A stretch of DNA of 64,000 nt from positions 2,418,001 through 2,482,000 of the forward strand of contig NZ_CP049143.1 in assembly GCF_011044495.1 (NCBI RefSeq), read 5' to 3'. The notes under the pieces were generated by a model. That model searched no databases. It worked only from the letters and a program-made list of their open reading frames with translations, and was not told where the DNA came from. Origin of the DNA: Roseimicrobium sp. ORNL1. GTDB taxonomy: Bacteria; Verrucomicrobiota; Verrucomicrobiia; Verrucomicrobiales; Verrucomicrobiaceae. A program made the position numbers and the translations under genes. Below are positions 1-64,000 of this stretch, piece after piece (position 1 is the first letter of the stretch; every line of letters starts with the position of its first letter).

Positions 1-436
1 CGAAATAGAAGGGCACCGTGGGCAGCCCGGACCCGGCCAGGGCGGTGAGCACGGCACTGGCTCCGGGTACCACCTCGATGCGCAACCCCGCGCCGATGGC
101 GGCAAACACGAGGCGCTGGCCCGGGTCGGACACGGTGGGGAAGCCGGCGTCTGAGACCAGGGCGATGGTCTCGCCATTCTCAATACGCCCCAGCAGCTCC
201 GGGATGCGCCGGGCCTCATTGTGCTCCGTGAGGGAAATGAGGGGGACCTGCAGGCCGTGATGGTGGAGCAGATGGATGGTGCGCCGGGTATCCTCACACG
301 CCACACAGGCCGCGTTCTTCAGGGCCTCCACGGCACGCGCACTGAGGTCGCCCAGGTTCCCAATCGGGGTGGCAATGAGCTGGAGGCAGGGTGTGGAGGT
401 GGGGGCAGAAGCAGAGGCTGGAGACGGGTCCGGCAT
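1..436 (-). CDS. rsmI: 16S rRNA 2'-O-ribose C1402 methyltransferase RsmI (5' part, cut by window edge)
   Basis: Only the first ~145 codons are in the window; the gene runs off the left edge. After a short Pro/Ser/Ala-rich start, the protein reads LQLIATPIGNLGDLSARAVE, the hallmark N-terminus of RsmI/YraL in the tetrapyrrole methylase superfamily. It continues with CEDTRRT and LVSDAGFPTVSDPG, which form the SAM-binding part. RsmI methylates C1402 of 16S rRNA in the decoding centre using SAM. The ATG at 436 was chosen because an in-frame TGA lies 13 codons upstream. The next gene on the same strand, ppk1, ends 192 bp upstream with repeat fragments between, so co-transcription is uncertain. Confidence 0.9.
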   Translation of the reverse strand, partial: MPDPSPASASAPTSTPCLQLIATPIGNLGDLSARAVEALKNAACVACEDTRRTIHLLHHHGLQVPLISLTEHNEARRIPELLGRIENGETIALVSDAGFPTVSDPGQRLVFAAIGAGLRIEVVPGASAVLTALAGSGLPTVPFYF

Positions 437-518
437 GGAAGCGGCGGGCGGGGGTGGAAGCGGAAGGGGCGGTCACCAACAAGGAGGAGGAAGTGCCTCA
501 GCGCAATGCCTTCTGACA

Positions 519-621
519 ACCTCAGTCTCCGAAGTTTTCTCTGCGTCTCAGTTTCAAATTCAATGCAGCCCGTCCCACCCAGCGCCTCAGGCTATCAACT
601 ATCAACCATAGACCATCAACC
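519..621. repeat. Two short intergenic repeat fragments
   Basis: Positions 519-552 carry one arm of the CTCCGAAGTTTTCTCTGCGT family, which recurs at 52371-52506 and 56919-56970. Positions 592-621 carry a CTATCAACTATCAACC motif whose reverse complement recurs at 5502-5530. No gene is seen in 437-628 beyond the rsmI start. Confidence 0.6.
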
Positions 622-628
622 CCCAGCC

Positions 629-2752
629 CTACTTCGGCACATGCGGCACCAGCAAATCCGGTGACTGCGCACGCGGGCGATGCCTCCGCACGGCCTGCTT
701 TGCGAAGAACTCCTGGGAGCGCACGGCCTTGGTCTTGGACTTGGCGGTAGGACGCGGCACGGGCGTGTAGTTCCCGTCCTTGTCGAGCTGGCGGGCCTGG
801 ACGTTGTCGGAGAAATGGGTCTGCAGGATTTCCAGCAGGCGCTTCTTGCTCGCAGGGTCCTCAATCGGAGTGAGCAGTTCCACGCGCTTGCTCAGGTTGC
901 GCGTCATGAAGTCGGCACTGGAGATGAAGACTACGGGGTCACCGCCCTGGCGGAACCAGTAGATGCGGGCGTGCTCGAGGTAGCGATCGATGATGCTGAT
1001 GACGCGGATGTTCTCGCTCAGTCCCTTCACCCCCGGCTTCAGGCAGCAGATGCCGCGGATGTTGAGCTGGATTTTCACGCCAGCTTGTGAAGCGGCGTAG
1101 AGGGCCTCCATCATCTGGAGATCCTCGAGCGCATTCATCTTCAGCATGATTTCCGCTTCCTCACCGGCAGCGGCGCGGGCGGTCTCGCTCTGGATCATTT
1201 CCAGCAGGCGCTCGCGCAGGCCGAAGGGGGCCATGCTGATTTTCTGGAAGTGTACGAAGCGGGAGCGTCCGGTGACGGTGTTGAAAAACGCCGAGGCATC
1301 CGCGCCATAGACCGGGTCGCGCGTGAGGAAGCTGATGTCGGTGTAGAGCTTCGCGGTGGCCTCGTTGTAGTTCCCCGTGCCGAAGTGGCAGTAGCGGGCC
1401 ATGCCGCCGGGTTCACGACGCACCACAAGGGTGATCTTCGCATGCGTCTTCAGCCCGCGCACGCCGTAGATGATTTGCGCGCCAGCGGCGAGGAGCTCTT
1501 CCGCGCGTTCCAGGTTGCGGGCTTCATCGAAGCGGGCCTTGAGCTCCACCAGCACGGTCACGTGCTTGCCGGCCTGAGCGGCCTTGATGAGGGCGGTGAT
1601 GATGCGGCTGTTCTTCGCAGTGCGGTAGAGAATCTGTTTGATGGCCACCACGTTCGAGTCCGTTGCAGCTTGCTCGATGAGCTGCACCACCGGCTCGAAA
1701 GATTCATAAGGATGGTATAGCAGGATGTCATCCTTCCGGATCACATCGAAGATGCTCTCATCCGGCTCCAGCGTGACTGCCTCGGAAGTGGGCCACTGCT
1801 CGGTCTTCAGCTCCTCGAAGCCGGGTACGGAGGCGATGGCGAAATAGGCGCGCAGGTCCAGCTCACTGGGAATCATGTACGTGAGCGAGGGCGGTGCATC
1901 GCAGATCTGCTGCATGGCCTTGATGAGCGACTGCGTGACGTCCGGCTCGTCTTCGATTTCGAGGCGGATGGTGTTGCTGCTCTTGCGCGCTTCGAGGATT
2001 TCCTCCATCTCCGCGGCGATGTCCTGGGCGCTCTCGTCATCCAGCGTGATGTCGCTGTTGCGGCTGATGCGGAAGCGCGCGGTGCCGGTGACCTGTTCCT
2101 TCGGGAAGAAGTCGTGGATGAACATCTCCACGAGGTCCTCGATGTTGATGTAGGCGTGCGTGTTGCCCTCGGCATCGGGAATGACGACGTGGCGGGGGAG
2201 ATTTGGCGGCAGGGTGAAGACGACGTGCCGCACCTGCTCCTCATCACCAATCCGCGAGCGCACCTCGCTCATGAGCACAATCTGCAAGGCGGGAAGCTGC
2301 AGGCGGTCGTCCTCACCCGGCTCCACTGCGATGGGGGAGAGCACGGCGAAGACATTCTCATTGAAGTAGGCGTGCAGGTGCGTGCGCTGGCTGGGGCTCA
2401 GCTCGGCAGGGGTGAGGCGGCGGATGCCACTGCGGCGCAGCGCGGGAAGGAGGTCCTGGCTCAGGATGCGGTACTGCTCCTTGATGAAAGCCAGGGTGCG
2501 CTCGCGGATTTCGCTGAGCTGTTGTGTGGCCGTGAGACCGGCGGGGTCGTTGGCCTTCTTGCGCGCGTCCTTCAGGTATTGCAGGCCGCCCACGCGGACC
2601 ATGAAGAATTCATCGAGATTCGACGCGGTGATGGCGAGGAACTTCACCCGCTCCAGCGGTGGCAGAGTCTCGCGCGCGGCCTCGGCGAGCACCCGTTCAT
2701 TGAAGGCCAGCCAGCTCAGCTCACGATTGAAGTAGTTCTGTTCAGAGGGCAT
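629..2752 (-). CDS. ppk1: Polyphosphate kinase 1
   Basis: A 707-residue protein of the usual Ppk1 length. It makes long-chain polyphosphate reversibly from the ATP gamma-phosphate. The N-terminal domain opens YFNRELSWLAFNERVL and carries ASNLDEFFMVRVGGL. The phospholipase-D-like catalytic half holds LLYHPYESF near 345, IKQILYRTA near 371, KTHAK with the predicted autophosphorylated His near 437, and CHFGTGNYNE with a second His near 456. It is the last gene of an operon read ROK kinase, exopolyphosphatase, ppk1, starting 63 bp after the exopolyphosphatase. The basic tail after residue ~670 (KSKTKAVRSQ) is variable and not needed for the assignment. Confidence 0.97.
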   Translation of the reverse strand: MPSEQNYFNRELSWLAFNERVLAEAARETLPPLERVKFLAITASNLDEFFMVRVGGLQYLKDARKKANDPAGLTATQQLSEIRERTLAFIKEQYRILSQDLLPALRRSGIRRLTPAELSPSQRTHLHAYFNENVFAVLSPIAVEPGEDDRLQLPALQIVLMSEVRSRIGDEEQVRHVVFTLPPNLPRHVVIPDAEGNTHAYINIEDLVEMFIHDFFPKEQVTGTARFRISRNSDITLDDESAQDIAAEMEEILEARKSSNTIRLEIEDEPDVTQSLIKAMQQICDAPPSLTYMIPSELDLRAYFAIASVPGFEELKTEQWPTSEAVTLEPDESIFDVIRKDDILLYHPYESFEPVVQLIEQAATDSNVVAIKQILYRTAKNSRIITALIKAAQAGKHVTVLVELKARFDEARNLERAEELLAAGAQIIYGVRGLKTHAKITLVVRREPGGMARYCHFGTGNYNEATAKLYTDISFLTRDPVYGADASAFFNTVTGRSRFVHFQKISMAPFGLRERLLEMIQSETARAAAGEEAEIMLKMNALEDLQMMEALYAASQAGVKIQLNIRGICCLKPGVKGLSENIRVISIIDRYLEHARIYWFRQGGDPVVFISSADFMTRNLSKRVELLTPIEDPASKKRLLEILQTHFSDNVQARQLDKDGNYTPVPRPTAKSKTKAVRSQEFFAKQAVRRHRPRAQSPDLLVPHVPK

Positions 2753-2815
2753 GGGAGAAATGAAAAGTCAGGGAGCGAAGCGATGCGAGGCGGGGCGAAG
2801 GAGAGGTGGGCCGGA

Positions 2816-4351
2816 CTAGGGAGTGCGCAGGAGGACCTCGTAGCCGTAGATCTCACGGAAGATATCGCATTTCCCGTTCACGGCGATCTGCTCCACGGTG
2901 GTGTCATCCACCCCGGGAGTCTCGATGAAGTACATGTCGCCCTCGCGCTTGAGGTCCACCTTCTTGATGCGTTGGGAGTGGCTGCGGTCGAGGCAATCTG
3001 CCACGCGGAGGATGGCGACAAGCTTGATGACCGTCATGCGCTCTTCACGGGTGAGCTCGGAGAAGTCCGGATGGTTCGAGCTCGGATTGTACCGGCGGTG
3101 GTAGCGGGCGAGCAGGGCCACCAGCGTGCGGTCGCGCGCGGAGAGACCGAAGATCTCCGTGTTCAGGATGATGTAGAGGCTGTGCTTGTGATGCTCACGC
3201 GGGCTCAGGAACATGCCCGTCTCGTGCAGGATGGCGGCCACGCGCAGCAGCAGCTCATGGCGCGCATCCAGGCCGTGCAGTGACTGGAGATCCACGAAGA
3301 TCTGCTGGGCGAACTTTGCCACGTGCTCGGCATGCTTGTGATCCGTCTTGTACTTCTTGGCCACTTCGCGCGCGGCCTGGAGCACCTCGTCCTGGAAGGT
3401 CTTCGTCTGTGGATTGCTCGCGAGCAGGTCCATGAGCAGGTCCCGCTGGAAGTCGCCCTCCGGCACCACGAGCACCTGGTCATTGAAGCGGCGGGCGAGC
3501 GCGAGATTTGTCTGCAGCGCGGAGGTGATGCCCTCCGTGCCGGTGTAGTGCAGGTGGAGCTTTCGCACGAGTTCATCCGCGGACATGGCGGCGACGGACT
3601 CGGTGAATTTCTCAAGGTGCTCCAGCGAGATGAAGCTCGCGCCCTGCTTTGGCTTTGAGATGAGCGGCGCGGCACTCTGAATCTCCGTGCCGATGAATAC
3701 ATGGTAATCGGGCTTCGCCTCCGAGTAGTCCGTGGCGAGGGTGTCCACCACGCCGCGGATCTGTTCCTCGATGTAGGCGAGCTGCTGCGCGGGGCCGGAC
3801 TCCAGGCCCATGGCCTCGCGCGTGCGGAAGATGCCAAGCCGGTAGCTGGAGTACGCATTGATGCGCCCCTTGATGAAGTGCAACGCGCGCGTGTTCCCGG
3901 GACCGATGTGGGAGACGAGGGTGTTCCCATTTGCGATGTCGGGATTGCTCTTCAGCAGGCGCACCGTGGTCTGGTAGATGAGGCGGGTCATGTCGCCGTC
4001 ATCGATGAGTTCCACGCGCACATTCCCCGCGACCTGCATGCGGTTCAGGAAGATTTCGTGGTTCGTCGCCTCGGAGAGGATGTTTGTGGTGAGGCAGCGC
4101 AGGTTGGCATCCGGCACGGCGTACTCACCCAGGGTCTGGCGGAAGTCGCGCAGGATGGCGGCGGCCTGTTCCATGACGGGGCGGGAGACGGTGCCGGTGC
4201 GGAAGATATCGCGCGCGAGCGGCAGCGGCTTTTCCAGGTAGTCGAGCTGGGAGAAGGTGCCGTCCGCCGCCTTCTCCGCCACGAGCAAGGTCACGGAGGT
4301 CGCGCCGAACTGGATGATCGCGGCGGTATCGAGCTGGTCAGGTGAAGACAT
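2816..4351 (-). CDS. Ppx/GppA exopolyphosphatase with C-terminal HD domain
   Basis: About 511 residues from the ATG at 4351. A GTG at 4474 would add 41 residues but would overlap the upstream ROK gene and lacks family similarity. The N-terminal half is an ASKHA fold (AAIIQFGATSVTLLVAE, later VSHIGPGNTRALHFIKGRI) as in Ppx/GppA enzymes, which cleave terminal phosphates from polyphosphate or pppGpp. The C-terminal half is an HD-type domain with HAEHVAKFAQQ, LHETGMF and REHHKHS. It lies between the ROK kinase (88 bp upstream) and ppk1 (63 bp downstream), so synthesis and breakdown of polyphosphate are encoded together. Polyphosphate rather than pppGpp as substrate is inferred from context. Confidence 0.9.
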   Translation of the reverse strand: MSSPDQLDTAAIIQFGATSVTLLVAEKAADGTFSQLDYLEKPLPLARDIFRTGTVSRPVMEQAAAILRDFRQTLGEYAVPDANLRCLTTNILSEATNHEIFLNRMQVAGNVRVELIDDGDMTRLIYQTTVRLLKSNPDIANGNTLVSHIGPGNTRALHFIKGRINAYSSYRLGIFRTREAMGLESGPAQQLAYIEEQIRGVVDTLATDYSEAKPDYHVFIGTEIQSAAPLISKPKQGASFISLEHLEKFTESVAAMSADELVRKLHLHYTGTEGITSALQTNLALARRFNDQVLVVPEGDFQRDLLMDLLASNPQTKTFQDEVLQAAREVAKKYKTDHKHAEHVAKFAQQIFVDLQSLHGLDARHELLLRVAAILHETGMFLSPREHHKHSLYIILNTEIFGLSARDRTLVALLARYHRRYNPSSNHPDFSELTREERMTVIKLVAILRVADCLDRSHSQRIKKVDLKREGDMYFIETPGVDDTTVEQIAVNGKCDIFREIYGYEVLLRTP

Positions 4352-4439
4352 GGTTCGGGCTTGCTTGTCTCTGCCTTCGTGGTGGTGACAAACGGCGAGT
4401 CCGAAATATGGATGAGGGCCGTCCGGATGTGGAGTTATT

Positions 4440-5459
4440 TTACTTTTTTGTGCGCAGCCAGGCCACGGAGCCACAGGCCACGGCGGTATTCCCCAGCTTG
4501 GCGATGGAGAACTTCATGCCGCGGTAGATTTCCGGCACGGTGAAGCGCTCCACCTGCTCCCGCATGGCCTGGAGGTAGAGCTTCGGCATTTCCTCCACGA
4601 GACCGCCCCCGAGGGTGATATGGTCGGGCGCCATGAGGTTTGCCACCATGGAAATGCCCATGCCGAGGTACTGTAGGGAATTCAGGAAGATGGTCTCGGT
4701 GGCGCGCTCGTGCGCATTGAACGAGGCGGAGAGGGCCTTGCTGCGCATCTCCTTCAGCACCGCGCCGGTCTTGCTGTCCAGCATGGGCGCATTGCCACGC
4801 GTGCACTCCACACTCGCGGCGGCGGCGATGCCGAGGCGGCTGGTGAGATCTTCAAAGAGGACGTAGCCGGGGAATGCCGAGCTCAGGTGGGTGCCGGGCA
4901 CATAGATCATGCCGAGCTCCATGCAGGAGACATTCGCGCCGTGGATGAGCTTGCCGTCATACACAAAGCCCGCGCCCAGTCCGGTACCGGGGAAGACGCC
5001 GAGGAGCGAGCGGGAGCCCTTGCCCGCGCCGAGGGTGTACTCGCCGAAGGTGCCGGCGTCCACGTCATTGAGCACGGCCACGGGACAGTGGTAGAGCTTT
5101 TCGAGTTCGGGGCCGAGCAGCACGCGCTTCCACCCGAGGTTCGGGGCGTGAATGAGGATGCCTTTCTCCGTGTTCACGGTGCCGGGACAGCCGATGCCGA
5201 TGCCCTGGATCTTGGCCGGGCGGACATTGGCATTGGCAATGGCTTCCTCAATGGTGGCCTGGATGCGCTTGATGCCGCGCGCCGCACCCTTGCCACCGCC
5301 CTGGGTGGACTTGCGGGCTGTGCCGAGGACGTTGTAATCCGCGTCCAGAATGACGGCCATCATCTTCGTGCCGCCGAAATCAAACCCCACCCAGAAGGGC
5401 TTGCTGCTGAGGGCGCTTTTTTTGGACGGAGCCTTCTTCGCAGGAGTCTTCTTGGCCAT
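4440..5459 (-). CDS. ROK-family sugar kinase, possibly polyphosphate- or ATP-dependent
   Basis: A 339-residue ROK kinase. Visible are the phosphate-1 loop DFGGTK (27-32), the GIGCPG motif near 88, the catalytic NDVDA (Asp near 132) and GTGLGAG near 158. The N-terminus is an unusual Lys/Ala/Pro tract (KKTPAKKAPSKK). The usual ROK zinc site is not apparent: the ExGH position reads CMELGM, and no CxCGxxGCxE motif follows. It is the first gene of an operon with exopolyphosphatase and ppk1, so polyphosphate could be the phosphoryl donor, as in actinobacterial PpgK; that is inference from position only. Glucose, mannose or another hexose are all possible substrates. Confidence 0.85.
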   Translation of the reverse strand: MAKKTPAKKAPSKKSALSSKPFWVGFDFGGTKMMAVILDADYNVLGTARKSTQGGGKGAARGIKRIQATIEEAIANANVRPAKIQGIGIGCPGTVNTEKGILIHAPNLGWKRVLLGPELEKLYHCPVAVLNDVDAGTFGEYTLGAGKGSRSLLGVFPGTGLGAGFVYDGKLIHGANVSCMELGMIYVPGTHLSSAFPGYVLFEDLTSRLGIAAAASVECTRGNAPMLDSKTGAVLKEMRSKALSASFNAHERATETIFLNSLQYLGMGISMVANLMAPDHITLGGGLVEEMPKLYLQAMREQVERFTVPEIYRGMKFSIAKLGNTAVACGSVAWLRTKK

Positions 5460-5542
5460 GGCACGTTTTCATCAAGTCTGAGGGAAAAGGCAAGTGACAA
5501 ATGGTTGATAGTCGAGGGTTGATAGTTGATGGCCTGAGTTTA

Positions 5543-5727
5543 TGGGACCGCTAATAGGCGCTAACGGACGCTAATGGTTTTGGCGGCGGGTCTGAGAAGC
5601 GCTTAACCTGCGAAATCCTTTGTGTTGGTTCTGACTATCGACACGCACGGTACCCCTTTTGGTTCATTGCAGGCCGCCACGCCCAGCTCCAAAACCATTA
5701 GCGTTTGTTAGCGTCTATTAGCGGTCT
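5543..5727. repeat. Interrupted inverted repeat of TTAGCG-type units
   Basis: The left arm (5543-5582) carries CTAATAGGCGCTAACGGACG-type sequence. The right arm (5689-5727) is its near-perfect reverse complement, with about 105 bp between. Each arm is three spaced CTAA-type units. Related single or paired arms occur at 9484-9520 and 18658-18920. The stretch 5460-5543 also holds a TTGATAGTTGATGG fragment. Confidence 0.8.
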
Positions 5728-5793
5728 CCTCGTCCGCTCCGTTTTTCATTTGCCACCTGCGTTGCCGCCTGCCAGCATCGCGGCATCTTGTTC

Positions 5794-6222
5794 ATGGCCT
5801 GCCTGCGCTCAAAATTTCGGCACCTGTACCTGCTGGCGCTTTTCCAGTTGGTGGGCGGGCCGTTGGTGCTGGTACCGATGCTCTTAATGAGCAAGGCGGT
5901 GGTGCGTGAGACCGCGCAACACGGCGTGGTGCAAGGCCTCCACGAGGTGGTGGTGAGCCAGGAGTGGAGTGAGGTGCGGGAGATGATCCAGAAGGGTGGA
6001 ATCGTCTCCGAATTGTCTTCGTCGACCAAGGCTCCGGCTCCGGGGAAGCAGAAGCAGGAGAAGGCCAAGGATGGAAAGCCGAAGCTGGATTTCGTGACAT
6101 GGACCATGCCTGCTCTGGTGGAGCTGGAAGGTCTCCCCGTGAAACGACCTGGATGGGAGTGGCAGCCGATGGCCTCAAGCTGGGCCAATGCGCCACCGAG
6201 TCCGCCACCACGAGTGGTGTAA
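5794..6222 (+). CDS. Small membrane-anchored hypothetical protein
   Basis: 142 residues from the ATG at 5794 (a TTG two codons upstream is less likely). A short basic start (MACLRSKFRHLY) is followed by one hydrophobic segment, roughly residues 12-35 (LLALFQLVGGPLVLVPMLLM). A polar part follows, rich in Lys near the middle (APGKQKQEKAKDGKPK) and Pro at the end. The topology suggests a single-pass protein with an exported domain. It precedes the TonB receptor and HupE-like genes on the same strand, although a repeat-filled gap of 390 bp intervenes. I do not recognise the family. It may be an accessory of the uptake cassette. Confidence 0.6.
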   Translation: MACLRSKFRHLYLLALFQLVGGPLVLVPMLLMSKAVVRETAQHGVVQGLHEVVVSQEWSEVREMIQKGGIVSELSSSTKAPAPGKQKQEKAKDGKPKLDFVTWTMPALVELEGLPVKRPGWEWQPMASSWANAPPSPPPRVV

Positions 6223-6244
6223 TGATGAAGCGCCGATAGACGAA

Positions 6245-6290
6245 ACGGAGCGCGGCCTTTCCAGGCCGCTGCGTTCCATTCTTCTTTGGT
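6245..6290 (+). repeat. Half copy of the GCGGCCTTTCCAGGCCGC hairpin family
   Basis: Carries GGAGCGCGGCC, a short loop, and GGCCGC, matching the left arm of the paired element at 34584-34737. No right arm is seen here. Confidence 0.6.
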
Positions 6291-6354
6291 GCTTTTTCAG
6301 GTGCACCACTGCGTTCTGGGAATCGCATAGCCGTCAGCCCAGGATACGGAAGTG

Positions 6355-6549
6355 GTGCCGAAGGCCTTGGACTGCGCGCAGCCCTGCTGCCGCTTTCCTA
6401 AAGTGCAGCCTGCTGCACGCTTCACCGCGACGAAGTCGCCAAATCTTCAGGACATGTCATCTCACGAGTGAGTTCACCTTCGCGGCAGCAGGCTACGGAC
6501 TCTTCAAAGCGGCAGCAGGCTGCCGCAGTCCAAGGACGCTGCGCGTCAC
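6355..6549 (+). repeat. Multi-hairpin element, family 1, copy A
   Basis: Order: terminal hairpin GCCgaaGGC, outer arm, GTGCAGcctgCTGCAC, GCGACgaaGTCGC, variable centre, degenerate CCACAG/CTGTGG hairpin, outer arm, GACGCtgcGCGTC, then the tail AGTATCTGG. It lies 64 bp before the TonB receptor start and could shape its leader RNA. Confidence 0.85.
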
Positions 6550-6612
6550 AGTATCTGGACCCTTCGCGTGTCTCACCTTTTCCTCCCTTTCTCCCGCTCA
6601 CGTCACACTCCC

Positions 6613-8781
6613 ATGAAACCTTTTCTCTCCAAGCCAGTGCTCGCGTCCCTCGCAGCGGCTCTTGTTCCCATCTCACTTTCCGCCCAAGAATCCTCCTCCG
6701 CTCCCCAAGAACTCGCCCCCACCGTGGTGACCGGCAAAGCCGAAGACCTCATCGACGTGGCGGCGACTGCCTCGCAAGGTCGCGCGAGCTCGGAGGACCT
6801 GCTCTCGCGACCGGTGCTGCGTCGTGGTGAGATTCTGGAAATCATTCCCGGGGTCATCATCACGCAACACGCGGGCGGTGGGAAGGCGAACCAGTATTTC
6901 CTGCGCGGGTTCAACCTCGACCACGGCACGGACTTCGCGGTTTCCGTGGAAGGCATGCCGATGAACATGCGTACGCACGCGCACGGACAGGGCTATACCG
7001 ACCTCAATCCCATCATCCCCGAACTGGTCGAAAGCGTGGAGTATCGCAAGGGTACCTTCGCTGCGACGGACGGGGACCTCTCTACGGCGGGCTCGGCGAA
7101 TTTTCTCTTCTTCAATGAGTTGCCGTACAACCAGGCGACGTTCGAAATCGGCGAGGACAACTACTATCGCGGACTCATCGCGGGCTCCATCATGCTCGAT
7201 GCGCCGGAGGCAACGCCCTCGGTGACAGCGGATCCGAAGAATCCCAAGAACGTGGGGAAGAGTCCTGTGCTGCCCACGCCTTCCGATGTCAGGAGCGGCT
7301 TCACGTATGCACTGGAGTACAACACGTACGATGGCCCCTGGGTGCATCCGGATGACTTCAAGCGGTGGAACGGCATGCTGCGCTACTTCCACGGGGATGA
7401 GGACAACTTTTTCACGGTGACCTTCATGGGCTACCATGCGGACTGGAACTCCAGCGACCAGATTCCGAAACGTGCCATTGAGGACGGACGCATCGACCGC
7501 TTCGGCACGGTGGACCCGACGACGCTTGGGGAATCCCAGCGCTACAGCCTGAACGCCACCTTCCAGACACGCGATGGGGATGTGGTCACGCGTGGCAATG
7601 CGTATGCCATCTACTACGACCTCGACCTCTTCTCGAACTTCACCTACTTCCTCGACTACCCGGATCGCGGTGACCAGTTTGAGCAGAAGGAGAGCCGCTG
7701 GATCTTTGGCGGGAACATCGCCCGTACTTGGGAGAATGCCGAGTTCTTCGGCCACGAAGCGGAGTACACGCTTGGGTTCCAAACCCGGCATGATGTGATA
7801 GGAGATATCGGACTGTATCGCACCGAGGCGCGTCGTCGTTTCCTCACGGTGCGTGAGGATGAGGTGTATGAAGCCAGCGCCGGCATCTACGGAGAGGCCA
7901 AGACACACTGGACGGACTGGTTCCGAACGGTGGCGGGACTTCGCGCGGATGCGTACTATTTCGATACGCAATCCAGTACGCTGAAGGCGAACGAAGGCGA
8001 TGAGCTCGACGGCATCGTGAGCCCGAAAATCAGCGCCATCTTTGGCCCGTGGCATGAGACGGAGTTCTACCTGAGCTACGGCATGGGCTTCCACAGCAAT
8101 GACGCGCGCGGGGTGAATACGGTCATCGATCCCGGCAGTGGTGATCGCGTGGACAAGGTGGATCCGCTGGTGCGCACGCAGAGCGCGGAGATTGGTGTGC
8201 GCAGCCAGGTGGTGCCAAACCTGACCACCACCCTGGCGCTCTTCTGGATCGAGAGTGACAGCGAGCTGGTGTACATCGGAGATGCAGGAACGAACGAGGC
8301 AGGGCCCGGCTCTCGGCGCTATGGTCTGGAATTTGCCAGCTACTGGAGGCCGGTGGAGTGGTTCACACTGGATGCGGAAATTGCGCTGACCCATGCGCGT
8401 TTCGCGGACTCGGGTGATGACGATTACATACCCAGCAGCGTGCCGCTCATGTTCAGCGGTGGTATTACACTCGGTGCGCACGGGCAGGAGGAGGGACCCT
8501 TTGCCAGCATCCGCGCGCGGGCGTTCGACCGCCGCCCGCTCATCGAGGACAACTCGGTGAAGGGGAAATCCAGCTTCCTGGTGAATGCCGGCATCGGCTA
8601 CCGCAAGAAGAACTGGGAAGCGGCCGTTGAGTGCCTGAACCTGTTTGACCGTGAAGACAACGACATCGAATACTTCTACACCAGCCGCCTGCAGGGCGAG
8701 CGCGCGGAGGGGTATGATGACATTCACCTGCACCCCACGGAGCCGCGCACGTTTCGTGTGAGGTTGACGTACAAGTTCTAG
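6613..8781 (+). CDS. TonB-dependent outer-membrane receptor
   Basis: About 722 residues from the ATG at 6613, which begins a clear signal peptide (MKPFLSKPVLASLAAALVPI then SLSAQ). Earlier in-frame starts run through upstream sequence. A plug domain follows, with VVTGKAEDL as a likely TonB-box region, LEIIPGVIITQHAGGGKANQ and FLRGFNLDHGTDFAVSVEGM. The rest is beta-barrel ending in aromatic VRLTYKF, as expected for an outer-membrane protein. His-rich MNMRTHAHGQGYTD in the plug and the HupE/UreJ-like neighbour suggest a metal (Ni, Co or similar) or metal chelate as ligand, but this is inference. It sits between a small membrane protein and the HupE-like gene 27 bp downstream. Confidence 0.93.
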   Translation: MKPFLSKPVLASLAAALVPISLSAQESSSAPQELAPTVVTGKAEDLIDVAATASQGRASSEDLLSRPVLRRGEILEIIPGVIITQHAGGGKANQYFLRGFNLDHGTDFAVSVEGMPMNMRTHAHGQGYTDLNPIIPELVESVEYRKGTFAATDGDLSTAGSANFLFFNELPYNQATFEIGEDNYYRGLIAGSIMLDAPEATPSVTADPKNPKNVGKSPVLPTPSDVRSGFTYALEYNTYDGPWVHPDDFKRWNGMLRYFHGDEDNFFTVTFMGYHADWNSSDQIPKRAIEDGRIDRFGTVDPTTLGESQRYSLNATFQTRDGDVVTRGNAYAIYYDLDLFSNFTYFLDYPDRGDQFEQKESRWIFGGNIARTWENAEFFGHEAEYTLGFQTRHDVIGDIGLYRTEARRRFLTVREDEVYEASAGIYGEAKTHWTDWFRTVAGLRADAYYFDTQSSTLKANEGDELDGIVSPKISAIFGPWHETEFYLSYGMGFHSNDARGVNTVIDPGSGDRVDKVDPLVRTQSAEIGVRSQVVPNLTTTLALFWIESDSELVYIGDAGTNEAGPGSRRYGLEFASYWRPVEWFTLDAEIALTHARFADSGDDDYIPSSVPLMFSGGITLGAHGQEEGPFASIRARAFDRRPLIEDNSVKGKSSFLVNAGIGYRKKNWEAAVECLNLFDREDNDIEYFYTSRLQGERAEGYDDIHLHPTEPRTFRVRLTYKF

Positions 8782-8808
8782 TCCGGTTCAATTCAGCTCA
8801 ACGTTTCG

Positions 8809-9471
8809 ATGTCCCTCGCCTTCGCTCTTCTCCAACAATCCCTCTCCACGATGATGGGTGGGATACTGCTGCCCATTATGGTGGCATGGCAGGAGGAAGG
8901 CGCGGGTGGAGTGGCGGCGCATTTTCTGGGTGGAGGGTTTCTGCACATCATCCCGCACGGGCTGGACCACATCCTGTTCGTGCTGGGACTCTTCTTCATG
9001 TGCCGTGCCTTTCCGGCGTTGCTGCTGCAGATCACGCTCTTCACCATGGCGCACTCGCTGACGTTCGGTCTGGGCATGCTGGGCTTGGTGAAGGTGCCGG
9101 GAAATGTGGTGGAGCCGCTCATCGCGCTGAGCATTGCGATGGTGGCGGTGGAGAACCTCCTGCTGCCAAAGGCCGAGCGGTGGCGCTGGAGGTTGGTGGC
9201 TGTGTTTGTGTTTGGTCTGGTGCATGGGCTGGGCTTTGCCAATGCGTTTCAGAATGTGGAGGTGTCCCTGTCACCGGCGACGTTTCCCGTTGCACTGCTG
9301 AGTTTGAATCTCGGTGTGGGCTTGGGCCATCTCGCGGTGGTGGGTGTGGCTTATCTGGCGTGCAGCGCGTTTTGGCATCGGGCTTGGTATCGCAAAGCCA
9401 TTGCCATTCCTGCGTCTGGGGCAATTGCGGTGGTGAGTTTGTTCTGGGTGGTGGCGAGGGTGGTGGGGTGA
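8809..9471 (+). CDS. HupE/UreJ_2-like integral membrane protein
   Basis: 220 residues with about six hydrophobic segments. The conserved HIIPHGLDHILFVLGLF near 45-61, TMAHSLTFGLG near 80 and LVHGLGFANAF near 145 supply His and Asp residues within the membrane, the pattern of the HupE/UreJ_2 family. Family members are linked to nickel/cobalt or other metal movement, but the substrate is not settled. It follows the TonB receptor by 27 bp and is surely co-transcribed, giving an outer-membrane receptor plus inner-membrane protein pair. Confidence 0.85.
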   Translation: MSLAFALLQQSLSTMMGGILLPIMVAWQEEGAGGVAAHFLGGGFLHIIPHGLDHILFVLGLFFMCRAFPALLLQITLFTMAHSLTFGLGMLGLVKVPGNVVEPLIALSIAMVAVENLLLPKAERWRWRLVAVFVFGLVHGLGFANAFQNVEVSLSPATFPVALLSLNLGVGLGHLAVVGVAYLACSAFWHRAWYRKAIAIPASGAIAVVSLFWVVARVVG

Positions 9472-9483
9472 GGGCTTGAGTTT

Positions 9484-9520
9484 GGGACTGCTAATGGGCG
9501 CTAACGAACGCTTATGGACC
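9484..9520. repeat. Single arm of the TTAGCG-type repeat
   Basis: Reads GGACTGCTAATGGGCGCTAA and continues with the same spaced units as the left arm at 5543-5582. A damaged CAACGCAGAGACACAG fragment follows at 9550. No right arm is seen before the next gene. Confidence 0.55.
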
Positions 9521-9605
9521 TGGTGGTGGGTGTGTTTGGGTGCAGTGAGTTCAACGCAGAGACACAGCCTCTGAGCGACCAAGTCAGTCGAGCCAGTGAC
9601 GCTAT

Positions 9606-10637
9606 TCAGATAACCCAATCCCCCGCAATATTCGCAGGGTTTCTCGAGCTTAAGTTCCATGCATCGTCGGGTGTTATGATTTCGTCCATGATTCGAATCA
9701 GTTTGGATCCGAATTGTAATACTGAGTAGGTCAAGGTTCCTGCAATGTGGCCATCAACCAAGAAAATATCCCCCTCCTTGAGGCTCAGAAGATACGGTAT
9801 AGTGCATCCTGACGCCTCCTTGACTTGAGTTTCAAAGTCTGAATCCACCACTTCTCCGCGATGCATCAGGAGATTGCGGAGAGACTCTAATACTAAGATG
9901 TTGGCAGGGTTCCCTTTGTGGAGTTCAAACAGCTCTTCAAGAACCTTACCAAATGCCAGTTTGTAGTTTTCTTTAATCTGTCTGAAGCAATCCATTTTCA
10001 CCCTTTCAGCTTCTACTAACAAGGTGCCCAGTCGGTTCCTTAAATTGTCAATGTGGGGATGTATCTGGGCATAAGTGAAAGACTTCGAATCCTTTCTGCT
10101 GAGGCCGCCAACATTTGCAGCAAATGATTCATCTCCAAAATTTACTGCGGCAATCCATAGGTCTGTAGCCAAGATCTCAAAGGCGCTCCACGAGTTTAGA
10201 ATCATTACTAGCAGCAATGATTCTGCGAATTTGTCCACGTCGCCCAAGTCTGCGTTCGTTATCGCTGCATTGAATTGTGCTGATCCTACACTGTACAGTT
10301 GCCATGTTCTATCCATCAAATCTGCGTCATCCTCATTAAACTTCTTAATCACGTGGCTGGAAAATTTTGTGATTTTTGGCCACTCTTCTTCAGAAACGTT
10401 GGCATCAAAAACATCAATTCGATCCTTTTGAATGACCATTTTTGCTAGCATAAGAGAGCGAATGTGTAGCTGCATTCTTCCGACAAACCACGGAATCGAC
10501 GTAACCATCGTGTGTGCCCGTTTCATGTTCCGGTTGAAAGTCTCCGTGATACCCAAGAGACATTCGCTCCTCAACTCAGATGGATTTACAACATGGGTAA
10601 AATTAAACCAAGCAGAGGCGAACTTCAGGTCATGCAT
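9606..10637 (-). CDS. HEPN-like hypothetical protein, AT-rich and probably acquired
   Basis: 343 residues from an ATG preceded by GAGGTGG. Base composition is clearly lower in GC than all neighbours (about 45 percent by eye). The protein is helical and contains SWSAFEILATDLW near 149-161 and SLRNLLMHRG near 252-261. The latter gives R-x4-H (Arg254, His259) with an adjacent Asn, which together with the upstream Glu resembles HEPN domains of RNases and Abi-type defence proteins. I do not recognise the exact family. It stands alone, without a nucleotidyltransferase or toxin partner, between repeat fragments and the Mrp operon. A defence or RNA-cleaving role is only a hypothesis. Confidence 0.8.
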   Translation of the reverse strand: MHDLKFASAWFNFTHVVNPSELRSECLLGITETFNRNMKRAHTMVTSIPWFVGRMQLHIRSLMLAKMVIQKDRIDVFDANVSEEEWPKITKFSSHVIKKFNEDDADLMDRTWQLYSVGSAQFNAAITNADLGDVDKFAESLLLVMILNSWSAFEILATDLWIAAVNFGDESFAANVGGLSRKDSKSFTYAQIHPHIDNLRNRLGTLLVEAERVKMDCFRQIKENYKLAFGKVLEELFELHKGNPANILVLESLRNLLMHRGEVVDSDFETQVKEASGCTIPYLLSLKEGDIFLVDGHIAGTLTYSVLQFGSKLIRIMDEIITPDDAWNLSSRNPANIAGDWVI

Positions 10638-10683
10638 CCACCTCGCCTACAGACAAACCGTCTACCTGGCAAGCTGGAACTGG

Positions 10684-10908
10684 GTGAGTGTGGTATATAG
10701 TACCCCTAACTAGAGCGGGTGAAAGCGGCTTGCCACACGCAAGTTCCACGCCGCCTCCGCCCACCTGATTAGGAGGCCGACGCAGCGGCCCCTCACCGAT
10801 CAAGAGGCGCGCGGAGCGATAGAGCAGAGGAGAGCTATAAGAAATAGCAGCACGTCACCACTTGAGATACTCTACAACATTCAGGCCTTAAGTATACCAC
10901 ACCTCACA
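10684..10908. repeat. Imperfect inverted repeat between the HEPN-like gene and mrpG
   Basis: GTGAGTGTGGTATATAGTA at 10684-10702 pairs with AAGTATACCACACCTCAC near 10890-10907. The 190 bp between is GC-rich and includes AGCGATAGAGCAGAGGA, also present near 20555-20571. The right arm overlaps the 3' end of mrpG. Confidence 0.6.
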
Positions 10909-11251
10909 CCACCGGCTTCCCGCCCGTGTGTCCCTTTTCATTCTCCTTCTCCTCCCGTTTCTTCGCGACCTCGTGCAGCTGCCGATAATACAAAGAAGCC
11001 ACCAGATGGCTCGCGAGCGGGATGGTGAGCATGCAGAAGCTCACGACGAGGAGAATTTTCAAGCCGGCGATGTCATCTCCCAGCGCAATCCACAGGGCCA
11101 CCAGGAGCAAGCTCACACCGAATGTGGTGGCCTTCGTCAGTGCGTGAGAGCGGCACAGGGTATCGCGGAACCGCGCTACGCCGATGGTCGCCAGCAGCAT
11201 GACCAGTGAACCGGCAAGCAGGAAGATGCAGGTGAGGATTTCGCGAATCAT
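10904..11251 (-). CDS. mrpG: Na+/H+ antiporter subunit G (Mrp/Mnh)
   Basis: 115 residues with three hydrophobic segments: ILTCIFLLAGSLVMLLATIG, TKATTFGVSLLLVALWIALG and LLVVSFCMLTIPLASHLVAS. This is the PhaG_MnhG_YufB pattern. The FRDTLCRSHALTKATT stretch between the first two segments is typical. It is the last gene of the seven-gene operon and starts inside the mrpF end with a 4-bp overlap. Its charged tail (KKREEKENEKGH) is longer than in many homologues. Confidence 0.95.
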   Translation of the reverse strand: MIREILTCIFLLAGSLVMLLATIGVARFRDTLCRSHALTKATTFGVSLLLVALWIALGDDIAGLKILLVVSFCMLTIPLASHLVASLYYRQLHEVAKKREEKENEKGHTGGKPVV

Positions 11252-11616
11252 ACGATGCCCTCCTCTTCACTCTTGTCGCTGTTGCTGCCCTTGGAGGCAT
11301 CGCCCTTCATCTTCTCTCGCCGCTCGCGCCAGGACTTGCTGGCGGCACGTTGCCGGGGAATCGCGGCATTCAGGTAACACACGATGGCAATGGTCCCCAT
11401 GAAGCCCAGCAGGGAGAAGATCATGATGATCTCCACCAGCAGGTCGCTCTTCCACTTGATGGAGAGCAGCACCATCATGCCGATGACGCAGATGGCAGCG
11501 GAATCATAGGCAATGACACGGTCCAGCACGCCGGGACCCACGATGATGCGCCACAGCGACAGCAGCGCCGCCGCGCCGAGAATCACGATGCAGACTATGA
11601 TGGTGACATCAATCAT
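11248..11616 (-). CDS. mrpF: Na+/H+ antiporter subunit F (Mrp/Mnh)
   Basis: 122 residues. Three membrane segments are followed by a basic cytoplasmic tail. RIIVGPGVLDRVIAYDSAAI is the signature of MrpF/MnhF, a small subunit needed for complex assembly. It overlaps mrpE upstream and mrpG downstream by 4 bp each, so translation is probably coupled. Confidence 0.95.
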   Translation of the reverse strand: MIDVTIIVCIVILGAAALLSLWRIIVGPGVLDRVIAYDSAAICVIGMMVLLSIKWKSDLLVEIIMIFSLLGFMGTIAIVCYLNAAIPRQRAASKSWRERREKMKGDASKGSNSDKSEEEGIV

Positions 11617-12086
11617 CGGGTGATCTCCAGAAGGGGTTTCCGCAGGGTTAGATGAATGCGCTCCGCCAACTCGGCGGACTCCATCGAGGGGAAGGAATGC
11701 AGCACAAAGAGACCCTCATCCGTGCGGTCGGCCACCGTGGTGCCGGGCGTGAGATTGATGAGATAGGCCATGAGCACCGTCTCGGTCTCCGAGAGGTCGC
11801 TCACGTCATAGGTGGTGAAGCTGCCTTCCTTCGAGCCGACCTTGGGATCCAGGCAGAGCTTGGCCATCGCGAGATTGCTCCGCACCACGTCCACGAGGAA
11901 ACGCACGAAGAACGCCAGCGCCGCCCGCACGCGACGTACATAGTCCTCGCAGTGCAACACCTTCTGAAAAACCCACAGGAGGAAGAAGCTTGCAATGCCC
12001 CCCAAGACGAAGCCACCCAGCGTGGTGGTGCCGTGCAGGAAGGTCCACACCGAGGCCACCAGGAAGTGCATGAGCAGGGCTTTCAT
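11613..12086 (-). CDS. mrpE: Na+/H+ antiporter subunit E (Mrp/Mnh)
   Basis: 157 residues. Two or three N-terminal hydrophobic segments are followed by a cytoplasmic domain with LINLTPGTTVADR, the conserved MNHE motif, and a C-terminus that reads LFVLHSF. Subunit E belongs to the small-subunit part of the Mrp complex. It overlaps mrpD and mrpF by 4 bp. Confidence 0.95.
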   Translation of the reverse strand: MKALLMHFLVASVWTFLHGTTTLGGFVLGGIASFFLLWVFQKVLHCEDYVRRVRAALAFFVRFLVDVVRSNLAMAKLCLDPKVGSKEGSFTTYDVSDLSETETVLMAYLINLTPGTTVADRTDEGLFVLHSFPSMESAELAERIHLTLRKPLLEITR

Positions 12087-13603
12087 GGGGCACCTCCTTT
12101 TCCAATGATGCTCAAGACCGCGCTCCGGTAGATGGTCGGGTCAAGAAGCGCATCTGCTGCATGAGTGGAGACCTGGAGGAAGGTCTCGGCGTTCAGTCCG
12201 ATGAAGAGGGACATGGCGACCATGACGCCCACAATGCCGGTCATGCCCACGATGGAAGCGGTGGTGAGCGTGTGGGTGTTCTCCAGGGGCACGGATGAAA
12301 CGCTGGGTCTCCAGAAGGCCTGAAGCCAGATTTTCATCATGCTGACCATGGTGAGGATGGACGCCAGTAGCGCGGCGATGGCCAGCCAGTACTGCTCCGC
12401 GCGCAGGCTCTCCGCCACGATGGTGAACTTCCCCCAGAAGCCGCTCAGCGGAGGGATGCCCGCCAGCGAAAAGGCCTGCAACATGAAGAGCACGCCCAGC
12501 ACGGGAGCCGCCTTCCACAGGCCGCCCATGCGCTCCAGATGGTCCGTGCCGTTGCGGAAGAAGGCGATGCCTCCGATGAGGAACAGCGACGACTTCACGA
12601 TGATGTGGTGTATCACATAAAAGATGCAGGCCGCGATGGCCAGCGGGGTGAAGAGACCGATGGCCAGCAGCATGTAGCCAATCTGGCTGGCAATGTGGAA
12701 GGAGAGGATGCCGCGCACGAAATTGCGCGAGATGGCCCCGAGCACCGCCAGCACCATGGTGAAGCCCGCCAGCCACCCGAGCACAATGTGCACGCGATCC
12801 AGGCTGTGTGGGAAGACCGTGCAGAGCATGCGCAGCAGCACGTAGATGCCCACCTTCGTGAGCATGCCGGAGTACAGCGCCGCGAGGGAGTAGGGGAGAA
12901 TGGGGTAGCTGTTCGGCAGCCAGTAGTACAGTGGGAAGACGCCCGCCTTGATGCCGAAGACGACCATGAGCATCACCGCTACCAGCGCGACGGCGAAGCT
13001 GCCTTCCATCTGCGCGGCGCGCTCGGAGATTTGCGCGAGATTCAGCGTGCCGAAGACGGCATAGGCCATGCCGGCGGAGATGAGGAAGATGGTGCTGCCG
13101 AAGATGTTGACGATGAGATACGGGAAGGCTTCTTTAATGTGGCGGTCATTGGCCTCCAGCGTGAGCAGCGCATACGAGGCCACGAGCATGATCTCGAAGG
13201 CCACGAACATGTTGAACAAGTCCCCGGTGATGAAGGAGAGATTGATGCCGGCCACGAGCAACTGCGTGAGCGGTAGTCGCAGCGGATGCCCATGCTCAAC
13301 GTCCAGCTCAAAGAAACTGTAAAGGATGCACGCCAGCGCCACTAGGGTGGAAAGGCACAGCATGATGGCAGCGAGTCCATCGATGACCAGGGCCACACCG
13401 AGGTGCGCACTCCAGCCACCCAGCACCTGTACCAGCGGAGTGCCACCTACCGTTTGTGCCTGCAGGTAGAAGGCCAGAGCCACCTGCGCCACGGCAGAGC
13501 ACGCCACCACCCAGCGTCGCCACAGGGCCACGCGGCCGCCGAACAGGCACACGAGGGCCGTGATGACGGGCAGGACAAAGGGCCAGATGACGAGGTTATT
13601 CAT
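12083..13603 (-). CDS. mrpD: Na+/H+ antiporter subunit D (Mrp/Mnh)
   Basis: 506 residues from the ATG at 13603 (MNNLVIWPFVLPVITAL). A longer reading from 13705 runs through mrpC in another frame and is rejected. It is a multi-pass proton-translocating protein of the NuoL/M/N family with LALGIKAG-like VFGIKAGVFPLYYWLPNSYP near 240, a Lys in the membrane and FHIASQIGYMLLAIGLF. It is one of the two large transport subunits of Mrp, with MrpA. The start overlaps the mrpC end by 8 bp. Confidence 0.96.
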   Translation of the reverse strand: MNNLVIWPFVLPVITALVCLFGGRVALWRRWVVACSAVAQVALAFYLQAQTVGGTPLVQVLGGWSAHLGVALVIDGLAAIMLCLSTLVALACILYSFFELDVEHGHPLRLPLTQLLVAGINLSFITGDLFNMFVAFEIMLVASYALLTLEANDRHIKEAFPYLIVNIFGSTIFLISAGMAYAVFGTLNLAQISERAAQMEGSFAVALVAVMLMVVFGIKAGVFPLYYWLPNSYPILPYSLAALYSGMLTKVGIYVLLRMLCTVFPHSLDRVHIVLGWLAGFTMVLAVLGAISRNFVRGILSFHIASQIGYMLLAIGLFTPLAIAACIFYVIHHIIVKSSLFLIGGIAFFRNGTDHLERMGGLWKAAPVLGVLFMLQAFSLAGIPPLSGFWGKFTIVAESLRAEQYWLAIAALLASILTMVSMMKIWLQAFWRPSVSSVPLENTHTLTTASIVGMTGIVGVMVAMSLFIGLNAETFLQVSTHAADALLDPTIYRSAVLSIIGKGGAP

Positions 13604-13943
13604 CACCCTCCTCCGGCTTGAACATTTTCTCGATATCGATCGTCCGTGAATCCAGGATGATGCGGTACAGCAGCATGATGAGGTACACGGCGAGGCCGAA
13701 GCCAATCACGATGGCCGTGAGCACGAGGGACTGCGGCAGGGGATCCACATACTGGGTGACTCCGTCCTTCACGATGGGCATGTTCCGGTCCTTGGGCGCA
13801 CCGGACATGGAGAGGATGAAGAGGTTCCCTGCGTTCGAGAAGATGATGAAGCCAAAGAGGATGCGGATGAAGCTCCTCTGCAGCAGCAGATAGGTGGAGA
13901 TGGCGAACATCACGCCCACCAGCAGTGCGGTATCAATCTGCAT
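13596..13943 (-). CDS. mrpC: Na+/H+ antiporter subunit C (Mrp/Mnh)
   Basis: 115 residues, homologous to NuoK. Three membrane segments include LLLQRSFIRILFGFIIFSNA and LPQSLVLTAIVIGFGLAVYL. The PLPQSLVLTAIVI motif with its conserved acidic or polar membrane positions is typical of MrpC. The usual in-membrane Glu of NuoK-like proteins is not obvious here. It overlaps mrpB by 11 bp and mrpD by 8 bp. Confidence 0.95.
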   Translation of the reverse strand: MQIDTALLVGVMFAISTYLLLQRSFIRILFGFIIFSNAGNLFILSMSGAPKDRNMPIVKDGVTQYVDPLPQSLVLTAIVIGFGLAVYLIMLLYRIILDSRTIDIEKMFKPEEGDE

Positions 13944-14487
13944 CTTCGGTCTCCTTTCGCTTCTTCTCGGGGTGTTTCTTCTCGATGTCCTCGATGGGCT
14001 CCTCCATGACGGAGGCGTAGAGCTGGTGCTCCTCCCTTGAGAAGGGCGGCAGTCCGGCGGTGGAGCGCACGAGCACGGTGATGAGCTTCACCGTCATGCC
14101 GCTCACGAGGAGGAACACACCCACATCAAAGAGCAGCGGCGTGCCGATGTGCAGCTCGCCGATGAGCGGCACGTGGTGCAGGTGCCACATGTACTGCGTG
14201 AGGAACTGCTGCCCCACCACGACAGGAAGCAGGCCGGTCACGAGGGCGAGAGTCACGCCCGAGATGGCGAGACGCAGTGGATCCACCGGCAACTGATGGC
14301 GCAGCACATTCCAGCCGCGCGCCAGTCCGAGCAGGATGCAGGAGGTGCCCGTCATGAGACCCGCGATGAAGCCGCCGCCCGGCAGGTTGTGCCCACGGAA
14401 GAGGAGGTACACGGAGACGATGTTCACCAGCAGGAAGACAAGCTGGATGCATGCACGCAGCAGGAAGGAATCAGGTGTGCGGATCAT
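13933..14487 (-). CDS. mrpB: Na+/H+ antiporter subunit B (Mrp/Mnh)
   Basis: 184 residues with four hydrophobic segments. GHNLPGGGFIAGLMTGTSCI is the MnhB signature, and FDVGVFLLVSGMTVKLI follows. The hydrophilic C-terminus is long, rich in Glu and Lys (EDIEKKHPEKKRKETED). It overlaps mrpA by 4 bp and mrpC by 11 bp. Subunit B sits beside the C-terminal part of MrpA in the complex. Confidence 0.95.
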   Translation of the reverse strand: MIRTPDSFLLRACIQLVFLLVNIVSVYLLFRGHNLPGGGFIAGLMTGTSCILLGLARGWNVLRHQLPVDPLRLAISGVTLALVTGLLPVVVGQQFLTQYMWHLHHVPLIGELHIGTPLLFDVGVFLLVSGMTVKLITVLVRSTAGLPPFSREEHQLYASVMEEPIEDIEKKHPEKKRKETEDAD

Positions 14488-16907
14488 GGCTCCTTCCTCC
14501 TTCCCATCAGGAATCCCGGAGGCGCATACGCATCGGCGTGGCCGTCATGCCGCTTGCTGCGCCGGTAGCGTACCAAAAGTCCCATGCCCGCCAGAGCGGC
14601 GATGAGCAGCACGGTGATTTCACCCATCGTATCGAAGGCGCGGAAATCCACGAGGATGGTGTTCACCGCGTTGGTGCCATGTGCCAGCGGCTGGGAGGCC
14701 TGCAGCATGTGCGGCCCCACGGGATCGGGATGGCGATTGAGGTCGGCGAAGAGGACCAGCAGCGTGGTCATGACACCCATGCCGATTGAAAGGATGGCGC
14801 GAAGGATTTGTCTCTTGTTCCAGCGAAACTCGAATCGTGTGCCCGCGCGCGAACCGGTGGAGAAGCGCGCGACCAGCACGAGCACCAGCACCACGGAGGC
14901 TGACTCCACGAGGATCTGCGTCATCGCCAAATCCGGTGCGCGGTAGAGCACGAAGTAGAAGGTGAGGAAGAAGCCAGTGACGGAGAGTGCGATGAGCTGG
15001 GCCGTCCAGCGTCGCAGGCGCAGCACCGCGATGAGTCCAATGGTGACCAGCAGTCCCACGAGGCAGCGCCACGGATCGATGTCCCACGGCAGGTCACGCA
15101 TGCCGGCGAGTTGATCCAGATGCGTGAGCACGGCGCTGAAGAAGATGATCAGCAGCGTGCCGATGACGATGGGCAGATACGCCGGCGGCCAGTCAGCGCG
15201 CAGGGTGAGGGTGAGTTTCTTTGCGGCCTTGCCCAGTCCATCGACTCCGCGATCGAAGTACTCATCAAAGCGCAATGGCGCGGGGATGGCGGGCATGTTC
15301 CACTGCCGGCGCTGGAGGTGCCGGTACAAGAAGATGCCAGCGCCGATAGCGACCGCGCTCAGCAGCAGCGCCACATTGAACCCATGCCAGAGGTGGAGGG
15401 GGTGATGCCCAGGCTCATGGAGGTAGGGCACACGGAGATTGTCCAACAAGGCCCCGAGCTGGCCCGGAACGATGCCAAAGCCGAGGGCCAAGCTCGCGAG
15501 CAGCAACGGCGGTATCTGCAGCAGCAGGCTGGGCGCATGGAAGTGCACGGAGGCAGGCATGGGCCCACGGAAGGCATGCAGGAAGAGGCGCAGGGCGAAC
15601 GCGACGGTCAAGGTGGCGGAGAGCACCACGCCGGAGAGGAACAGGATGCCCAGCACTCGATGACTGCCCGCAAACTCCACCAAGGTGGCCAGCATGATTT
15701 CCTTGCTGATGAATCCGGTGGTGAGAGGCATCGCTGCCAGCGAGGCCACTCCCACGAGTGCCGCTGCTGCGGTGAGCGGCATCTTTGCGCCAAGACCACC
15801 GAGGCGGCGCAGGTCACGAGTGCCGGTGGCGTGATCCACGATGCCTGCCATCATGAACAGCGAGCCCTTGTAGAAGACGTGGCTGATCACATGCACCAGG
15901 TCATAGCGCACGCCCTGTGCCGACCCCAGGCCGTAGTACGCGATGAGGAAGCCGAGCTGGCTCACGGTGGAGTACGCGAGAATCGCCTTCAGATCGTGGG
16001 AGCGCAGCGCCATCCACGCGCCCAGCAGCATGGTGAAGAATCCCACACCACTGGCGAGTGGCAGCCACAGCGGCAGCTCGTGGAAGACGGGGAACATGCG
16101 CGCCGTGAGGAAGACCCCCAGCTTCACCATCGTCGCGGAGTGCAGGTAGGTGCTCACTGGTGTGGGTGCCGCCATGGCTCCCGGCAGCCAGAAATGGAAG
16201 GGGAACTGCGCGGACTTCCCAAAAGCCCCGAGCATGATCATCAGCAGCGTCACCGGCGCGAGCAGACCGGCGGACTTCATCCATTCGCCACCACCGGAGA
16301 TGATGGCCGTGAGTTCATACGTCCCCGCAAGCTGACCAAGCATGATGAAGCCGGTCATGAGACACAAGCCCGTGGCGACTGTCACCAAGAGTGCACGCCG
16401 CGCTCCCGTGCGCGCCTCGGGATCTTCATGCGTGAAGCCAATCAACAGGAAGGAGGCGATGCCGGTGATTTCCCAGAAGACAAAAAGGGACAGCAGGTTG
16501 TTCGAGAACACCGCACCCAGCATGGAACTCATGAAGAGGAGCAGGCATGCGTAGAACCAGCCCAGGTTCTTTTTCTCCGCATCGAAGTAGGCGAGTGCAT
16601 ACCAGCATACCAGCACGCCGATGCCTCCAATGATGAATCCGTAGAAGATGGAGATGCCATCCAGGATGAAGGTGAGATTGATCCCCAGTGTCGGTACCCA
16701 TGAGATGGACGCCGTGGCGACTGTTCCTGGTTCCCATCCGGCGACCACGATGGACAGCAGCACCACGGATACGACCGGAGCCAGGAGCGCGAGATACCCA
16801 GTGCGCGCGCCGATTGCGCGACCCAGCGCCAAGACCACTGGCGCCAACAAAGCCGGCAGCGCAATCGCTGCAACGAGCAAAGTCGGGGCAAAGGTAACGG
16901 CTTCCAT
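14484..16907 (-). CDS. mrpA: Na+/H+ antiporter subunit A (Mrp/Mnh), large subunit
   Basis: About 807 residues from the ATG at 16907 (a GTG at 16925 adds six residues). The N-terminal ~500 residues are NuoL-like, with YALAYFDAEKKNLGWFYACL, EITGIASFLLIGFTHEDPEA, LPGAMAAPTPVSTYLHSATM and KAILAYSTVSQLGFLIAYYG. The C-terminal part carries the MrpA-specific domains: FYFVLYRAPDLAMTQILVES and TILVDFRAFDTMGEITVLLI. The complex exchanges cytoplasmic Na+ for H+ and supports pH and salt tolerance. It is the first gene of the operon. A candidate promoter lies at 17049-17077 and a structured leader at 16940-17040. Confidence 0.97.
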   Translation of the reverse strand: MEAVTFAPTLLVAAIALPALLAPVVLALGRAIGARTGYLALLAPVVSVVLLSIVVAGWEPGTVATASISWVPTLGINLTFILDGISIFYGFIIGGIGVLVCWYALAYFDAEKKNLGWFYACLLLFMSSMLGAVFSNNLLSLFVFWEITGIASFLLIGFTHEDPEARTGARRALLVTVATGLCLMTGFIMLGQLAGTYELTAIISGGGEWMKSAGLLAPVTLLMIMLGAFGKSAQFPFHFWLPGAMAAPTPVSTYLHSATMVKLGVFLTARMFPVFHELPLWLPLASGVGFFTMLLGAWMALRSHDLKAILAYSTVSQLGFLIAYYGLGSAQGVRYDLVHVISHVFYKGSLFMMAGIVDHATGTRDLRRLGGLGAKMPLTAAAALVGVASLAAMPLTTGFISKEIMLATLVEFAGSHRVLGILFLSGVVLSATLTVAFALRLFLHAFRGPMPASVHFHAPSLLLQIPPLLLASLALGFGIVPGQLGALLDNLRVPYLHEPGHHPLHLWHGFNVALLLSAVAIGAGIFLYRHLQRRQWNMPAIPAPLRFDEYFDRGVDGLGKAAKKLTLTLRADWPPAYLPIVIGTLLIIFFSAVLTHLDQLAGMRDLPWDIDPWRCLVGLLVTIGLIAVLRLRRWTAQLIALSVTGFFLTFYFVLYRAPDLAMTQILVESASVVLVLVLVARFSTGSRAGTRFEFRWNKRQILRAILSIGMGVMTTLLVLFADLNRHPDPVGPHMLQASQPLAHGTNAVNTILVDFRAFDTMGEITVLLIAALAGMGLLVRYRRSKRHDGHADAYAPPGFLMGRRKEP

Positions 16908-16951
16908 GGATGCAGGCGCTGGCACGGAGGGTTCGTGGGTGAGGCACCGGT

Positions 16952-17077
16952 GGCAGACTATCTGCCGACCATGACCCGGCAGGGAACATGCGGCAGTTTT
17001 TGGCTACAAGACCAATGTTCGAAGCGTGAAGTGCCAGCGAACGTCTTTTCCTTAGGGCAGTGAACCGAGCGTGTCAA
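16952..17077 (-). promoter_or_regulatory. Candidate promoter and structured leader of the mrp operon
   Basis: On the minus strand TTGACA (17077-17072), a 17-bp spacer and TAAGGA (17054-17049) form a sigma70-like promoter with a perfect -35. The predicted leader of about 135 nt contains a perfect hairpin GGCAGAtagTCTGCC (16966-16952) and a longer CTGCCG/CGGCAG pairing around it. A sodium- or pH-responsive leader is conceivable but unproven. Confidence 0.45.
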
Positions 17078-17299
17078 ACATCGATGACTCGTGATGGAAT
17101 TTGGTTGTATGAATGCGTAAAATGAAATGCAAATTGAGTGCGTCTTGAGCCCGTGGTAAGAGCGTAGAGGTAATGGGAGTGGAAGCGGGGCAGAAATCGG
17201 TCCAGTGAGGACTCAAGGGCGCGTCTCGTGATGTGTCCGGCGCGAGTCCGACAATCGCATTCTTATGACATTACCAACCCGCCCCATCGGGCAACTTGT

Positions 17300-17500
17300 G
17301 TGGCGAAGCCACCTTGGACTGCGCGCAGCCCTGCTGCCGCTTTCCTCAAGTGCAGCCTGCTGCACGCTGCACCGCGACGCAGTTGCCAAGCTTTTCTGAA
17401 CGCATCACCCTGCCCGCGAGTGTCACCCTCGCCACAGCAGGCTGTGGACTCTGAAAAGCGGCAGCAGGGCTGCGCGCAGTCCAGGGACGCTTCGCGTCAC
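17300..17500 (+). repeat. Multi-hairpin element, family 1, copy B
   Basis: The terminal hairpin is GTGGCgaaGCCAC on the left and GACGCttcGCGTC on the right, followed by the tail AGTGTCCGAATC. The outer arms carry a matched extra C and G (GCAGCCCTGC and GCAGGGCTGC). The middle hairpin is GCGACgcaGTTGC with one G-T pair. It lies between mrpA and the 3' end of aroE. Confidence 0.85.
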
Positions 17501-17530
17501 AGTGTCCGAATCAGTCGCGAGTATCACGCT

Positions 17531-17648
17531 TTCTTAACCTGATGCACATGCGCGGAGCGGGATCACGCACTCCAAGGCGCTTCGCGCAAGGTGGCTCGTC
17601 GAAGGGTCGCGTCTCGCCCCGAGAGTCGGTCAGGTCACGAGACGTTTC
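17531..17648. repeat. Family 2 remnant (TTAACCTGATGCACATGCGC to GGTCACGAGACGTTT)
   Basis: Contains CGCACTCCAAGGCGCTTCGC and CAAGGTGG followed by GGTCACGAGACGTTT. The same blocks occur at 36109-36212 and, inverted, at 63790-63910. Only one arm is present. No gene is seen in 16908-17720. Confidence 0.65.
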
Positions 17649-17720
17649 TCCAACGGTCATTTCGTCACTGCAACTGCCGCGATGCCGTTCGAGGGATGAT
17701 GGCCATAGAACAAGGTAAGC

Positions 17721-18566
17721 CTACGCGCCGAAGACCTGCTCCAGCACGCGGCGCATGACATCCTTGTCCGGTTCCACGCCGGTCCAGAAGTGGAAGTTGG
17801 TCGCGGCCTGATTCACCAGCATGCCGAGTCCATCGAGGATGCGGCAGCCGCGGGCCTCGGCCTCACCGAGGAAGAGGGTGCGTGGGGGATTGGGAATCAC
17901 ATCCGCCACCACGGCTTGGGAGGGGAATGAATCCGCCACCACCGGCACACGGGCGTGCCAGTCCGGTGCGAGACCGATGGAGGTGGCGTTCACCACCACA
18001 TCAGCGTCACCCGGCAGAGAGTATTCGTGTTCCCAATGGACGAAAGTCGCCTGGGCACGGGTCTTTTCATTCACCAGCTTCGCGAGTTCCTGCCCACGAT
18101 CCGCGGCGCGATTGACGATGGTGACCCGGGTGGCGCCGGCCAGCGCCAGTTCCACGGCAATGGCGCGCGATGCACCTCCTGCACCGAGGATGACCACGTG
18201 TGTCCCGGTGGGATTCACCACGGGGGTGAGGCTGTGCAAAAAACCCTTGCCGTCGGTGTTCTCGCCGATCCACTTGCCGTCACGCTGCACCGCGCAGTTC
18301 ACCGCGCCGATGATACGCGCGCTTTCCGCCAAGCCATCCAGGTGCTCGATGATGGCGACCTTGTGCGGCAGGGAGCAGTTGAAGCCCACGTAGCCCTGCG
18401 CCTTAGCACCGCGCACGGCGTCCGCGAGGAGAGCCGGTGGCACATCCATGTTGATGTAGCGGTAGTGCAGGCTGTGGTGCGCATACGCCGCCTCCATGAT
18501 GGCCACGGTGGGATTGTCCGCGGCAGGCTGGGAGAGGGAACCGGTGAGCGTGGGCAGGAAGTTCAT
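17721..18566 (-). CDS. aroE: Shikimate dehydrogenase (NADP+)
   Basis: 281 residues, the normal AroE length. It reduces 3-dehydroshikimate to shikimate in aromatic amino acid synthesis. Visible are the substrate-binding GSLSQPAADN near 9, the catalytic Lys in FNCSLPHK near 72, ENTDGKGF with the catalytic Asp near 107, the nucleotide-binding glycine loop VVILGAGGASRA near 126, and GLGMLVNQAATNFHFWTG at the end. The usual NPxxHSxSP at the start is altered to SLSQPAADNP. It is a single-gene unit between repeats. Confidence 0.95.
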   Translation of the reverse strand: MNFLPTLTGSLSQPAADNPTVAIMEAAYAHHSLHYRYINMDVPPALLADAVRGAKAQGYVGFNCSLPHKVAIIEHLDGLAESARIIGAVNCAVQRDGKWIGENTDGKGFLHSLTPVVNPTGTHVVILGAGGASRAIAVELALAGATRVTIVNRAADRGQELAKLVNEKTRAQATFVHWEHEYSLPGDADVVVNATSIGLAPDWHARVPVVADSFPSQAVVADVIPNPPRTLFLGEAEARGCRILDGLGMLVNQAATNFHFWTGVEPDKDVMRRVLEQVFGA

Positions 18567-18657
18567 GGAGAGGTGTCCTCACGGGTAGGCAGGCACGGCG
18601 AAAAGCAAGAGGGAGTTTTTCCGAAGTGGGTTGCGTGCGGGTGGTGTAGAGAGGAAA

Positions 18658-18920
18658 CCACTAATTAGCACTAATATTCACTAATGGATGAGGCTTGCGG
18701 GAGGTGGTGGCCAGGGGGAGCATCCCCTGAATGAAAAATGAGAAGTGAAAAATGCAAAGTGGCTGAGGGCTTCTTCAATTTGCACTTTTCATTTTTCATT
18801 TCTCACTTTGCATTGCTTTGAGCTGGCTGACACCCGGAGTATATCATTACCTATCTGTATCAATCACACCCACGGTCTCTGTAAAAATTAGTGTTCCATT
18901 AGTGCCTATTAGTGGTTAAA
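18658..18920. repeat. Nested pair of inverted repeats upstream of 18959
   Basis: The outer arms are CCACTAATTAGCACTAATAT (about 18658-18690) and ATTAGTGCCTATTAGTGG (about 18886-18917). The inner arms are AATGAAAAATGAGAAGTG (about 18731-18763) and a matching CTTTTCATTTTTCATTTCTC block (about 18781-18817). The outer family is related to the 5543-5727 element. Confidence 0.75.
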
Positions 18921-18958
18921 ACCGGCATCAACCATCCCCGACCGTTTCACCACCACCC

Positions 18959-19405
18959 ATGCTTTCCATTCCTGCCACGATTGTTCCCGGTTATCAGGTT
19001 GCTTCGGGTGCGAATGGGAATCCGCGATTTCCTGGAGGCACGCTGCGCATGCAGGTGCCGTATTTCGCGGCGCTGGGGCTGGACCTGACGGCGTATCACC
19101 TCGCCACGCTGAATCTCTCCATCGCGCCGATGCAATATGAGGTGGTGACGCCGAGGTTCACGTTTCGCAACGTGAAGTGGCACCCGATCGAACCTGCAGA
19201 GGATTTTTCATTCTGCGACTGCCGCGTCCTATTGCCTGGCCGCGAGCCGGTGGCGGGGCTGCTTTATCATCCGCATCCTGAGACGAAGCCGGAGCATTTC
19301 CAGCCGGAGGGACTGGTGGAGGTGCTGGCGCCGTTCATTGAGGGTGTTTCATACGGCATGCAGGTCATGCTGGAGGTGCCGGAGGAGCAGGTGAAGGTTG
19401 GGTGA
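18959..19405 (+). CDS. Hypothetical protein with weak CTP-dependent riboflavin kinase-like features
   Basis: 148 residues from an ATG just after the repeats. The opening IVPGYQVASGANGNPRFPGG then TLRMQVPYFAALGLDLTAYH and LATLNLSIAP recalls archaeal RibK (DUF120), where PGTLN binds nucleotide. The end (LVEVLAPFIEGVSYGMQVML) also resembles the RibK C-terminus. The similarity is by eye and could be misleading. No signal peptide or membrane segment is seen. The next gene starts close by at 19435. I do not assign a function. Confidence 0.65.
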   Translation: MLSIPATIVPGYQVASGANGNPRFPGGTLRMQVPYFAALGLDLTAYHLATLNLSIAPMQYEVVTPRFTFRNVKWHPIEPAEDFSFCDCRVLLPGREPVAGLLYHPHPETKPEHFQPEGLVEVLAPFIEGVSYGMQVMLEVPEEQVKVG

Positions 19406-19434
19406 AATCGCGACGTATTGCACCTCACGCTTCT

Positions 19435-19734
19435 ATGAATTTTGACGACTATACCAAGCTCATCTGTTCGGATATTGCCGAGCGAGGCTACGACGTGTTC
19501 CTTCCGTGTGCCTGCGTTCCCGGCGACAAACCTGCGATGTTTGTCCTGAAGGGTGAGCTAACTTCCGGAGGCGAGGAAATTGAGGCAGGCGCCTGGGTGG
19601 CAGAGCGTTTTACTGAGCATTCGGACCTGTTCTTTGCTTTTCGCGCGGGAGGGCGAAGGATCCACATCTGCTGGTTGCAAAATGCCATGATCCGGGAGCG
19701 CGTGCATGTGCAGGTGGAGGAAGGCGAAGAGTAG
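19435..19734 (+). CDS. Small hypothetical protein
   Basis: 99 residues from the ATG at 19435 (MNFDDYTKLICSDIAERGYD). A GTG at 19402 overlaps the previous stop and is less likely. The protein is soluble and mixed alpha/beta, with FLPCACVPGDKPAMFVLKGE and a C-terminal basic/acidic stretch IRERVHVQVEEGEE. It is spaced 29 bp from the preceding hypothetical gene and probably co-transcribed. The family is not recognised. Confidence 0.55.
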   Translation: MNFDDYTKLICSDIAERGYDVFLPCACVPGDKPAMFVLKGELTSGGEEIEAGAWVAERFTEHSDLFFAFRAGGRRIHICWLQNAMIRERVHVQVEEGEE

Positions 19735-19910
19735 ACGCCGACGGAGTTGGGGCACGATAAAAGAATTTTTCACTCCGGCTGAATAAGTCTCAGAGACCTC
19801 CCGTCGAAGGCGGCAACTACAGCTTGGGAGTGTCTCGCTACCAATGCCTGTGGCCACTGTGACCGGCAGGGAACCCGGCCGTCATCACACCTGCAAAGAG
19901 GATCACTGTC

Positions 19911-20207
19911 ATGAAAAAATTCGCCATCATTGCCGCTGTCATCACCGGATTTCTCGGTCTCACCGCCGCTGCGGAGGCGGGCTACTACACGCAGCGTTGC
20001 GTGGGCTATGATCACTGCGGACGTCCCGTGTACCGCACCGTGTATGTAGAGACCTGCGCCCCGAGGTACTACGGCGGAGGCGGCGTCTCCTTCTACTACA
20101 ACAGCGGTCCCCGCTACTACGGTGGCGGTGGCGGCTACTGCGCTCCGCGCTACTACAACAACTGTGGCCCGTCCTATGGACACGGCTACCGTTCCCGCTG
20201 CCGTTAA
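19911..20207 (+). CDS. Exported Gly/Tyr-rich small protein
   Basis: 98 residues. The signal peptide MKKFAIIAAVITGFLGLTAA ends near AEA. The mature ~75 residues are dominated by Tyr, Gly, Arg and Cys, with repeated RYYGGGG-type units (three APRYY/GPRYY repeats) and about seven Cys residues (RCVGYDHCG, ETCAP, GYCAP, NNCGP, SRCR). A GAGG lies nine bases before the ATG. It is probably a cell-envelope or surface protein stabilised by disulfides. Repeats of this kind occur in many unrelated exported proteins, so no function is given. Confidence 0.75.
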   Translation: MKKFAIIAAVITGFLGLTAAAEAGYYTQRCVGYDHCGRPVYRTVYVETCAPRYYGGGGVSFYYNSGPRYYGGGGGYCAPRYYNNCGPSYGHGYRSRCR

Positions 20208-20348
20208 TCCGTGAGCTGATGACGGTGGATCAAAAGACATGGTGCATCCGGAGATGATGTACCATGATGGGGTTGGTGGTGTGGCGGAGTGAGAATGTGC
20301 CGAGACTTCGTTCGGCTGGCAGATGCTTTTCGAGGTGAACGATGATGC

Positions 20349-20498
20349 GGTAGGGATGTGCTCCCGCGCGTCCGACTCTTTCGTAGGCGGCGGCGGTGGG
20401 GAACTGCGGCACCAAAAGGCCTCGCCACGTGGCACCCCTCTCCACCTCCGCCCGCGATCTACGGACGCGCAGGAGCGCATCCCTACCGTCCTTTTTTT
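20349..20498. repeat. Paired hairpin element, family 3 (GGTAGGGATGCGCTCC)
   Basis: GGTAGGGATGTGCTCCCGCG (20349-) and GGAGCGCATCCCTACC (20472-20487) are inverted arms around ~90 bp of GC-rich sequence, followed by a T tract at 20492-20498. A second copy is at 39058-39221. The position between convergent genes and the T tract suggest it can terminate transcription. Confidence 0.75.
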
Positions 20499-20575
20499 GT
20501 GGAGGGACGCTAACATTCAGAGCCAGTGGTGGCTCAGGGGCTCAGAAGCGCAAAGCGATAGAGCAGAGGAACGCT

Positions 20576-21160
20576 CTACGCCGTGATCCGGAAGCCCACC
20601 ATGGCGTGGGCGAGGCCCAGGAGGGTGAGGGAGACAGGCAGGGGGGCAAGACAAAGCAGGAGTCCGATGAGAGCGGGCATGCGGGGGGTATCGCGCACGA
20701 GGGCGGGAACGCCGGCGCCCAGGGCGAAGAGCAGGCCCACCAGGGTGAGTCCGATCACGAGTACGCCCCAACCCACAAGGCCCATGGACGAGCCCGGGTT
20801 CACAAGGAAGACGGGCAGGGTGAAGAAGATGCTCGCGCATGTCACCACCGCGCCAAGGATCTGGGCGGCGCGGGTGAGGCGATTGCGGCTCCAGGGAATG
20901 CGCCCCCGCAGGGCGAGACCGAGGCCGCTGACCATCAAGAACACGCCGATGGGCCACATGACGTGGTGATCGTACAACTCACGGTAGAAGAAGATGCCGG
21001 CGCGGCGCACGGCATCGTCCGGCCGGAGGTGTCCGCTCGCGTCATAGATCAGCGGCTGCAGCCAGGGTTCCCATACGGAGGTGGCGAGAGGCGCGGCGAA
21101 AACCAACAATCCGAGAAGCACCAGAAGCAGACCAAGGAAGGGAGGTTGGCGAAGGCGCAT
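20576..21160 (-). CDS. Integral membrane hypothetical protein
   Basis: 194 residues from the ATG at 21160 (a TTG at 21196 would add 12). Five hydrophobic segments: PPFLGLLLVLLGLLVFAAPL, VMWPIGVFLMVSGLGLALRG, QILGAVVTCASIFFTLPVFL, LVGWGVLVIGLTLVGLLFAL and MPALIGLLLCLAPLPVSLTL. A periplasmic loop lies between the first two (EPWLQPLIYDASGHLRPDDA). The family is not recognised. It is flanked by repeats and by the TIR-like gene on the same strand 188 bp upstream. Confidence 0.65.
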   Translation of the reverse strand: MRLRQPPFLGLLLVLLGLLVFAAPLATSVWEPWLQPLIYDASGHLRPDDAVRRAGIFFYRELYDHHVMWPIGVFLMVSGLGLALRGRIPWSRNRLTRAAQILGAVVTCASIFFTLPVFLVNPGSSMGLVGWGVLVIGLTLVGLLFALGAGVPALVRDTPRMPALIGLLLCLAPLPVSLTLLGLAHAMVGFRITA

Positions 21161-21383
21161 GCGGCGGGAGGGCTTTTGGTACGGACCGGGAATCAATCAG
21201 GAGCTACGCAGGGAATACGAGTCGTCTGCCATCCCCGGCTGTCGTGAGACATCGTGCATGCGTGCATGCATGGGGCGTGAGAGCCGGGACTGCGCGGCGT
21301 ATCAAGCTAAGCTGGCCGATGTTTCCGTCTTCGCAAGGCAAGGGATGCTCTGGCGCCTCCGCACTGCGCCCGCTGCCGTCTGT

Positions 21384-23480
21384 CTACTTTTCCTTGGGCG
21401 AGTTGAAGATGGAGCAAACGCGATCCCATGCGCCGCCGATCTTGCTGAAGACGCCTCTGCCTTTGGGGGCGGGAGACCACTCCGAGGGTGTGGTGGGCAT
21501 GACCACCTGGGCCACCGACGGCTGAAACGCGGGCTTGTCCTCGGCGGGTTCCTCAGGTTCTGGCGCGGCAGTGGCACCCTTTCTGGCGCCGGGGCGCAAG
21601 GGCCCGGATTTTGCACCCATGGGCACAGTCTTGCGCTGGCCGGGGCCGCTTGGGCCCTTAGCCGGGGCGGCGGCTTCCTCCTTGGGCGTCTCTTTTTCTT
21701 TTTCCTTTTCCTTATCGGCTTCCGGAGCTGCGGGCCGCGGGTCGAGCAGGTTGAGTGGCGTGTGTGCCGAGAGGATGAGAGGCCCGCTCAGAGCACCATT
21801 GTCCGGTACCACCACCGGGGTGATGATCGGCGAGGCTATAGGCGCTGCTGAAGGAGCAGGAATGGCTGCCAGATGCGAAGCGGTGGGGGGTGGCAGGGCG
21901 TGCTCTGCCGAGGGAACGGCAAAGGAGCTCAGGCTCGCGGGGCCAGCGGAAGCAGGAACGGCGGGAACGCTTGCCACCGGAGTGGGTGCGGGTGCCGGGA
22001 TCGATGCAGGAATCGCGCTCGCAGGAGCGCTCTGCGGAGGCACATACGCGGGAGGCACAGCGGCTGCTGGCACCTGTACAGGTGCCGGAGCTGGAGTCGC
22101 GGGCAGGGGAGCGGCCGCAGTGGCGGAAGCCGGAGAATAGGCAGGGGCTCCTGCTGGCGGCACACTCACGGGTGCGGGTGTCACCGGAGCGCTGGTGGAT
22201 GCGGGAGGCAGGGGGGTATTGGCACCCAGCAGACTCGCGGCCACAGCAGAGATGCTGGTGGACGGGGTGATGGGAGTGCCCGGCGCAGGAGCTGCAAAGG
22301 ACTGGGCAGGCACTGGCGCCGCAGTCGTAGCAGGGGGCGCGGTGTACGCCGGAGCCGCAGGGGCCGGGGCATAGGAGGGCGCAGCGGGAGCCGGAATCGC
22401 TGCCGGAGCAGGAGTGACGGGAGCGCTTACCGGCAGGGGTGCGGGCGCGGGTGCCGCGACGGGAGCCGCGGGCACCGGGGCGGGAGCTGCTGGTGCGGGA
22501 GCATACGCATACGCGGCCGGAGCAGCAGCGGGTGTCGCTGCGACTGGTGGCGCCTGCGGCACAGGCGTCACCGGGGTGCTGGGCGGAGCGTAGGAAACGG
22601 GAGTGGCGGCAGCAGGTGTGGCGGCCGGGTAGGCAGGTGCCGCTGCAGGAGTGGCAGCAGCCGCGGGAGTGTACGCAGGAGCTGCCGGAGTGGCGCTGAC
22701 CTGCGGTACGACGGCTGCCGGCGCAGGCGCCGGTGTTGCCGCGATGGGGGCGCTCGGCATTTGCGTTGCAGGTGCAGCCGCGGGTGCAACGGGAGTGCGG
22801 GGAATGGCTGCTGCGGCTGCGGCAGGAGGTGCGGCGGCGAGAGGCACGCTCATGGCGGGCGCGGTCGCGACATGCATCGGTGGGATCACCGGCGCATTGA
22901 GCGGCGCGATGACGGATGCCGCAGGCATGCTCAGCGGACGCTCTGGAACGCGCGTAGGAGGCGTGGAAGTGCCTGGCGTTGCAGGTGCCGATACAGGCGT
23001 GGGGCCGGATTCCCTGCCGCTGCTCTTGCTCGGGCGGCGCATGGTCTGGGACATGAGGCCGAGACCGGCGAGGAAGGACTCCAGTTGCAGGCTGCTCTGC
23101 GACTGGTCCTGCTGCCACAGCTGAATGGACTGCTGTTCCGCGAGCACTTTTTCAAACCAGCGCGGCGTGGCTATGCTGGACTTGTCCTCCAGCAGGCACA
23201 CCAGCACCGGCTTGGAGAGTTCGATGGCCTGGAGGAATTGATTCACCACCAGTTTCGAGTCGAGCGCGCCGCGGGAGGCGAAGAAGATCACCGCCACGGC
23301 AGCGGACACTTTGCGTTCACGCGCTGCCTGGTTTTCCTCCGCAGAGAGCTTGGGATGCGGAAACGGGCCGGGATGTCCGCATTGCAGTCCGTACTCCTCC
23401 TGGAGCACGGTGGTCCATGGCCACACCTTGTCGGTGTCGTTGGCCGCATAGCACAGGTGGATGTGACGCTGGGACTTCAT
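21384..23480 (-). CDS. TIR-like domain protein with ~430-residue Pro/Ala-rich region
   Basis: 698 residues. Positions ~5-145 look like a TIR fold: HIHLCYAANDTDKVWPWTTV, AVAVIFFASRGALDSKLVVN and SKPVLVCLLEDKSSIATPRW. The expected catalytic Glu of NADase TIRs (after the SxW-type motif) is not evident, since the matching helix reads VNQFLQAIE. From about 165 to 600 the chain is almost only Pro, Ala, Val, Ser and Thr. The C-terminus is basic then mixed (GPGQRKTVPMGAKSGPLRPG, then FSKIGGAWDRVCSIFNS). It may be a signalling or scaffold protein with a rigid disordered arm. The low-complexity DNA also creates long false ORFs on the other strand. Confidence 0.8.
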   Translation of the reverse strand: MKSQRHIHLCYAANDTDKVWPWTTVLQEEYGLQCGHPGPFPHPKLSAEENQAARERKVSAAVAVIFFASRGALDSKLVVNQFLQAIELSKPVLVCLLEDKSSIATPRWFEKVLAEQQSIQLWQQDQSQSSLQLESFLAGLGLMSQTMRRPSKSSGRESGPTPVSAPATPGTSTPPTRVPERPLSMPAASVIAPLNAPVIPPMHVATAPAMSVPLAAAPPAAAAAAIPRTPVAPAAAPATQMPSAPIAATPAPAPAAVVPQVSATPAAPAYTPAAAATPAAAPAYPAATPAAATPVSYAPPSTPVTPVPQAPPVAATPAAAPAAYAYAPAPAAPAPVPAAPVAAPAPAPLPVSAPVTPAPAAIPAPAAPSYAPAPAAPAYTAPPATTAAPVPAQSFAAPAPGTPITPSTSISAVAASLLGANTPLPPASTSAPVTPAPVSVPPAGAPAYSPASATAAAPLPATPAPAPVQVPAAAVPPAYVPPQSAPASAIPASIPAPAPTPVASVPAVPASAGPASLSSFAVPSAEHALPPPTASHLAAIPAPSAAPIASPIITPVVVPDNGALSGPLILSAHTPLNLLDPRPAAPEADKEKEKEKETPKEEAAAPAKGPSGPGQRKTVPMGAKSGPLRPGARKGATAAPEPEEPAEDKPAFQPSVAQVVMPTTPSEWSPAPKGRGVFSKIGGAWDRVCSIFNSPKEK

Positions 23481-23722
23481 CGGTCAATAGGTGTGGGGAG
23501 CACCAAGGGGGAGATTTTTTGACTGCGTTCCACGGTCCTCGGCAGAACACACCATGACGTATACCCAGAAGCGGCGCGTTCTACAAGCCTGAAGGCTGCC
23601 AAGGCTCATTATGAATGAGTTCTCTATAATGATCTGAGCGGATCTTCAGCCTTGAATGTGATTAATGCGGCAAGTGAGGGGATTTATTCGCAATTGTAGG
23701 CATCGCTCCATGTCTGCCAGCA

Positions 23723-24052
23723 TCACCCATTTTCTTCCGCGACCAGCGCATCCGCGGGCACGCCACGGCCTTTCACATCGACCTTGTTCATGATGCGCTT
23801 CAGGAGCTGCCAGCGCTCGCCTTTTCCCTTCTCTGTGAGCACAAGGAGTCGTGAATCGATTTGATCCTGCACTTCCAGCGCGCACTTCGCCCACGGCAGC
23901 GTGATGGTGTGATCTCCTTGCACGAGCAGGTCATAGCGGATGAGTCCTTTGATGTAGGCATTCCAACTTGGGTATCCCAGGGCTTTGGCGCGGAGTTCTG
24001 CGGCCTCGGCGAGACAGGCGGGCAGCTTGGTGGAGCGAGTGTGTGAAGCCAT
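23723..24052 (-). CDS. Small hypothetical protein, possibly DNA-binding
   Basis: 109 residues from the ATG at 24052. An upstream start at 24121 runs into the likely promoter. The start MASHTRSTKLPACLAEAAEL followed by RAKALGYPSWNAYIKGLIRY resembles the N-terminus of ribbon-helix-helix or antitoxin-like proteins (a basic strand, then two helices). The rest (TEKGKGERWQLLKRIMNKVD) is helical. A 14-bp perfect palindrome at 24125-24138 lies in front of it. Function unknown. Confidence 0.6.
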   Translation of the reverse strand: MASHTRSTKLPACLAEAAELRAKALGYPSWNAYIKGLIRYDLLVQGDHTITLPWAKCALEVQDQIDSRLLVLTEKGKGERWQLLKRIMNKVDVKGRGVPADALVAEENG

Positions 24053-24095
24053 GGGGAAATGCGGCAGGGCGAATGGTGAAAAAGTACCTGTCCAT

Positions 24096-24138
24096 TGTGC
24101 GGAAATCCGGCCAAAAAGCAAACGTGTTCACGTGAACA
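24096..24138 (-). promoter_or_regulatory. Perfect palindrome TGTTCACGTGAACA with adjoining promoter-like sequence
   Basis: 24125-24138 is a 14-bp perfect palindrome with a central CG, the form typical of LacI-family operators. Directly downstream on the minus strand are TTGCTT and, 16-17 bp later, CACAAT, a plausible promoter for the gene starting at 24052. It could also act on the divergent gene at 24276. Confidence 0.5.
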
Positions 24139-24275
24139 TCTATTGATTTTAGGGATGTTTTTCTGAGGCGTGGCGTGGGCGAGGCGATTGCGAGCGCGAT
24201 GCATTGCGTTGCATAAAGTCATGCGCCCACGCACGTAGGAGTGCGGTCCACTTTCCTCAGCGTTTCCTCATTCTC

Positions 24276-25562
24276 ATGAACCTGCTTCACGCTTTCTCAC
24301 TGCGCCGCCGGCTCGCGGCCCTTTCCCTGATGACGATGATGACGCTGGCCTGGCAAGCCCGGGCACTGCAGGCGCTCACGGTGGAGTCGGATTTCGAAGG
24401 CGCGTCCGTGCGCGTGATGAATGTGGATGCAGGGAGCCAGACGGTGCAGTTCATGCCGGGCGGTGACCCGAAGCGGGGCTGGCCATGCTGGTGGTGCTTC
24501 CGCATCGAGGGGCTGGATCCGCGCAAGCCACTTACACTGCAATTGCGCGCTTCTGATTTGCCCATGCCGCAGGCGAATGGTCTGCCCTCGAACAAACCAC
24601 TCGCCGCCGAGTGGTCCATGCCGGAGCGCGCTTCGTTTTCTGCTGATGGCAAGTCGTGGAAGAAGACCCCGCAGGGCGCGCGAGTGGAGGGCGTGATGAC
24701 CTACACCTTCCCCGTGGAGGGCAGCAGTGTGCTGGTCGCGTGGGGGCCGCCTTTCACGCCGGCGACTTCCGCAGCGCTGGTGCGCCAGATGGCGGAATCG
24801 TCCGCGGCTGCGGAGGAGCAGGAGCTGTGCAAGTCACGCGAAGGCCGCAGCGTGCCGATGCTGCGCGTGTGCGAGGGAGATCGCGTGGAGGCCCGCCGGT
24901 TTGGCATCTGGGTGCAGGCGAGGCAGCACGCGTGGGAGAGCGGCGCGAGCTGGGTGTGCCAGGGCTTCACCGAGTGGCTCATGAGCAGTGAAGCTGGGCC
25001 CACCTGGCTGCGCCAGAATGCGGAGATCTACATCGTGCCCATCATGGACATCGACAACACGGCCACCGGCAACGGCGGCAAGGAGGCGACGCCGCAGGAT
25101 CATAATCGCGACTGGACGGAAAAACCGAATTGGAACGAAGTGGCCGCCGTGCAGAAGTACATCCGCGAGTTCGCGAAGGAGGGGCGCATGGATGTGTTCC
25201 TGGATCTGCACAATCCCGCGCCGAAGGATGTGAAGGCATTTTTCTATGCGCTGCCGGAGGAGTTGGTGAAGGAACCCATGCTGAGCAATCGCAAGCGGCT
25301 CTTCAGTCTCGCGCGCTCCGAGGTGGGCTCTGTCTTCCCCATGATGGATGTGCCGAAGTATGATGGACCGAAGTATCATCCGCTCTGGCGCCAGATGAGT
25401 GGCACGTGGGTGACCATGAATGGCAATCCGCATACGGTCGCCGTGTGCCTGGAGACACCGTGGAATATTGAGCAGAGCACCGTGGAAGGTTACAAGGCCG
25501 TGGGCGCGAAACTCGGCGTGGCGGTGCAGAGGTATCTGGAGGAGGGGGTGAAGAAGGAGTGA
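24276..25562 (+). CDS. Exported M14-family zinc carboxypeptidase
   Basis: 428 residues from the ATG at 24276, beginning with a basic stretch and hydrophobic segment ending ...TMMTLAWQARA (signal peptide). An N-terminal beta domain (SDFEGASVRVMNVDAGSQTV, WWCFRIEGLDPRKPLTLQL) precedes the peptidase. Zinc ligands are visible as H-A-W-E near 218-221, a His in VFLDLHNP, and the catalytic Glu in AVCLETPWN. DHNRDW is the M14 substrate-binding Asn-Arg motif. This two-domain form resembles M14 deacylases and cytosolic-carboxypeptidase-like enzymes with an N-terminal domain, so the true substrate may be a peptide or an N-acyl group. Confidence 0.88.
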   Translation: MNLLHAFSLRRRLAALSLMTMMTLAWQARALQALTVESDFEGASVRVMNVDAGSQTVQFMPGGDPKRGWPCWWCFRIEGLDPRKPLTLQLRASDLPMPQANGLPSNKPLAAEWSMPERASFSADGKSWKKTPQGARVEGVMTYTFPVEGSSVLVAWGPPFTPATSAALVRQMAESSAAAEEQELCKSREGRSVPMLRVCEGDRVEARRFGIWVQARQHAWESGASWVCQGFTEWLMSSEAGPTWLRQNAEIYIVPIMDIDNTATGNGGKEATPQDHNRDWTEKPNWNEVAAVQKYIREFAKEGRMDVFLDLHNPAPKDVKAFFYALPEELVKEPMLSNRKRLFSLARSEVGSVFPMMDVPKYDGPKYHPLWRQMSGTWVTMNGNPHTVAVCLETPWNIEQSTVEGYKAVGAKLGVAVQRYLEEGVKKE

Positions 25563-25636
25563 GTGGTATTCAGTAGATCAGTAAGCAGTAGGTCAGTGAG
25601 TAGTAATGAGGTGCGGTTTCTTGCTTGAGGAAATGG

Positions 25637-26260
25637 ATGGACATGAGGCGTGATGAAGGTATGACCGACTGCATGAAACCAAAAATCGAGCGGCTGCTGA
25701 AGGTGCTTACGGAGCAGGGGAGCCGTTTGGAAAGCCTGCTGCATCCGGGCCTGACGGAAGAGGAAATTCTGGCCAGTGAGATCCAGGTGGGCTTGTCATT
25801 CCCAGGGGAGTTGCATGACTATCTGTCCGTGTTTGGCAGTGGCATTCGGCGCGACCCTGCAGGAGAGCGTGACGTGGACAGCCAGTTGATTCAGGACTTC
25901 AGCGTCTTCTCCCACGAACAGTGTCTGAAGTTCCGCAAGATGTATGCAAACAACACGGTGCTTGGCGAAGACTTGTTTCCGAAGGACAAGGAGGTCACGG
26001 CTTATCCGTTTCTCTCTTCGGGCGGAGAGTACATCTCGCTGGTGTGGTCTCCACGCACCTATGCTGTGGTGTGGAAGGTGAATGACTCTGGATTTCCATC
26101 ATGGGTGTGGCCCTCGATGGAAGCCTTCATCGACTACGCGACGCAAGGCTGGGAAGCAGGCGCCTGCAAGTTCGACTTCGGACAGGATATGATTGAGTGG
26201 GATGCTCGCATCGCACAAGACTTGCTCAAGAAGTGCGGAGGTAGGCAGGTTGGGGGATGA
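25637..26260 (+). CDS. SMI1/KNR4 (SUKH)-like protein
   Basis: About 207 residues from the ATG at 25637, which has GAGG six bases before it; ATGs at 25643, 25661 and 25673 are also possible. GLTEEEILASEIQVGLSFPG then ELHDYLSVFGSG is the opening of SMI1/KNR4 domains (an acidic helix, then fP.el..yl...nG). SSGGEYISLVW and WKVNDSGFPSWVW follow as core strands. SUKH proteins often serve as immunity proteins against nuclease toxins, but no toxin gene is near. It is a stand-alone gene followed by a terminator-like inverted repeat. Confidence 0.75.
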   Translation: MDMRRDEGMTDCMKPKIERLLKVLTEQGSRLESLLHPGLTEEEILASEIQVGLSFPGELHDYLSVFGSGIRRDPAGERDVDSQLIQDFSVFSHEQCLKFRKMYANNTVLGEDLFPKDKEVTAYPFLSSGGEYISLVWSPRTYAVVWKVNDSGFPSWVWPSMEAFIDYATQGWEAGACKFDFGQDMIEWDARIAQDLLKKCGGRQVGG

Positions 26261-26305
26261 CGGTTGTGAACAGTAAACGTGGGCAGGGTGTTGCGTCGCG
26301 TGCAT

Positions 26306-26391
26306 CGGCCCTGGGAGCGCTGGCCTCTGGCCGGCGTGTTGCTCGCGGAATGCAAGAATACGCCGGCCGGAGGCCAGCGCTCCCAGGGCTG
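26306..26391. repeat. Inverted repeat, family 4 (CCTGGGAGCGCTGGCC), terminator-like
   Basis: Arms at 26306-26340 and 26357-26391 are almost perfect reverse complements, giving a ~35-bp stem. It sits between two converging genes (ends at 26260 and 26413) and could stop transcription from both sides. The same arm sequence brackets the gene at 43724-44137. Confidence 0.75.
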
Positions 26392-26412
26392 CAATGACTT
26401 GATGAGCCTCTT

Positions 26413-27357
26413 TTACTTTTTCAAATGCTTGTCAAAAAACTCCACCACCATGGGGCGGAGATCTTTTTGCACGGGCTGGAGATGGAAGGTGTGCGGGGCG
26501 CCTTCGATGATTTCGAGGTGATGTTCGATGCCGAGTTTCTGAAGCGCAGCAGCGAGGGTTTCTGACTGGCTCAAGGGCACGGTGGCGTCGGCGGTGCCGT
26601 GGAGGATGAGTATGGGTGGATCCTCCTTGTCGAGATGCGTGAGGACGGAGAATTGCTTGTAGAGTGCCGGGTCTTCTTTGCGGGACTTGCGCAGGGCGGC
26701 GACGTCCTTCCAGTTCTCCAGGTCGGCGGGGCCGTAGAGGTCCACGGCACAGCGCACCTTCGTTGAGAATTCGCCATAGGGACCGGCGGGATCGAGGTCG
26801 GGGCCGGTGACGGCGACCATGGTGGCGAGGTGTCCACCGGCGGAGCCGCCGATGGTGCCGATGTTGTCTGCATCGAGCTTGAGGCGTTCGGCATTTTTGC
26901 GAAGCCAGCGCACGGCGGTCTTGCAGTCGTGGAGGTTTTGCGGCCACACGACATTCTTGCTGTCCTTGTCCGCGAGCACGTAGTCGATGCTCATGCATAC
27001 ATAACCATGCAGCGCGAGGGTGGTGCCGATGTTCTTCTCACGCGTGGCGTCCTTCACGCCGCCACTCCAGCCGCCGCCGTGGATGATGACGATGCCGGGG
27101 TGCTTCTTGCCAACCACTTTTTCCTTGGGCAGGTAGAGGTCTGCCTTTTCCTTCCGGTCGGGGCCGAGGTAGTCGATGTTGGGTTCGACACGGACATCGG
27201 GGGATGCGGTGACGAGGTAGCTAGACGAGCGTGGTGGGACAAGAAGGGATTTTCCTTCCGTTTGGGAAGGTGGGCGCTCAGTCTGCGCGGGAAGGGTGTT
27301 CTCAGCACAGAGACCGAGGAGGGAAACGAGCAGGAGTGATGCACCGTGAAATTTCAT
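26413..27357 (-). CDS. Exported alpha/beta hydrolase (BD-FAE/esterase-lipase type)
   Basis: 314 residues from the ATG at 27357 (MKFHGASLLLVSLLGLCAEN, a signal peptide). A longer reading to 27633 passes through repeat copy C and is rejected. IVIHGGGWSGG supplies the oxyanion hole, GGSAGGH the nucleophile Ser, HGTADATVP the Asp and GAPHTF the His. This is the pattern of exported acyl or feruloyl-type esterases that act on polysaccharide side chains or small esters. It is close in type to the C-terminal half of the fusion protein at 40919-43546. Confidence 0.92.
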   Translation of the reverse strand: MKFHGASLLLVSLLGLCAENTLPAQTERPPSQTEGKSLLVPPRSSSYLVTASPDVRVEPNIDYLGPDRKEKADLYLPKEKVVGKKHPGIVIIHGGGWSGGVKDATREKNIGTTLALHGYVCMSIDYVLADKDSKNVVWPQNLHDCKTAVRWLRKNAERLKLDADNIGTIGGSAGGHLATMVAVTGPDLDPAGPYGEFSTKVRCAVDLYGPADLENWKDVAALRKSRKEDPALYKQFSVLTHLDKEDPPILILHGTADATVPLSQSETLAAALQKLGIEHHLEIIEGAPHTFHLQPVQKDLRPMVVEFFDKHLKK

Positions 27358-27425
27358 GAGGTGAGGATAGGAAGTGTTCGTGGAGGAAGCGAGGGTGATT
27401 TGTGTGCGGAATGTGATGAGGAATT

Positions 27426-27620
27426 GTGCGCGAAGCGCCCTGGACTGCGGCAGCCTGCTGCCGCTTTGAAGAGTCCACAGCCTGCTGTGGCGATGGTGAT
27501 ACGCGTTGGTAGTCTCACACTTCCACGAAATAATAGGCGACTTCGTCGCGGTAGGGCGTGCAGCAGGCTGCACTTTAGGAAAGCGGCAGCAGGCTGCTCG
27601 CAGTCCAAGGCCTTCGGCAC
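27426..27620 (-). repeat. Multi-hairpin element, family 1, copy C
   Basis: Core in reverse orientation: CCACAG/CTGTGG first, GCGACttcGTCGC, then GTGCAGcaggCTGCAC. The terminal hairpins are GCGCgaaGCGC and GCCttcGGC. No conserved tail is seen at either end. It occupies most of the divergent promoter region between 27357 and 27719. Confidence 0.85.
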
Positions 27621-27718
27621 CTGAATTTATCATAGAGCAAATTTGGTAACATGCGTGTCACCCACCGCGTTTGCTTTGCTCCCATTCCCTTACTCCTTCC
27701 GCAATCACCACCATCACG

Positions 27719-28777
27719 ATGAACCGCCGCACTTTTCACACGCTTGCTCTCGGCGCGGGAGCTTCTGTTTTCTCGCAGGCCCCAACACTCAGCGGGGCTG
27801 CGGGTGGTGGGAAGCCCATTCGTGCGGGTCAGATTGGGACGAAGCATGCGCATGCGAGTGGTCAGCTCGAAATGCTGCGGGCGTGTGCGGACTATGAAGT
27901 GGTGGGCGTAGTGGAGCCGGATGAGGAACTGCGGAAGAAGGCGGAGAAAGACAAGGCGTATGCCGGGGTGACATGGATGACGGAGGAGCAACTGCTCAAC
28001 ACGCCGGGACTGCAACTGGTGTCCGTGGAAACGGGTGTGGGCGATCTGCTGAACACGGCGGAGAAGGTGGTGAATGCAGGAATGCATCTGCATCTGGACA
28101 AGCCGGCGGGGGAATCCCTGGAGCAGTTCAAGCGCATCCTGGACACGACGACAGCGAAGAAGCGACTCGTGAAGATGGGCTACATGTTCCGCTACAACTC
28201 AGGCTTCGATCTCGCGGTGAAAGCGGTGCGCGAAGGCTGGCTGGGTGACATCTCGGTGATTCATGCGGAGATGAGCAAATTCATGGATGACGAGGGTCGC
28301 GCGGCGATGCTGCCGTACAAAGGTGGCTCGATGTTTGAACTCGGGTGCCATGTCATCGACTCCGTGGTGCGTATCCTTGGCAAGCCGGAGAAAGTCTCGC
28401 CACACATCCAACGCGGGAAGGATGGCTGGGCGGACAACATGCTCGCCGTGCTCGACTATCCCAAGGCGACGGCCACGGTGCGCAGCTCGATGATTGAAGT
28501 ACAGGGCGGCGCGCGACGTCAGTTCGTGGTGTGCGGAAACATGGGCACAGTGGAGATTCTGCAACTGGACGCTCCGACCGTGCGGCTCATGCTGGATCGT
28601 CCGCGCGGCGAATATAAAAAAGGCATCCAGACCGTAAAGGTGCCGAACCTGCCGCGCTATGCCGCGGACTGGGTGGATTTTGCGAAAGCGATTCGCGGAG
28701 AGAAGGCGTGGGAGTTCACGCCGGAGCATGATCTCGCGGTGCAGGAGACGGTGCTGCGGGCCAGTGGGATGATGTGA
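27719..28777 (+). CDS. Tat-exported Gfo/Idh/MocA family oxidoreductase
   Basis: 352 residues from the ATG at 27719. MNRRTFHTLALGAGASVFSQ is a Tat-type signal. The NAD-binding domain (GQIGTKHAHASGQLEMLRAC, VVGVVEPDEEL) is followed by the family C-terminal domain. LHLDKPAGESLEQFKRIL holds the conserved Lys of the EKP-like motif, here DKP. The likely reaction is NAD(P)-dependent oxidation or reduction of a sugar or inositol. Such exported forms are common in Verrucomicrobiota and Planctomycetota. No operon partner follows; the next 700 bp are repeats. Confidence 0.9.
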   Translation: MNRRTFHTLALGAGASVFSQAPTLSGAAGGGKPIRAGQIGTKHAHASGQLEMLRACADYEVVGVVEPDEELRKKAEKDKAYAGVTWMTEEQLLNTPGLQLVSVETGVGDLLNTAEKVVNAGMHLHLDKPAGESLEQFKRILDTTTAKKRLVKMGYMFRYNSGFDLAVKAVREGWLGDISVIHAEMSKFMDDEGRAAMLPYKGGSMFELGCHVIDSVVRILGKPEKVSPHIQRGKDGWADNMLAVLDYPKATATVRSSMIEVQGGARRQFVVCGNMGTVEILQLDAPTVRLMLDRPRGEYKKGIQTVKVPNLPRYAADWVDFAKAIRGEKAWEFTPEHDLAVQETVLRASGMM

Positions 28778-28807
28778 GGTGAGGTGTGGTGCGGGCAGCC
28801 ATGCGGC

Positions 28808-28893
28808 AGCGAATTTGTCGCAAAGCAGCGAAGCTCCATGGAGGTTAGGCGTCTCGCCTGACAGTGGGCGTTAGGCCTCCGGCCTGACGATAG
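28808..28893 (+). repeat. GTTAGGC hairpin-doublet unit 1
   Basis: After CGCAAAGCAGCGAAG come two hairpins, AGGCGtctCGCCT and AGGCCtccGGCCT, joined by GACAGTGGGCGT. Related units lie at 29093 and 29314. Confidence 0.75.
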
Positions 28894-29092
28894 CGGCACG
28901 CTCAACTCGCTCTTCGTGCGGAAGGGATATTTCCGGTTAACCGCAAAGGGGCACAGAGGCAAAGGACGCAAAGGAGTGAGAGGGTTGGCGCTGGGACGGT
29001 GCCACGCGTGTGGACGTGGTGACGTCTCGATGCAGAGGAGGCAGAGACGCGCAGGTCGCGCGAGTGGGTGAAGTTTTGCCCACGGCGGATTT

Positions 29093-29189
29093 CATCGCAA
29101 AGCAGCGAAGCAGCAAAAGCAGCAAAGTATTTCGGAGGTTAGGCCTTCTGGCCTGACAGTGGGCGTTGGGTCTTCTGACCCGACAATAG
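29093..29189 (+). repeat. GTTAGGC hairpin-doublet unit 2
   Basis: The same layout as unit 1 with a longer GCAAAGCAGCGAAGCAGC block. Hairpins are AGGCCttctGGCCT and GGGTCttctGACCC. It forms an inverted pair with unit 3. Confidence 0.75.
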
Positions 29190-29313
29190 AACTCCTACGG
29201 AAGATCCTGCGTTTCTTCGCAGACGCTCCTGCGCTCCTGGCTTCTTCGCTCATCTATAGTGAACCAGTGTCTCTCTTGTCTTGAGATGTTACCTGCGCGA
29301 AGGCGAATTGCTT

Positions 29314-29367
29314 GCTGTCGGGTCAGAAGACCCAACGCCCACTGTCAGGCCGGAAGGCCTAACCTCC
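29314..29367 (-). repeat. GTTAGGC hairpin-doublet unit 3 (inverted)
   Basis: Reverse-complement copy of unit 2 (GGGTCagaaGACCC, then AGGCCggaaGGCCT). Units 2 and 3 could pair over ~55 bp. No gene is seen in 28778-29502; an AACCGCAAAGGGGCACAGAG fragment is at 28939-28958. Confidence 0.75.
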
Positions 29368-29502
29368 AGGCTGCTTTCCTTTGTGCAACGTGACGGATTC
29401 GCCGCGTGCGGTGCTGTCAAGGGCAGGTGTGCCGGAGGGTGCCGGGGCGACATTCGAACTCGACATGCCGCTGTGGCGCTCTATGGATGGCGGCCCATTC
29501 TC

Positions 29503-30771
29503 ATGTCCCAAAGGCAGCCGGCCATCGTCTTCATCTTCATCACGCTCTTTCTCGATATCTTTGGGATTGGTCTCATCATTCCTGTGCTGCCGGGGCTGGT
29601 GGGGGAGATGGTGGGAGGCGATGAGGCGACCAAGTCGCACATGGTGGGCTGGCTGATGGCGCTGTATGCGCTCATGCAGTTCCTCTTTTCCCCGGTGCTC
29701 GGCTCTCTCTCGGACCGCTACGGACGCAGGCCGGTGATTTTGCTCTCGCTGCTGGGCTCGGGCCTGGACTACCTGCTGCTGGCGTGGGCGCCGAACCTGT
29801 GGTGGCTGTTCATCGGCCGCATCGTCGCTGGCATCACCGCGGCAAACTTCAGTGCGGCCAGTGCCTATATTGCAGACATCACGCCACCGGAGAAGCGCGC
29901 GCATGGCTTTGGCCTCATTGGTGCGGCGTTTGGCATTGGCTTCGTCACGGGTCCTGTCGTCGGCGGTCTGGCGAGCAAGTATGGCCCCATGTTTGTGGAG
30001 ATGGATGGGCTGCGGCTGCCCTTCGTCCTGGCGGCGATCGTGACGCTGCTAAATTGCATTTATGGCGTGTTTGTCCTGCCTGAATCTCTCGCTAAAGAAA
30101 ACCGCAAACCCTTCCACTGGGAGAGCGCGCACCCTATCAAGTCCATCAAATCACTGAGCCGCTGGCCGGTGGTGCTGAGCCTTTCCGGGGTGCATTTCCT
30201 GATGAATCTCACCCACAACATCTATCCAAGCCTGTGGGTGATGTATACTGCGAAGCGCTACGGTTGGGATGAACTGGACGTGGCCATCTCGCTGAGTTTT
30301 GTGGGCATCATGGCCGCCATTGTGCAGGCCGGTCTGGCGGGGCGCATCATCGCACGCATTGGAGAGCGGCGCGGACTGCTCCTGGGCTTTGCGCTGATGA
30401 CGTTTGCGATGGTGGGATACGGGCTCGCGCCGAATGGAACGGTCATCTACGTGGTCATGTTCATTGGAGCCCTCAGCGGCATCGCGGGACCTGCGGCACA
30501 ATCGATCATTACGAAGAAAGTGGGGCCGTCGGAGCAGGGTGAAGTCCAGGGCGCGCTGAACAGCGTGGCCAGCATGGCAAGCATTGTGGGCTTTATCCTC
30601 TGGACATGGATGTTCGCGTACAGCGTGGCTCCGGAGAGAACGTTTCCGATGCCCGGCATCTCGTTCCTTGTTGCCGGCTTCCTGACCTTCTGCGCGATGC
30701 TGCTGGGCAGATGGGCGCTGGTAGGGGAGAAGGAAATCGAGAGGCTGGAGCGGGAGGGTGGAGAGGTTTAA
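29503..30771 (+). CDS. MFS transporter, TetA/multidrug-type
   Basis: 422 residues from the ATG at 29503 (MSQRQPAIVFIFITLFLDIF). Upstream in-frame codons run through repeats. Twelve hydrophobic segments are visible. GSLSDRYGRRPVIL is the loop 2-3 MFS signature, FGIGLIIPVLPGLVG the TM1 motif, and GFGIGPVVGG-like GIGFVTGPVVGGLASKYGP the antiporter motif C in TM5. This matches Tet-type drug/H+ antiporters, although the substrate cannot be read from sequence. It converges on the hydrolase gene at 30841, with an inverted repeat across the junction. Confidence 0.92.
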   Translation: MSQRQPAIVFIFITLFLDIFGIGLIIPVLPGLVGEMVGGDEATKSHMVGWLMALYALMQFLFSPVLGSLSDRYGRRPVILLSLLGSGLDYLLLAWAPNLWWLFIGRIVAGITAANFSAASAYIADITPPEKRAHGFGLIGAAFGIGFVTGPVVGGLASKYGPMFVEMDGLRLPFVLAAIVTLLNCIYGVFVLPESLAKENRKPFHWESAHPIKSIKSLSRWPVVLSLSGVHFLMNLTHNIYPSLWVMYTAKRYGWDELDVAISLSFVGIMAAIVQAGLAGRIIARIGERRGLLLGFALMTFAMVGYGLAPNGTVIYVVMFIGALSGIAGPAAQSIITKKVGPSEQGEVQGALNSVASMASIVGFILWTWMFAYSVAPERTFPMPGISFLVAGFLTFCAMLLGRWALVGEKEIERLEREGGEV

Positions 30772-30870
30772 CGCAAAGCAACAAAGCAGCAGAGGATTGC
30801 AGGCTGAGCAGCCGACTCCGTGTGCACTTTCAGAGATTTTTCAGTTCTTTGCTGCTTCGCTGCTTTGCGT
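30770..30870. repeat. GCAAAGCAGCGAAGCAGC inverted repeat across converging gene ends
   Basis: AACGCAAAGCAACAAAGCAG (30770-) and CTGCTTCGCTGCTTTGCGTT (30851-30870) form the arms. The left arm begins in the stop codon of the MFS gene. The right arm lies inside the last codons of the gene at 30841. Confidence 0.75.
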
Positions 30871-31806
30871 TTCTCCAATGGCTCGTTGCAGCCACTCGCG
30901 TGCCGCCTTCCTCTCGGGAATGTCCCGCAGCACCCATTGGTCGGAGTGATTGCGAAAGGGAATGGCGTGGAAGGTGAAGTCGCCTTTCACGCCGGTGGAT
31001 TTCAGATAGTCCTCTGAGGCCTTCGTGCTGCCTTCCTGGGAAAGCCATTGGGGTCTTCCTTTCAAGCGTTGCAACCGCGCCAAAGCGGAGGCGCGGTCGG
31101 CACCGGCGTAGGGCCAGCGGTCGCTCACGCCATCGTAGTGGGAGTGGCAGAAGAAGGCCTTCCACTGCGGAGCCACGGTGTCATCCTGCAGGCCGAGGTA
31201 GTTGCAGCCGATGGCGCCGCGTGAGAAACCGGTGAGGACCACGCGGTCGAGGTCGGCGCCGTATTTCTCCGCCAGCATCTTCAGCGTGGCGGTGGCGTAG
31301 CGATTGGTCTCGGCGACATCGCCCCACCATTTGATGGCGTTGCGCTTTGTGCCCATGCCTTCGGCGTTCTCAATGTAGGGAAGGCAGACCCAGATATAGC
31401 CGTGGCCGGCGGTGAGGCCGAAGCCGAGATTGCTGCCCTGCACGGTGCCCTCGGAGACATCGCCGTATTTGTTCTTGTAGCCGCCGTTGCCGGCGTACTC
31501 GGCGATGACGGGGTACTTCTTGCCTGTTCCTTGTCCCTTTTCGGGCGGGCTCCAGTCGGTGGGGAGGTATAGGGCGTGATGCACCTGGGTGCCCTCCCAG
31601 CCTGGGGTGGTCTGCCGCACCCGCAGACCGGCAGCCGGCGCGGCGTCTTTCATTTCCGGAACGGTGAGATCCGCAGGAATGGTGGTGAGGTCCGGCAAGG
31701 GCGGTGCCTGTGCCTGCCCCAGTGCTTGGGCGTGCGTCAGCCAGATCACGGCGAAAAAGATGAAGCATCCGTGTAGGAGCAAACGGGCGGGGGTGTGCGT
31801 ATTCAT
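30841..31806 (-). CDS. Exported alpha/beta hydrolase (esterase-like)
   Basis: 321 residues with a signal peptide (LLLHGCFIFFAVIWLTHAQA). YPVIAEYAGNGGYKNKYGDV is an unusual oxyanion region, GFSRGAIG the nucleophile elbow with Ser, SHYDG and HSDQWVL give later Asp and His candidates. It looks like a secreted esterase of the PHB depolymerase/dienelactone hydrolase type; the substrate is unknown. The last ten residues (ETQSSEAAKN) and the stop are encoded by the repeat at 30846-30870, so the natural C-terminus has been overwritten by a mobile repeat. Confidence 0.8.
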   Translation of the reverse strand: MNTHTPARLLLHGCFIFFAVIWLTHAQALGQAQAPPLPDLTTIPADLTVPEMKDAAPAAGLRVRQTTPGWEGTQVHHALYLPTDWSPPEKGQGTGKKYPVIAEYAGNGGYKNKYGDVSEGTVQGSNLGFGLTAGHGYIWVCLPYIENAEGMGTKRNAIKWWGDVAETNRYATATLKMLAEKYGADLDRVVLTGFSRGAIGCNYLGLQDDTVAPQWKAFFCHSHYDGVSDRWPYAGADRASALARLQRLKGRPQWLSQEGSTKASEDYLKSTGVKGDFTFHAIPFRNHSDQWVLRDIPERKAAREWLQRAIGETQSSEAAKN

Positions 31807-31935
31807 GAATGCATGGGAGAAGGCAGAGGCATGGCCGGAACGGACGACGACTATAACCTGAACTGGAACAACGCGGGAGATTCCCGTTTGCTTGCGCTTG
31901 GCAGGTGGTCAAAGCCGCGCTACCAAGCGGCGCGC

Positions 31936-32997
31936 ATGATGAAGCTGTCCAGCACTGCTGCGGCCAAAAAAATCCTGGGTCGCCTTGGCACCCTCTTTCT
32001 CGCCCTGGCGGTGTGCAGCTGTGCGGGCAGCGCCCATGAACGGGTCTCCCACGGCACGCTGCGCGCGCTGCAGAACCGTGCGGTGGAAGCCTCCCGCCTG
32101 GGAGTGGACCTGCGTGGTGGCGAGGTGGATGTGCGGGTGGAGCACACCCACGGCGGGCGCTCCACGGTGACGGTGCCGATGATCTGGCACCACGGCCTGC
32201 CTGCCATGAATGGAATGCTGAATGGCAAGCCGGCTCTGATGGTCATGGATACCGGAAGCCAGGGGTGCCTGGTGCTGGATGCTGACACGGCGGTGCGCGC
32301 GAAGGTGGATACGCTGCGGCATTCGCCGGACCGCTTCCGGCTGGAGGGGGCCTTTGGCAGCGAGCCGGCCATCGTGGGCCGGGTGAGGCAGGTGAATATC
32401 GGGCAGTGGAGCATCCAGGGACTGCCGACCCTGATTCGCACGCATCGCAGCCTCACGGGCGGGGGGCTCTGGCGCGAGCGCATTTCGCTGGACATCTGGG
32501 GCATGGCCCTGCTGCACCAGGCCTGCAGTTACCTGACGCTGGATCACAAGCGGGAGCAGATCACCTTTGGCTTCGATGAGAGCTACCAGCCGCAGCGGGG
32601 GAATGCTGTGTGGAAGGTGCCCATCAAGTTTCGCAATGGACTGCCCTATGTGCAGATAGGCAACGGCGAGGCGAAGTGGGAGGCACTGCTGGACTCCGGG
32701 GCGAACTCACCCATGGAGATGACCCGCGAGGTGGCGAAGAGAGCGAACCTGCTGGCCAGCGCGCGCACACTGCCGGGCCAGCGCTTCGGCGTGGGGGTGG
32801 CGAATAGTGGCGAAAATCTCAATACGCTGGAGCGCGTGGTGGTGCCGCGCCTCCACGGCCTGGGACCGACCATGCGTGATGTGCCGGCCTTCCTTGTGGG
32901 GGATGAGCCGAAGGTGGGCTCGGGCCTGCTGGCGAATTACCGGGCGACCATCGACTTCCGCAGGAACCTTCTCTGGCTGGAAGCGCCAAAGCAGTGA
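31936..32997 (+). CDS. Lipoprotein aspartic protease, retropepsin-like
   Basis: 353 residues from the ATG at 31936 (a second ATG follows at 31939). RLGTLFLALAVCSC is a lipoprotein signal with the lipobox Cys at about 27 or 29. Two catalytic-type motifs are present: VMDTGSQGCL near 104 and LLDSGANSPM near 253. The chain thus holds two retropepsin-like halves, as in the aspartyl_protease/gag-asp families of bacteria. It should sit in a membrane facing the periplasm. It is transcribed away from the hydrolase at 30841, and the two genes are separated by 129 bp. Confidence 0.82.
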   Translation: MMKLSSTAAAKKILGRLGTLFLALAVCSCAGSAHERVSHGTLRALQNRAVEASRLGVDLRGGEVDVRVEHTHGGRSTVTVPMIWHHGLPAMNGMLNGKPALMVMDTGSQGCLVLDADTAVRAKVDTLRHSPDRFRLEGAFGSEPAIVGRVRQVNIGQWSIQGLPTLIRTHRSLTGGGLWRERISLDIWGMALLHQACSYLTLDHKREQITFGFDESYQPQRGNAVWKVPIKFRNGLPYVQIGNGEAKWEALLDSGANSPMEMTREVAKRANLLASARTLPGQRFGVGVANSGENLNTLERVVVPRLHGLGPTMRDVPAFLVGDEPKVGSGLLANYRATIDFRRNLLWLEAPKQ

Positions 32998-33099
32998 GTG
33001 GTGGGTGGGTGAGGTGATTTCACAATATAAAGGTGACGAACGCACACTTCTGGTGGAAAGGGCAAGGCGTCATCGCCTCAACTGCTTCGCTTCCCACAC

Positions 33100-34236
33100 A
33101 TGAAGACCATCGCCGCGGTGTTGCATGAGCGCGGGCTGCCCAAGCCCTATGCCACGAGCAAACCACTCGTGATTGAAGAACTGGAACTGGACGGTCCACA
33201 GGAGGGCGAGGTCCTCGTGGAGATGACCGCTGCCGGCCTGTGCCACTCGGACCTCTCCGTGCTGAATGGCACCCGCCTGTGGCCGCTGCCCATTGTCATC
33301 GGCCATGAAGCGTGCGGTATCGTGCGCGAGATTGGCAAGGGCGTGAAGGACCTGCACGAGGGCGAGCATGTGGTCTTCTCCTTCCTGCCGACGTGTGGGC
33401 ACTGTCCCATGTGCGCGAGTGGACGGCCCTCCCTGTGTGAGCCGGGGGTGGTGGCGAATCGTGCGGGCAAACTGATTACTGGAGGTGTGCGCTTCTGGAA
33501 GGGCGGCGCGAGCCGGGTGCATCACCACTCGGGAATCGCGGGGTACTCGCAGTACAGCGTAATCGCACGCGAATCGATTGTGAAGGTGCCGCAGGATATT
33601 CCCGCGGAGACGGCGGTGCTCTTTGGCTGCGCGATCATGACGGGTGTGGGTGCGGTGATCAATACGGCGAAGGTGCCTGCGGGGACCTCCGTGGGTGTCT
33701 TCGGCATGGGTGGCGTGGGTCTCAGTGTGGTGATGGGCGCGCGTGCCGCGGGGGCCTATCCCATCATCGCGGTGGATGTGCTGGATTCGAAGCTGGAACT
33801 CGCGAAGCAATGCGGCGCCACGCATGTGATCAATGCCTCACGCGTGGACCCGGTGCCCGCGGTGCGTGACCTGACGCATGGCGGTGTGGATCACGCGTTT
33901 GAGGCGGTGGGCCAGGTGAAGGTGATCGAGCAGGCCTTTGCCAGTGTGCGGCGTGGTGGTCGTGCGGTGAGCATTGGTCTCACGCATCCGGATAGCAAGA
34001 TCACGCTTCCTGCGCTGGCCTTTGCCGCGGAGGAGAAGGTGCTGATGGGCAGCTACATGGGCTCCTGCGTGCCGCAGCGTGATATCCCCAGGTACATGGA
34101 AATGTACCGCACCGGTGCTCTGCCGGTGGATCTGCTCCGGACGCGTACTATTTCCCTGGAGCAGGTGAATGAGGGATTTGATTTGCTCGACAGCGGAGAG
34201 GTGGCGCGGCAGGTGATCCGGTTTGAGCGGGGGTAG
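33100..34236 (+). CDS. Zinc-dependent alcohol dehydrogenase, class III-like
   Basis: 378 residues. The catalytic zinc is bound by the Cys in AAGLCHSDLS near 47, the GHEACG His near 68 and a later Cys (FGCAIMTGVG). The structural zinc site is CGHCPMCASGRPSLCEPG. The NAD-binding loop is VFGMGGVGLSV near 205. Length and motifs fit medium-chain class III-type alcohol or formaldehyde dehydrogenases, oxidising alcohols or S-hydroxymethyl thiols with NAD+. It is a single gene, not linked with a glutathione or mycothiol gene. The ATG was chosen because the MKTIAAVLHERGLPKPY start matches the family. Confidence 0.92.
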   Translation: MKTIAAVLHERGLPKPYATSKPLVIEELELDGPQEGEVLVEMTAAGLCHSDLSVLNGTRLWPLPIVIGHEACGIVREIGKGVKDLHEGEHVVFSFLPTCGHCPMCASGRPSLCEPGVVANRAGKLITGGVRFWKGGASRVHHHSGIAGYSQYSVIARESIVKVPQDIPAETAVLFGCAIMTGVGAVINTAKVPAGTSVGVFGMGGVGLSVVMGARAAGAYPIIAVDVLDSKLELAKQCGATHVINASRVDPVPAVRDLTHGGVDHAFEAVGQVKVIEQAFASVRRGGRAVSIGLTHPDSKITLPALAFAAEEKVLMGSYMGSCVPQRDIPRYMEMYRTGALPVDLLRTRTISLEQVNEGFDLLDSGEVARQVIRFERG

Positions 34237-34337
34237 GATGGGGTAGCTCGCGTTAGGGCAGCCCGACGAAGGAGGAATCCCTTCGCGAGAGGGTGCTTCA
34301 TTCACGCGGTGGAGAGAAGGCGGGCATCGTCACGTGA

Positions 34338-34460
34338 CTAGCTCCCCTCCGGACGATCCCACTCGATGTACTTCGGCCCGCGCATCGGCCGCCGCGTCGC
34401 GGGGCGATGGCAGAGTCTCTTGAACAGGCGAAACAGCGTCTTCATCTGGAGGTCTTGCAT
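34338..34460 (-). CDS. Possible 40-residue basic peptide
   Basis: Reads MQDLQMKTLFRLFKRLCHRP, then ATRRPMRGPKYIEWDRPEGS and stop. It is strongly basic, with a conserved-looking C-terminus (PKYIEWDRP). The upstream region (34499-34560) is the most AT-rich local stretch and contains the inverted repeat AGTGTTattttgAACACT. No good ribosome binding site is seen. It may be a real small protein or chance. Confidence 0.35.
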   Translation of the reverse strand: MQDLQMKTLFRLFKRLCHRPATRRPMRGPKYIEWDRPEGS

Positions 34461-34583
34461 GGGAAGTAGGTGTGGAGTGCTGTGTGGTAAGGGTGGTGAG
34501 TGTTATTTTGAACACTACGCATTTGTACACATTACGCAAGACTTAAAGATTCGGAATTTTTGTGGCGGGAGGAGCCGGGGCGC

Positions 34584-34737
34584 AAAGGAGCGCGGCCTCT
34601 CCAGGCCGCTGGGTGGCAGACACCTTTGGTTTGGAAGCGAAGATGAAAGTGCCTCTATGGCTTCGGATGCAGTGGCGTCGGACTTCCGACGTCAACAGCG
34701 CGAGCGACCATGCGGCCTGGAAAGGCCGCGCTCCTTT
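34584..34737. repeat. Paired hairpin element, family 5 (AAAGGAGCGCGGCC)
   Basis: Left arm AAAGGAGCGCGGCCTCTCC (34584-) and right arm GGAAAGGCCGCGCTCCTTT (34719-34737) are inverted. An internal GTCGGACTTCCGAC hairpin lies at about 34678-34691. A half copy is at 6245-6290. Confidence 0.75.
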
Positions 34738-34777
34738 CATGATGCTCTGCTCAAGGTGGGCGTGGCTGCTTTGTTGC

Positions 34778-35932
34778 TTACTTCACCTCCACCGACCACA
34801 CCTCGGGCGAGCGGAAGCCGGGGCGGGCTTCGCCGCTGGGGATGATGATGCGGCCATTCCAAATCGTGGTGGGCACGGTGGCGCGGGAGATGGGGGCATC
34901 GGGGAGGCGATGCCAGTCGCCGGCGGAGACATCGAAGAGCAAGGTGCCCTTGGGGAAGCCGGGATGCTCGGTCTCGGGTTTGAAGCCGACCTTGCTGCCA
35001 TCGTCGCCACAGAGCAGCAGCAGGCCGCGCTCGGTGCTGGGCGCGGGAGTGCAGGCGGCGACGGCGACCTGCGGGACATCGGGCAGCTTTTCCCAGGTGT
35101 TCTTGCCCGGGGTGAAGCGGTAGGCGTCCTTGAGCCAATCGCGTGCAGGCTTGCCGTCCTTGTCCGCATGCAGAGCGGCGCCGGTGAAGAGGTAGAAGGC
35201 GCCATCATGCGTGCCCGCGGTGGCGAGCATACGCTCGGGTCCCGGCCACGGGGGCAGGGTCTGCCAGGTGGCATTGGCATTGGCGTCCGCGAGGTTCAGC
35301 GACCAGAAGGTATGCATGGCCTTGGTGGCATCTGGCTTATCAATGCCACCTGCCACATAGAGTGTATCACCAATGAGTACACCACAGGTATTGGCAAAGG
35401 GCTGGGGAAGGGAGGGAAGCGTGCGAGTGGTGACCTTTCCGGCTTCCCATTTCAAGGCATAGACGTCCGCGCGGTGTCCCTCCGCATTGCTGCCGCCGGC
35501 GCAGATGACTTCATCCTTCCACGTGACACTCACGCCGTAGCCGATGGGCTTGGGTAGCTTGCCTGCGTTGCGCCACTGGCCGTCGGGCTTGTCGAGCACC
35601 CAGATGTCATCATACCAAATTTTCGTGCCGCCTTCCCACGGGCGCTTTTCAGGGAAGTTTGCGCCACCGGCCACGAGGAGTGCGCCACCGCTCACGCCCG
35701 CATGCATGGCGGCGAAGCCTTCCTTGTCCGGCAGGTTGGGGAGCTGGGACCAGTGCAGGGAGGGCTGTCGTGTGGACGATTGCGCGTGGGACATTGGCGG
35801 TAGGCAGAGGGAGAGGGCGAGGGCGAGGGACAGGAGGAAGAGGGGGGGAACCAGAGACGCGGAGACGCGGAGGGAAGGGACTTTCGGACTCGTTCGCGAG
35901 GGAGACGCGGAGGTGTTTTTGTGATGTGCCAC
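34778..35932 (-). CDS. Exported kelch-type beta-propeller protein
   Basis: About 384 residues if read from the GTG at 35932; the first ATG after it (35794) would remove the signal segment VPPLFLLSLALALSLCLPPM. The body has repeated kelch motifs: GGALLVAGGANFP, YDDIWVLDKPDGQWRNAG, EVICAGGSNAEGHRADVYAL, TLYVAGGIDKPDATKAMHTF and GRIIIPSGEARPG. This is the NanM/galactose-oxidase-like propeller seen in sialic-acid mutarotases. The start lies in repeat DNA: the GTG is in a family 2 arm and codons just before the signal segment match an AGACGCGGAGACGCGG repeat. The mature body is secure; the start is not. Confidence 0.8.
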   Translation of the reverse strand: MAHHKNTSASPSRTSPKVPSLRVSASLVPPLFLLSLALALSLCLPPMSHAQSSTRQPSLHWSQLPNLPDKEGFAAMHAGVSGGALLVAGGANFPEKRPWEGGTKIWYDDIWVLDKPDGQWRNAGKLPKPIGYGVSVTWKDEVICAGGSNAEGHRADVYALKWEAGKVTTRTLPSLPQPFANTCGVLIGDTLYVAGGIDKPDATKAMHTFWSLNLADANANATWQTLPPWPGPERMLATAGTHDGAFYLFTGAALHADKDGKPARDWLKDAYRFTPGKNTWEKLPDVPQVAVAACTPAPSTERGLLLLCGDDGSKVGFKPETEHPGFPKGTLLFDVSAGDWHRLPDAPISRATVPTTIWNGRIIIPSGEARPGFRSPEVWSVEVK

Positions 35933-36157
35933 CTTGCGCGCAGCGCCTTGGAGTGCGGTGCGAAGCACCGCTTTGGGGCGGGTGAGGAGGTGGTTGAGAA
36001 CAGCAGCGGGAAGGTGGATGAAATCTGGGATGGTATGTGAGGGCTGGTGTGCGGAGCGGCGTTGGATTGGGGTGGGGCACTGCAGACACTCCGGCCCCAG
36101 GCTCCCAGCCAAAGCGGTGCTTCGCACACGCACTCCAAGGCGCTTCGCGCAAGGTGG
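35929..36157. repeat. Paired hairpin element, family 2
   Basis: The left arm (35929-35977) contains GCGCgcaGCGC and CGGTGCgaaGCACCG hairpins. The right arm (36109-36157) is its reverse complement with small changes. GGTCACGAGACGTTT follows at 36195-36209. Copies or pieces occur at 17531-17648, 46559-46805 and 63790-64000. Confidence 0.8.
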
Positions 36158-36252
36158 TTCGTGACTGGGTGGATTGGGTGTCAGCACGGGTGCGAGGTCA
36201 CGAGACGTTTTGCTGGGTGCCATGGGGGTGGTGTATCAGGATGTCCTGCTGA

Positions 36253-38973
36253 CTATTTCGCCGCACCCTTCAGCAGCGTGTAGATCACGAGGCAGGCATC
36301 GCCGCGGGTGATGGTCTCTGACTTGGCGTCGATGTGTTTTACGGCATCGCGCACCGTGTCTTCGTTCACCCCTTTCACGCTGCGCACCAGCTTCAGGAAG
36401 TCCTGCGTTTTCATATCCGCGGCATCGCGGATGGCGGCAGCCTGGGCGAGAGATGTGGCGAGCTGGCGGGCGATGCCGCTGTTGTTGCCACCACTTTCAT
36501 TTTGGCCGTTGTCCCCCAGCAGCTTCGCAAGTGCCTCTACCCAGAGTTTGCCGGTCAGCATATCGAGCCGGGCCGCGGCATGGACGTCATAGTCCTCAAA
36601 GAATCCCTGGGTGCCCAAATACTGCACGGCGGGGATCCACGCTTCTTCGTTTGTCACCTTCACATCATTGAAGAAGCTTACGAGGAATTGCTTCTCTGCC
36701 AGCGTGCGCACGAGCTTGCGGCTGTCCAATGCGGCGGGTGTCGTCTTGTCCTTGATGGCCTGTGCAGCGGCGAAGCCGGCGGCCTCACCGGTCTGCATCC
36801 ACACGGGCTCCAGGCGGATGGCGCCCCACATCACGTGCGTGGCGGAGAGGCAGATGGGTACAAGGAGATTGTCCACACCCTGCGGCAGCAGGCTGCGGTA
36901 GGGAATCTGCGCAGGGCGTGACTCCTGGGTGAGGATGAGCTTGCCGTCATACTTGAAGCCGGGGCGCGAGTCGGTGGTGCAGGAGTGGGAGTCCTGGTAC
37001 CAGTCGGTGGTGCCGATGCTGTCTGGCTGAATCGGTGTGCGCCCATAACCTTTCGCGGCGAAGCCATCGAGCTCGGTGAGCACATGGCGGCCCACGATGC
37101 GGCGGGCTTCGCGCACATACATTTCATAGGGGATATGGCCGTTGTCCGTGAACTCATCCTTGGGCAGGCCCCATTCCCGGAAGCCTGCGCGCGCTTTTTC
37201 AGAGACGGACTCGTCATTCTGCAGGAACCAGATGAGGCCGAGCCCGAAGTTCTTGTGCCGCTCGATGATCTTCTCACGTGTGGGCCAGTCCGCCTCGGGG
37301 TACGCGTGATTTTCGCCCGGGAGAATGGGGCTGTTCATGTGGGACTTCAGATTGGGCCCTGCATTCGTGGCGATGGATTTGCGGCCGTAGTTCACATACT
37401 CCTCGCGGTTGTAGCCGGGAGGTGGCTCGGTGAGCATGATGCGATTCGCGGGATCCTTCGTGACGCAGAAGCGGTAGTTGTAGGCCTGCACAGCACCGTC
37501 CGCGGTGAAGGGGCTGGTGGGATCCACGCTGCCCTGGCGGGAACCGTAGGGGCGGATGTTCAGCTTGCCCTCGATGGCGTCGACCGGAGCGGAGTCGCTG
37601 TCGATATTCACAAACGCCTTGCCCGCGTGCGGCTCATTGTATTCCGCGCGTGCTTCGCGGCCCACACGGAAGGGGACCTTCGCCAGCGCGAAGAGGTCGC
37701 CTTCATAGGTGCCATCGGCGAAGACGGTGGCCTTGGCGGTGATGTCATTCTTGGTGCCGTACTCGCGCAGGGTCACGCCTTTGATGATTGCGCCTTCGCG
37801 CTCCAGTGACACGGGATAGTGTGAGAGCAGCAGTGTGAGGTTCTTCTCCCCGGCGACGAGGCGATGGAACTCGCGCTCGTTCACCTTCGACTCGGCCCAG
37901 CTGATGGGATACTTCTGGTGTGAGTAGCGGATGATCTGATGATCCGGCGAATCCTTGCCGAAGCGCTCGATGTAGTACTTCTCAATATTCCCCAGCAACT
38001 CCGTGAAGAGCGGCGCGCGCGGGCCGCCGTAGAGTGCGTCCCACTGCATGAGGCCATTGCTCATCATGCCGCCGATGTGGCGGTTGTGCTGCACGAGGAG
38101 AACGGTGAGACCTTCACGCGCGGCGCGCACAGCACAGGCAGTGCCACCGGCGGTCGCACCGACGACGATGAGGTCGTACGATTTGCCGTTCACCTGAGCT
38201 GCGGGCACGTCCTTGGCGAGGGCGATGGGTGCGGTGTCGGGCGTGAGGTTGGTTTTGCGTTCGGCTGTCTTTTCCGCGAGGGGCGAGAGTGCGGCAGCTG
38301 CGGCGAGACGGGCGCGGGCGGCGGCGTGCTCGGGAGAGGACTCGACCTCCTTCGAGCGCGTGGATGCGGGGACGAGCGTCTTCGCGTTCTTCTCCGTGGG
38401 CGTGCTCATGGCGAAGCCGGAGGGCGCCTTGCCATCGCGCTCGGACTTCGCCAGGGCGATGGGCACGAACTGCACGCCATCCACCACCACATAGCCATCG
38501 GTGTCCTTGTTCGTGATTTCGAGTGATGCCTTGCTGCCCGCTTCAAATCGGAACACACCCAGCGCGCGTGGTACGCCATTCTGCAGGGCTTCCTCACGCT
38601 GGTTTATCGTGATGGTCTTGGCGCCGTCGGCACTCTGGATGGTGACGGGCACATTGGTGGCGCGGTTTTTGGTGGCCACATAGAGGAGGCGCACTTCGTA
38701 GTCGCCGGGCTCCGTGATCTTCGGCGTGAAGACGGCACTGGCTTCGCCCTGGTGCTTGTTGTCATCGTGGCGGTAGCTCTTGCCGAAGAGCGGGGCTTGC
38801 TTCTCGCTGGTGACCCAGGAGCCTTTGTACTCGGCGGCATCATCGTCGAGGATGAGCCCGGCGGGACCGGCGGCAGTGGCAGCGGCATGGATGGTGGTAG
38901 CGGAAGAGAGCAGGCACAGGCCGCCCGCAAGGGTCAGCGAGCGCGCGGCACGAATGATGGGATGGTGTATCAT
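36253..38973 (-). CDS. Exported FAD-dependent oxidoreductase with N-terminal golvesin-like domain
   Basis: 906 residues with a signal peptide (SLTLAGGLCLLSSATTIHAA). Residues ~35-170 form a golvesin-like beta domain (ILDDDAAEYKGSWVTSEKQA, PGDYEVRLLYV, VVVDGVQFVPI). From ~265 comes an FAD_oxidored (PF12831) module: DLIVVGATAGGTACAVRAAR is the Rossmann glycine loop, followed by HIGGMMSNGLMQWDALYGG. An ARADFE/GDLFALA-type motif appears as FADGTYEGDLFALA. The last ~130 residues are helical. The substrate is unknown; these enzymes are frequent beside carbohydrate genes in this phylum. It precedes the kelch gene on the same strand, separated by a family 2 element. Confidence 0.88.
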   Translation of the reverse strand: MIHHPIIRAARSLTLAGGLCLLSSATTIHAAATAAGPAGLILDDDAAEYKGSWVTSEKQAPLFGKSYRHDDNKHQGEASAVFTPKITEPGDYEVRLLYVATKNRATNVPVTIQSADGAKTITINQREEALQNGVPRALGVFRFEAGSKASLEITNKDTDGYVVVDGVQFVPIALAKSERDGKAPSGFAMSTPTEKNAKTLVPASTRSKEVESSPEHAAARARLAAAAALSPLAEKTAERKTNLTPDTAPIALAKDVPAAQVNGKSYDLIVVGATAGGTACAVRAAREGLTVLLVQHNRHIGGMMSNGLMQWDALYGGPRAPLFTELLGNIEKYYIERFGKDSPDHQIIRYSHQKYPISWAESKVNEREFHRLVAGEKNLTLLLSHYPVSLEREGAIIKGVTLREYGTKNDITAKATVFADGTYEGDLFALAKVPFRVGREARAEYNEPHAGKAFVNIDSDSAPVDAIEGKLNIRPYGSRQGSVDPTSPFTADGAVQAYNYRFCVTKDPANRIMLTEPPPGYNREEYVNYGRKSIATNAGPNLKSHMNSPILPGENHAYPEADWPTREKIIERHKNFGLGLIWFLQNDESVSEKARAGFREWGLPKDEFTDNGHIPYEMYVREARRIVGRHVLTELDGFAAKGYGRTPIQPDSIGTTDWYQDSHSCTTDSRPGFKYDGKLILTQESRPAQIPYRSLLPQGVDNLLVPICLSATHVMWGAIRLEPVWMQTGEAAGFAAAQAIKDKTTPAALDSRKLVRTLAEKQFLVSFFNDVKVTNEEAWIPAVQYLGTQGFFEDYDVHAAARLDMLTGKLWVEALAKLLGDNGQNESGGNNSGIARQLATSLAQAAAIRDAADMKTQDFLKLVRSVKGVNEDTVRDAVKHIDAKSETITRGDACLVIYTLLKGAAK

Positions 38974-39057
38974 GGTGCGAATGGGATGGGTGGCTGAAAA
39001 TGGGAAGTGTGGAAAACTGCGGGATGACGTTGATTCGACATATGGCGCCCCCCTTTT

Positions 39058-39221
39058 CTAAAATGGGCGGTAGGGATGCGCTCCTGCGCGTCCGAAAATA
39101 GTGGGCGGAGGTGGTGGGGTGGTCGTGGTGTTGCGAGGTGGTTTCGCGCTGAAGCTCCGCGCCCCCTCCGCCCATCTAAAGACGGACGCGCGGGAGCGCA
39201 TCCCTACCGTCCATTTTTTAG
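39058..39221. repeat. Paired hairpin element, family 3, second copy
   Basis: CTAAAATGGGCGGTAGGGAT (39058-) and ATCCCTACCGTCC with a following ATTTTTTAG (to 39221) form ~38-bp arms. The inner sequence has GGGCGGAGGTGG opposed by CCTCCGCCC. The element sits before the gene at 36253 and after the gene at 39312, both on the minus strand. Confidence 0.75.
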
Positions 39222-39311
39222 AAGCGGTGATGAAGGTGAATGGCATTCCGAGGTCGGCTGAGTTGCGGTGCATGAGGTTGCAGACTCGTGATGCGAGAAT
39301 GATGTGGAGAT

Positions 39312-40553
39312 CTACTTGGTGATCGCCGCCGCCACACCATCACTCACCTCCGCCACATACAGCCGCGTCCAGGTGCCGTCGCTCACGTTGAAATAGATGC
39401 GCTTGCCATCTGCGCTGAAGACGGGATGCGGATGGGAACGCCGCCACGAGCGGGCACCACCGTCGTTCTTGAACGAGTGCAGGAGGATGTGATTGCCACC
39501 GCGTGCGTCGGCGAGGACGATGCCCCAGCTTTTGGCGTCTCCGCCGAACTTGTCCATAGTGGAGTCGGTGACGATGAGCTTCCCATCCGGACTGGCGGAG
39601 GGATGATCTCCACTCACCGCGGGCAGGCCGGGCAGGCGGGTGCCTTTACCGTTGTCGCTGTCGAAGAGCGTGAAGGAAGTCTCGACGATGGTCTTGCCAT
39701 CCGGATGCCAGGAGGGATGGCCCCAGCGATCGCTTTGATAGAGGAATCGATTCTCCGCGATGCTGTAGCACACGAGGCCGAGGCGCTGGCTCGCGGCGGT
39801 GCCGCGTGGATCGCGCGTGATGCCGGGTGCGGCGAGCTTGAAGAACACGCGGTCTGCCTTCGGGCTGAGCACGGGGAAGAAGATGATGAAGGGCTTTCCT
39901 GCAAACGCCTTGTCCACCCACGCGGTGTACTTCTCCTTCACGGCCTGTGCGGTGAGCACGGTCTTGATTTCACCGGTGGCAGCATTGCAGAGTTCCAGGT
40001 TCGTGTGCTCACCCGGATCCCAGTGCTGGCCGTAGAGCGGCACGAGGTCACCATTCGGCTGGCCCCAGCTGGAGAGACGGTTCTTCGCAAGGATGCGCTC
40101 CTTGCCGGTATCGAGATCCACGGCACCGACGAACCACGTGCCATCGCGCAGTCCGTGGAAGGTGATGCGCTTGCCATGGGAAAGCCATTGCTGGCAGGCA
40201 GCACGGTGGGCGTCTTCGGTTTCGATATTCGTGACGAGCGTCTTCTCTTCGCCGGTGCTGCGGTTGATGATGTGCACTTCACCGGTGTGGCCATTCAGCG
40301 CGGTGGAGGAATAGAAGAGGACCTGCGTGCCATCCGGACTCTCCGGGCAGGTGTTGAAATACGAGTGGATGCTGTGGCGCTCGGCGGTCTCCGGCAGCAC
40401 GGGGCGAATCTTTACCCCGCTGCGCCAGGAGGCGAGAGGGTCGTCTTTTGTTTCCGCATGCGCCGTGATCGTGGCGATGCAGGTGAATGCGAGCCCTGCG
40501 AAACCAAGAAGCGTGGGCAGGACGCGGGAAAGGAAGGTGCGTTGAGATTGCAT
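39312..40553 (-). CDS. Exported TolB/oligogalacturonate-lyase-like beta-propeller protein
   Basis: 413 residues from the ATG at 40553. A reading to 40970 crosses repeats and is rejected. The signal peptide is FLSRVLPTLLGFAGLAFTCI ending near AHA. The propeller shows repeated blade motifs: NTCPESPDGTQVLFYSS, QQWLSHGKRITFHGL, FPVLSPKADRVFFKLA, HPSWHPDGKTIVETS and HPVFSADGKRIYFNVS. His-rich blade motifs resemble oligogalacturonate lyase (PelW/Ogl, PL22), in which His and Glu bind the metal. Lyase activity is not proven, and it could simply be a WD40-like PD40 protein. Confidence 0.8.
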   Translation of the reverse strand: MQSQRTFLSRVLPTLLGFAGLAFTCIATITAHAETKDDPLASWRSGVKIRPVLPETAERHSIHSYFNTCPESPDGTQVLFYSSTALNGHTGEVHIINRSTGEEKTLVTNIETEDAHRAACQQWLSHGKRITFHGLRDGTWFVGAVDLDTGKERILAKNRLSSWGQPNGDLVPLYGQHWDPGEHTNLELCNAATGEIKTVLTAQAVKEKYTAWVDKAFAGKPFIIFFPVLSPKADRVFFKLAAPGITRDPRGTAASQRLGLVCYSIAENRFLYQSDRWGHPSWHPDGKTIVETSFTLFDSDNGKGTRLPGLPAVSGDHPSASPDGKLIVTDSTMDKFGGDAKSWGIVLADARGGNHILLHSFKNDGGARSWRRSHPHPVFSADGKRIYFNVSDGTWTRLYVAEVSDGVAAAITK

Positions 40554-40570
40554 GGCGCTACGGCTAGCTG

Positions 40571-40670
40571 GCACCCCTGCCGGGGTGCGGTGGGTATGGA
40601 TGGCGATCCGGTGGTGTTCGGTCGCAGGGCTGCCTCGACCACCGGCTACAGGCTGATATCCCTCCGGGAT
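40571..40670. repeat. Three-hairpin intergenic element
   Basis: Consecutive stems: GCACCCCtgccGGGGTGC (40571-40588), CCGGTGGT with ACCACCGG (40608-40645), and ATCCCtccGGGAT (40658-40670). Similar CCGGTGG and CCCCGGCAGGGG repeats are, to my recollection, widespread in this group of bacteria. Confidence 0.6.
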
Positions 40671-40790
40671 GGGGAAGAGAGACGTGGGTGAGGGGTTTGA
40701 TTCGGAGACCAGGGGATTATGAGTCCCTTGTTCTAACGGCTCCGGCGGAACTGATACACGGAATCGCGAAAGCAGTTCAGGAGACTTAAA

Positions 40791-40874
40791 CGCCAATGGG
40801 GACAGGAATGTCCCCACTCCTTGAAGGCGGTGCATGCTTTCAAGGAGCGGGGGCATTCCTGCCCCCGATGGGAG
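40791..40874. repeat. Paired hairpin element, family 6
   Basis: Left arm hairpin GGGGACaggaatGTCCCC then ACTCCTTGAA; right arm TTCAAGGAG then GGGGGCattcctGCCCCC. The arms pair with each other, and each folds alone, with compensating changes between GGGGAC/GTCCCC and GGGGGC/GCCCCC. It lies just after the gene ending at 40919. Confidence 0.75.
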
Positions 40875-40918
40875 TGTGATTTTGCTTTGCCGTTCACCTT
40901 GCATGAGTTTGGAAGCAA

Positions 40919-43546
40919 CTACTTGATCAATGAGAGCGATCTCAGAAACGCATCGGACTTGGCCATGCATTCATCATACAGCGGGGCGGTGCGCATGAGG
41001 TAGCCGTGGGCGCCGCCTTCATGGATGATGAGTTCGCTGCGGTTTCCAGCCTTGAGCATTTCCTCGTGGAAACGCTTCGCGCCGGCGAAGGGCGTGACGG
41101 TATCGCCGGTGCCGTGGAAAGTGATGGTGGGAGGCACGCCGGGCTTCACGCGATCTACAGGGGAGAGCTGCTTCCACTTCTCGCCGATTTTCGCGTTGCC
41201 ATAGCCTTGAGCAGAGGTGTCGATGACGGGGAAGAGGAGGATCAACGCATTCGGCGTGGATGAGACAGAAGTGCCTTCGCCTTCTTCATTCACATCATCG
41301 AAGAGCGCGGTGCTCACGGCCACGTGCCCACCGGCGGAACCACCGCTGACGACAATCTTGTCCGGGTCGATGCCGAACTCACTCGCATGCGCACGCACGT
41401 AGCGCACGGCGGAGCGGCCATCCTTCACACAATCAAACACGGTATTGGCTGGTTCCTTGCCCAGCAGACGGTACTCCACGCTGATTCCCACCATGCCGAG
41501 CTTCGCGAAATGGTCCGCGAAGGGATACATGCGGCTGGCCTGGCCTCCGCGCCATCCGCCTCCGTGGATCACGATGTAACACGGGCGCTTGTCAGTGGAC
41601 TTGAAGCCCTCCGGTTCGAAGACGTGCAGCATCAGGTCACGGTTCACGACATGCTTATACGCCACCTTGCGCGTGGGCTTCAGCTTGGCGGCGAGTGTGT
41701 CCACATGGTCTGGTCCTTTGGGCTCGGTAGTAGGTGCGGCCGTTGGAGTGGAGGCGGGCTTGGTTTCTGCCTTGGTCGATTTCTTCGGCGCGGCTGGCGT
41801 GTCGAGGTCTGCCTGCACTTTCTTCTCCTTCCACTCGATGATTTGTTTGTCCTTCAAGAGCTGGGTGCGTAGCTTGGCCTGGTCCACCTTCTGCACGGGA
41901 ACCTTGTCATCGATGGCGTAGCTCGCGGCGGTGGCGGCGCTCTGGCTGCTGATCATGAAGACGGGCTCCATGCGGATGCTGCTGAAAGCGGTGTGGCTCG
42001 CAGACAAGGCGAAGGTGACAAAGAGATTCTCGCACTCGGCTTGCTTCGGCACGATGGCGCCGTAGCCGATGGGATAGGGCGGTGCGCCATCGCGACCGAT
42101 GGCGGTCTTACCTTCACGAATGACCACGCCGTCCTTCACGATGCGACGGATTTCATGCGTATCCGTGCCGTAGGAGCCGAGGCCTACGGAGTGCGGCGCG
42201 ACCTCGCGGCCAAAAGTGTAGTGCTCGGTCAGCACGAGGTCGGAGACCATGCGGCGCGCTTCGCGAATGTAGAGCTGATGAGGCCAGCCGCCGTTGTCCT
42301 GGAACTCATCCTTGGGCAGGCCGAACCGCTTCATGTCATCACGCACCTTCGCAGGCACGCGTGAGTCGGTGGCGAGGAAATACAAAAGGCCGCGATGGTA
42401 GAGCTCGTGCTCCTTCGCAATCTGCGTGCGGCGGTCGTAGCTGGCCTCGGGCCACTCCCAGCTCGCGCCGGGCATGTTTCCGCCGAAGGTGGCGGTGTTG
42501 AAGTCCCACTTGTCATTCGGCAGCGCGTCGTGCTTGGAGAACCAACGCAGGTCCATGTCATCGCCCATGGCGAGGCAGCCTTCGATGAAACGCGCGACGA
42601 GTTCATAACGCTTCGCATCATAACCCTCCGGCGCGGTGATGGGGATGCGGTCCTTCGCGGTGGTGAGGCAGAGGCGGAAGCAGTAGGCCTGCACACCGGG
42701 TGCGGGCTCGCCGGGGTTTCCGGGGGTGCCTGCATTTAGTAGAGGGAGCAATCCGCTGCGCGGTTCACCAGGAGAAACGTAGGGGTCGAGCGGCAGGTCG
42801 CGGTCCCACACGCCCTGGCCACCGGGCACGCGACCGGTGGGGCCGGGCTTGAGGTGATTCGTGCGCGGCTGGTACTTCTCCGTGTAGTGGATGCCGTTGT
42901 AGGTCTCACCGTACTTGGCATTGCCCTCGCGCATCAGGGTGTAGGACACCTTTGCGCGCGCCATGAGGTCGCCCTCATAGGTGGCGTCGATGAACATCTT
43001 CGCACGAACGACGGTGCCGTCCTCCATGGTGAGCTCGGTGAGGCGAGCGCCGTCCTTCTTCGCACTCGCCAGGCGGGCGCTGAAATGCACGGGCACGTTT
43101 GCCTCCTTCGCCATGTCGGTGAAGACCTTCTCCGCGATGTGCGGCTCGATGGAATAGGCACCGCCGGTGGCTGGGCCGCCACCCTTGCTCACAAAAGGCT
43201 GGTCCCACGCGAGCGTCTTCCCATAGCTGGCGACGAGACGGGTGAAGTATTCCCGCGCAATGCCACCCACGGTGCGCGGGTCACCGATATCCACCGCGCT
43301 GAGGCCACCGGCTGTCATGCCGCCGAGGTGTTTCCCCGGTTCGAGGATGACGGCCTTCTTTCCCATGCGCGAGGCCTGCACCGCAGCCGCGACACCGCCG
43401 GAGGTGCCGCCGTAGATGCAGATGTCTGCGTTGATGACTTCGGCGGCATGGGTGGAGGAGGAGAAGGTGATGCCCGCGAGCAGGGTGATTGCGGTGGTCT
43501 TCAGGCGGGAGGTAAGAAGGAGGAGGGGGACAGGGAAACGTGCCAT
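40919..43546 (-). CDS. Exported fusion: FAD-dependent oxidoreductase plus C-terminal esterase
   Basis: 875 residues from the ATG at 43546, with a signal peptide (TTAITLLAGITFSSSTHAAE). Residues ~36-585 are a PF12831-type FAD oxidoreductase: DICIYGGTSGGVAAAVQASR, HLGGMTAGGLSAVDIGDPRT, FIDATYEGDLMARA. A Lys/Pro/Thr linker (~600-620) follows. Residues ~628-875 are a full alpha/beta hydrolase, with HGGGW (661-665), nucleophile Ser in GGSAGG (737), Asp in HGTGDTV (815) and His in GGAHGY (847). The two enzymes are in one frame without interruption. The pair suggests linked oxidation and ester removal on one substrate. The hydrolase half resembles the separate gene at 26413-27357. Confidence 0.9.
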   Translation of the reverse strand: MARFPVPLLLLTSRLKTTAITLLAGITFSSSTHAAEVINADICIYGGTSGGVAAAVQASRMGKKAVILEPGKHLGGMTAGGLSAVDIGDPRTVGGIAREYFTRLVASYGKTLAWDQPFVSKGGGPATGGAYSIEPHIAEKVFTDMAKEANVPVHFSARLASAKKDGARLTELTMEDGTVVRAKMFIDATYEGDLMARAKVSYTLMREGNAKYGETYNGIHYTEKYQPRTNHLKPGPTGRVPGGQGVWDRDLPLDPYVSPGEPRSGLLPLLNAGTPGNPGEPAPGVQAYCFRLCLTTAKDRIPITAPEGYDAKRYELVARFIEGCLAMGDDMDLRWFSKHDALPNDKWDFNTATFGGNMPGASWEWPEASYDRRTQIAKEHELYHRGLLYFLATDSRVPAKVRDDMKRFGLPKDEFQDNGGWPHQLYIREARRMVSDLVLTEHYTFGREVAPHSVGLGSYGTDTHEIRRIVKDGVVIREGKTAIGRDGAPPYPIGYGAIVPKQAECENLFVTFALSASHTAFSSIRMEPVFMISSQSAATAASYAIDDKVPVQKVDQAKLRTQLLKDKQIIEWKEKKVQADLDTPAAPKKSTKAETKPASTPTAAPTTEPKGPDHVDTLAAKLKPTRKVAYKHVVNRDLMLHVFEPEGFKSTDKRPCYIVIHGGGWRGGQASRMYPFADHFAKLGMVGISVEYRLLGKEPANTVFDCVKDGRSAVRYVRAHASEFGIDPDKIVVSGGSAGGHVAVSTALFDDVNEEGEGTSVSSTPNALILLFPVIDTSAQGYGNAKIGEKWKQLSPVDRVKPGVPPTITFHGTGDTVTPFAGAKRFHEEMLKAGNRSELIIHEGGAHGYLMRTAPLYDECMAKSDAFLRSLSLIK

Positions 43547-43668
43547 CGTGAGGAGGTGCAATTTTTTTAGATGGGGACTGCGTGCCACAGTGAACGCGAA
43601 ACGGGGATGGGAATAGCTGGTCAAGTAGATTGACCAGTAGGGTGGCGGATGACGAGGCAAGCCGGACG

Positions 43669-43704
43669 CGGCCCTGGGAGCGCTGGCCTCCGGCCGGCGT
43701 ATTC
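43669..43704 (+). repeat. Family 4 arm, left flank of zinc-ribbon gene
   Basis: CGGCCCTGGGAGCGCTGGCC and following CCGGCCGGCGTATT, the same arm as at 26306-26340. Its inverted partner lies 550 bp away at 44252-44283 on the other side of one gene. Confidence 0.7.
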
Positions 43705-43723
43705 ATGTCGGACACCGCACAAA

Positions 43724-44137
43724 TCAATACTCGACGAACTCCACAGCGAGTGTCCCCTTTTTGCACTTGGGGCAGGGTTCACCGTTCTTGAATTCCATCT
43801 TGAGTGCATGTGCGCCGCAGTCAGGGCAGGGGACAGTATCAATGGGATAGTGCACTACTTCGAATGTGCGACCGGTTGAACTGATGACGTCTCGGGATTC
43901 TGCGGTAAAGACTACCCCGGTGGGGAGCAGCTCCACTCCCGGTCGTTTTCGGGTGCCGGATTGCACGACTCTTTGCAGTTCGATGATTTCACCCACGCGA
44001 GGCCCCATTCGGGCTTCTGTGGGACAACTGAAACGTGTGAGGCACGCGATGCAGAAGCACCTCGATTCACTCGTGTGGTGGCTGTGCCCGCCCGAGAAAT
44101 TGAAGCTGCACTCGCTGCACGTTGCATGCTGTCCCAT
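43724..44137 (-). CDS. Zinc-ribbon hypothetical protein
   Basis: 137 residues. N-terminal CSECSFNFSG and CFCIACLTRF plus C-terminal PCPDCGAHAL and PCPKCKKGTL provide four CxxC-type pairs, so two zinc ribbons are likely. The middle (GEIIELQRVVQSGTRKRPGV) is a beta-rich linker. No membrane segment. Family not recognised. The gene is bracketed by inverted family 4 arms at 43669-43704 and 44252-44283, like a cargo gene. The ATG at 44137 (MGQHATCSEC) fits the first metal pair. Confidence 0.65.
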   Translation of the reverse strand: MGQHATCSECSFNFSGGHSHHTSESRCFCIACLTRFSCPTEARMGPRVGEIIELQRVVQSGTRKRPGVELLPTGVVFTAESRDVISSTGRTFEVVHYPIDTVPCPDCGAHALKMEFKNGEPCPKCKKGTLAVEFVEY

Positions 44138-44251
44138 ATCGATCGCATGCTAGCGGCAGCGTGGCGACGTCGCAACGTCTCTTGGTGGTCTACCTGCACC
44201 GTGTGCTGTCAGCATCGCAAATGGACGAAGAGCACGACACGGCCACGCAGC

Positions 44252-44283
44252 ATCGCCGGCCGGAGGCCAGCGCGCCCAGGGCT
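44252..44283 (-). repeat. Family 4 arm, right flank of zinc-ribbon gene
   Basis: CGCCGGCCGGAGGCCAGCGC then GCCCAGGGCT, the reverse complement of 43669-43704 with few changes. Confidence 0.7.
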
Positions 44284-44295
44284 ACAGTGTGCTTC

Positions 44296-45975
44296 TCACA
44301 CCATCGCCAGATCAAAATAATCAATCTCCATCGGCTCGCCGGATTCGAGGGTGAACTCGATCTTGTTCTTCCCATCGATGAGCAGATTCGCAGGCACGGC
44401 CCAGGCGCGCATTTGTGCGGGGGTACCGAGCATGGTGGTGTAGGGATTGGGAAAGGGCTCGGACACCATCGCATTGGCGGCGAGTTCGGTGCCGTTGATG
44501 AAGGCCTTCCACCTTCCGGTGGGGTACTCGGGAGCGAGTTGCACGCGGAGGCGGCCGTTGCGCTGCCAGCCGTCCTTGGGCGGGGCGAGGTCGAGGGTGA
44601 AGAGGGCCGTGTCGCCGGTCTCAACCTTCCGCGGGAGAAGGGGCGGGCGCTCGAAGGGATTATTCCAACCGGGAGCGAGGAACCAGTGCTGCGGCTGGCG
44701 TGCGAGCCACTCCTTGTCTGCCATCTTGTTGAATACCTCAAACGGCGGTTCGCTGAAGGGACCGCGTTCGGGGCCGCCGTGCTCGCGGTAGTAGGCAAAG
44801 TTGAAGGCGCTCACGCCATCCGCACCGCGTGCATACGCGAGGTGGGCGGTGGTGTTGTACTGCTCCTTCGTGGTGCGGCGGAAGGGGAAGGTATCGTAGC
44901 CGGGCACAATCTTCGTCCCATTCCAAATGGAATGACACATCTCATGATACACCGCGGCATCAGGGATGCTCGTGCGGATGGCCGCCAGGTCCGTCTGCTG
45001 CACGGTGAAGTAGCTCACGGAGAGGTTCACCATGTCCAGCCCGGCGGCGACCATGTCGGGCAGGTGGATGCCGAGTGGGTCGTGCGCCTTCAGGATGGCG
45101 GGCACGCGTGCGCAGAGCCAGCGGCGTTTCCCACCAATCTCGGTGCGCTTCAGCAGGGCGCGCACATCACTGACAAAGGAGGTCATGATCTCGCGCCGCT
45201 GTGCCTGGTTCGTCTCCTCCGGGCGGAAGAAATTGTAGAAGCGCATGAAGTCGAGCTCGATGCCATCGAGGTCGTAGGTCTCGCAGAGTTCCTCGATGAG
45301 CTTGAACTTGTGCGCACGCACTTCGCGCTCGGCCCAGTTCTGCACAAGGTCGTAGCCGCGACCCTTTTCGGACTTCTCGCGCAGCCAGTACTCCGGATGT
45401 TCCACATAGTGCCGCGTGACACTCATGCCGATGCTGGTGCCGGGCTTGTCCTTGGGCTCGAAGAGGGCGCGCTCCTTGTGATGCGCGTCATTCAAGCGGA
45501 TGGAGATGAATCCTGCCTGGCCGCGGGCCTTGCAGCGATCGAGGAAGATCTTCACGATATCGCCGCCGTGGAGGACGAAGTTCCCGAAGGAGTCCGGCTT
45601 CGTGCCGTAGCGCTGCTCGATCCATTCGTAGTGCTCCTTGAGCGGGAAGATTTTGCTGGGCCACATGGGCACCATGCCGAGGCCGGGCTGCAGGAGGTGC
45701 GCGTCCACTCCAGTGCCCGCGACCTCATCCACGCTGGCCTCGATCATCTCCTTGCGCAGGGGCGCGCCCTTCGGGTGCCAGGGGGCGGTGCAGCCGGTGA
45801 TGTTCGTGGTGTCATTGCTGTAGAGCACCTTGAAGGGCGCCTTGTGCCCGGGGCCTACGGTGACATTGGCCGCGACCGCGGTGGTGGTAGGAATGAGCGC
45901 GTGATGCCCGGCCAGCGCTGCCGTGGTGGCAGTGACCGTGTGGGTAAGGAAATGGCGGCGGGAAATGGGGGGCAT
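44296..45975 (-). CDS. Tat-exported TIM-barrel glycoside hydrolase-like protein
   Basis: 559 residues. MPPISRRHFLTHTVTATTAA is a Tat signal. Residues ~60-430 look like a TIM barrel of the GHL10/putative glycosidase group: KVLYSNDTTNITGC, VDAHLLQPGLGMVPMWPS, FISIRLNDAHHKERA, and YDLDGIELDFMRFYNFFRPE with the likely acidic catalytic residues. A C-terminal beta domain follows (GRLRVQLAPEYPTGRWKAFI). I cannot name the substrate. It lies beside other exported carbohydrate-type proteins. Confidence 0.82.
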   Translation of the reverse strand: MPPISRRHFLTHTVTATTAALAGHHALIPTTTAVAANVTVGPGHKAPFKVLYSNDTTNITGCTAPWHPKGAPLRKEMIEASVDEVAGTGVDAHLLQPGLGMVPMWPSKIFPLKEHYEWIEQRYGTKPDSFGNFVLHGGDIVKIFLDRCKARGQAGFISIRLNDAHHKERALFEPKDKPGTSIGMSVTRHYVEHPEYWLREKSEKGRGYDLVQNWAEREVRAHKFKLIEELCETYDLDGIELDFMRFYNFFRPEETNQAQRREIMTSFVSDVRALLKRTEIGGKRRWLCARVPAILKAHDPLGIHLPDMVAAGLDMVNLSVSYFTVQQTDLAAIRTSIPDAAVYHEMCHSIWNGTKIVPGYDTFPFRRTTKEQYNTTAHLAYARGADGVSAFNFAYYREHGGPERGPFSEPPFEVFNKMADKEWLARQPQHWFLAPGWNNPFERPPLLPRKVETGDTALFTLDLAPPKDGWQRNGRLRVQLAPEYPTGRWKAFINGTELAANAMVSEPFPNPYTTMLGTPAQMRAWAVPANLLIDGKNKIEFTLESGEPMEIDYFDLAMV

Positions 45976-46174
45976 GGGGTGGAGGGGGCGGGGTGCGCCT
46001 GCAGACGCGGGATGTCACGCGCGCACTCGTCCTATATAGAGAAACGCAGGCGCTGCCTCCGGAGCTTGCACCTGAAGAAGATTTTGGGAGTGGTACGAAG
46101 GCCGATGGACTGGGTCCTTTCTTCCCGCGCCCTCCTGTCTTGCATTGGCGAACGTGAATCGATATGTTGGCTGC

Positions 46175-46456
46175 ATGAGCAACCATTTTTGTCCCAAGTG
46201 CGGGAAAGGGCTCCAGGCCCGGTGGGGCTCGGGCGGAGTTTCCTGTGAGGCGTGCTCGTGCCGCGGCGAGCATTCCGGTGAAATGCTCGCCATTTGTGGA
46301 GGGACGATTGCGGTGGTCGGGAGTCTCACCTCCGCTGCAAATGAAGCTTTCGTGATCGGTGTTGGTTTTATGTGTCTGAGCTTACTGCGGTACAGGCGCC
46401 AGTGGCGGGCTGGGAAGAGAGCCGCGGAGGTGGAGGGTGGTCGGGCGAAGGTGTGA
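46175..46456 (+). CDS. Small zinc-finger membrane protein, hypothetical
   Basis: 93 residues from the ATG at 46175 (MSNHFCPKCGKGLQARWGSG). The N-terminus has CPKC and CEAC, forming one zinc ribbon. A hydrophobic stretch (MLAICGGTIAVVGSLTSAAN then FVIGVGFMCLSLL) gives two membrane segments, followed by a basic tail RYRRQWRAGKRAAE. Family not recognised. Confidence 0.55.
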   Translation: MSNHFCPKCGKGLQARWGSGGVSCEACSCRGEHSGEMLAICGGTIAVVGSLTSAANEAFVIGVGFMCLSLLRYRRQWRAGKRAAEVEGGRAKV

Positions 46457-46558
46457 ATTGTCAGTGGGACAAGTGCGCGTCGAGGAGTGGGGGAGGTTAA
46501 GGGGGCAAGAACGACTGATGCAGCGAACAGAGACGTGGGACTGTTTTTGTCTGTTATG

Positions 46559-46805
46559 TGGAAGGAGCGCTTTGCGCCTTGGAGTGCGGTGGCAAGCTTC
46601 AAGCGCGACACCGCTTTGAGCGGGGAGATGAGCATCAAGGAGCGAAATCACGGTCCAATTCCCAAGACGCTCTCCCACTCGGAAGCTTCGATGTTGGGTC
46701 TACTCAAGGTCTGCAGGAATGTAGGGTGAGACTCCTTCGTTCAAAGCGGTGTCGCGGCCTCAAGGGAGGCCTTTGCCACCGCACTCCAAGACGCAAAGCG
46801 ACTTG
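46559..46805. repeat. Long inverted repeat related to family 2
   Basis: The arms 46559-46625 (GCGCtttGCGCCTTGGAGTG then CGGTGG) and 46738-46805 (CCACCGCACTCCAAGACGC then AAAGCGAC) are inverted copies of ~67 bp. No gene is seen between 46457 and 47004 apart from this and the operator at 46968. Confidence 0.75.
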
Positions 46806-46956
46806 GTGCGTTGAGTTGGTGTGCAGTACGCCATTGCCCTGTTTGTGCAAATTGACCTGACGCATTCGCTCCGCGAGACGGACTCTGCAAAGCGACAGCG
46901 GGGTGGTGCATCGGACCCACTCTCCCTGAACGCCTTCATCGCACGGAAAAAGTCAC

Positions 46957-46997
46957 TTGCATATCTCAGGAAACTAAAGATACTATTCTAGTTTCCT
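46957..46997 (+). promoter_or_regulatory. TetR-type operator overlapping the promoter of the efflux operon
   Basis: AGGAAACTA (46968-46976) and TAGTTTCCT (46989-46997) are perfect inverted 9-bp arms with a 12-bp spacer. TTGCAT (46957-46962) and TACTAT (46981-46986), 18 bp apart, form a promoter that the palindrome covers. This is the classical layout for autorepression by the TetR protein encoded 8 bp downstream. Confidence 0.75.
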
Positions 46998-47004
46998 AGG
47001 TGCT

Positions 47005-47730
47005 ATGAATGCGAAACGAAAGCCCAGACCCTCCGCTACCATTCGCAAGAGTGCGGTGAAGGTGGTGGCGGCGAGGAAAGGTGGGGCGCGTGTTGCGCGG
47101 CCGGCTGCGAGGGTGAGTGCAGAGCCTGCTAAAGCTTCTCCAGACCATCCCGCACGCGAGCGCATCATCGAAGGTGCACGGCAGCATTTTTTTGCCCACG
47201 GGTTCCGGGGCGTGACGATGGATGACCTCGCGCAGGAGCTGGCGATGAGCAAGAAGACGCTCTACGCGCACTTCACGAGCAAGCTGGAGCTGGTGGAGGC
47301 GGTGATGCGGGAGAAGCTTGGGAGGGCGATGCGCGACATGGAGCGCATCACGGGAGATGACTCGCATGATTTTGCCTCTGCCCTGCATGAGCTGCTGGCG
47401 TGCATGCAGGAGCACACGCGGGAGATCACACCGCCCTTTGTGCGGGACATCAAGCGCGAGGCACCGCAGCTCTTTGCGATTGTGGAGCAGGGGAGGCGGG
47501 AGATGATTACGAGGCATTTCGGCAAGCTTTTCGCCCAGGGGAAAAAGGAGGGGCGGGTGCGCAAGGATGTGCCGCCGGAGCTCATCGTGGAGATCCTGCT
47601 CGCGGCCACGACGGCGATTGTGAACCCGGTGAAGATGACAGAGATGGGGCTCTCGCCACGGGAGGGCTACCTCGGCATCGTGACCGTGGTGCTGGAGGGC
47701 GCGCTGGTCCCGGAGGTGCGGGGGAACTGA
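47005..47730 (+). CDS. TetR-family transcriptional regulator
   Basis: 241 residues. After a basic, Ala-rich N-terminal extension of ~50 residues, the HTH reads RERIIEGARQHFFAHGFRGV then TMDDLAQELAMSKKTLYAHF, a textbook TetR domain. The rest is a helical ligand domain (TREITPPFVRDIKREAPQLF). It probably represses itself and the downstream HlyD-ABC exporter through the palindrome at 46968-46997. The arrangement resembles the CecR-YbhGFSR system of enterobacteria. The long N-terminal extension is longer than usual; an internal start is possible but no better ATG is seen. Confidence 0.92.
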   Translation: MNAKRKPRPSATIRKSAVKVVAARKGGARVARPAARVSAEPAKASPDHPARERIIEGARQHFFAHGFRGVTMDDLAQELAMSKKTLYAHFTSKLELVEAVMREKLGRAMRDMERITGDDSHDFASALHELLACMQEHTREITPPFVRDIKREAPQLFAIVEQGRREMITRHFGKLFAQGKKEGRVRKDVPPELIVEILLAATTAIVNPVKMTEMGLSPREGYLGIVTVVLEGALVPEVRGN

Positions 47731-47747
47731 CCATCATCATCATCATC

Positions 47748-48740
47748 ATGCAAGCGATGAAGACGACCATCATGAACCATCACCCCCTATCTGGATGTAT
47801 CCGGCTTCTGCTTGCCGCAGCGTTTCTCGCTGGCTTGACGGGTTGCGAGCGGGGGAACTCCGGCATCATCCAGGGCTATGTGGAGGGCGAGTATGTGTAT
47901 GTTGCCTCGCCGCTCGCAGGACAGCTCCAGAAGCTGCACGTGAGGCGCGGGGACCAGGCGAAGGAGGGAGATATGCTCTTCGAGCTGGACAATATTCCAG
48001 AGAAGGCGGCTGTGGAAGAAGCACAGCGCCGGCTGAGCCAGTCGAAGGCCACGCTGGAGGATGTGAAGAAGGGGCGACGTCCCACGGAGATGGCGGCCCT
48101 GGAGGCGCAGCTCGGCCAGATGAAAGCGGCGCTGACCTATTCCGAGTCCGAAATGACCCGGCAGAAGAAGCTTGTCGGCACGGGTGCCACCTCCAAGGAA
48201 GATGTGGATCGCGCGGTGAACCTGTATGACCAGAACCGGCACCGCGTGGCGGAGCTGGAAGCGGAGCTGCAGACGGCGAAGCTCGGCCAGCGCGAGGACC
48301 AAATCACGGCGGCCGAGGCGGAGGTGAAGGCCAGGGCAGCGACGCTGGAAAAGGCGAACTGGGACCTCGCGCAGAAGCAGCAGAAAGCGCCGAAGAGCGG
48401 CGTGGTCTTTGATACGCTCTATCGCGAAGGCGAGTGGGTCGCGGCGGGCCGTCCCGTGGTGGCACTGCTGCCACCGGCGAATGTGAAGGTGCGTGCTTTC
48501 ATTCCCGAGCCGGAGATAGGCAGTGTGCAGCACGGGGACAAAATGGAAGTCTCGATCGACGGTGCTGCTCCCATGGTGGGCACGGTGAGCTTCATCTCGC
48601 CGCAGGCGGAGTACACCCCGCCGGTGATCTACAGCCGCGAGAGCCGGAGCAAGCTGGTATTCATGATTGAGCTGCTGTTCGAGCCTGACGTAGCGGCCAA
48701 GCTGAATCCCGGCCAGCCGGTGGATGTGCGCCGCAAGTAA
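47748..48740 (+). CDS. HlyD-family periplasmic adaptor lipoprotein
   Basis: 330 residues from the ATG at 47748; ATGs at 47757 and 47772 are also possible. CIRLLLAAAFLAGLTGCERG gives a lipobox Cys. Then comes YVYVASPLAGQLQKLHVRRG (biotinyl-lipoyl half), a coiled coil from ~85 to ~215 (KAAVEEAQRRLSQSKATLED onwards), KAPKSGVVFDTLYREGEWVA and VRAFIPEPEIGSVQHGDKME. It links an ABC exporter to the outer membrane, as YbhG does. An (ATC)n tract lies between the TetR stop and this start. Confidence 0.92.
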   Translation: MQAMKTTIMNHHPLSGCIRLLLAAAFLAGLTGCERGNSGIIQGYVEGEYVYVASPLAGQLQKLHVRRGDQAKEGDMLFELDNIPEKAAVEEAQRRLSQSKATLEDVKKGRRPTEMAALEAQLGQMKAALTYSESEMTRQKKLVGTGATSKEDVDRAVNLYDQNRHRVAELEAELQTAKLGQREDQITAAEAEVKARAATLEKANWDLAQKQQKAPKSGVVFDTLYREGEWVAAGRPVVALLPPANVKVRAFIPEPEIGSVQHGDKMEVSIDGAAPMVGTVSFISPQAEYTPPVIYSRESRSKLVFMIELLFEPDVAAKLNPGQPVDVRRK

Positions 48741-48765
48741 GCAAACAAGCAGGATCCCCCGCGCC

Positions 48766-49698
48766 ATGCCGGAAAAGGAAGAACTCATCATCGATGTGAA
48801 AGGCGTCACGAAGCGCTTTGGCGAGCGCACCGTGGTGAATGACATCGGCCTGCAGGTGCGGCGCGGGGAGATCTACGGCTTCCTGGGACCGAATGGCAGC
48901 GGGAAGACCACCTTCATCCGCATGCTGTGCGGGCTGCTGCGCGCAGACGGTGGCAGTGGCACCTGCCTGGGGTATGACATCATCACCCAGAGCGCGGAGA
49001 TCAAGAAGCACGTGGGCTACATGACGCAGCGCTTCAGCTTCTATGAAGACCTGAGCATTGCGGAGAATCTGGACTTCGTGGCGCGCATGTATGGGGTGCC
49101 CAATCGGAAGCGGGCAGTGCAGCAGAGCATCGAGGAGCTGGGACTGGCGGGTCGTGAACGGCAGCTCGCAGGCCAGCTCTCCGGTGGATGGAAACAACGT
49201 CTCGCGCTCGCGGCGTGCCTGATTCATAGTCCCAATCTCCTGCTGCTGGATGAACCGACCGCAGGTGTGGACCCGAAAGCGCGACGTGATTTCTGGGAGC
49301 GCATCCACCAGCTTTCGCACAAAGGGCTCACGTTTCTCATCACCACGCACTACATGGATGAAGCGGAGCAGTGCGACCGGCTGGCGTACATTGCGTACGG
49401 GAACCTTCTCACGAACGGCACCGTGCCACAGGTGATCGAGCAGGCGGGCATCACCACGTGGGCCGTGCGCGGGCGGGGGTTGATAGCTCTCGCGGAGAAG
49501 ATTCGCGAGCAGGAGGGTGTGGGCCAGGCGGTGGCGTTTGGCACGTCCCTGCATGTGAGTGGCACGGATGCAGCGGCGCTGGAGAGGGCCATCGCGCCCT
49601 ACCGGAAGGACGGGATGGAGTGGGAGAAGATTCAGCCGGGACTGGAGGATGTCTTCATCCACCTCATGGAGCACTCGAAGGACAACTTTGCGAAATGA
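48766..49698 (+). CDS. ABC transporter ATP-binding protein (drug/antibiotic exporter type)
   Basis: 310 residues from the ATG at 48766. Walker A is GPNGSGKTT, the Q-loop lies in YMTQRFSFYEDLSI, the signature is LSGGWKQRLALA, and Walker B is LLLLDEPTAGVD, followed by ITTHYMDEAEQCDRL with the switch His. YbhF often has two nucleotide domains; this protein has one, so the functional ATPase should be a homodimer. It starts 25 bp after the HlyD stop and precedes the permease by 21 bp. Confidence 0.95.
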   Translation: MPEKEELIIDVKGVTKRFGERTVVNDIGLQVRRGEIYGFLGPNGSGKTTFIRMLCGLLRADGGSGTCLGYDIITQSAEIKKHVGYMTQRFSFYEDLSIAENLDFVARMYGVPNRKRAVQQSIEELGLAGRERQLAGQLSGGWKQRLALAACLIHSPNLLLLDEPTAGVDPKARRDFWERIHQLSHKGLTFLITTHYMDEAEQCDRLAYIAYGNLLTNGTVPQVIEQAGITTWAVRGRGLIALAEKIREQEGVGQAVAFGTSLHVSGTDAAALERAIAPYRKDGMEWEKIQPGLEDVFIHLMEHSKDNFAK

Positions 49699-49719
49699 TG
49701 GTTTCCATCAGGACATGAT

Positions 49720-50862
49720 ATGAATACGAACTCCCGCTTCTCCCTCACACGCTTCGCGGCGATTGTGATCAAGGAGTTTGTGCAGATGCGCCGGGACCGG
49801 CTGACGTTTGGCATGATGGTGGGCATTCCCATCCTGCAGCTGGTGCTCTTCGGATTCGCCATCAACTCGGACCCGAAGAACCTGCCTGCCGCTGTGCACC
49901 TGGCGGACCATGGACCGCAGGCGCGCACCCTGCTGCAGGCCATCAAGAACAGCGGCTACTACCAATTCGTGAAAGAGACCACCAGCGAGCAGGAGGCGTA
50001 TGACCTGCTGGCGCGGGGTGAGGTGCAGTTTGTGATTCAGATTCCGCAGAACTTCACACGCGACTTCCTGCGGGGCGACCGTCCTGTGCTGCTCGTGGAG
50101 GCGGATGCCACGGATCCGGGCGCTACCAGCAATGCCATCAGCTCCCTCCGCACGCTGGTGAATTCTTCACTGGTGAATGATCTCAAGGGACCACTGAGCT
50201 TTCTCGCGGGTACGGAGGGGCCGGTGGACCTGCGCATTCACGCGAAGTACAATCCGGAGGCTATCACGCAGTACAACATCGTGCCCGGCCTCATGGGTGT
50301 GGTGCTCACCATGACCATGGTGATGATCACCTCGCTGGCCATCACGCGCGAGCGCGAGCGCGGCACCATGGAAAACCTGCTCGCCATGCCCACGCGTCCG
50401 CTGGAGGTCATGACGGGGAAAATCATTCCGTACATCTTCATGGGCTATGTGCAGGTCACCGTCATCCTGCTGGCGGCGCACTTCCTCTTCCAGGTGCCCA
50501 TGTCCGGCAGCCTCGTGCTGCTGCTGCTCGCCGCTTTCATCTTCATCGTGGCGAATCTGGCCGTGGGCATCATGTTCTCCACCCTGGCGAAGAATCAGCT
50601 CCAGGCCATGCAGATGTCCTTCTTCTTCTTCCTGCCGTCGCTGTTGCTGTCGGGTTTCATGTTTCCCTTCCGTGGCATGCCGGTGTGGGCGCAGATGATT
50701 GGTGAAGTGTTTCCGCTCACGCATTTCCTGAGGATCATCCGTGGCATCTTGCTGAAGGGGAATGGCGCCACGGAGATGGGGCTGCAGCTCTGGCAGATTG
50801 CCTTGTTCGCCACGGTGGTGATGTTTATCGGGGTGAAGAGGTACAGGCAGACGCTGGATTAG
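49720..50862 (+). CDS. ABC-2 type permease
   Basis: 380 residues with six membrane segments: one near the N-terminus (LTFGMMVGIPILQLVLFGFA), then a large periplasmic domain, and five C-terminal segments, from IVPGLMGVVLTMTMVMITSL to LQLWQIALFATVVMFIGVKR. RERERGTMENLLAMPTRPLE is the ABC-2 coupling region. It matches YbhR/YbhS/DrrB-like exporters of amphipathic drugs. Only one permease gene is present, so it may form a homodimer. The operon ends here; repeat copy D follows. Confidence 0.94.
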   Translation: MNTNSRFSLTRFAAIVIKEFVQMRRDRLTFGMMVGIPILQLVLFGFAINSDPKNLPAAVHLADHGPQARTLLQAIKNSGYYQFVKETTSEQEAYDLLARGEVQFVIQIPQNFTRDFLRGDRPVLLVEADATDPGATSNAISSLRTLVNSSLVNDLKGPLSFLAGTEGPVDLRIHAKYNPEAITQYNIVPGLMGVVLTMTMVMITSLAITRERERGTMENLLAMPTRPLEVMTGKIIPYIFMGYVQVTVILLAAHFLFQVPMSGSLVLLLLAAFIFIVANLAVGIMFSTLAKNQLQAMQMSFFFFLPSLLLSGFMFPFRGMPVWAQMIGEVFPLTHFLRIIRGILLKGNGATEMGLQLWQIALFATVVMFIGVKRYRQTLD

Positions 50863-50919
50863 TTCATGTGGTCAGTAGTGCCCGCAGTGAGCATGAACGT
50901 CAGCGAACGAGCCAGACAG

Positions 50920-51121
50920 GTGACGCGAAGCGTCCTTGGATTGCGCGCAGCCCTGCTGCCGCTTTCCTCAAGTGCAGCCTGCTGCACGCTTCACCGCGAC
51001 GCAGTCGCCAAGCGTTTCGGACATTCCACTCTACGAGCGTGTGTCACCATCGCCGCAGCAGGCTACGGACTCTTCAAAGCGGCAGCAGGGCTGCGCGCAG
51101 TCCAGGGACGCTTCGCGTCAC
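50920..51121 (+). repeat. Multi-hairpin element, family 1, copy D
   Basis: Both ends have GACGCgaaGCGTC-type hairpins. The outer arms carry the matched extra C/G as in copy B. The tail after the right end is AGCATCCGGATC. It lies between converging genes (ends 50862 and 51209) and may serve as a bidirectional terminator. Confidence 0.85.
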
Positions 51122-51208
51122 AGCATCCGGATCATTCGTCTATGTCGCCATTTTCAATTCACTGAGCATGGGGAATGCCTGCCTGAGTGCGCGCCCGTTC
51201 TCATCCTC

Positions 51209-51712
51209 TTACGTCCTGGGAGTATCGTCTTGCCTCCACACGTACCTCATGTCCGGCTCACGCTCTTCGTTGCCCATGCCTTCGGTCATGCGGTCGGCGA
51301 TGAAGCCGTGCTTTTCGTAGAAGCGGCGGGCGATGGTGTTGCGCTGGAAGGCCCAGAGTTTTAGTTCAACGTTTTCGCGCATCGCCAGGCGCAGGAGGGC
51401 GGTGCCGAGGCCCTGGCCCTGATGCGCGGGGTGCACATAGAGATGCTCGACGGCACCAGGGCAGAAGGTGATGAAGCCCAGGGGCTCACCCGCGAGGCTG
51501 GAGACGGCGAGCCAGGTGGCGGCCTCTTGCCGGGCGAGCACGCGGGTGAAGAAGTCGAGATCCTCCGCCGGAGTGTGGAGCTCAGGAATGTGAGGGAGAG
51601 CCGTGCGGAAGGCAGCGCGATGGAGCGCAACCATGGCGGCGGCATCTTCCTTTTCCGCGCGGCGGAAGTGGATGCCATCGCGGGTGATGTCTTCGTCTTC
51701 CGTGGTGTTCAT
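51209..51712 (-). CDS. GNAT-family N-acetyltransferase
   Basis: 167 residues. FRRAEKEDAAAMVALHRAAF opens a GNAT fold. The acetyl-CoA loop is HPAHQGQGLGTALLRLAM (Q/RxxGxG/A), and NTIARRFYEKHGF ends it. Substrate unknown. It follows the GNAT at 51736 on the same strand by 23 bp, so the two are probably co-transcribed. Confidence 0.9.
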   Translation of the reverse strand: MNTTEDEDITRDGIHFRRAEKEDAAAMVALHRAAFRTALPHIPELHTPAEDLDFFTRVLARQEAATWLAVSSLAGEPLGFITFCPGAVEHLYVHPAHQGQGLGTALLRLAMRENVELKLWAFQRNTIARRFYEKHGFIADRMTEGMGNEEREPDMRYVWRQDDTPRT

Positions 51713-51735
51713 GGGGTGCGGATGCGAATGTGGAG

Positions 51736-52260
51736 TCAGGTGTCCAGGAACAGGCCCATCATGATCACGTCGTCATAGTGGCCATCAACGAAACGGCTGC
51801 GTATTCTGCGGCCTTCCTCTTCGAAGCCGAAGCGCTGGTAGAGCGCGATGGCGGGGATGTTCGAGGCGTAGACGGAGAGCTCGATTTTCAGCAGACCTTT
51901 GGTGCGTGCCTTGTCGAGCACGGCATGCATGAGTTTCGCCCCGAGGCCCTGACGGCGAAACGGCTTCGCGACACCCATGCCGAGGCGACCTATATGCGCA
52001 TTTCCTGAAGAGACATCGCCGGGAATGGCATCGCACCAGCCCGCGAGTTCGCCATCCACGAAAGCGAGGAATTGCGGATGATCCTTCTGCACGTTGGTTT
52101 TGATGAAACGTTCGGTGCCCTCGAAGGGAGGCGGCTCCAGGGCAGCGAGATATTTTCGCTCGCGGCACACGTCGCTGAGCACACGATAAAACTCGGAGAT
52201 GTCAGCCTCTTGAATCGGGCGGATGAGGATGACGGTGGCGGCGTGTGCAGGGGCGCTCAC
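51736..52260 (-). CDS. GNAT-family N-acetyltransferase
   Basis: 174 residues from a GTG at 52260 (the translated start reads MSAPAHAATVILIRPIQEAD). Upstream ATG readings cross repeat DNA. GRLGMGVAKPFRRQGLGAKL is the acetyl-CoA binding loop and NIPAIALYQRFGFEEEGRRI the end. The type resembles RimJ/RimL or PhnO-like enzymes; substrate unknown. It is paired with the GNAT at 51209 downstream. Confidence 0.88.
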   Translation of the reverse strand: MSAPAHAATVILIRPIQEADISEFYRVLSDVCRERKYLAALEPPPFEGTERFIKTNVQKDHPQFLAFVDGELAGWCDAIPGDVSSGNAHIGRLGMGVAKPFRRQGLGAKLMHAVLDKARTKGLLKIELSVYASNIPAIALYQRFGFEEEGRRIRSRFVDGHYDDVIMMGLFLDT

Positions 52261-52370
52261 ATGGGGAGAATGGAGGAGCGGGGCGTGGGAGACAAGAAGA
52301 AGATGGGGGAGTTTGCAGTAGTTTGAGGTGGTCAGCCAAAAGGGGATGTGGGTGTGGCGGGCTGCATTGG

Positions 52371-52506
52371 ATTCAACACAGAGACGCAGAGGAACTTCGG
52401 AGACTGAGGGAGAGCGCTCAGAAATCCTGAATGACGACAACCAAGAACATCAGTTCAGTTTCAGTCTCCGAAGTTTTCTCTGCGTCTCTGTGTCTCTGCG
52501 TTGAAC
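52371..52506. repeat. Inverted repeat of the TCTGCGTCTCTG family
   Basis: Left arm 52371-52409 (ATTCAACACAGAGACGCAGA) and right arm 52462-52506 (CTCTGTGTCTCTGCGTTGAA) flank ~50 bp. Single arms lie at 519-552 and 56919-56970. It sits between the sulfatase stop and the GNAT start. Confidence 0.75.
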
Positions 52507-52553
52507 ACCCTGTACTCAAACTCACCCATCATGAGTCCCTTGCAGCTACATGG

Positions 52554-54050
52554 CTACCTCGGCCCCGCCACCTTCCACCCCGCGTGCAGAATCGCGGACA
52601 TCTCCTTCATCTTGTCTGCATTCGCGGCATCGCTGGCGATGTTGGTATCTTCCTGCGGGTCCTTCTTTTCGTCGTACAACTCCACGCCCATGTCATTGCC
52701 TTCGCGGTCCTTCCACTCGGTGTAGCGCCAGTCGGTGGTGCGGACGCTGCGGCCCATGATTCCTTCCTTGCCGGGGCGGAGGTACTGGCTGAAGGCGGCT
52801 TTCTTCCAGGGCTTGGTGGGCTCCTGGAGCAGGGGAGCGAAGCTCGTGCCTTCGAGATGGGTGGGTAGTTCGAGTCCGGCGAGCTCGGTGAGGGTGGGGT
52901 AGAGATCCACGAGTTCCACCAGTGCGCTGCTGCGCTGACCGGCGGCCCTTTGCGCGGAAGAGGGAGCGCGTACGATGAGCGGGACATGCGTGCCGAGTTC
53001 GAAGTTGGTCATCTTCGTGAAGAGGCGGTGCTCGCCAAGGTGGTAGCCGTGGTCACCCCAGAAGACGACGAGGGTATTCTCACGCAGGCCGAGGCGGTCG
53101 AGTTCCGCGAGCACGCGACCGACTTGTGCATCCATGAAGCTCACGCAGGCGCGATAGCCGCGGATGAGCTTCAGCGCGGTGGCGTCATCGATATCGCCCG
53201 TGGCGGGGATGCCGCCGTAGGTGCGGAGTTCGTAGCCATTGTGAAAGGCGGGCTCGGGTGCGCCTTTGGTGCGGCAGTAGTTGTCCGGGAGTTTGATGCT
53301 CTCCTCGGGATAGAGGTCCCAGTACTTCTGCGGGCAGGTGAAGGGAAGATGAGGCTTCACGAAACCCACGCCGAGGAAGAAGGGCCTGTTCTCGTTCTTC
53401 ACGCGTTGCAGAGTCTCGATGGCCTTGAGCGCGGTCATGCCATCGGGGTAGACATCGTCAGACTCGGGCGAGGCTTCGAAGGGTGGTGCGCGCAGAATCT
53501 TGGGGCGCTTGTCGGGTGGCAGCTTCTTGAGGCTGGCGAGGAAGTCATTCGATTCCTTCGTGAACCACTGGCGGTAGGGCTCGCCGTGATACCACGCGGG
53601 CTCGCTCCATGATTGCGGGTCATCGCCGGGTTCGCGCTCGCTGTGGTGGAAGATTTTTCCGAGGGAGAGGGACGTGTAGTCGTGGTTCTTGAAATGCTGC
53701 GGGAGTGTGACCACGTCCGGCATCATGGGCCGGAGGAATTTGTTGTTCGCCATCACCTTCGTGGTGTCGGGCCGCACCCCGCCGAGCACGCTGGCGCGGG
53801 AGGGATTGCACACGGCGAACTGGCAGTAGGCGTTTTCAAACAAGGTGCCTTCCTGCGCGAGGCGGTCGATGTGCGGTGTGTTCATGTGCGCCGCGCCGTA
53901 GCAGGCGAGCTCCGGGCGCAGGTCATCCACAGCGATGAAGAGGACATTCATCGGAGGCTTCGACGACTTCTCCGCGGCGTGTGATGCGAGTGGCACGCAG
54001 ATTAGGAGGGGGGCGAGAAGCAGGGGAAAAAGTCGGGACGGCAAGGTCAT
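52554..54050 (-). CDS. Exported sulfatase (iduronate-2-sulfatase-like)
   Basis: 498 residues with a signal peptide (RLFPLLLAPLLICVPLASHA). MNVLFIAVDDLRPELACYGA opens the alkaline-phosphatase-like fold with metal-binding Asp pair. CNPSR near 81-85 is the C/S-x-P-x-R motif in which Cys becomes formylglycine. VVFWGDHGYHLGEHRLFTK carries the later metal and substrate residues. The YHLGEH form is typical of iduronate/choline sulfatase-like S1 enzymes. It should remove sulfate from polysaccharides. An anaerobic or FGE maturase must be encoded elsewhere. Confidence 0.93.
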   Translation of the reverse strand: MTLPSRLFPLLLAPLLICVPLASHAAEKSSKPPMNVLFIAVDDLRPELACYGAAHMNTPHIDRLAQEGTLFENAYCQFAVCNPSRASVLGGVRPDTTKVMANNKFLRPMMPDVVTLPQHFKNHDYTSLSLGKIFHHSEREPGDDPQSWSEPAWYHGEPYRQWFTKESNDFLASLKKLPPDKRPKILRAPPFEASPESDDVYPDGMTALKAIETLQRVKNENRPFFLGVGFVKPHLPFTCPQKYWDLYPEESIKLPDNYCRTKGAPEPAFHNGYELRTYGGIPATGDIDDATALKLIRGYRACVSFMDAQVGRVLAELDRLGLRENTLVVFWGDHGYHLGEHRLFTKMTNFELGTHVPLIVRAPSSAQRAAGQRSSALVELVDLYPTLTELAGLELPTHLEGTSFAPLLQEPTKPWKKAAFSQYLRPGKEGIMGRSVRTTDWRYTEWKDREGNDMGVELYDEKKDPQEDTNIASDAANADKMKEMSAILHAGWKVAGPR

Positions 54051-54203
54051 GACGCGCGGAGGAAGATAAATTTCAAATCGGCGAGCGCGTGTAGAACGAA
54101 GGCGCGGTGGGGTTGTTGCGGCGAAGTTGTGGTTGTCTCAGGGTCTTCTTGTGAGACAGAAGGACGGCACAGGAGCGTGATGCACAGGTATGATCCAGAT
54201 ACT

Positions 54204-54399
54204 GTGACGCGCAGCGTCCCTGGACTGCGTGCAGCCTGCTGCCGCTTTCCAGAGTCCACAGCCTGCTGTGGTGATGGTGATACTCGCTTGTATGGTAAAG
54301 CCCCAGGAAAGAGTGGCGACTTCGTCGCGGTGCAACGTGCAGCAGGCTGCACTTCAGGAAAGCGGCAGCAGGCTGCACGCAGTCCAAGGCCTTCGGCGC
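54204..54399 (-). repeat. Multi-hairpin element, family 1, copy E
   Basis: Reverse core. The left end has GACGCgcaGCGTC preceded by the tail in reverse (GATCCAGATACT). The right end has GCCttcGGC. It lies between the sulfatase start and the GNAT at 54427, and with copy F it brackets the GNAT pair. Confidence 0.85.
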
Positions 54400-54426
54400 A
54401 GCTTCGATAACCCAGCGATATTGCAT

Positions 54427-54855
54427 TCACACAGACGGCTCATCGTGCACCAGGCGCTTGCCCATGGAAATGACCTCATCCAATCCATAGCCGAGCGCGT
54501 GGTAGAAGGCTGCGGCTGCGGCGTTGGTGGTGCGAATCTGCAGATTGATCTTCGGGCAGCCGCGCTCCAGCAGCAGGCGCTCTGCCTCGGAAAGGAGGGC
54601 GCGAGCGTGACCGCGGCGCTGATGCGCGGGATCCACGGCGAGGTAGTTCAACCAGCCGCGATGTCCTTCATAGCCTGCCATGACGGAGGCGATGAGGTGT
54701 CCGCTTTCCTCACCGACGAGGAAGAGCTCGGGTTGTACTTGCAGCTTTCGCTGGATGTCTTTGCGGGGGTCATTCCACGGTCGCACGAGATCGCATTTCA
54801 CCCACAGGGCGACGATGGCCGCTTCGTCTTCGGCGCGAAAGGGGCGGATGATCAT
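54427..54855 (-). CDS. GNAT-family acetyltransferase, YpeA-like
   Basis: 142 residues from the ATG at 54855, matching the ~141-residue E. coli YpeA. MIIRPFRAEDEAAIVALWVK, LVRPWNDPRKDIQRKL, AVDPAHQRRGHARALLSEAE and KINLQIRTTNAAAAAFYHAL are visible in order. Its ATG overlaps the stop of the upstream GNAT gene (54852) by 4 bp, so translation is coupled. Confidence 0.92.
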   Translation of the reverse strand: MIIRPFRAEDEAAIVALWVKCDLVRPWNDPRKDIQRKLQVQPELFLVGEESGHLIASVMAGYEGHRGWLNYLAVDPAHQRRGHARALLSEAERLLLERGCPKINLQIRTTNAAAAAFYHALGYGLDEVISMGKRLVHDEPSV

Positions 54856-55352
54856 GGGGACGACGACGGCGATGGTAACGATGCGGACTTGAGCGACTTC
54901 AGGAAATGCAGCTTCGCATGACCGTGCGAATCCCAATCGGGAAATTCACCGGCGATGCGGTAGCCATGCTTTTGATAAAACCCCGGCGCTTGGTAGGACA
55001 TGGTGTCCACGTGTGCATGGATGCAACCGCGTTGGGCTGCGATGTGCTCTGCTTCTGCCAGCAGACCCGCGCCGATGCCGTGGCTGCGCCAATCGGGATG
55101 CACGGACATGATGGAGATGCGCAACCAGGAGAACTGGGTGTGGGCGAGGAGGCCGCCGATGATTTCGCCTTCTGATGTCTTCGCAGTCAGCACGAGTGGT
55201 TTCGCTTCGTGCTCTGGCGAAGTCCACTTCTCCATGAACTCCGGATTGGAGGTCCAGTTGTGCTGGCGGAGCCACTCGCGGATGGGGTCGCACTCGGGGG
55301 CGTCTTCGTCAGCGGCGGGGGTGATGTGCCAGGGGAGGGAGGGAGATGCCAT
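54852..55352 (-). CDS. GNAT-family N-acetyltransferase
   Basis: 166 residues from the ATG at 55352. The longer reading to 55604 passes through copy F and is rejected. LRISIMSVHPDWRSHGIGAG holds the acetyl-CoA loop, DTMSYQAPGFYQKHGYRIAG the end. The insert ECDPIREWLRQHN is typical of YncA/toxin-unrelated GNATs; substrate unknown. It is the first of a coupled pair with the gene at 54427. Confidence 0.88.
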   Translation of the reverse strand: MASPSLPWHITPAADEDAPECDPIREWLRQHNWTSNPEFMEKWTSPEHEAKPLVLTAKTSEGEIIGGLLAHTQFSWLRISIMSVHPDWRSHGIGAGLLAEAEHIAAQRGCIHAHVDTMSYQAPGFYQKHGYRIAGEFPDWDSHGHAKLHFLKSLKSASLPSPSSSP

Positions 55353-55417
55353 GTGTGAAGTGATAGGGCTCAAATGGATCCAAGCAAGCGTAGATAAACA
55401 CGATTGAGCCGGATGCT

Positions 55418-55618
55418 GTGACGCGCAGCGTCCCTGGACTGCGTGCAGCCTGCTGCCGCTTTCCCTCAGTGCAGCCTGCTGCACGCTGTGCCGCGACGAA
55501 GTCGCCTGTCGTTCTCCGTTGAACTGGGGATTACCAGCGAGTGTCATCATCGCCACAGCAGGCTGTGGACTCTGGAAAGCGGCAGCAGGCTGCACGCAGT
55601 CCAAGGCGCTTCGCGCGT
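55418..55618 (+). repeat. Multi-hairpin element, family 1, copy F (core flipped relative to tail)
   Basis: Forward core: GTGCAGcctgCTGCAC first, then GCGACgaaGTCGC, then CCACAGcaggCTGTGG. The tail (GCCGGATGCT in reverse) is on the left side, not the right as in copies A, B, D and E. The left end is GACGCgcaGCGTC; the right end is GCGCttcGCGC. Confidence 0.85.
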
Positions 55619-55695
55619 GATGGTTCGTCGGCGAGGACTTGTGAACCTCCCAGAGCGTGCACAGTTACAGACAATTGGACACAGTGAAAATCACC

Positions 55696-56889
55696 CTACA
55701 GCAACGTCAGCGGATTCTGCCGTGTCTTCAGCGGCAGGGTCACGCGCTGGCCGCCGAGACGATGCGACTCAAACACTGCAGAGATGGCTTCGATGGTGGT
55801 GCGGCCTTCCTGGGCGCTGCACAGGGGATCGCGATCTTCCTTGATGGCGGCGATGAGGTCCTGTCCGGCGAGGAGGTGGCCGCCGCAGAGTTCCTTGAGA
55901 TTCTCAATCGGTTCCGGCTTGCCGATGCCAGCAGAAGAAATCGGCACCCAGGCGCGGGGCTTGGTGACGGGGCGGAAGGGGCTGCCTTCCAGGTAGTGGG
56001 CAATCGGTTCTTCATCGATGCGCAGATCAATGATGCCGCCGTTGCCGATGATCTGCACGCCGAAGCCGGCGGTCTTCGCGCCAGCACCCTGCACGGAATC
56101 AAAGAAGACAGGGAGGCTGCTTTGCATCTCGAAGCGCGCGTGCACTTCATTTCCCGCAAGCGGTCCGATGCCTTCGGCGCCGTCCACCACATCCGCCTTG
56201 GTCACGGGCTTGCCGTTTTGCAAGACGGTGGCGGTGCAGGCGAGGTAGTCGCCGGCGAAGAAGTTCGTGAGGTTCAAGAGGTGTGAGCCGAGCACCCAGA
56301 GATCCAGGCTGCCGCCGCGCGGGTCTTCCTTGCCACGGGTGCGGTATTCAAGAGGACGACCGATGGCGCCGTCCTTGATGAGTTGGACAATGCGGGGCAG
56401 CGCGGGGTGATAACGATTGCGATGGGCGAGGGCGAGTTTGCACTTCGATTTCGCGCAGGCATTCACCACTTCATCGGCCTCCACGAGACTGCGGACGAAA
56501 GGTTTCTCAAGGTAGATGCCCTTCGCGCCGGCAGCGATGGAGGCCATGATCATCTCATGATGCTGGTCGATGTGGCGCGGGCCGATGGAGACGATGTCGG
56601 GCTTCACTTCCTCCAGCATCTTGCGGTAGTCGGCGTAGCCCTTGCTGAGCTTGAGCTTGGCCTGTGCGCCCTCGAGGCCCTTTGGGTCGGCATCTGCTAC
56701 GGCGACGATTTCAGACTCGGGAATCTTCAGCCACATGGTATCGAGCCCGTGGCCGTAGGCGCCGCGTCCGGTGTGGCCGATGACGGCGACGCGCATTTTC
56801 TTTTCACCGGGACCCGCGGCAAAGGAGGAAGAGGCGGCGGATGCGGCGAGCGTGGCGGCGGTGGTGGAAAGGAAGTGGCGGCGATTCAT
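55696..56889 (-). CDS. Tat-exported Gfo/Idh/MocA family oxidoreductase
   Basis: 397 residues from the ATG at 56889. MNRRHFLSTTAATLAASAAS is a Tat signal. The NAD loop is MRVAVIGHTGRGAYGHGLDT, and GIYLEKPFVRSLVEADEVV holds the conserved EKP motif. RNRYHPALPRIVQLIKDGAI and FRP(V) are in the C-terminal domain. It lies 148 bp after a DUF1080 gene on the same strand; oxidation of a glycoside to its 3-keto form and cleavage by DUF1080 are linked in known systems, so the two may work together. Confidence 0.9.
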   Translation of the reverse strand: MNRRHFLSTTAATLAASAASSSFAAGPGEKKMRVAVIGHTGRGAYGHGLDTMWLKIPESEIVAVADADPKGLEGAQAKLKLSKGYADYRKMLEEVKPDIVSIGPRHIDQHHEMIMASIAAGAKGIYLEKPFVRSLVEADEVVNACAKSKCKLALAHRNRYHPALPRIVQLIKDGAIGRPLEYRTRGKEDPRGGSLDLWVLGSHLLNLTNFFAGDYLACTATVLQNGKPVTKADVVDGAEGIGPLAGNEVHARFEMQSSLPVFFDSVQGAGAKTAGFGVQIIGNGGIIDLRIDEEPIAHYLEGSPFRPVTKPRAWVPISSAGIGKPEPIENLKELCGGHLLAGQDLIAAIKEDRDPLCSAQEGRTTIEAISAVFESHRLGGQRVTLPLKTRQNPLTLL

Positions 56890-56918
56890 GGGGGAGGTGC
56901 TGGGAGGAATGGGTGCAG

Positions 56919-56970
56919 TGAGTTCAACGCAGAGACACAGAGACGCAGAGGAAACTTCGGAGACTGAGGA
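56919..56970. repeat. Single arm of the TCTGCGTCTCTG family
   Basis: Reads GTTCAACGCAGAGACACAGA and on to TTCGGAGACTGAGG, matching the arms at 52371-52506. It lies in the short gap between the DUF1080 gene and the oxidoreductase gene. Confidence 0.65.
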
Positions 56971-57037
56971 ATACGGATGATTCAGGGAACGCAGGATTTG
57001 CATCCGTCCATGCTGAAAACTTGAAACTGAAAACTGC

Positions 57038-58735
57038 CTACTTCTTTTTTGGGTTCAGCATCTGCTGCACGCGTGCGTTTTCTTTCTCCAGCGCGGCAAG
57101 AGGAATGGGCATGGGGGTGAAGTCGGGGGAGGCGGTGACGATTTCGTCAGTGGGAATGGTGCGCCAGCGGAGGTTGCGGAACCAGACGTCCTGGCCGTGG
57201 TCTTGGAGTTTGAGGTTGGCGCCGCGCTTGCTGAGGTCGGCACCGCGGATGCGGAGGAGTTCGACTTCCTTGGCCCACTTCGGGTCGGTGTAATCAAAGT
57301 CGAGCACCTTCTCTTCGTTCAGCCAGTGTTGGATGACGTTGCCTTTGCAAAGGATGCGGGCGGTGTTCCACTCGCCGAGGGGTTTGGTGGCATCCTTGCT
57401 GGGGGCCATGCAGAAGAAAAGGGAGGCTGCGGCCTGGCGTGGGTTTTCGCCGTAGGGGCTGTTCACATTGTCGAGCACCTGGTACTCGTACTGCGCGGGG
57501 CGGTAATAGACGCCGCTGTTGCAACCCTTGGAGACCTTCCACTCGAAGCGCAGTTCGAAGTCATCTGGCACGAGTGCTTTCTTGTAGGTGAGGTCGCCGC
57601 CCTTGGCTTTACGATAGAAGGCGCCTTCTTCATCGATGACCCAGTTGCCCTTGTGTTCCCAACCGTCGGCAGAGGTGCCATCGAAGATGGGGGTGAAACC
57701 GAGACGCTGCTCTTCTTCGCTCAGGGTGCTGGATGGTTTGGCACCGGTGTCTTCCTGTTTCGCCTCCGCGTTCGCTTTTGCTTTCGTGTCGTCGGTAGTG
57801 GCAGGCGGGCGTTTGGAAATGCGCGAGACAACCACCTCCTTCGTGCGCTTGATGATGCCGTAGAAGATGCCGGGCTCTTTCGGGTCCCAGTTGAAGGCCT
57901 GTCCCTCGGCGCTGATGGGGATGGTATCCACCCACTCGAGCACGGAGCCTGCGGTGGGGAATTTCAGCACGTAGAGCTCACGCCAGGTGTGGCCGGTGAC
58001 ATAGAGGAGGTCCTCCGGTCCATGTGCGCCGCCGGAGCAACTGCTGCCACCGAAGTGCGCGGTGAGCGCAGTGGGGAAGACCCAGCCGCCGGTGCGTCGC
58101 CACTCGGAGTCGAACTTCACCAGCTCTGTCCACGAAGGGTCGCGCCCGGTGCGCGGCTTGTCCTTGGAGTAGTGCGCGAAGCAGGCGAGCCACGTGCCAT
58201 CCTTCTGCGGCTCGATCCAGGTGAGTGAGCCCATGTCGATGCCGAGGCTGTGGGAGTCCACATGCTGCATGGTGGAGGTGTCCCACACTTCGATGGAACT
58301 GGTCATGGGGATGCCGGGGAAATTCGAATGCGCGCCGTAGAGTTTGCCGTTGTGGACGATGCCGGCATTGAGATGGATGAGCGGACCGCCCTTCGGCTGC
58401 TTCCACTCGGCGACTTTTTCGAAGGTGTCCTTGCGATACTTGCCGATGGCGGAGTTCGAGATGACGTAGGCGTGCGTGTCATCCACGGCCACGCCTTGAT
58501 TGGCCTCGGCGGCGGGGAAGCGGCGGAGTTCCTCATGCTGCCACGTGGTGCTGTGCGGTACGGCGGGCGGATTGGGCGGGTCCTCGGGGCCTTTGGTCTT
58601 TTGCTCGGGCTTGGGTGTGGCTTCTGCTTCCGCAGCAAAGATGAAGCTGGTTGTGCTCGGAAGCAGGCACGCTGTGCCGAGGGACACGGCGAGCAGGTGC
58701 GAGAGCGAAAGGGGAGAGCGGAGGCGAGAAAGCAT
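57038..58735 (-). CDS. Exported propeller protein with C-terminal DUF1080 (3-keto-disaccharide hydrolase) domain
   Basis: 565 residues with a signal peptide (LSLSHLLAVSLGTACLLPST). Residues ~65-310 are a beta-propeller-like region (YVISNSAIGKYRKDTFEKVA, VHNGKLYGAHSNFPGIPMTS). A linker rich in Lys/Ala/Glu follows (TTDDTKAKANAEAKQEDT). From ~355 is DUF1080/PF06439: GFTPIFDGTSADGWEHKGNW, DFELRFEWKVSKGCNSGVYY and GEWNTARILCKGNVIQHWLN. Members of this domain cleave 3-keto glycosides or bind glycans. It is upstream of a Gfo/Idh gene. The fusion with a propeller is unusual. Confidence 0.85.
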   Translation of the reverse strand: MLSRLRSPLSLSHLLAVSLGTACLLPSTTSFIFAAEAEATPKPEQKTKGPEDPPNPPAVPHSTTWQHEELRRFPAAEANQGVAVDDTHAYVISNSAIGKYRKDTFEKVAEWKQPKGGPLIHLNAGIVHNGKLYGAHSNFPGIPMTSSIEVWDTSTMQHVDSHSLGIDMGSLTWIEPQKDGTWLACFAHYSKDKPRTGRDPSWTELVKFDSEWRRTGGWVFPTALTAHFGGSSCSGGAHGPEDLLYVTGHTWRELYVLKFPTAGSVLEWVDTIPISAEGQAFNWDPKEPGIFYGIIKRTKEVVVSRISKRPPATTDDTKAKANAEAKQEDTGAKPSSTLSEEEQRLGFTPIFDGTSADGWEHKGNWVIDEEGAFYRKAKGGDLTYKKALVPDDFELRFEWKVSKGCNSGVYYRPAQYEYQVLDNVNSPYGENPRQAAASLFFCMAPSKDATKPLGEWNTARILCKGNVIQHWLNEEKVLDFDYTDPKWAKEVELLRIRGADLSKRGANLKLQDHGQDVWFRNLRWRTIPTDEIVTASPDFTPMPIPLAALEKENARVQQMLNPKKK

Positions 58736-58854
58736 CGGGAGAGTGCAGGGAACGGGCGGAGGGGCAGGATCTTTGCGGGGTTGTGGTGATGGGGACGATT
58801 CGGGTTAACCGCAGAGGGGGCGGGATAGCGTAAATTTCCGAAAGATGTCGCACT

Positions 58855-59054
58855 GTGGCGCGAAGCGTCCTTGGACTGCGGCAGCCTGCTGCCGCTTTCA
58901 AGAGTCCACAGCCTGCTGTGGCGATGGCAACATTCGCTCATAAGGTAACACTTCCTTTTGAAATAGGCGACTTCGTCGCGGTGGAGCGTGCAGCAGGCTG
59001 CACTGAGGGAAAGCGGCAGCAGGCTGCGCGCAGTCCAAGGACGCTTCGCGTCAC
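58855..59054 (-). repeat. Multi-hairpin element, family 1, copy G (core flipped relative to tail)
   Basis: Reverse core. The right end is GACGCttcGCGTC with the tail GGCATCTGGATC next to the GTGCAG hairpin, the opposite of copies A, B, D and E. The left end is GGCGCgaaGCGTC. It lies 97 bp before menA. Confidence 0.85.
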
Positions 59055-59150
59055 GGCATCTGGATCGTTCGTGAAGCTTACACCGCTTCTCGTCCTTGCC
59101 CGACCCGCTTCTCCGGCGCATGGTCAGGCGCTTCCATTTCTCCCACACAC

Positions 59151-60083
59151 ATGCCCTCAAAAATCACTCCCTGGATCCTTGCTGCACGACCGAAGACGCT
59201 TGGTGCGGCCATTGCGCCGGTGCTGGTGGGAACGGTGGTGGGGGCGACGCTGGGCGGGAAGTTTTGTGTGTGGCTCATGCTGGCGACGCTGGGCTCGTGC
59301 ATCTGCCTGCAGATCGCGACGAATCTTTTCAATGACGCGGTGGATGCCATGAAGGGCAGTGATACGAAGGAGCGGCTGGGGCCGGTTCGCATCACGGCCT
59401 CTGGGATGATGTCCGCACGCACGGTCATGCTCGTGGCAGCGGGCGTGCTGGTGCTGGCCACGCTGCTGGCGGTGCCGCTCATCATCTATCGCGGATGGCC
59501 CATCATCGCGATTGGCATTCCGTCGTTGTGGTTCTGCTATGGATATACCGGTGGGCCGGTGCCGCTGGCGTATCGGGGATTGGGTGAGCTGTTCGTGGTG
59601 CTCTTCTTTGGTCTGGTGGCCGTGACGGGCTCGGCGTTTGTGCAGAGTGGCCAGTGGCATGTCGAGGCGCTGGTGGCGGGGCTGCAGGTGGGCATGCTTT
59701 CCACGGTGCTGATTGCGATTAATAACTTCCGCGATGTGGATGAAGATACGAAGACGGGGAAGAGGACGCTGGCGGTGAGGTTTGGGAAGACGTTTGCGAG
59801 GAGGGAGATTGACGCTCTGTTCACAGGAGTGCTGCTACTGGGGCTGTCCTGGCTCTTCGCCATCTGGCCGGGAGGAATGCGTTATCCTCAGGCGTGCGTG
59901 CTGCCAGGGTTTTGCCTCTTTCTCATGCAGGCCATCCGAAGGGATATTCAAGCTGAGCCATCAGAAGCTTTGAATCGCACCCTTGCCAAAGCTGGGGCTG
60001 TGTTGGTTCTGTTCTCCATCCTCTTCAGCATTGGATTTTGGTTCGGATATCCGGTTTCAGCAGTGCGAATGGTTGCTCCATGA
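59151..60083 (+). CDS. menA: 1,4-dihydroxy-2-naphthoate polyprenyltransferase
   Basis: 310 residues of the UbiA superfamily, with about eight membrane segments. ITPWILAARPKTLGAAIAPV is the MenA opening. NLFNDAVDAMKGSDTKERLG holds the first Asp-rich motif for Mg-prenyl-PP binding, and NNFRDVDEDTKTGKRTLAVR the second. It adds a polyprenyl chain to DHNA in the membrane to make demethylmenaquinone. menC follows downstream, so this is a menaquinone locus. The ATG at 59151 begins the family match. Confidence 0.95.
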   Translation: MPSKITPWILAARPKTLGAAIAPVLVGTVVGATLGGKFCVWLMLATLGSCICLQIATNLFNDAVDAMKGSDTKERLGPVRITASGMMSARTVMLVAAGVLVLATLLAVPLIIYRGWPIIAIGIPSLWFCYGYTGGPVPLAYRGLGELFVVLFFGLVAVTGSAFVQSGQWHVEALVAGLQVGMLSTVLIAINNFRDVDEDTKTGKRTLAVRFGKTFARREIDALFTGVLLLGLSWLFAIWPGGMRYPQACVLPGFCLFLMQAIRRDIQAEPSEALNRTLAKAGAVLVLFSILFSIGFWFGYPVSAVRMVAP

Positions 60084-60117
60084 ACGCTCGATGCAAGGCT
60101 GGATTTCGGCGTGTGTT

Positions 60118-60215
60118 GAACCCTTTCAGGGTTCGGCTTTCTCGTCGTATACCCAGGGTGGCGTCCGCTTCCCGGACTTACCCTGGGCTGGACATGTGCA
60201 TCGCCTTCGGCGTAG
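60118..60215. repeat. Multi-hairpin element of the AACCCTTTCAGGGTT type
   Basis: Stems in order: AACCCtttcaGGGTT, CCCAGGGT paired with ACCCTGGG, GTCCGcttccCGGAC inside it, and CGCCttcGGCG. It lies in the 265-bp gap between menA and the gene at 60349. Confidence 0.7.
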
Positions 60216-60348
60216 AGGAGGCAGCGGCGAAGCAGGATTGCAACCATGCTTCCCTTGCCAGCGGATGGCGTTTTCTGGTGAGGGTGCCTGATGTTGGGAA
60301 CCGAATTGCAGGGCGCCACAATCTAATGCCACCTTCCCTCCATCCATC

Positions 60349-60522
60349 ATGTCTGTAGCATCGACCGCCTTTGCAATCACCGCGTCCCTCGTGGTGAGTG
60401 CGCTAGGCCTGCGGTATTATCTCAAGGACGAAGGCATCCCTTCATTGGCGGTCACTGTTTTGTCGACCGCCATCGCGATTTGCAGCTACCTGTTGTATCT
60501 TGCTTTCAAGCCGAGCAAGTAA
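60349..60522 (+). CDS. 57-residue membrane protein between menA and menC
   Basis: Reads MSVASTAFAITASLVVSALG, LRYYLKDEGIPSLAVTVLST, then AIAICSYLLYLAFKPSK. Two hydrophobic segments surround a short loop RYYLKDEGIP. It ends 25 bp before the likely TTG start of menC on the same strand, so the three genes probably form one operon. Clear coding-like composition and two clean membrane segments support it. Not recognised. Confidence 0.6.
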   Translation: MSVASTAFAITASLVVSALGLRYYLKDEGIPSLAVTVLSTAIAICSYLLYLAFKPSK

Positions 60523-60547
60523 GCAAAGCACACCGCCGCCTCAGCCC

Positions 60548-61513
60548 TTGAGCATCCACTACCACCCCTACACCCTCTACTCCCGCGGCTCGCTGAATGC
60601 GGTGTCGCGCAGGCGGGATTTCCATGGGGCGCTCATCAAGGTGGATGACGTGGGCATTGGTTGCCTGCATCCGTGGCCGGAGTTTGGCGACCCGCCGATT
60701 GAGGAGCAACTTGAGTTGCTGCGAGAGGGCGGCACCACGAAGGTCATTGAGCGGGCGCTGCACATGGCGGCGGTGGATGGCGAGGCGCGCAGGCGTGGCG
60801 AGAGTCTTTTTGCGAATCTGGAAGTCCCGCCGTGCCACTATTCGTGGGATCAGAATCAGCCGAGCCCGCCGCAGATTAAGCGCGTGATTGAAGAGGGCTG
60901 GCAGGCCATCAAGACCAAGGGGTGGGCGAATGTGGGTGAGGTGTTGCGATGGATGGACAGCTTTGCTTCGAAGGACACGACGGGTAGCATTCGTCTGCGC
61001 GTGGATTTCAACTCCTGCCTGGAGCCGTACCAGTTCCGCAACTTCATGGAGTGGATGTCACCCCGCGTGCGTGAGCGGCTGGACTATGTGGAGGACCCTT
61101 TCCCGTATGATGCGGCGCAGTGGGCGGAGACGCAGGCCACGTGTGGCGTGCGACTTGCGCTGGATAAACAACTGCGCGGCGCGGTGGAAGGATTCGACAT
61201 TGCCGTGCTGAAACCGGGACGTCGTGAATGGCGCGATCTCGTGAGTGACCTGCCGGAGTATACGCGCGTGGTCATGACCTCTGCGATGGATCATGCGATA
61301 GGCCAGAGCTTCGCCGCATATGAAGCCGCGATGGCGTGGGGTACCTTGGGAGACAGGCTAGATCTTTGCGGCCTGTGCACAGAGCATCTCTTCGCGCAGG
61401 ATGATTTCTTTGGCAGGATGCGGTCCAAGGGTGGCAGGCTGGAGGTGGACCGTGAGGGGACGGGATTGGGATTTGATGCGGTGCTGAAGAAGTTGAGGTG
61501 GGAGAGGGTGTGA
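60548..61513 (+). CDS. menC: o-succinylbenzoate synthase-like enolase-superfamily protein
   Basis: About 321 residues from the TTG at 60548 (SIHYHPYTLYSRGSLNAVSR). A TTG at 60500 overlaps the preceding gene. The enolase-type active site can be followed: KTKG (KxK) near 113, metal ligands in RVDFNSCLEPYQFRN near 146, YVEDPF near 178 and RLALDKQL near 201, and VLKPGRR near 217 as the second Lys. It should make OSB from SHCHC in menaquinone synthesis. This is supported by menA on the same strand. VDFNS replaces the usual DANxxW and DK the usual DE, so the family branch is divergent. Confidence 0.85.
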   Translation: MSIHYHPYTLYSRGSLNAVSRRRDFHGALIKVDDVGIGCLHPWPEFGDPPIEEQLELLREGGTTKVIERALHMAAVDGEARRRGESLFANLEVPPCHYSWDQNQPSPPQIKRVIEEGWQAIKTKGWANVGEVLRWMDSFASKDTTGSIRLRVDFNSCLEPYQFRNFMEWMSPRVRERLDYVEDPFPYDAAQWAETQATCGVRLALDKQLRGAVEGFDIAVLKPGRREWRDLVSDLPEYTRVVMTSAMDHAIGQSFAAYEAAMAWGTLGDRLDLCGLCTEHLFAQDDFFGRMRSKGGRLEVDREGTGLGFDAVLKKLRWERV

Positions 61514-61552
61514 GGTGGGGAAATGTTTTGGGTGGTGGCGCGCGATATATAA

Positions 61553-61724
61553 GTGAGCCGCAGGCCCCGGACTGCGTGCAGCCTGCTGTGCGTGATGACG
61601 CGACGCAGTCGCCAAACTCTTAGGGACGTGTCATCTCATAACCGAGTGTTACCATCGCCACAGCAGGCTGTGGACTCTTCAAAGCGGCAGCAGGCTGCCG
61701 CAGTCCAGGGACGCTACGCGTCAC
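61553..61724 (+). repeat. Multi-hairpin element, family 1, copy H (internal deletion)
   Basis: Forward core lacking ~29 bp that includes the GTGCAG/CTGCAC hairpin. The break falls in the repeated GCAGCCTGCTG motif, so loss by recombination between the two motifs explains it. GCGACgcaGTCGC and CCACAGcaggCTGTGG remain. Ends are GCCgcaGGC and GACGCtacGCGTC. Confidence 0.85.
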
Positions 61725-62215
61725 TGTCTCACGCCACAGATTCGTTTCTGGATACCTCGGCTGATCTGCTGCTTTCGCTGCTTTGCGTTTACTCAGCTAT
61801 CAATGTGAGGCCCGTCCTTTAAAGCGGTGCAATCACTGAGCGTATTGCCTTTTGCAGTGCCCACGAATGTGTCACGCGGCGTTAGATATTTGGAGCTTCT
61901 CGCGTATATATCCGCGCGCTGCTGGTGATGCATAAGAGACTCCCGCTCTTGTGCCTTTCTTGCAGTGTGCACGATGATGCCGAGAGTGACGGAGATTCCT
62001 CAAAAAAATCTTTACTAAGTCTGGCATGATCGCTGCAATACGTGCCAGCGAAATGCGAGACTCCCTGGACCAACTGGGGCGGGCATCTAGCCTGGCTCCT
62101 CCCAAGCCAAAGTCTTCCCCGGCAGACCTCCCACTGCCGACAGCCCACTTACTCTCCCTGCAGGTCAATCATGCCCTGTGCTCAGTAACCACACATCGAA
62201 CATCCAGATAACCAC
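61725..62215. other. Intergenic region without a recognised gene
   Basis: A CTGCTTTCGCTGCTTTGCGT repeat fragment lies at about 61771-61790. CGCGTATATATCCGCG at 61907-61922 is a short palindrome-like piece. One possible ORF at 62026-62211 has no coding features. Nothing else is supported; the promoter of the gene at 62216 should lie here. Confidence 0.5.
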
Positions 62216-63535
62216 ATGCGTTCCAACAAGTTCATCACGCTCGTGATGCCCCTGGCGGTACTCACCACCAGCATGCCCTTCACGGCAGTTCGTGCTGCCG
62301 GCCTCCCACCCACCGAAGCGATAGAGCCCGTTCCCCAGGCTGCCCCCGAACCCACTCCCGCGCCGGACCCGCTCCAGTGCATGCGTGACGAGGTGCAGCG
62401 CTTGAGCCTTGAGAAAGAACGACTCACGGCGCAGGTCACCCTGGCCCAGGCGACTCTGGACAAGGAGCTCTCGGAGCGCCGGCTGGCCACGGCCCGCATG
62501 CAGGCGGAGCTGGATGAACTCAAGGCGAGCAAGGAGCTGAAGGACTACCAGGACAAGGCCAAGCAGGATGTGGAACTCGCCGCGCTGAAGAAGCAGTACG
62601 AAAAGGCCACGCTGGAGAGCAACATCGCCAAGGCTGAGGCGGAGACCCAGTTCGCCGCCATCCGCTCGGTGGAGAATGAGGCCAAGCTGCAAATCGCCAA
62701 GCTCGCCTCTGAGATCGACCTGGACAAGCAGCAGGCCGAGTCGCGCAACTACGCGCTGAAGGCACCGGTTTACTTGAAGGACCCCATGCAGGGAGGGAAG
62801 CTGGTGCTCTCTGACCGCCGCATCCCGCTGAATGGCCCCATCACCATGACCTCGGCGGACCAGATCGTGGCACGCATCAATTACTTCAACAACCGCGACC
62901 GCGAGTTGCCCATGTTCATCGTGATCGATGACTCGCCTGGTGGATCTGTGATGGCAGGGTACAAGATTCTGAAGGCCATGAAGGGCAGCGAGGCTCCCGT
63001 GTATGTGGTGGTGAAGTCCTTCGCTGCGAGCATGGCGGCGTGCATCACGACTCTTGCTGAGAAGTCCTATGCATACCCGAATGCAGTCATCCTGCACCAC
63101 CAGATCTCCGGCCTGGGCGGTGGGAATCTCACGCAGCAGCAGGAGTGGGTGAAGGAGATGAACGAATGGTGGCGCCGTCTGGCCGAGCCTGTGGCGCAGA
63201 AGATGGGCGTGAGCCGCGAAGAGTTCATCAAGCAGATGTATGCCCATGCCTCCACGGGTGACTGGAGCGAGTTCGGCGACGAAGCGCAGAAGCTCAAGTG
63301 GGTGGACACGATCGTTGAGGAAATCGAGGAGACCGGCACGCTCATGCATCCGGATGTGGGACAGGGCGCCAAGGGCGAGCTGCGCACCATGGCGAGTGCC
63401 GTGGGCAAAGCAGACACGGGCGTGGCTGGTGAGACCCGCGATGAGAAGGGCCGCCTCTACATGTCCCTGCCGCGCCTGAATCCGATGGACTGCTACTGGA
63501 TGTACAATCCTGATGGCTTCTACCGCTCCGAATAG
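62216..63535 (+). CDS. Exported ClpP-like serine protease with N-terminal coiled coil
   Basis: 439 residues. Signal peptide MRSNKFITLVMPLAVLTTSM ending near VRAA. A Pro-rich stretch (~30-52) and a long charged coiled coil (~55-178) precede the ClpP/crotonase fold (~195-345). IDDSPGGSVMAGYKILKAMK (oxyanion loop), SFAASMAA with the nucleophile Ser near 272, and ILHHQISG with His near 294 match the ClpP active site in order and spacing. ClpP itself is cytoplasmic; this one is exported, like SppA-type or NfeD-type proteases. A C-terminal ~90 residues are without known domain. A strong terminator follows. Confidence 0.85.
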   Translation: MRSNKFITLVMPLAVLTTSMPFTAVRAAGLPPTEAIEPVPQAAPEPTPAPDPLQCMRDEVQRLSLEKERLTAQVTLAQATLDKELSERRLATARMQAELDELKASKELKDYQDKAKQDVELAALKKQYEKATLESNIAKAEAETQFAAIRSVENEAKLQIAKLASEIDLDKQQAESRNYALKAPVYLKDPMQGGKLVLSDRRIPLNGPITMTSADQIVARINYFNNRDRELPMFIVIDDSPGGSVMAGYKILKAMKGSEAPVYVVVKSFAASMAACITTLAEKSYAYPNAVILHHQISGLGGGNLTQQQEWVKEMNEWWRRLAEPVAQKMGVSREEFIKQMYAHASTGDWSEFGDEAQKLKWVDTIVEEIEETGTLMHPDVGQGAKGELRTMASAVGKADTGVAGETRDEKGRLYMSLPRLNPMDCYWMYNPDGFYRSE

Positions 63536-63613
63536 TTGAAGTAAAATGTAGGCGCATCGAGCCGACTCGGAGCGATGGCTTGCATGTTAAGTGTGAAGTA
63601 GAATAAGGAATAA

Positions 63614-63653
63614 AACCGGCACGGGCGTGGAATCCCGTGCCGGTTGTTTTTTT
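63614..63653 (+). terminator. Rho-independent terminator of the ClpP-like gene
   Basis: AACCGGCACGGG (63614-63625), an 8-base loop, and CCCGTGCCGGTT (63634-63645) form a perfect 12-bp stem followed by GTTTTTTT. It lies 79 bp after the stop codon. Confidence 0.92.
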
Positions 63654-63789
63654 GGGGTGGGGTGAATTGATGCACCGGCCACTTCGAGGTTCACCCGAGT
63701 TAGGGGTGAGCTTGTTTCGCGCATGTGCGTTGAACTTTGGGATGGAGTGCCTCGGGGGGTCTCGAACAATGGCTTTGGTTCGCTTTCAT

Positions 63790-64000
63790 CTGGCACGTGG
63801 AAGGATCGCTTTCCGTCGTGGAGTGCGGTATCGCGTTCCGCCCTCTGCGCATGTGCGTCAGGTTAACATATAAATGAAGAAATCAGAAACGTCTCGTGAT
63901 CTGAACAACCGTCGTGGCGAGACTCGACTCTGCGATGGGCCACCTTGCGCGAAGCGCCTTGGAGATAGTCTGAGACGGTCTGCAAGCGTGGAATGATGAT
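63790..64000. repeat. Family 2 repeat region at the window edge
   Basis: 63796-63870 is the inverted form of 17531-17565 (GTGGAGTGCGGTATCGCGTT, then GCGCATGTGCGTCAGGTTAA). 63889-63903 carries AAACGTCTCGTGATC, the reverse of GGTCACGAGACGTTT. CCACCTTGCGCGAAGCGCC at 63942-63960 starts another arm that runs out of the window. No gene is seen. Confidence 0.65.

Follow-up and report, generated by a model that had tools for sequence, protein, structure and literature searches.

The window analysed here, a stretch of 64,000 nucleotides from the soil bacterium Roseimicrobium sp. ORNL1, carries on its minus strand an open reading frame of 875 residues (40919-43546; ATG at 43546, stop at 40919-40921, no internal stop), which encodes a PF12831 oxidoreductase followed by an alpha/beta-hydrolase esterase (Table 1). 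The initial annotation had described both domains in one protein, joined by a Lys/Pro/Thr linker. With exact coordinates assigned, both Pfam domains lie above their cut-offs and the linker is present as a stretch rich in Lys, Pro, Thr and Ala; it is two residues longer in G001, the second Roseimicrobium genome. Upstream of the ATG, the frame of the fusion stays open (TTG at 43660).

Table 1. Features of the fusion gene and of its gene run (window positions; residues are those of the fusion protein).
Feature	Position	Strand	Basis or remark
Upstream neighbour, conserved, glycoside-hydrolase-like	44296..45975	-	Beside the FAD gene in several relatives
Signal peptide region, residues 1-35	43442..43546	-	Hydrophobic core, THA-A-type end, no twin arginine; read from the sequence and orthologue N-termini
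FAD-dependent oxidoreductase domain PF12831, residues 41-563	41858..43426	-	Pfam; model pLDDT 89.8
Lys/Pro/Thr/Ala-rich linker, residues about 570-612	41711..41839	-	Sequence
BD-FAE / TtEst2-like alpha/beta-hydrolase esterase domain, residues 628-875	40922..41665	-	Profile and structure-sequence matches
Catalytic Ser737 codon (GGSAGG)	41336..41338	-	Alignment to solved esterase and relatives
Catalytic Asp815 codon	41102..41104	-	Alignment to solved esterase and relatives
Catalytic His847 codon	41006..41008	-	Alignment to solved esterase and relatives
Downstream neighbour, conserved, PD40 beta-propeller	39312..40799	-	Frame open to 40970
Second PF12831 oxidoreductase with N-terminal Golvesin_C, same gene run	36253..38973	-	Pfam; conserved in G001
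Permuted NanM-like kelch mutarotase, end of gene run	34778..36223	-	Profiles; conserved in G001

The fusion gene is part of a run of five genes (glycoside-hydrolase-like, FAD-esterase, PD40, Golvesin-FAD and kelch), which is kept in G001. The glycoside-hydrolase-like (GH-like) protein is 57-60% identical to six aligned relatives and has no Pfam family above the cut-off (GH18/GHL10 match below cut-off only), and its structure model is poor (pLDDT 48.8). For the PD40 neighbour, an identity as oligogalacturonate lyase was rejected, the E-value being only 0.063. A frame of 137 residues between the GH-like and fusion genes (43724-44137) has no Pfam family and no match in G001 at 1e-20. Near the run, the minus strand at 52554-58735 carries genes for a sulfatase, a GFO/IDH/MocA oxidoreductase and a 3-keto-disaccharide hydrolase; in the loci L040, L041 and L043, a sulfatase of the same type precedes the GH-like and FAD genes.

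The FAD half matches the complete PF12831 (FAD_oxidored) profile (positions 1-416 of 416) with 316.1 bits (cut-off 27, E 6.3e-94), and its predicted structure (pLDDT 89.8) contains a FAD-type Rossmann part. Against solved structures, the 50 Foldseek matches listed have a TM of 0.36 or less, the VIA structure comparison reaches Z 18.1 over about 180 residues with proteins of the thioredoxin-reductase and Thi4 type, and the profile search gives a best E of 4e-5 (60 of 75 matches listed). Since the matches listed fall mainly within the FAD-binding part, they locate that part and name no function. The ORNL1 genome alone has 19 PF12831 matches at 1e-40, and proteins of this family are numerous in these bacteria and little-characterised.

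For the esterase half, BD-FAE (PF20434) matches residues 649-829 with 98.1 bits (cut-off 26.8, E 6.8e-28, profile positions 8-214 of 215), Abhydrolase_3 also matches with 69.6 bits, and further alpha/beta-hydrolase models are weaker. The best match to the named esterases of NCBIfam (LipQ, arylesterase lp_1002 and others) has 68.3 bits against a cut-off of 700, and all 12 models listed stay below their cut-offs, so none of those names was applied to this half. All 85 esterase segments aligned, some of them repeats from overlapping loci, have Ser737, Asp815 and His847. An HGGG oxyanion motif lies at residues 661-664; across the 85 rows its His is present in 73 and its three Gly in 83, 83 and 84. 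The best solved relative is 5ao9 (187 bits over 224 residues), which, from matching residue numbers, we take to be TtEst2, a carboxyl esterase of Thermogutta terrifontis. The two have in common the places of Ser, Asp and His, the GGG oxyanion motif and the Abhydrolase_3 type; unlike the fusion, TtEst2 stands alone, without an oxidoreductase. In the alignment, the three residues of the fusion fall on Ser126, Asp216 and His248 of this enzyme (numbering from PMC4655241). The triad is complete, as the initial annotation had claimed, and the half has all that serine-esterase catalysis requires. That paper describes TtEst2 as secreted and most active on pNP-acetate. BD-FAE itself, a bifunctional feruloyl/acetyl xylan esterase (6TKX), shares PF20434 with the esterase half, with lower similarity (41 bits to 6tkx). 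The GH43-CE fusion 6MLY, by which, according to PMC8165983, an esterase of the BD-FAE group is already known joined to a carbohydrate enzyme, matches with 33 bits, its partner being a glycoside hydrolase and not a flavoprotein. The separate esterase of the window at 26413-27357 (frame to 27633), earlier described as being of the same type, does belong to the same Pfam family (167.6 bits) but shares only about 30% identity with the esterase of the fusion.

The sole other Roseimicrobium genome searched, G001, has the fusion at 92% identity over residues 1-875, which rules out a chance frame and a frameshift. Compared between ORNL1 and G001, the two halves have Nei-Gojobori dN/dS values of 0.054 (FAD) and 0.107 (esterase), dS being about 0.5 in both; these low values indicate that both halves are kept by purifying selection as working coding sequence. 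An assembly error or frameshift joining two genes, named beforehand as what would overturn the fusion, would agree with the two genes found in relatives outside Roseimicrobium; however, the ORNL1 chromosome (7,957,748 bases) was assembled as one circular contig at 193-fold PacBio coverage (PMC7330248) and the independent G001 carries the fusion as well, which already refutes this explanation and leaves it a negligible probability. The gene is a young, real fusion in Roseimicrobium.

The distribution of the two halves was followed in a family set of 68 genomes, with FAD orthologues counted at a limit of 1e-200 (all rows used) and esterase orthologues taken from 36 of 48 rows (at least 61% identity, 35 genomes), leaving out 12 paralogue rows of 46-56% identity. 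The FAD orthologue is present in 41 genomes and the esterase orthologue in 35; both are found in 29, fused in 2 and separate in 27. Six of these 27 have the orthologues on the same strand within 12 kb, three have them on one contig 110-214 kb apart, and the rest on different contigs. Two separate unrelated genes in the relatives had been foreseen as a counter-case to the fusion, and this picture was found in part, the genes being separate in 27 of 29 genomes, 21 of which have no pair of them within 12 kb on one strand (some contigs are short). Stand-alone PF12831 orthologues are 69-83% identical over the FAD half in Verrucomicrobiaceae outside Roseimicrobium and 71-75% in Rhodopirellula and Stieleria (Planctomycetota). 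They are mostly frames of about 560-630 residues, or are joined to Golvesin_C, BNR_2 or a second FAD domain, and among the ORFs examined none outside Roseimicrobium is joined to this type of esterase.

A survey of the domain architecture, proposed together with the initial annotation, was run over family, class and phylum genomes and plasmid records, and the pair was seen only in the two Roseimicrobium genomes. The esterase profile applied to ORFs of at least 80 residues picked out six entries that have the two domains in a single frame, all of them Roseimicrobium copies (168 FAD ORF entries, overlapping loci counted repeatedly). No second case was found among 80 loci that the genome-contig scan retained out of 580 relatives or among 30 stretches with long FAD frames, and none of 87 matching plasmid records covers 80% of the fusion query. 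Likewise, neither 384 class genomes nor 387 phylum genomes gave another whole-query match among the matches listed (two candidates per genome scored, strict E-value limits). Phyla beyond Verrucomicrobiota were covered by the plasmid-record search and the genome-contig scan only. In the open-access library, titles and abstract openings gave no literature on a PF12831-esterase pair. The domain pairing is apparently new and genus-restricted, with both component families already known.

In six single-contig genomes (the length of G141 entered rounded to 4.9 Mb), 2, 4 and 8 of 82 PF12831 genes, the fusion itself counted, have a BD-FAE gene within 3, 6 and 12 kb, respectively. This proximity is not significant (shifted means 1.0, 2.0 and 4.0; P 0.27, 0.14 and 0.06); the genome-contig scan was unusable for this test because its search peptides included esterase ones. 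A distant PF12831 gene is directly followed by an esterase-type gene on the same strand at five loci, of which L072, L074 and L075 come from that scan, biased to esterase peptides, and L174 and L175 were chosen for long FAD frames. Gene order shows no general link between the two families, and the case for a FAD-esterase link comes from these five loci, from the orthologues of the two halves and from the fusion. In L074 (Adhaeretor mobilis), the gene directly behind FAD_oxidored (12243-14891) encodes an esterase, an alpha-L-fucosidase and a CBM-like domain in one frame.

A threonine-dehydratase-like gene (PALP and Thr_dehydrat_C; all rows of its search counted) accompanies both halves. Of the 20 genomes that have it together with the FAD gene, 12 carry the two within 12 kb on one strand; for the esterase gene this holds in 6 of 18. 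One genome of the family set has all three in a row, G064 (locus L050, by coordinates and a 100% match), where the FAD gene is followed in turn by the dehydratase-like gene, the esterase gene and a BNR_2-Golvesin-FAD gene. The dehydratase-like protein has no match at 1e-100 in either Roseimicrobium genome (ORNL1 being G000), so an ancestral order of FAD gene, threonine-dehydratase-like gene and esterase gene is proposed here, in which loss of the middle one would have placed the esterase directly behind the FAD gene and may in this way have given rise to the fusion. Gene loss need not coincide with fusion, since genus g2 also lacks the dehydratase-like gene at 1e-100, yet has its halves unfused; the three proteins scanned between them in the g2 locus L014 are a NUDIX/NrtR regulator and two ADP-ribosylglycohydrolases, of NAD/ADP-ribose metabolism. 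In L016 (G030), a frame matching an IS200-like (Y1) transposase (8893-9747) is found between the FAD and dehydratase-like genes.

Both halves are habitual, promiscuous fusion partners, and exported mosaic proteins are common in this bacterial group. On the side of the flavoprotein, FAD orthologues continue into Golvesin_C at the C-terminal place in L044 and L069, and into BNR_2 in L032. A single frame of 1766 residues in L031 (2236-7533) contains FAD_oxidored, BNR_2, Golvesin_C and a second FAD_oxidored, and looks like an end-to-end fusion of genes that are adjacent in other genomes. If Golvesin_C is taken as non-catalytic, its position in L044 and L069, equivalent to that of the esterase half, would suit a role of this half mainly as an anchor of the oxidoreductase to an acylated polymer, hydrolysis coming second; however, such a role is improbable given the complete triad and the low dN/dS of the esterase half. 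On the side of the esterase, relatives of 52-56% identity lie C-terminal to BNR domains in nine family genomes, the frame of G060 being broken near an undetermined base. Frames with a BNR (sialidase-like) propeller and this type of esterase, of 1.1-1.2 thousand residues, occur in L138 (5120-8818), L139 (4829-8518), L137 (6735-10109) and L140 (3960-7382), with a SASA acetylesterase domain after the esterase in L138 and L139; the BNR-esterase architecture was checked by Pfam in L135, L138 and L140. In these BNR-esterase and BNR-esterase-SASA fusions of sister genera the esterase is C-terminal to a glycan-type domain, as in the Roseimicrobium fusion, and the partner differs. More distant esterase relatives are joined to PepX-type hydrolases, sulfatases and DUF6807. 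In the esterase tree (62 of 85 rows used; most rows left out are repeats or short, L116 and L129 being left out without being repeats), the two FAD-fused esterases form a clade with 100/99 support and the BNR-fused ones a distinct clade with 100/100, which suggests that the joins arose independently; the node above the FAD-fused pair being open, the tree names no nearest stand-alone relative for it.

Signals for export were checked with a simple hydropathy rule on N-termini. A hydrophobic core is present in 38 of 39 N-termini of the FAD half, fused and unfused, and in 23 of 23 esterase N-termini; Tat-like motifs are found in 0 of 39 (three with RR before the core) and 0 of 23, respectively, and the N-terminus of the fusion has no twin arginine. 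With hydrophobic signals and no Tat motif, the simplest route would be Sec export with FAD bound afterwards, and the exported protein with late FAD insertion suggested in the initial annotation agrees with the Sec-like signals predicted on both halves.

The other functional proposals of that annotation stand in part. A sugar or lignin-like substrate had been suggested; the neighbours and the alternative fusion partners are of carbohydrate type, so a sugar fits and a glycan is favoured over lignin; a lignin-like compound found no support here. The fusion probably serves the trimming and oxidising of acetylated sugars as its putative substrate. That the halves carry out consecutive steps on one compound is plausible; the non-significant general proximity of PF12831 and BD-FAE counts against it. 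An adjacency accident, in which neighbouring genes for exported enzymes were joined by deletion and kept, each half working on a different substrate, is a serious alternative with roughly one chance in three: the halves are separate in nearly all genomes with both, the esterase is often beside the dehydratase-like gene and not a glycan gene, the two families show no significant general proximity, and the esterase family joins many different partners. However, the fusion survived the synonymous divergence between the two Roseimicrobium genomes, and chance hardly explains why this esterase has been joined to glycan-acting domains repeatedly.

The best explanation overall, held with slightly better than even confidence, is that two exported enzymes of older origin were fused in frame within Roseimicrobium alone, for coupled deacylation and oxidation of a glycan, each half having a stand-alone orthologue in sister genera and both being on one chain in the two Roseimicrobium genomes. 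Under this coupled deacylation and oxidation, the protein would leave the cytoplasm by Sec and bind FAD after export. The esterase half would strip a glycan of acetyl or other short acyl groups via Ser737-His847-Asp815, and the flavoprotein half may oxidise a hydroxyl on the deacylated sugar or on one next to it, with electrons going to oxygen or a c-type cytochrome. The products could then be passed to the co-encoded propeller proteins and the GH-like protein. A more specific version is unlikely, in which the esterase would uncover a sugar hydroxyl and the PF12831 half would oxidise it to a keto group, starting a non-hydrolytic 3-keto-type cleavage of an acylated exopolysaccharide, its later steps falling to the 3-keto-disaccharide hydrolase and the GFO/IDH/MocA protein encoded at 55.7-58.7 kb. 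Because esterase chemistry is easy to assay and the fusion is a natural one, acylated glycans become a concrete guess at the substrate class of PF12831, and the fusion is useful mainly as a handle on these little-characterised proteins.

Just upstream of the FAD orthologue in L014, a frame of 1362 residues (3-4088) encodes a 3-keto-disaccharide hydrolase, GDSL, DUF7133, HEAT and cytochrome c domains, and this multidomain cytochrome c protein is a possible electron acceptor for the flavoprotein in genus g2.

Two copies of a REP-like palindrome of the GGGGACAGGAATGTCCCC type lie between the fusion and PD40 genes (window 40798-40815, plus strand, and 40849-40866, minus strand), with no exact match in the G001 stretch L013. 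The ORNL1 genome has 119 such sites within two mismatches, against 0 for a reversed control, and among the matches listed many form inverted pairs at fixed spacings of about 116 or 282 bases.
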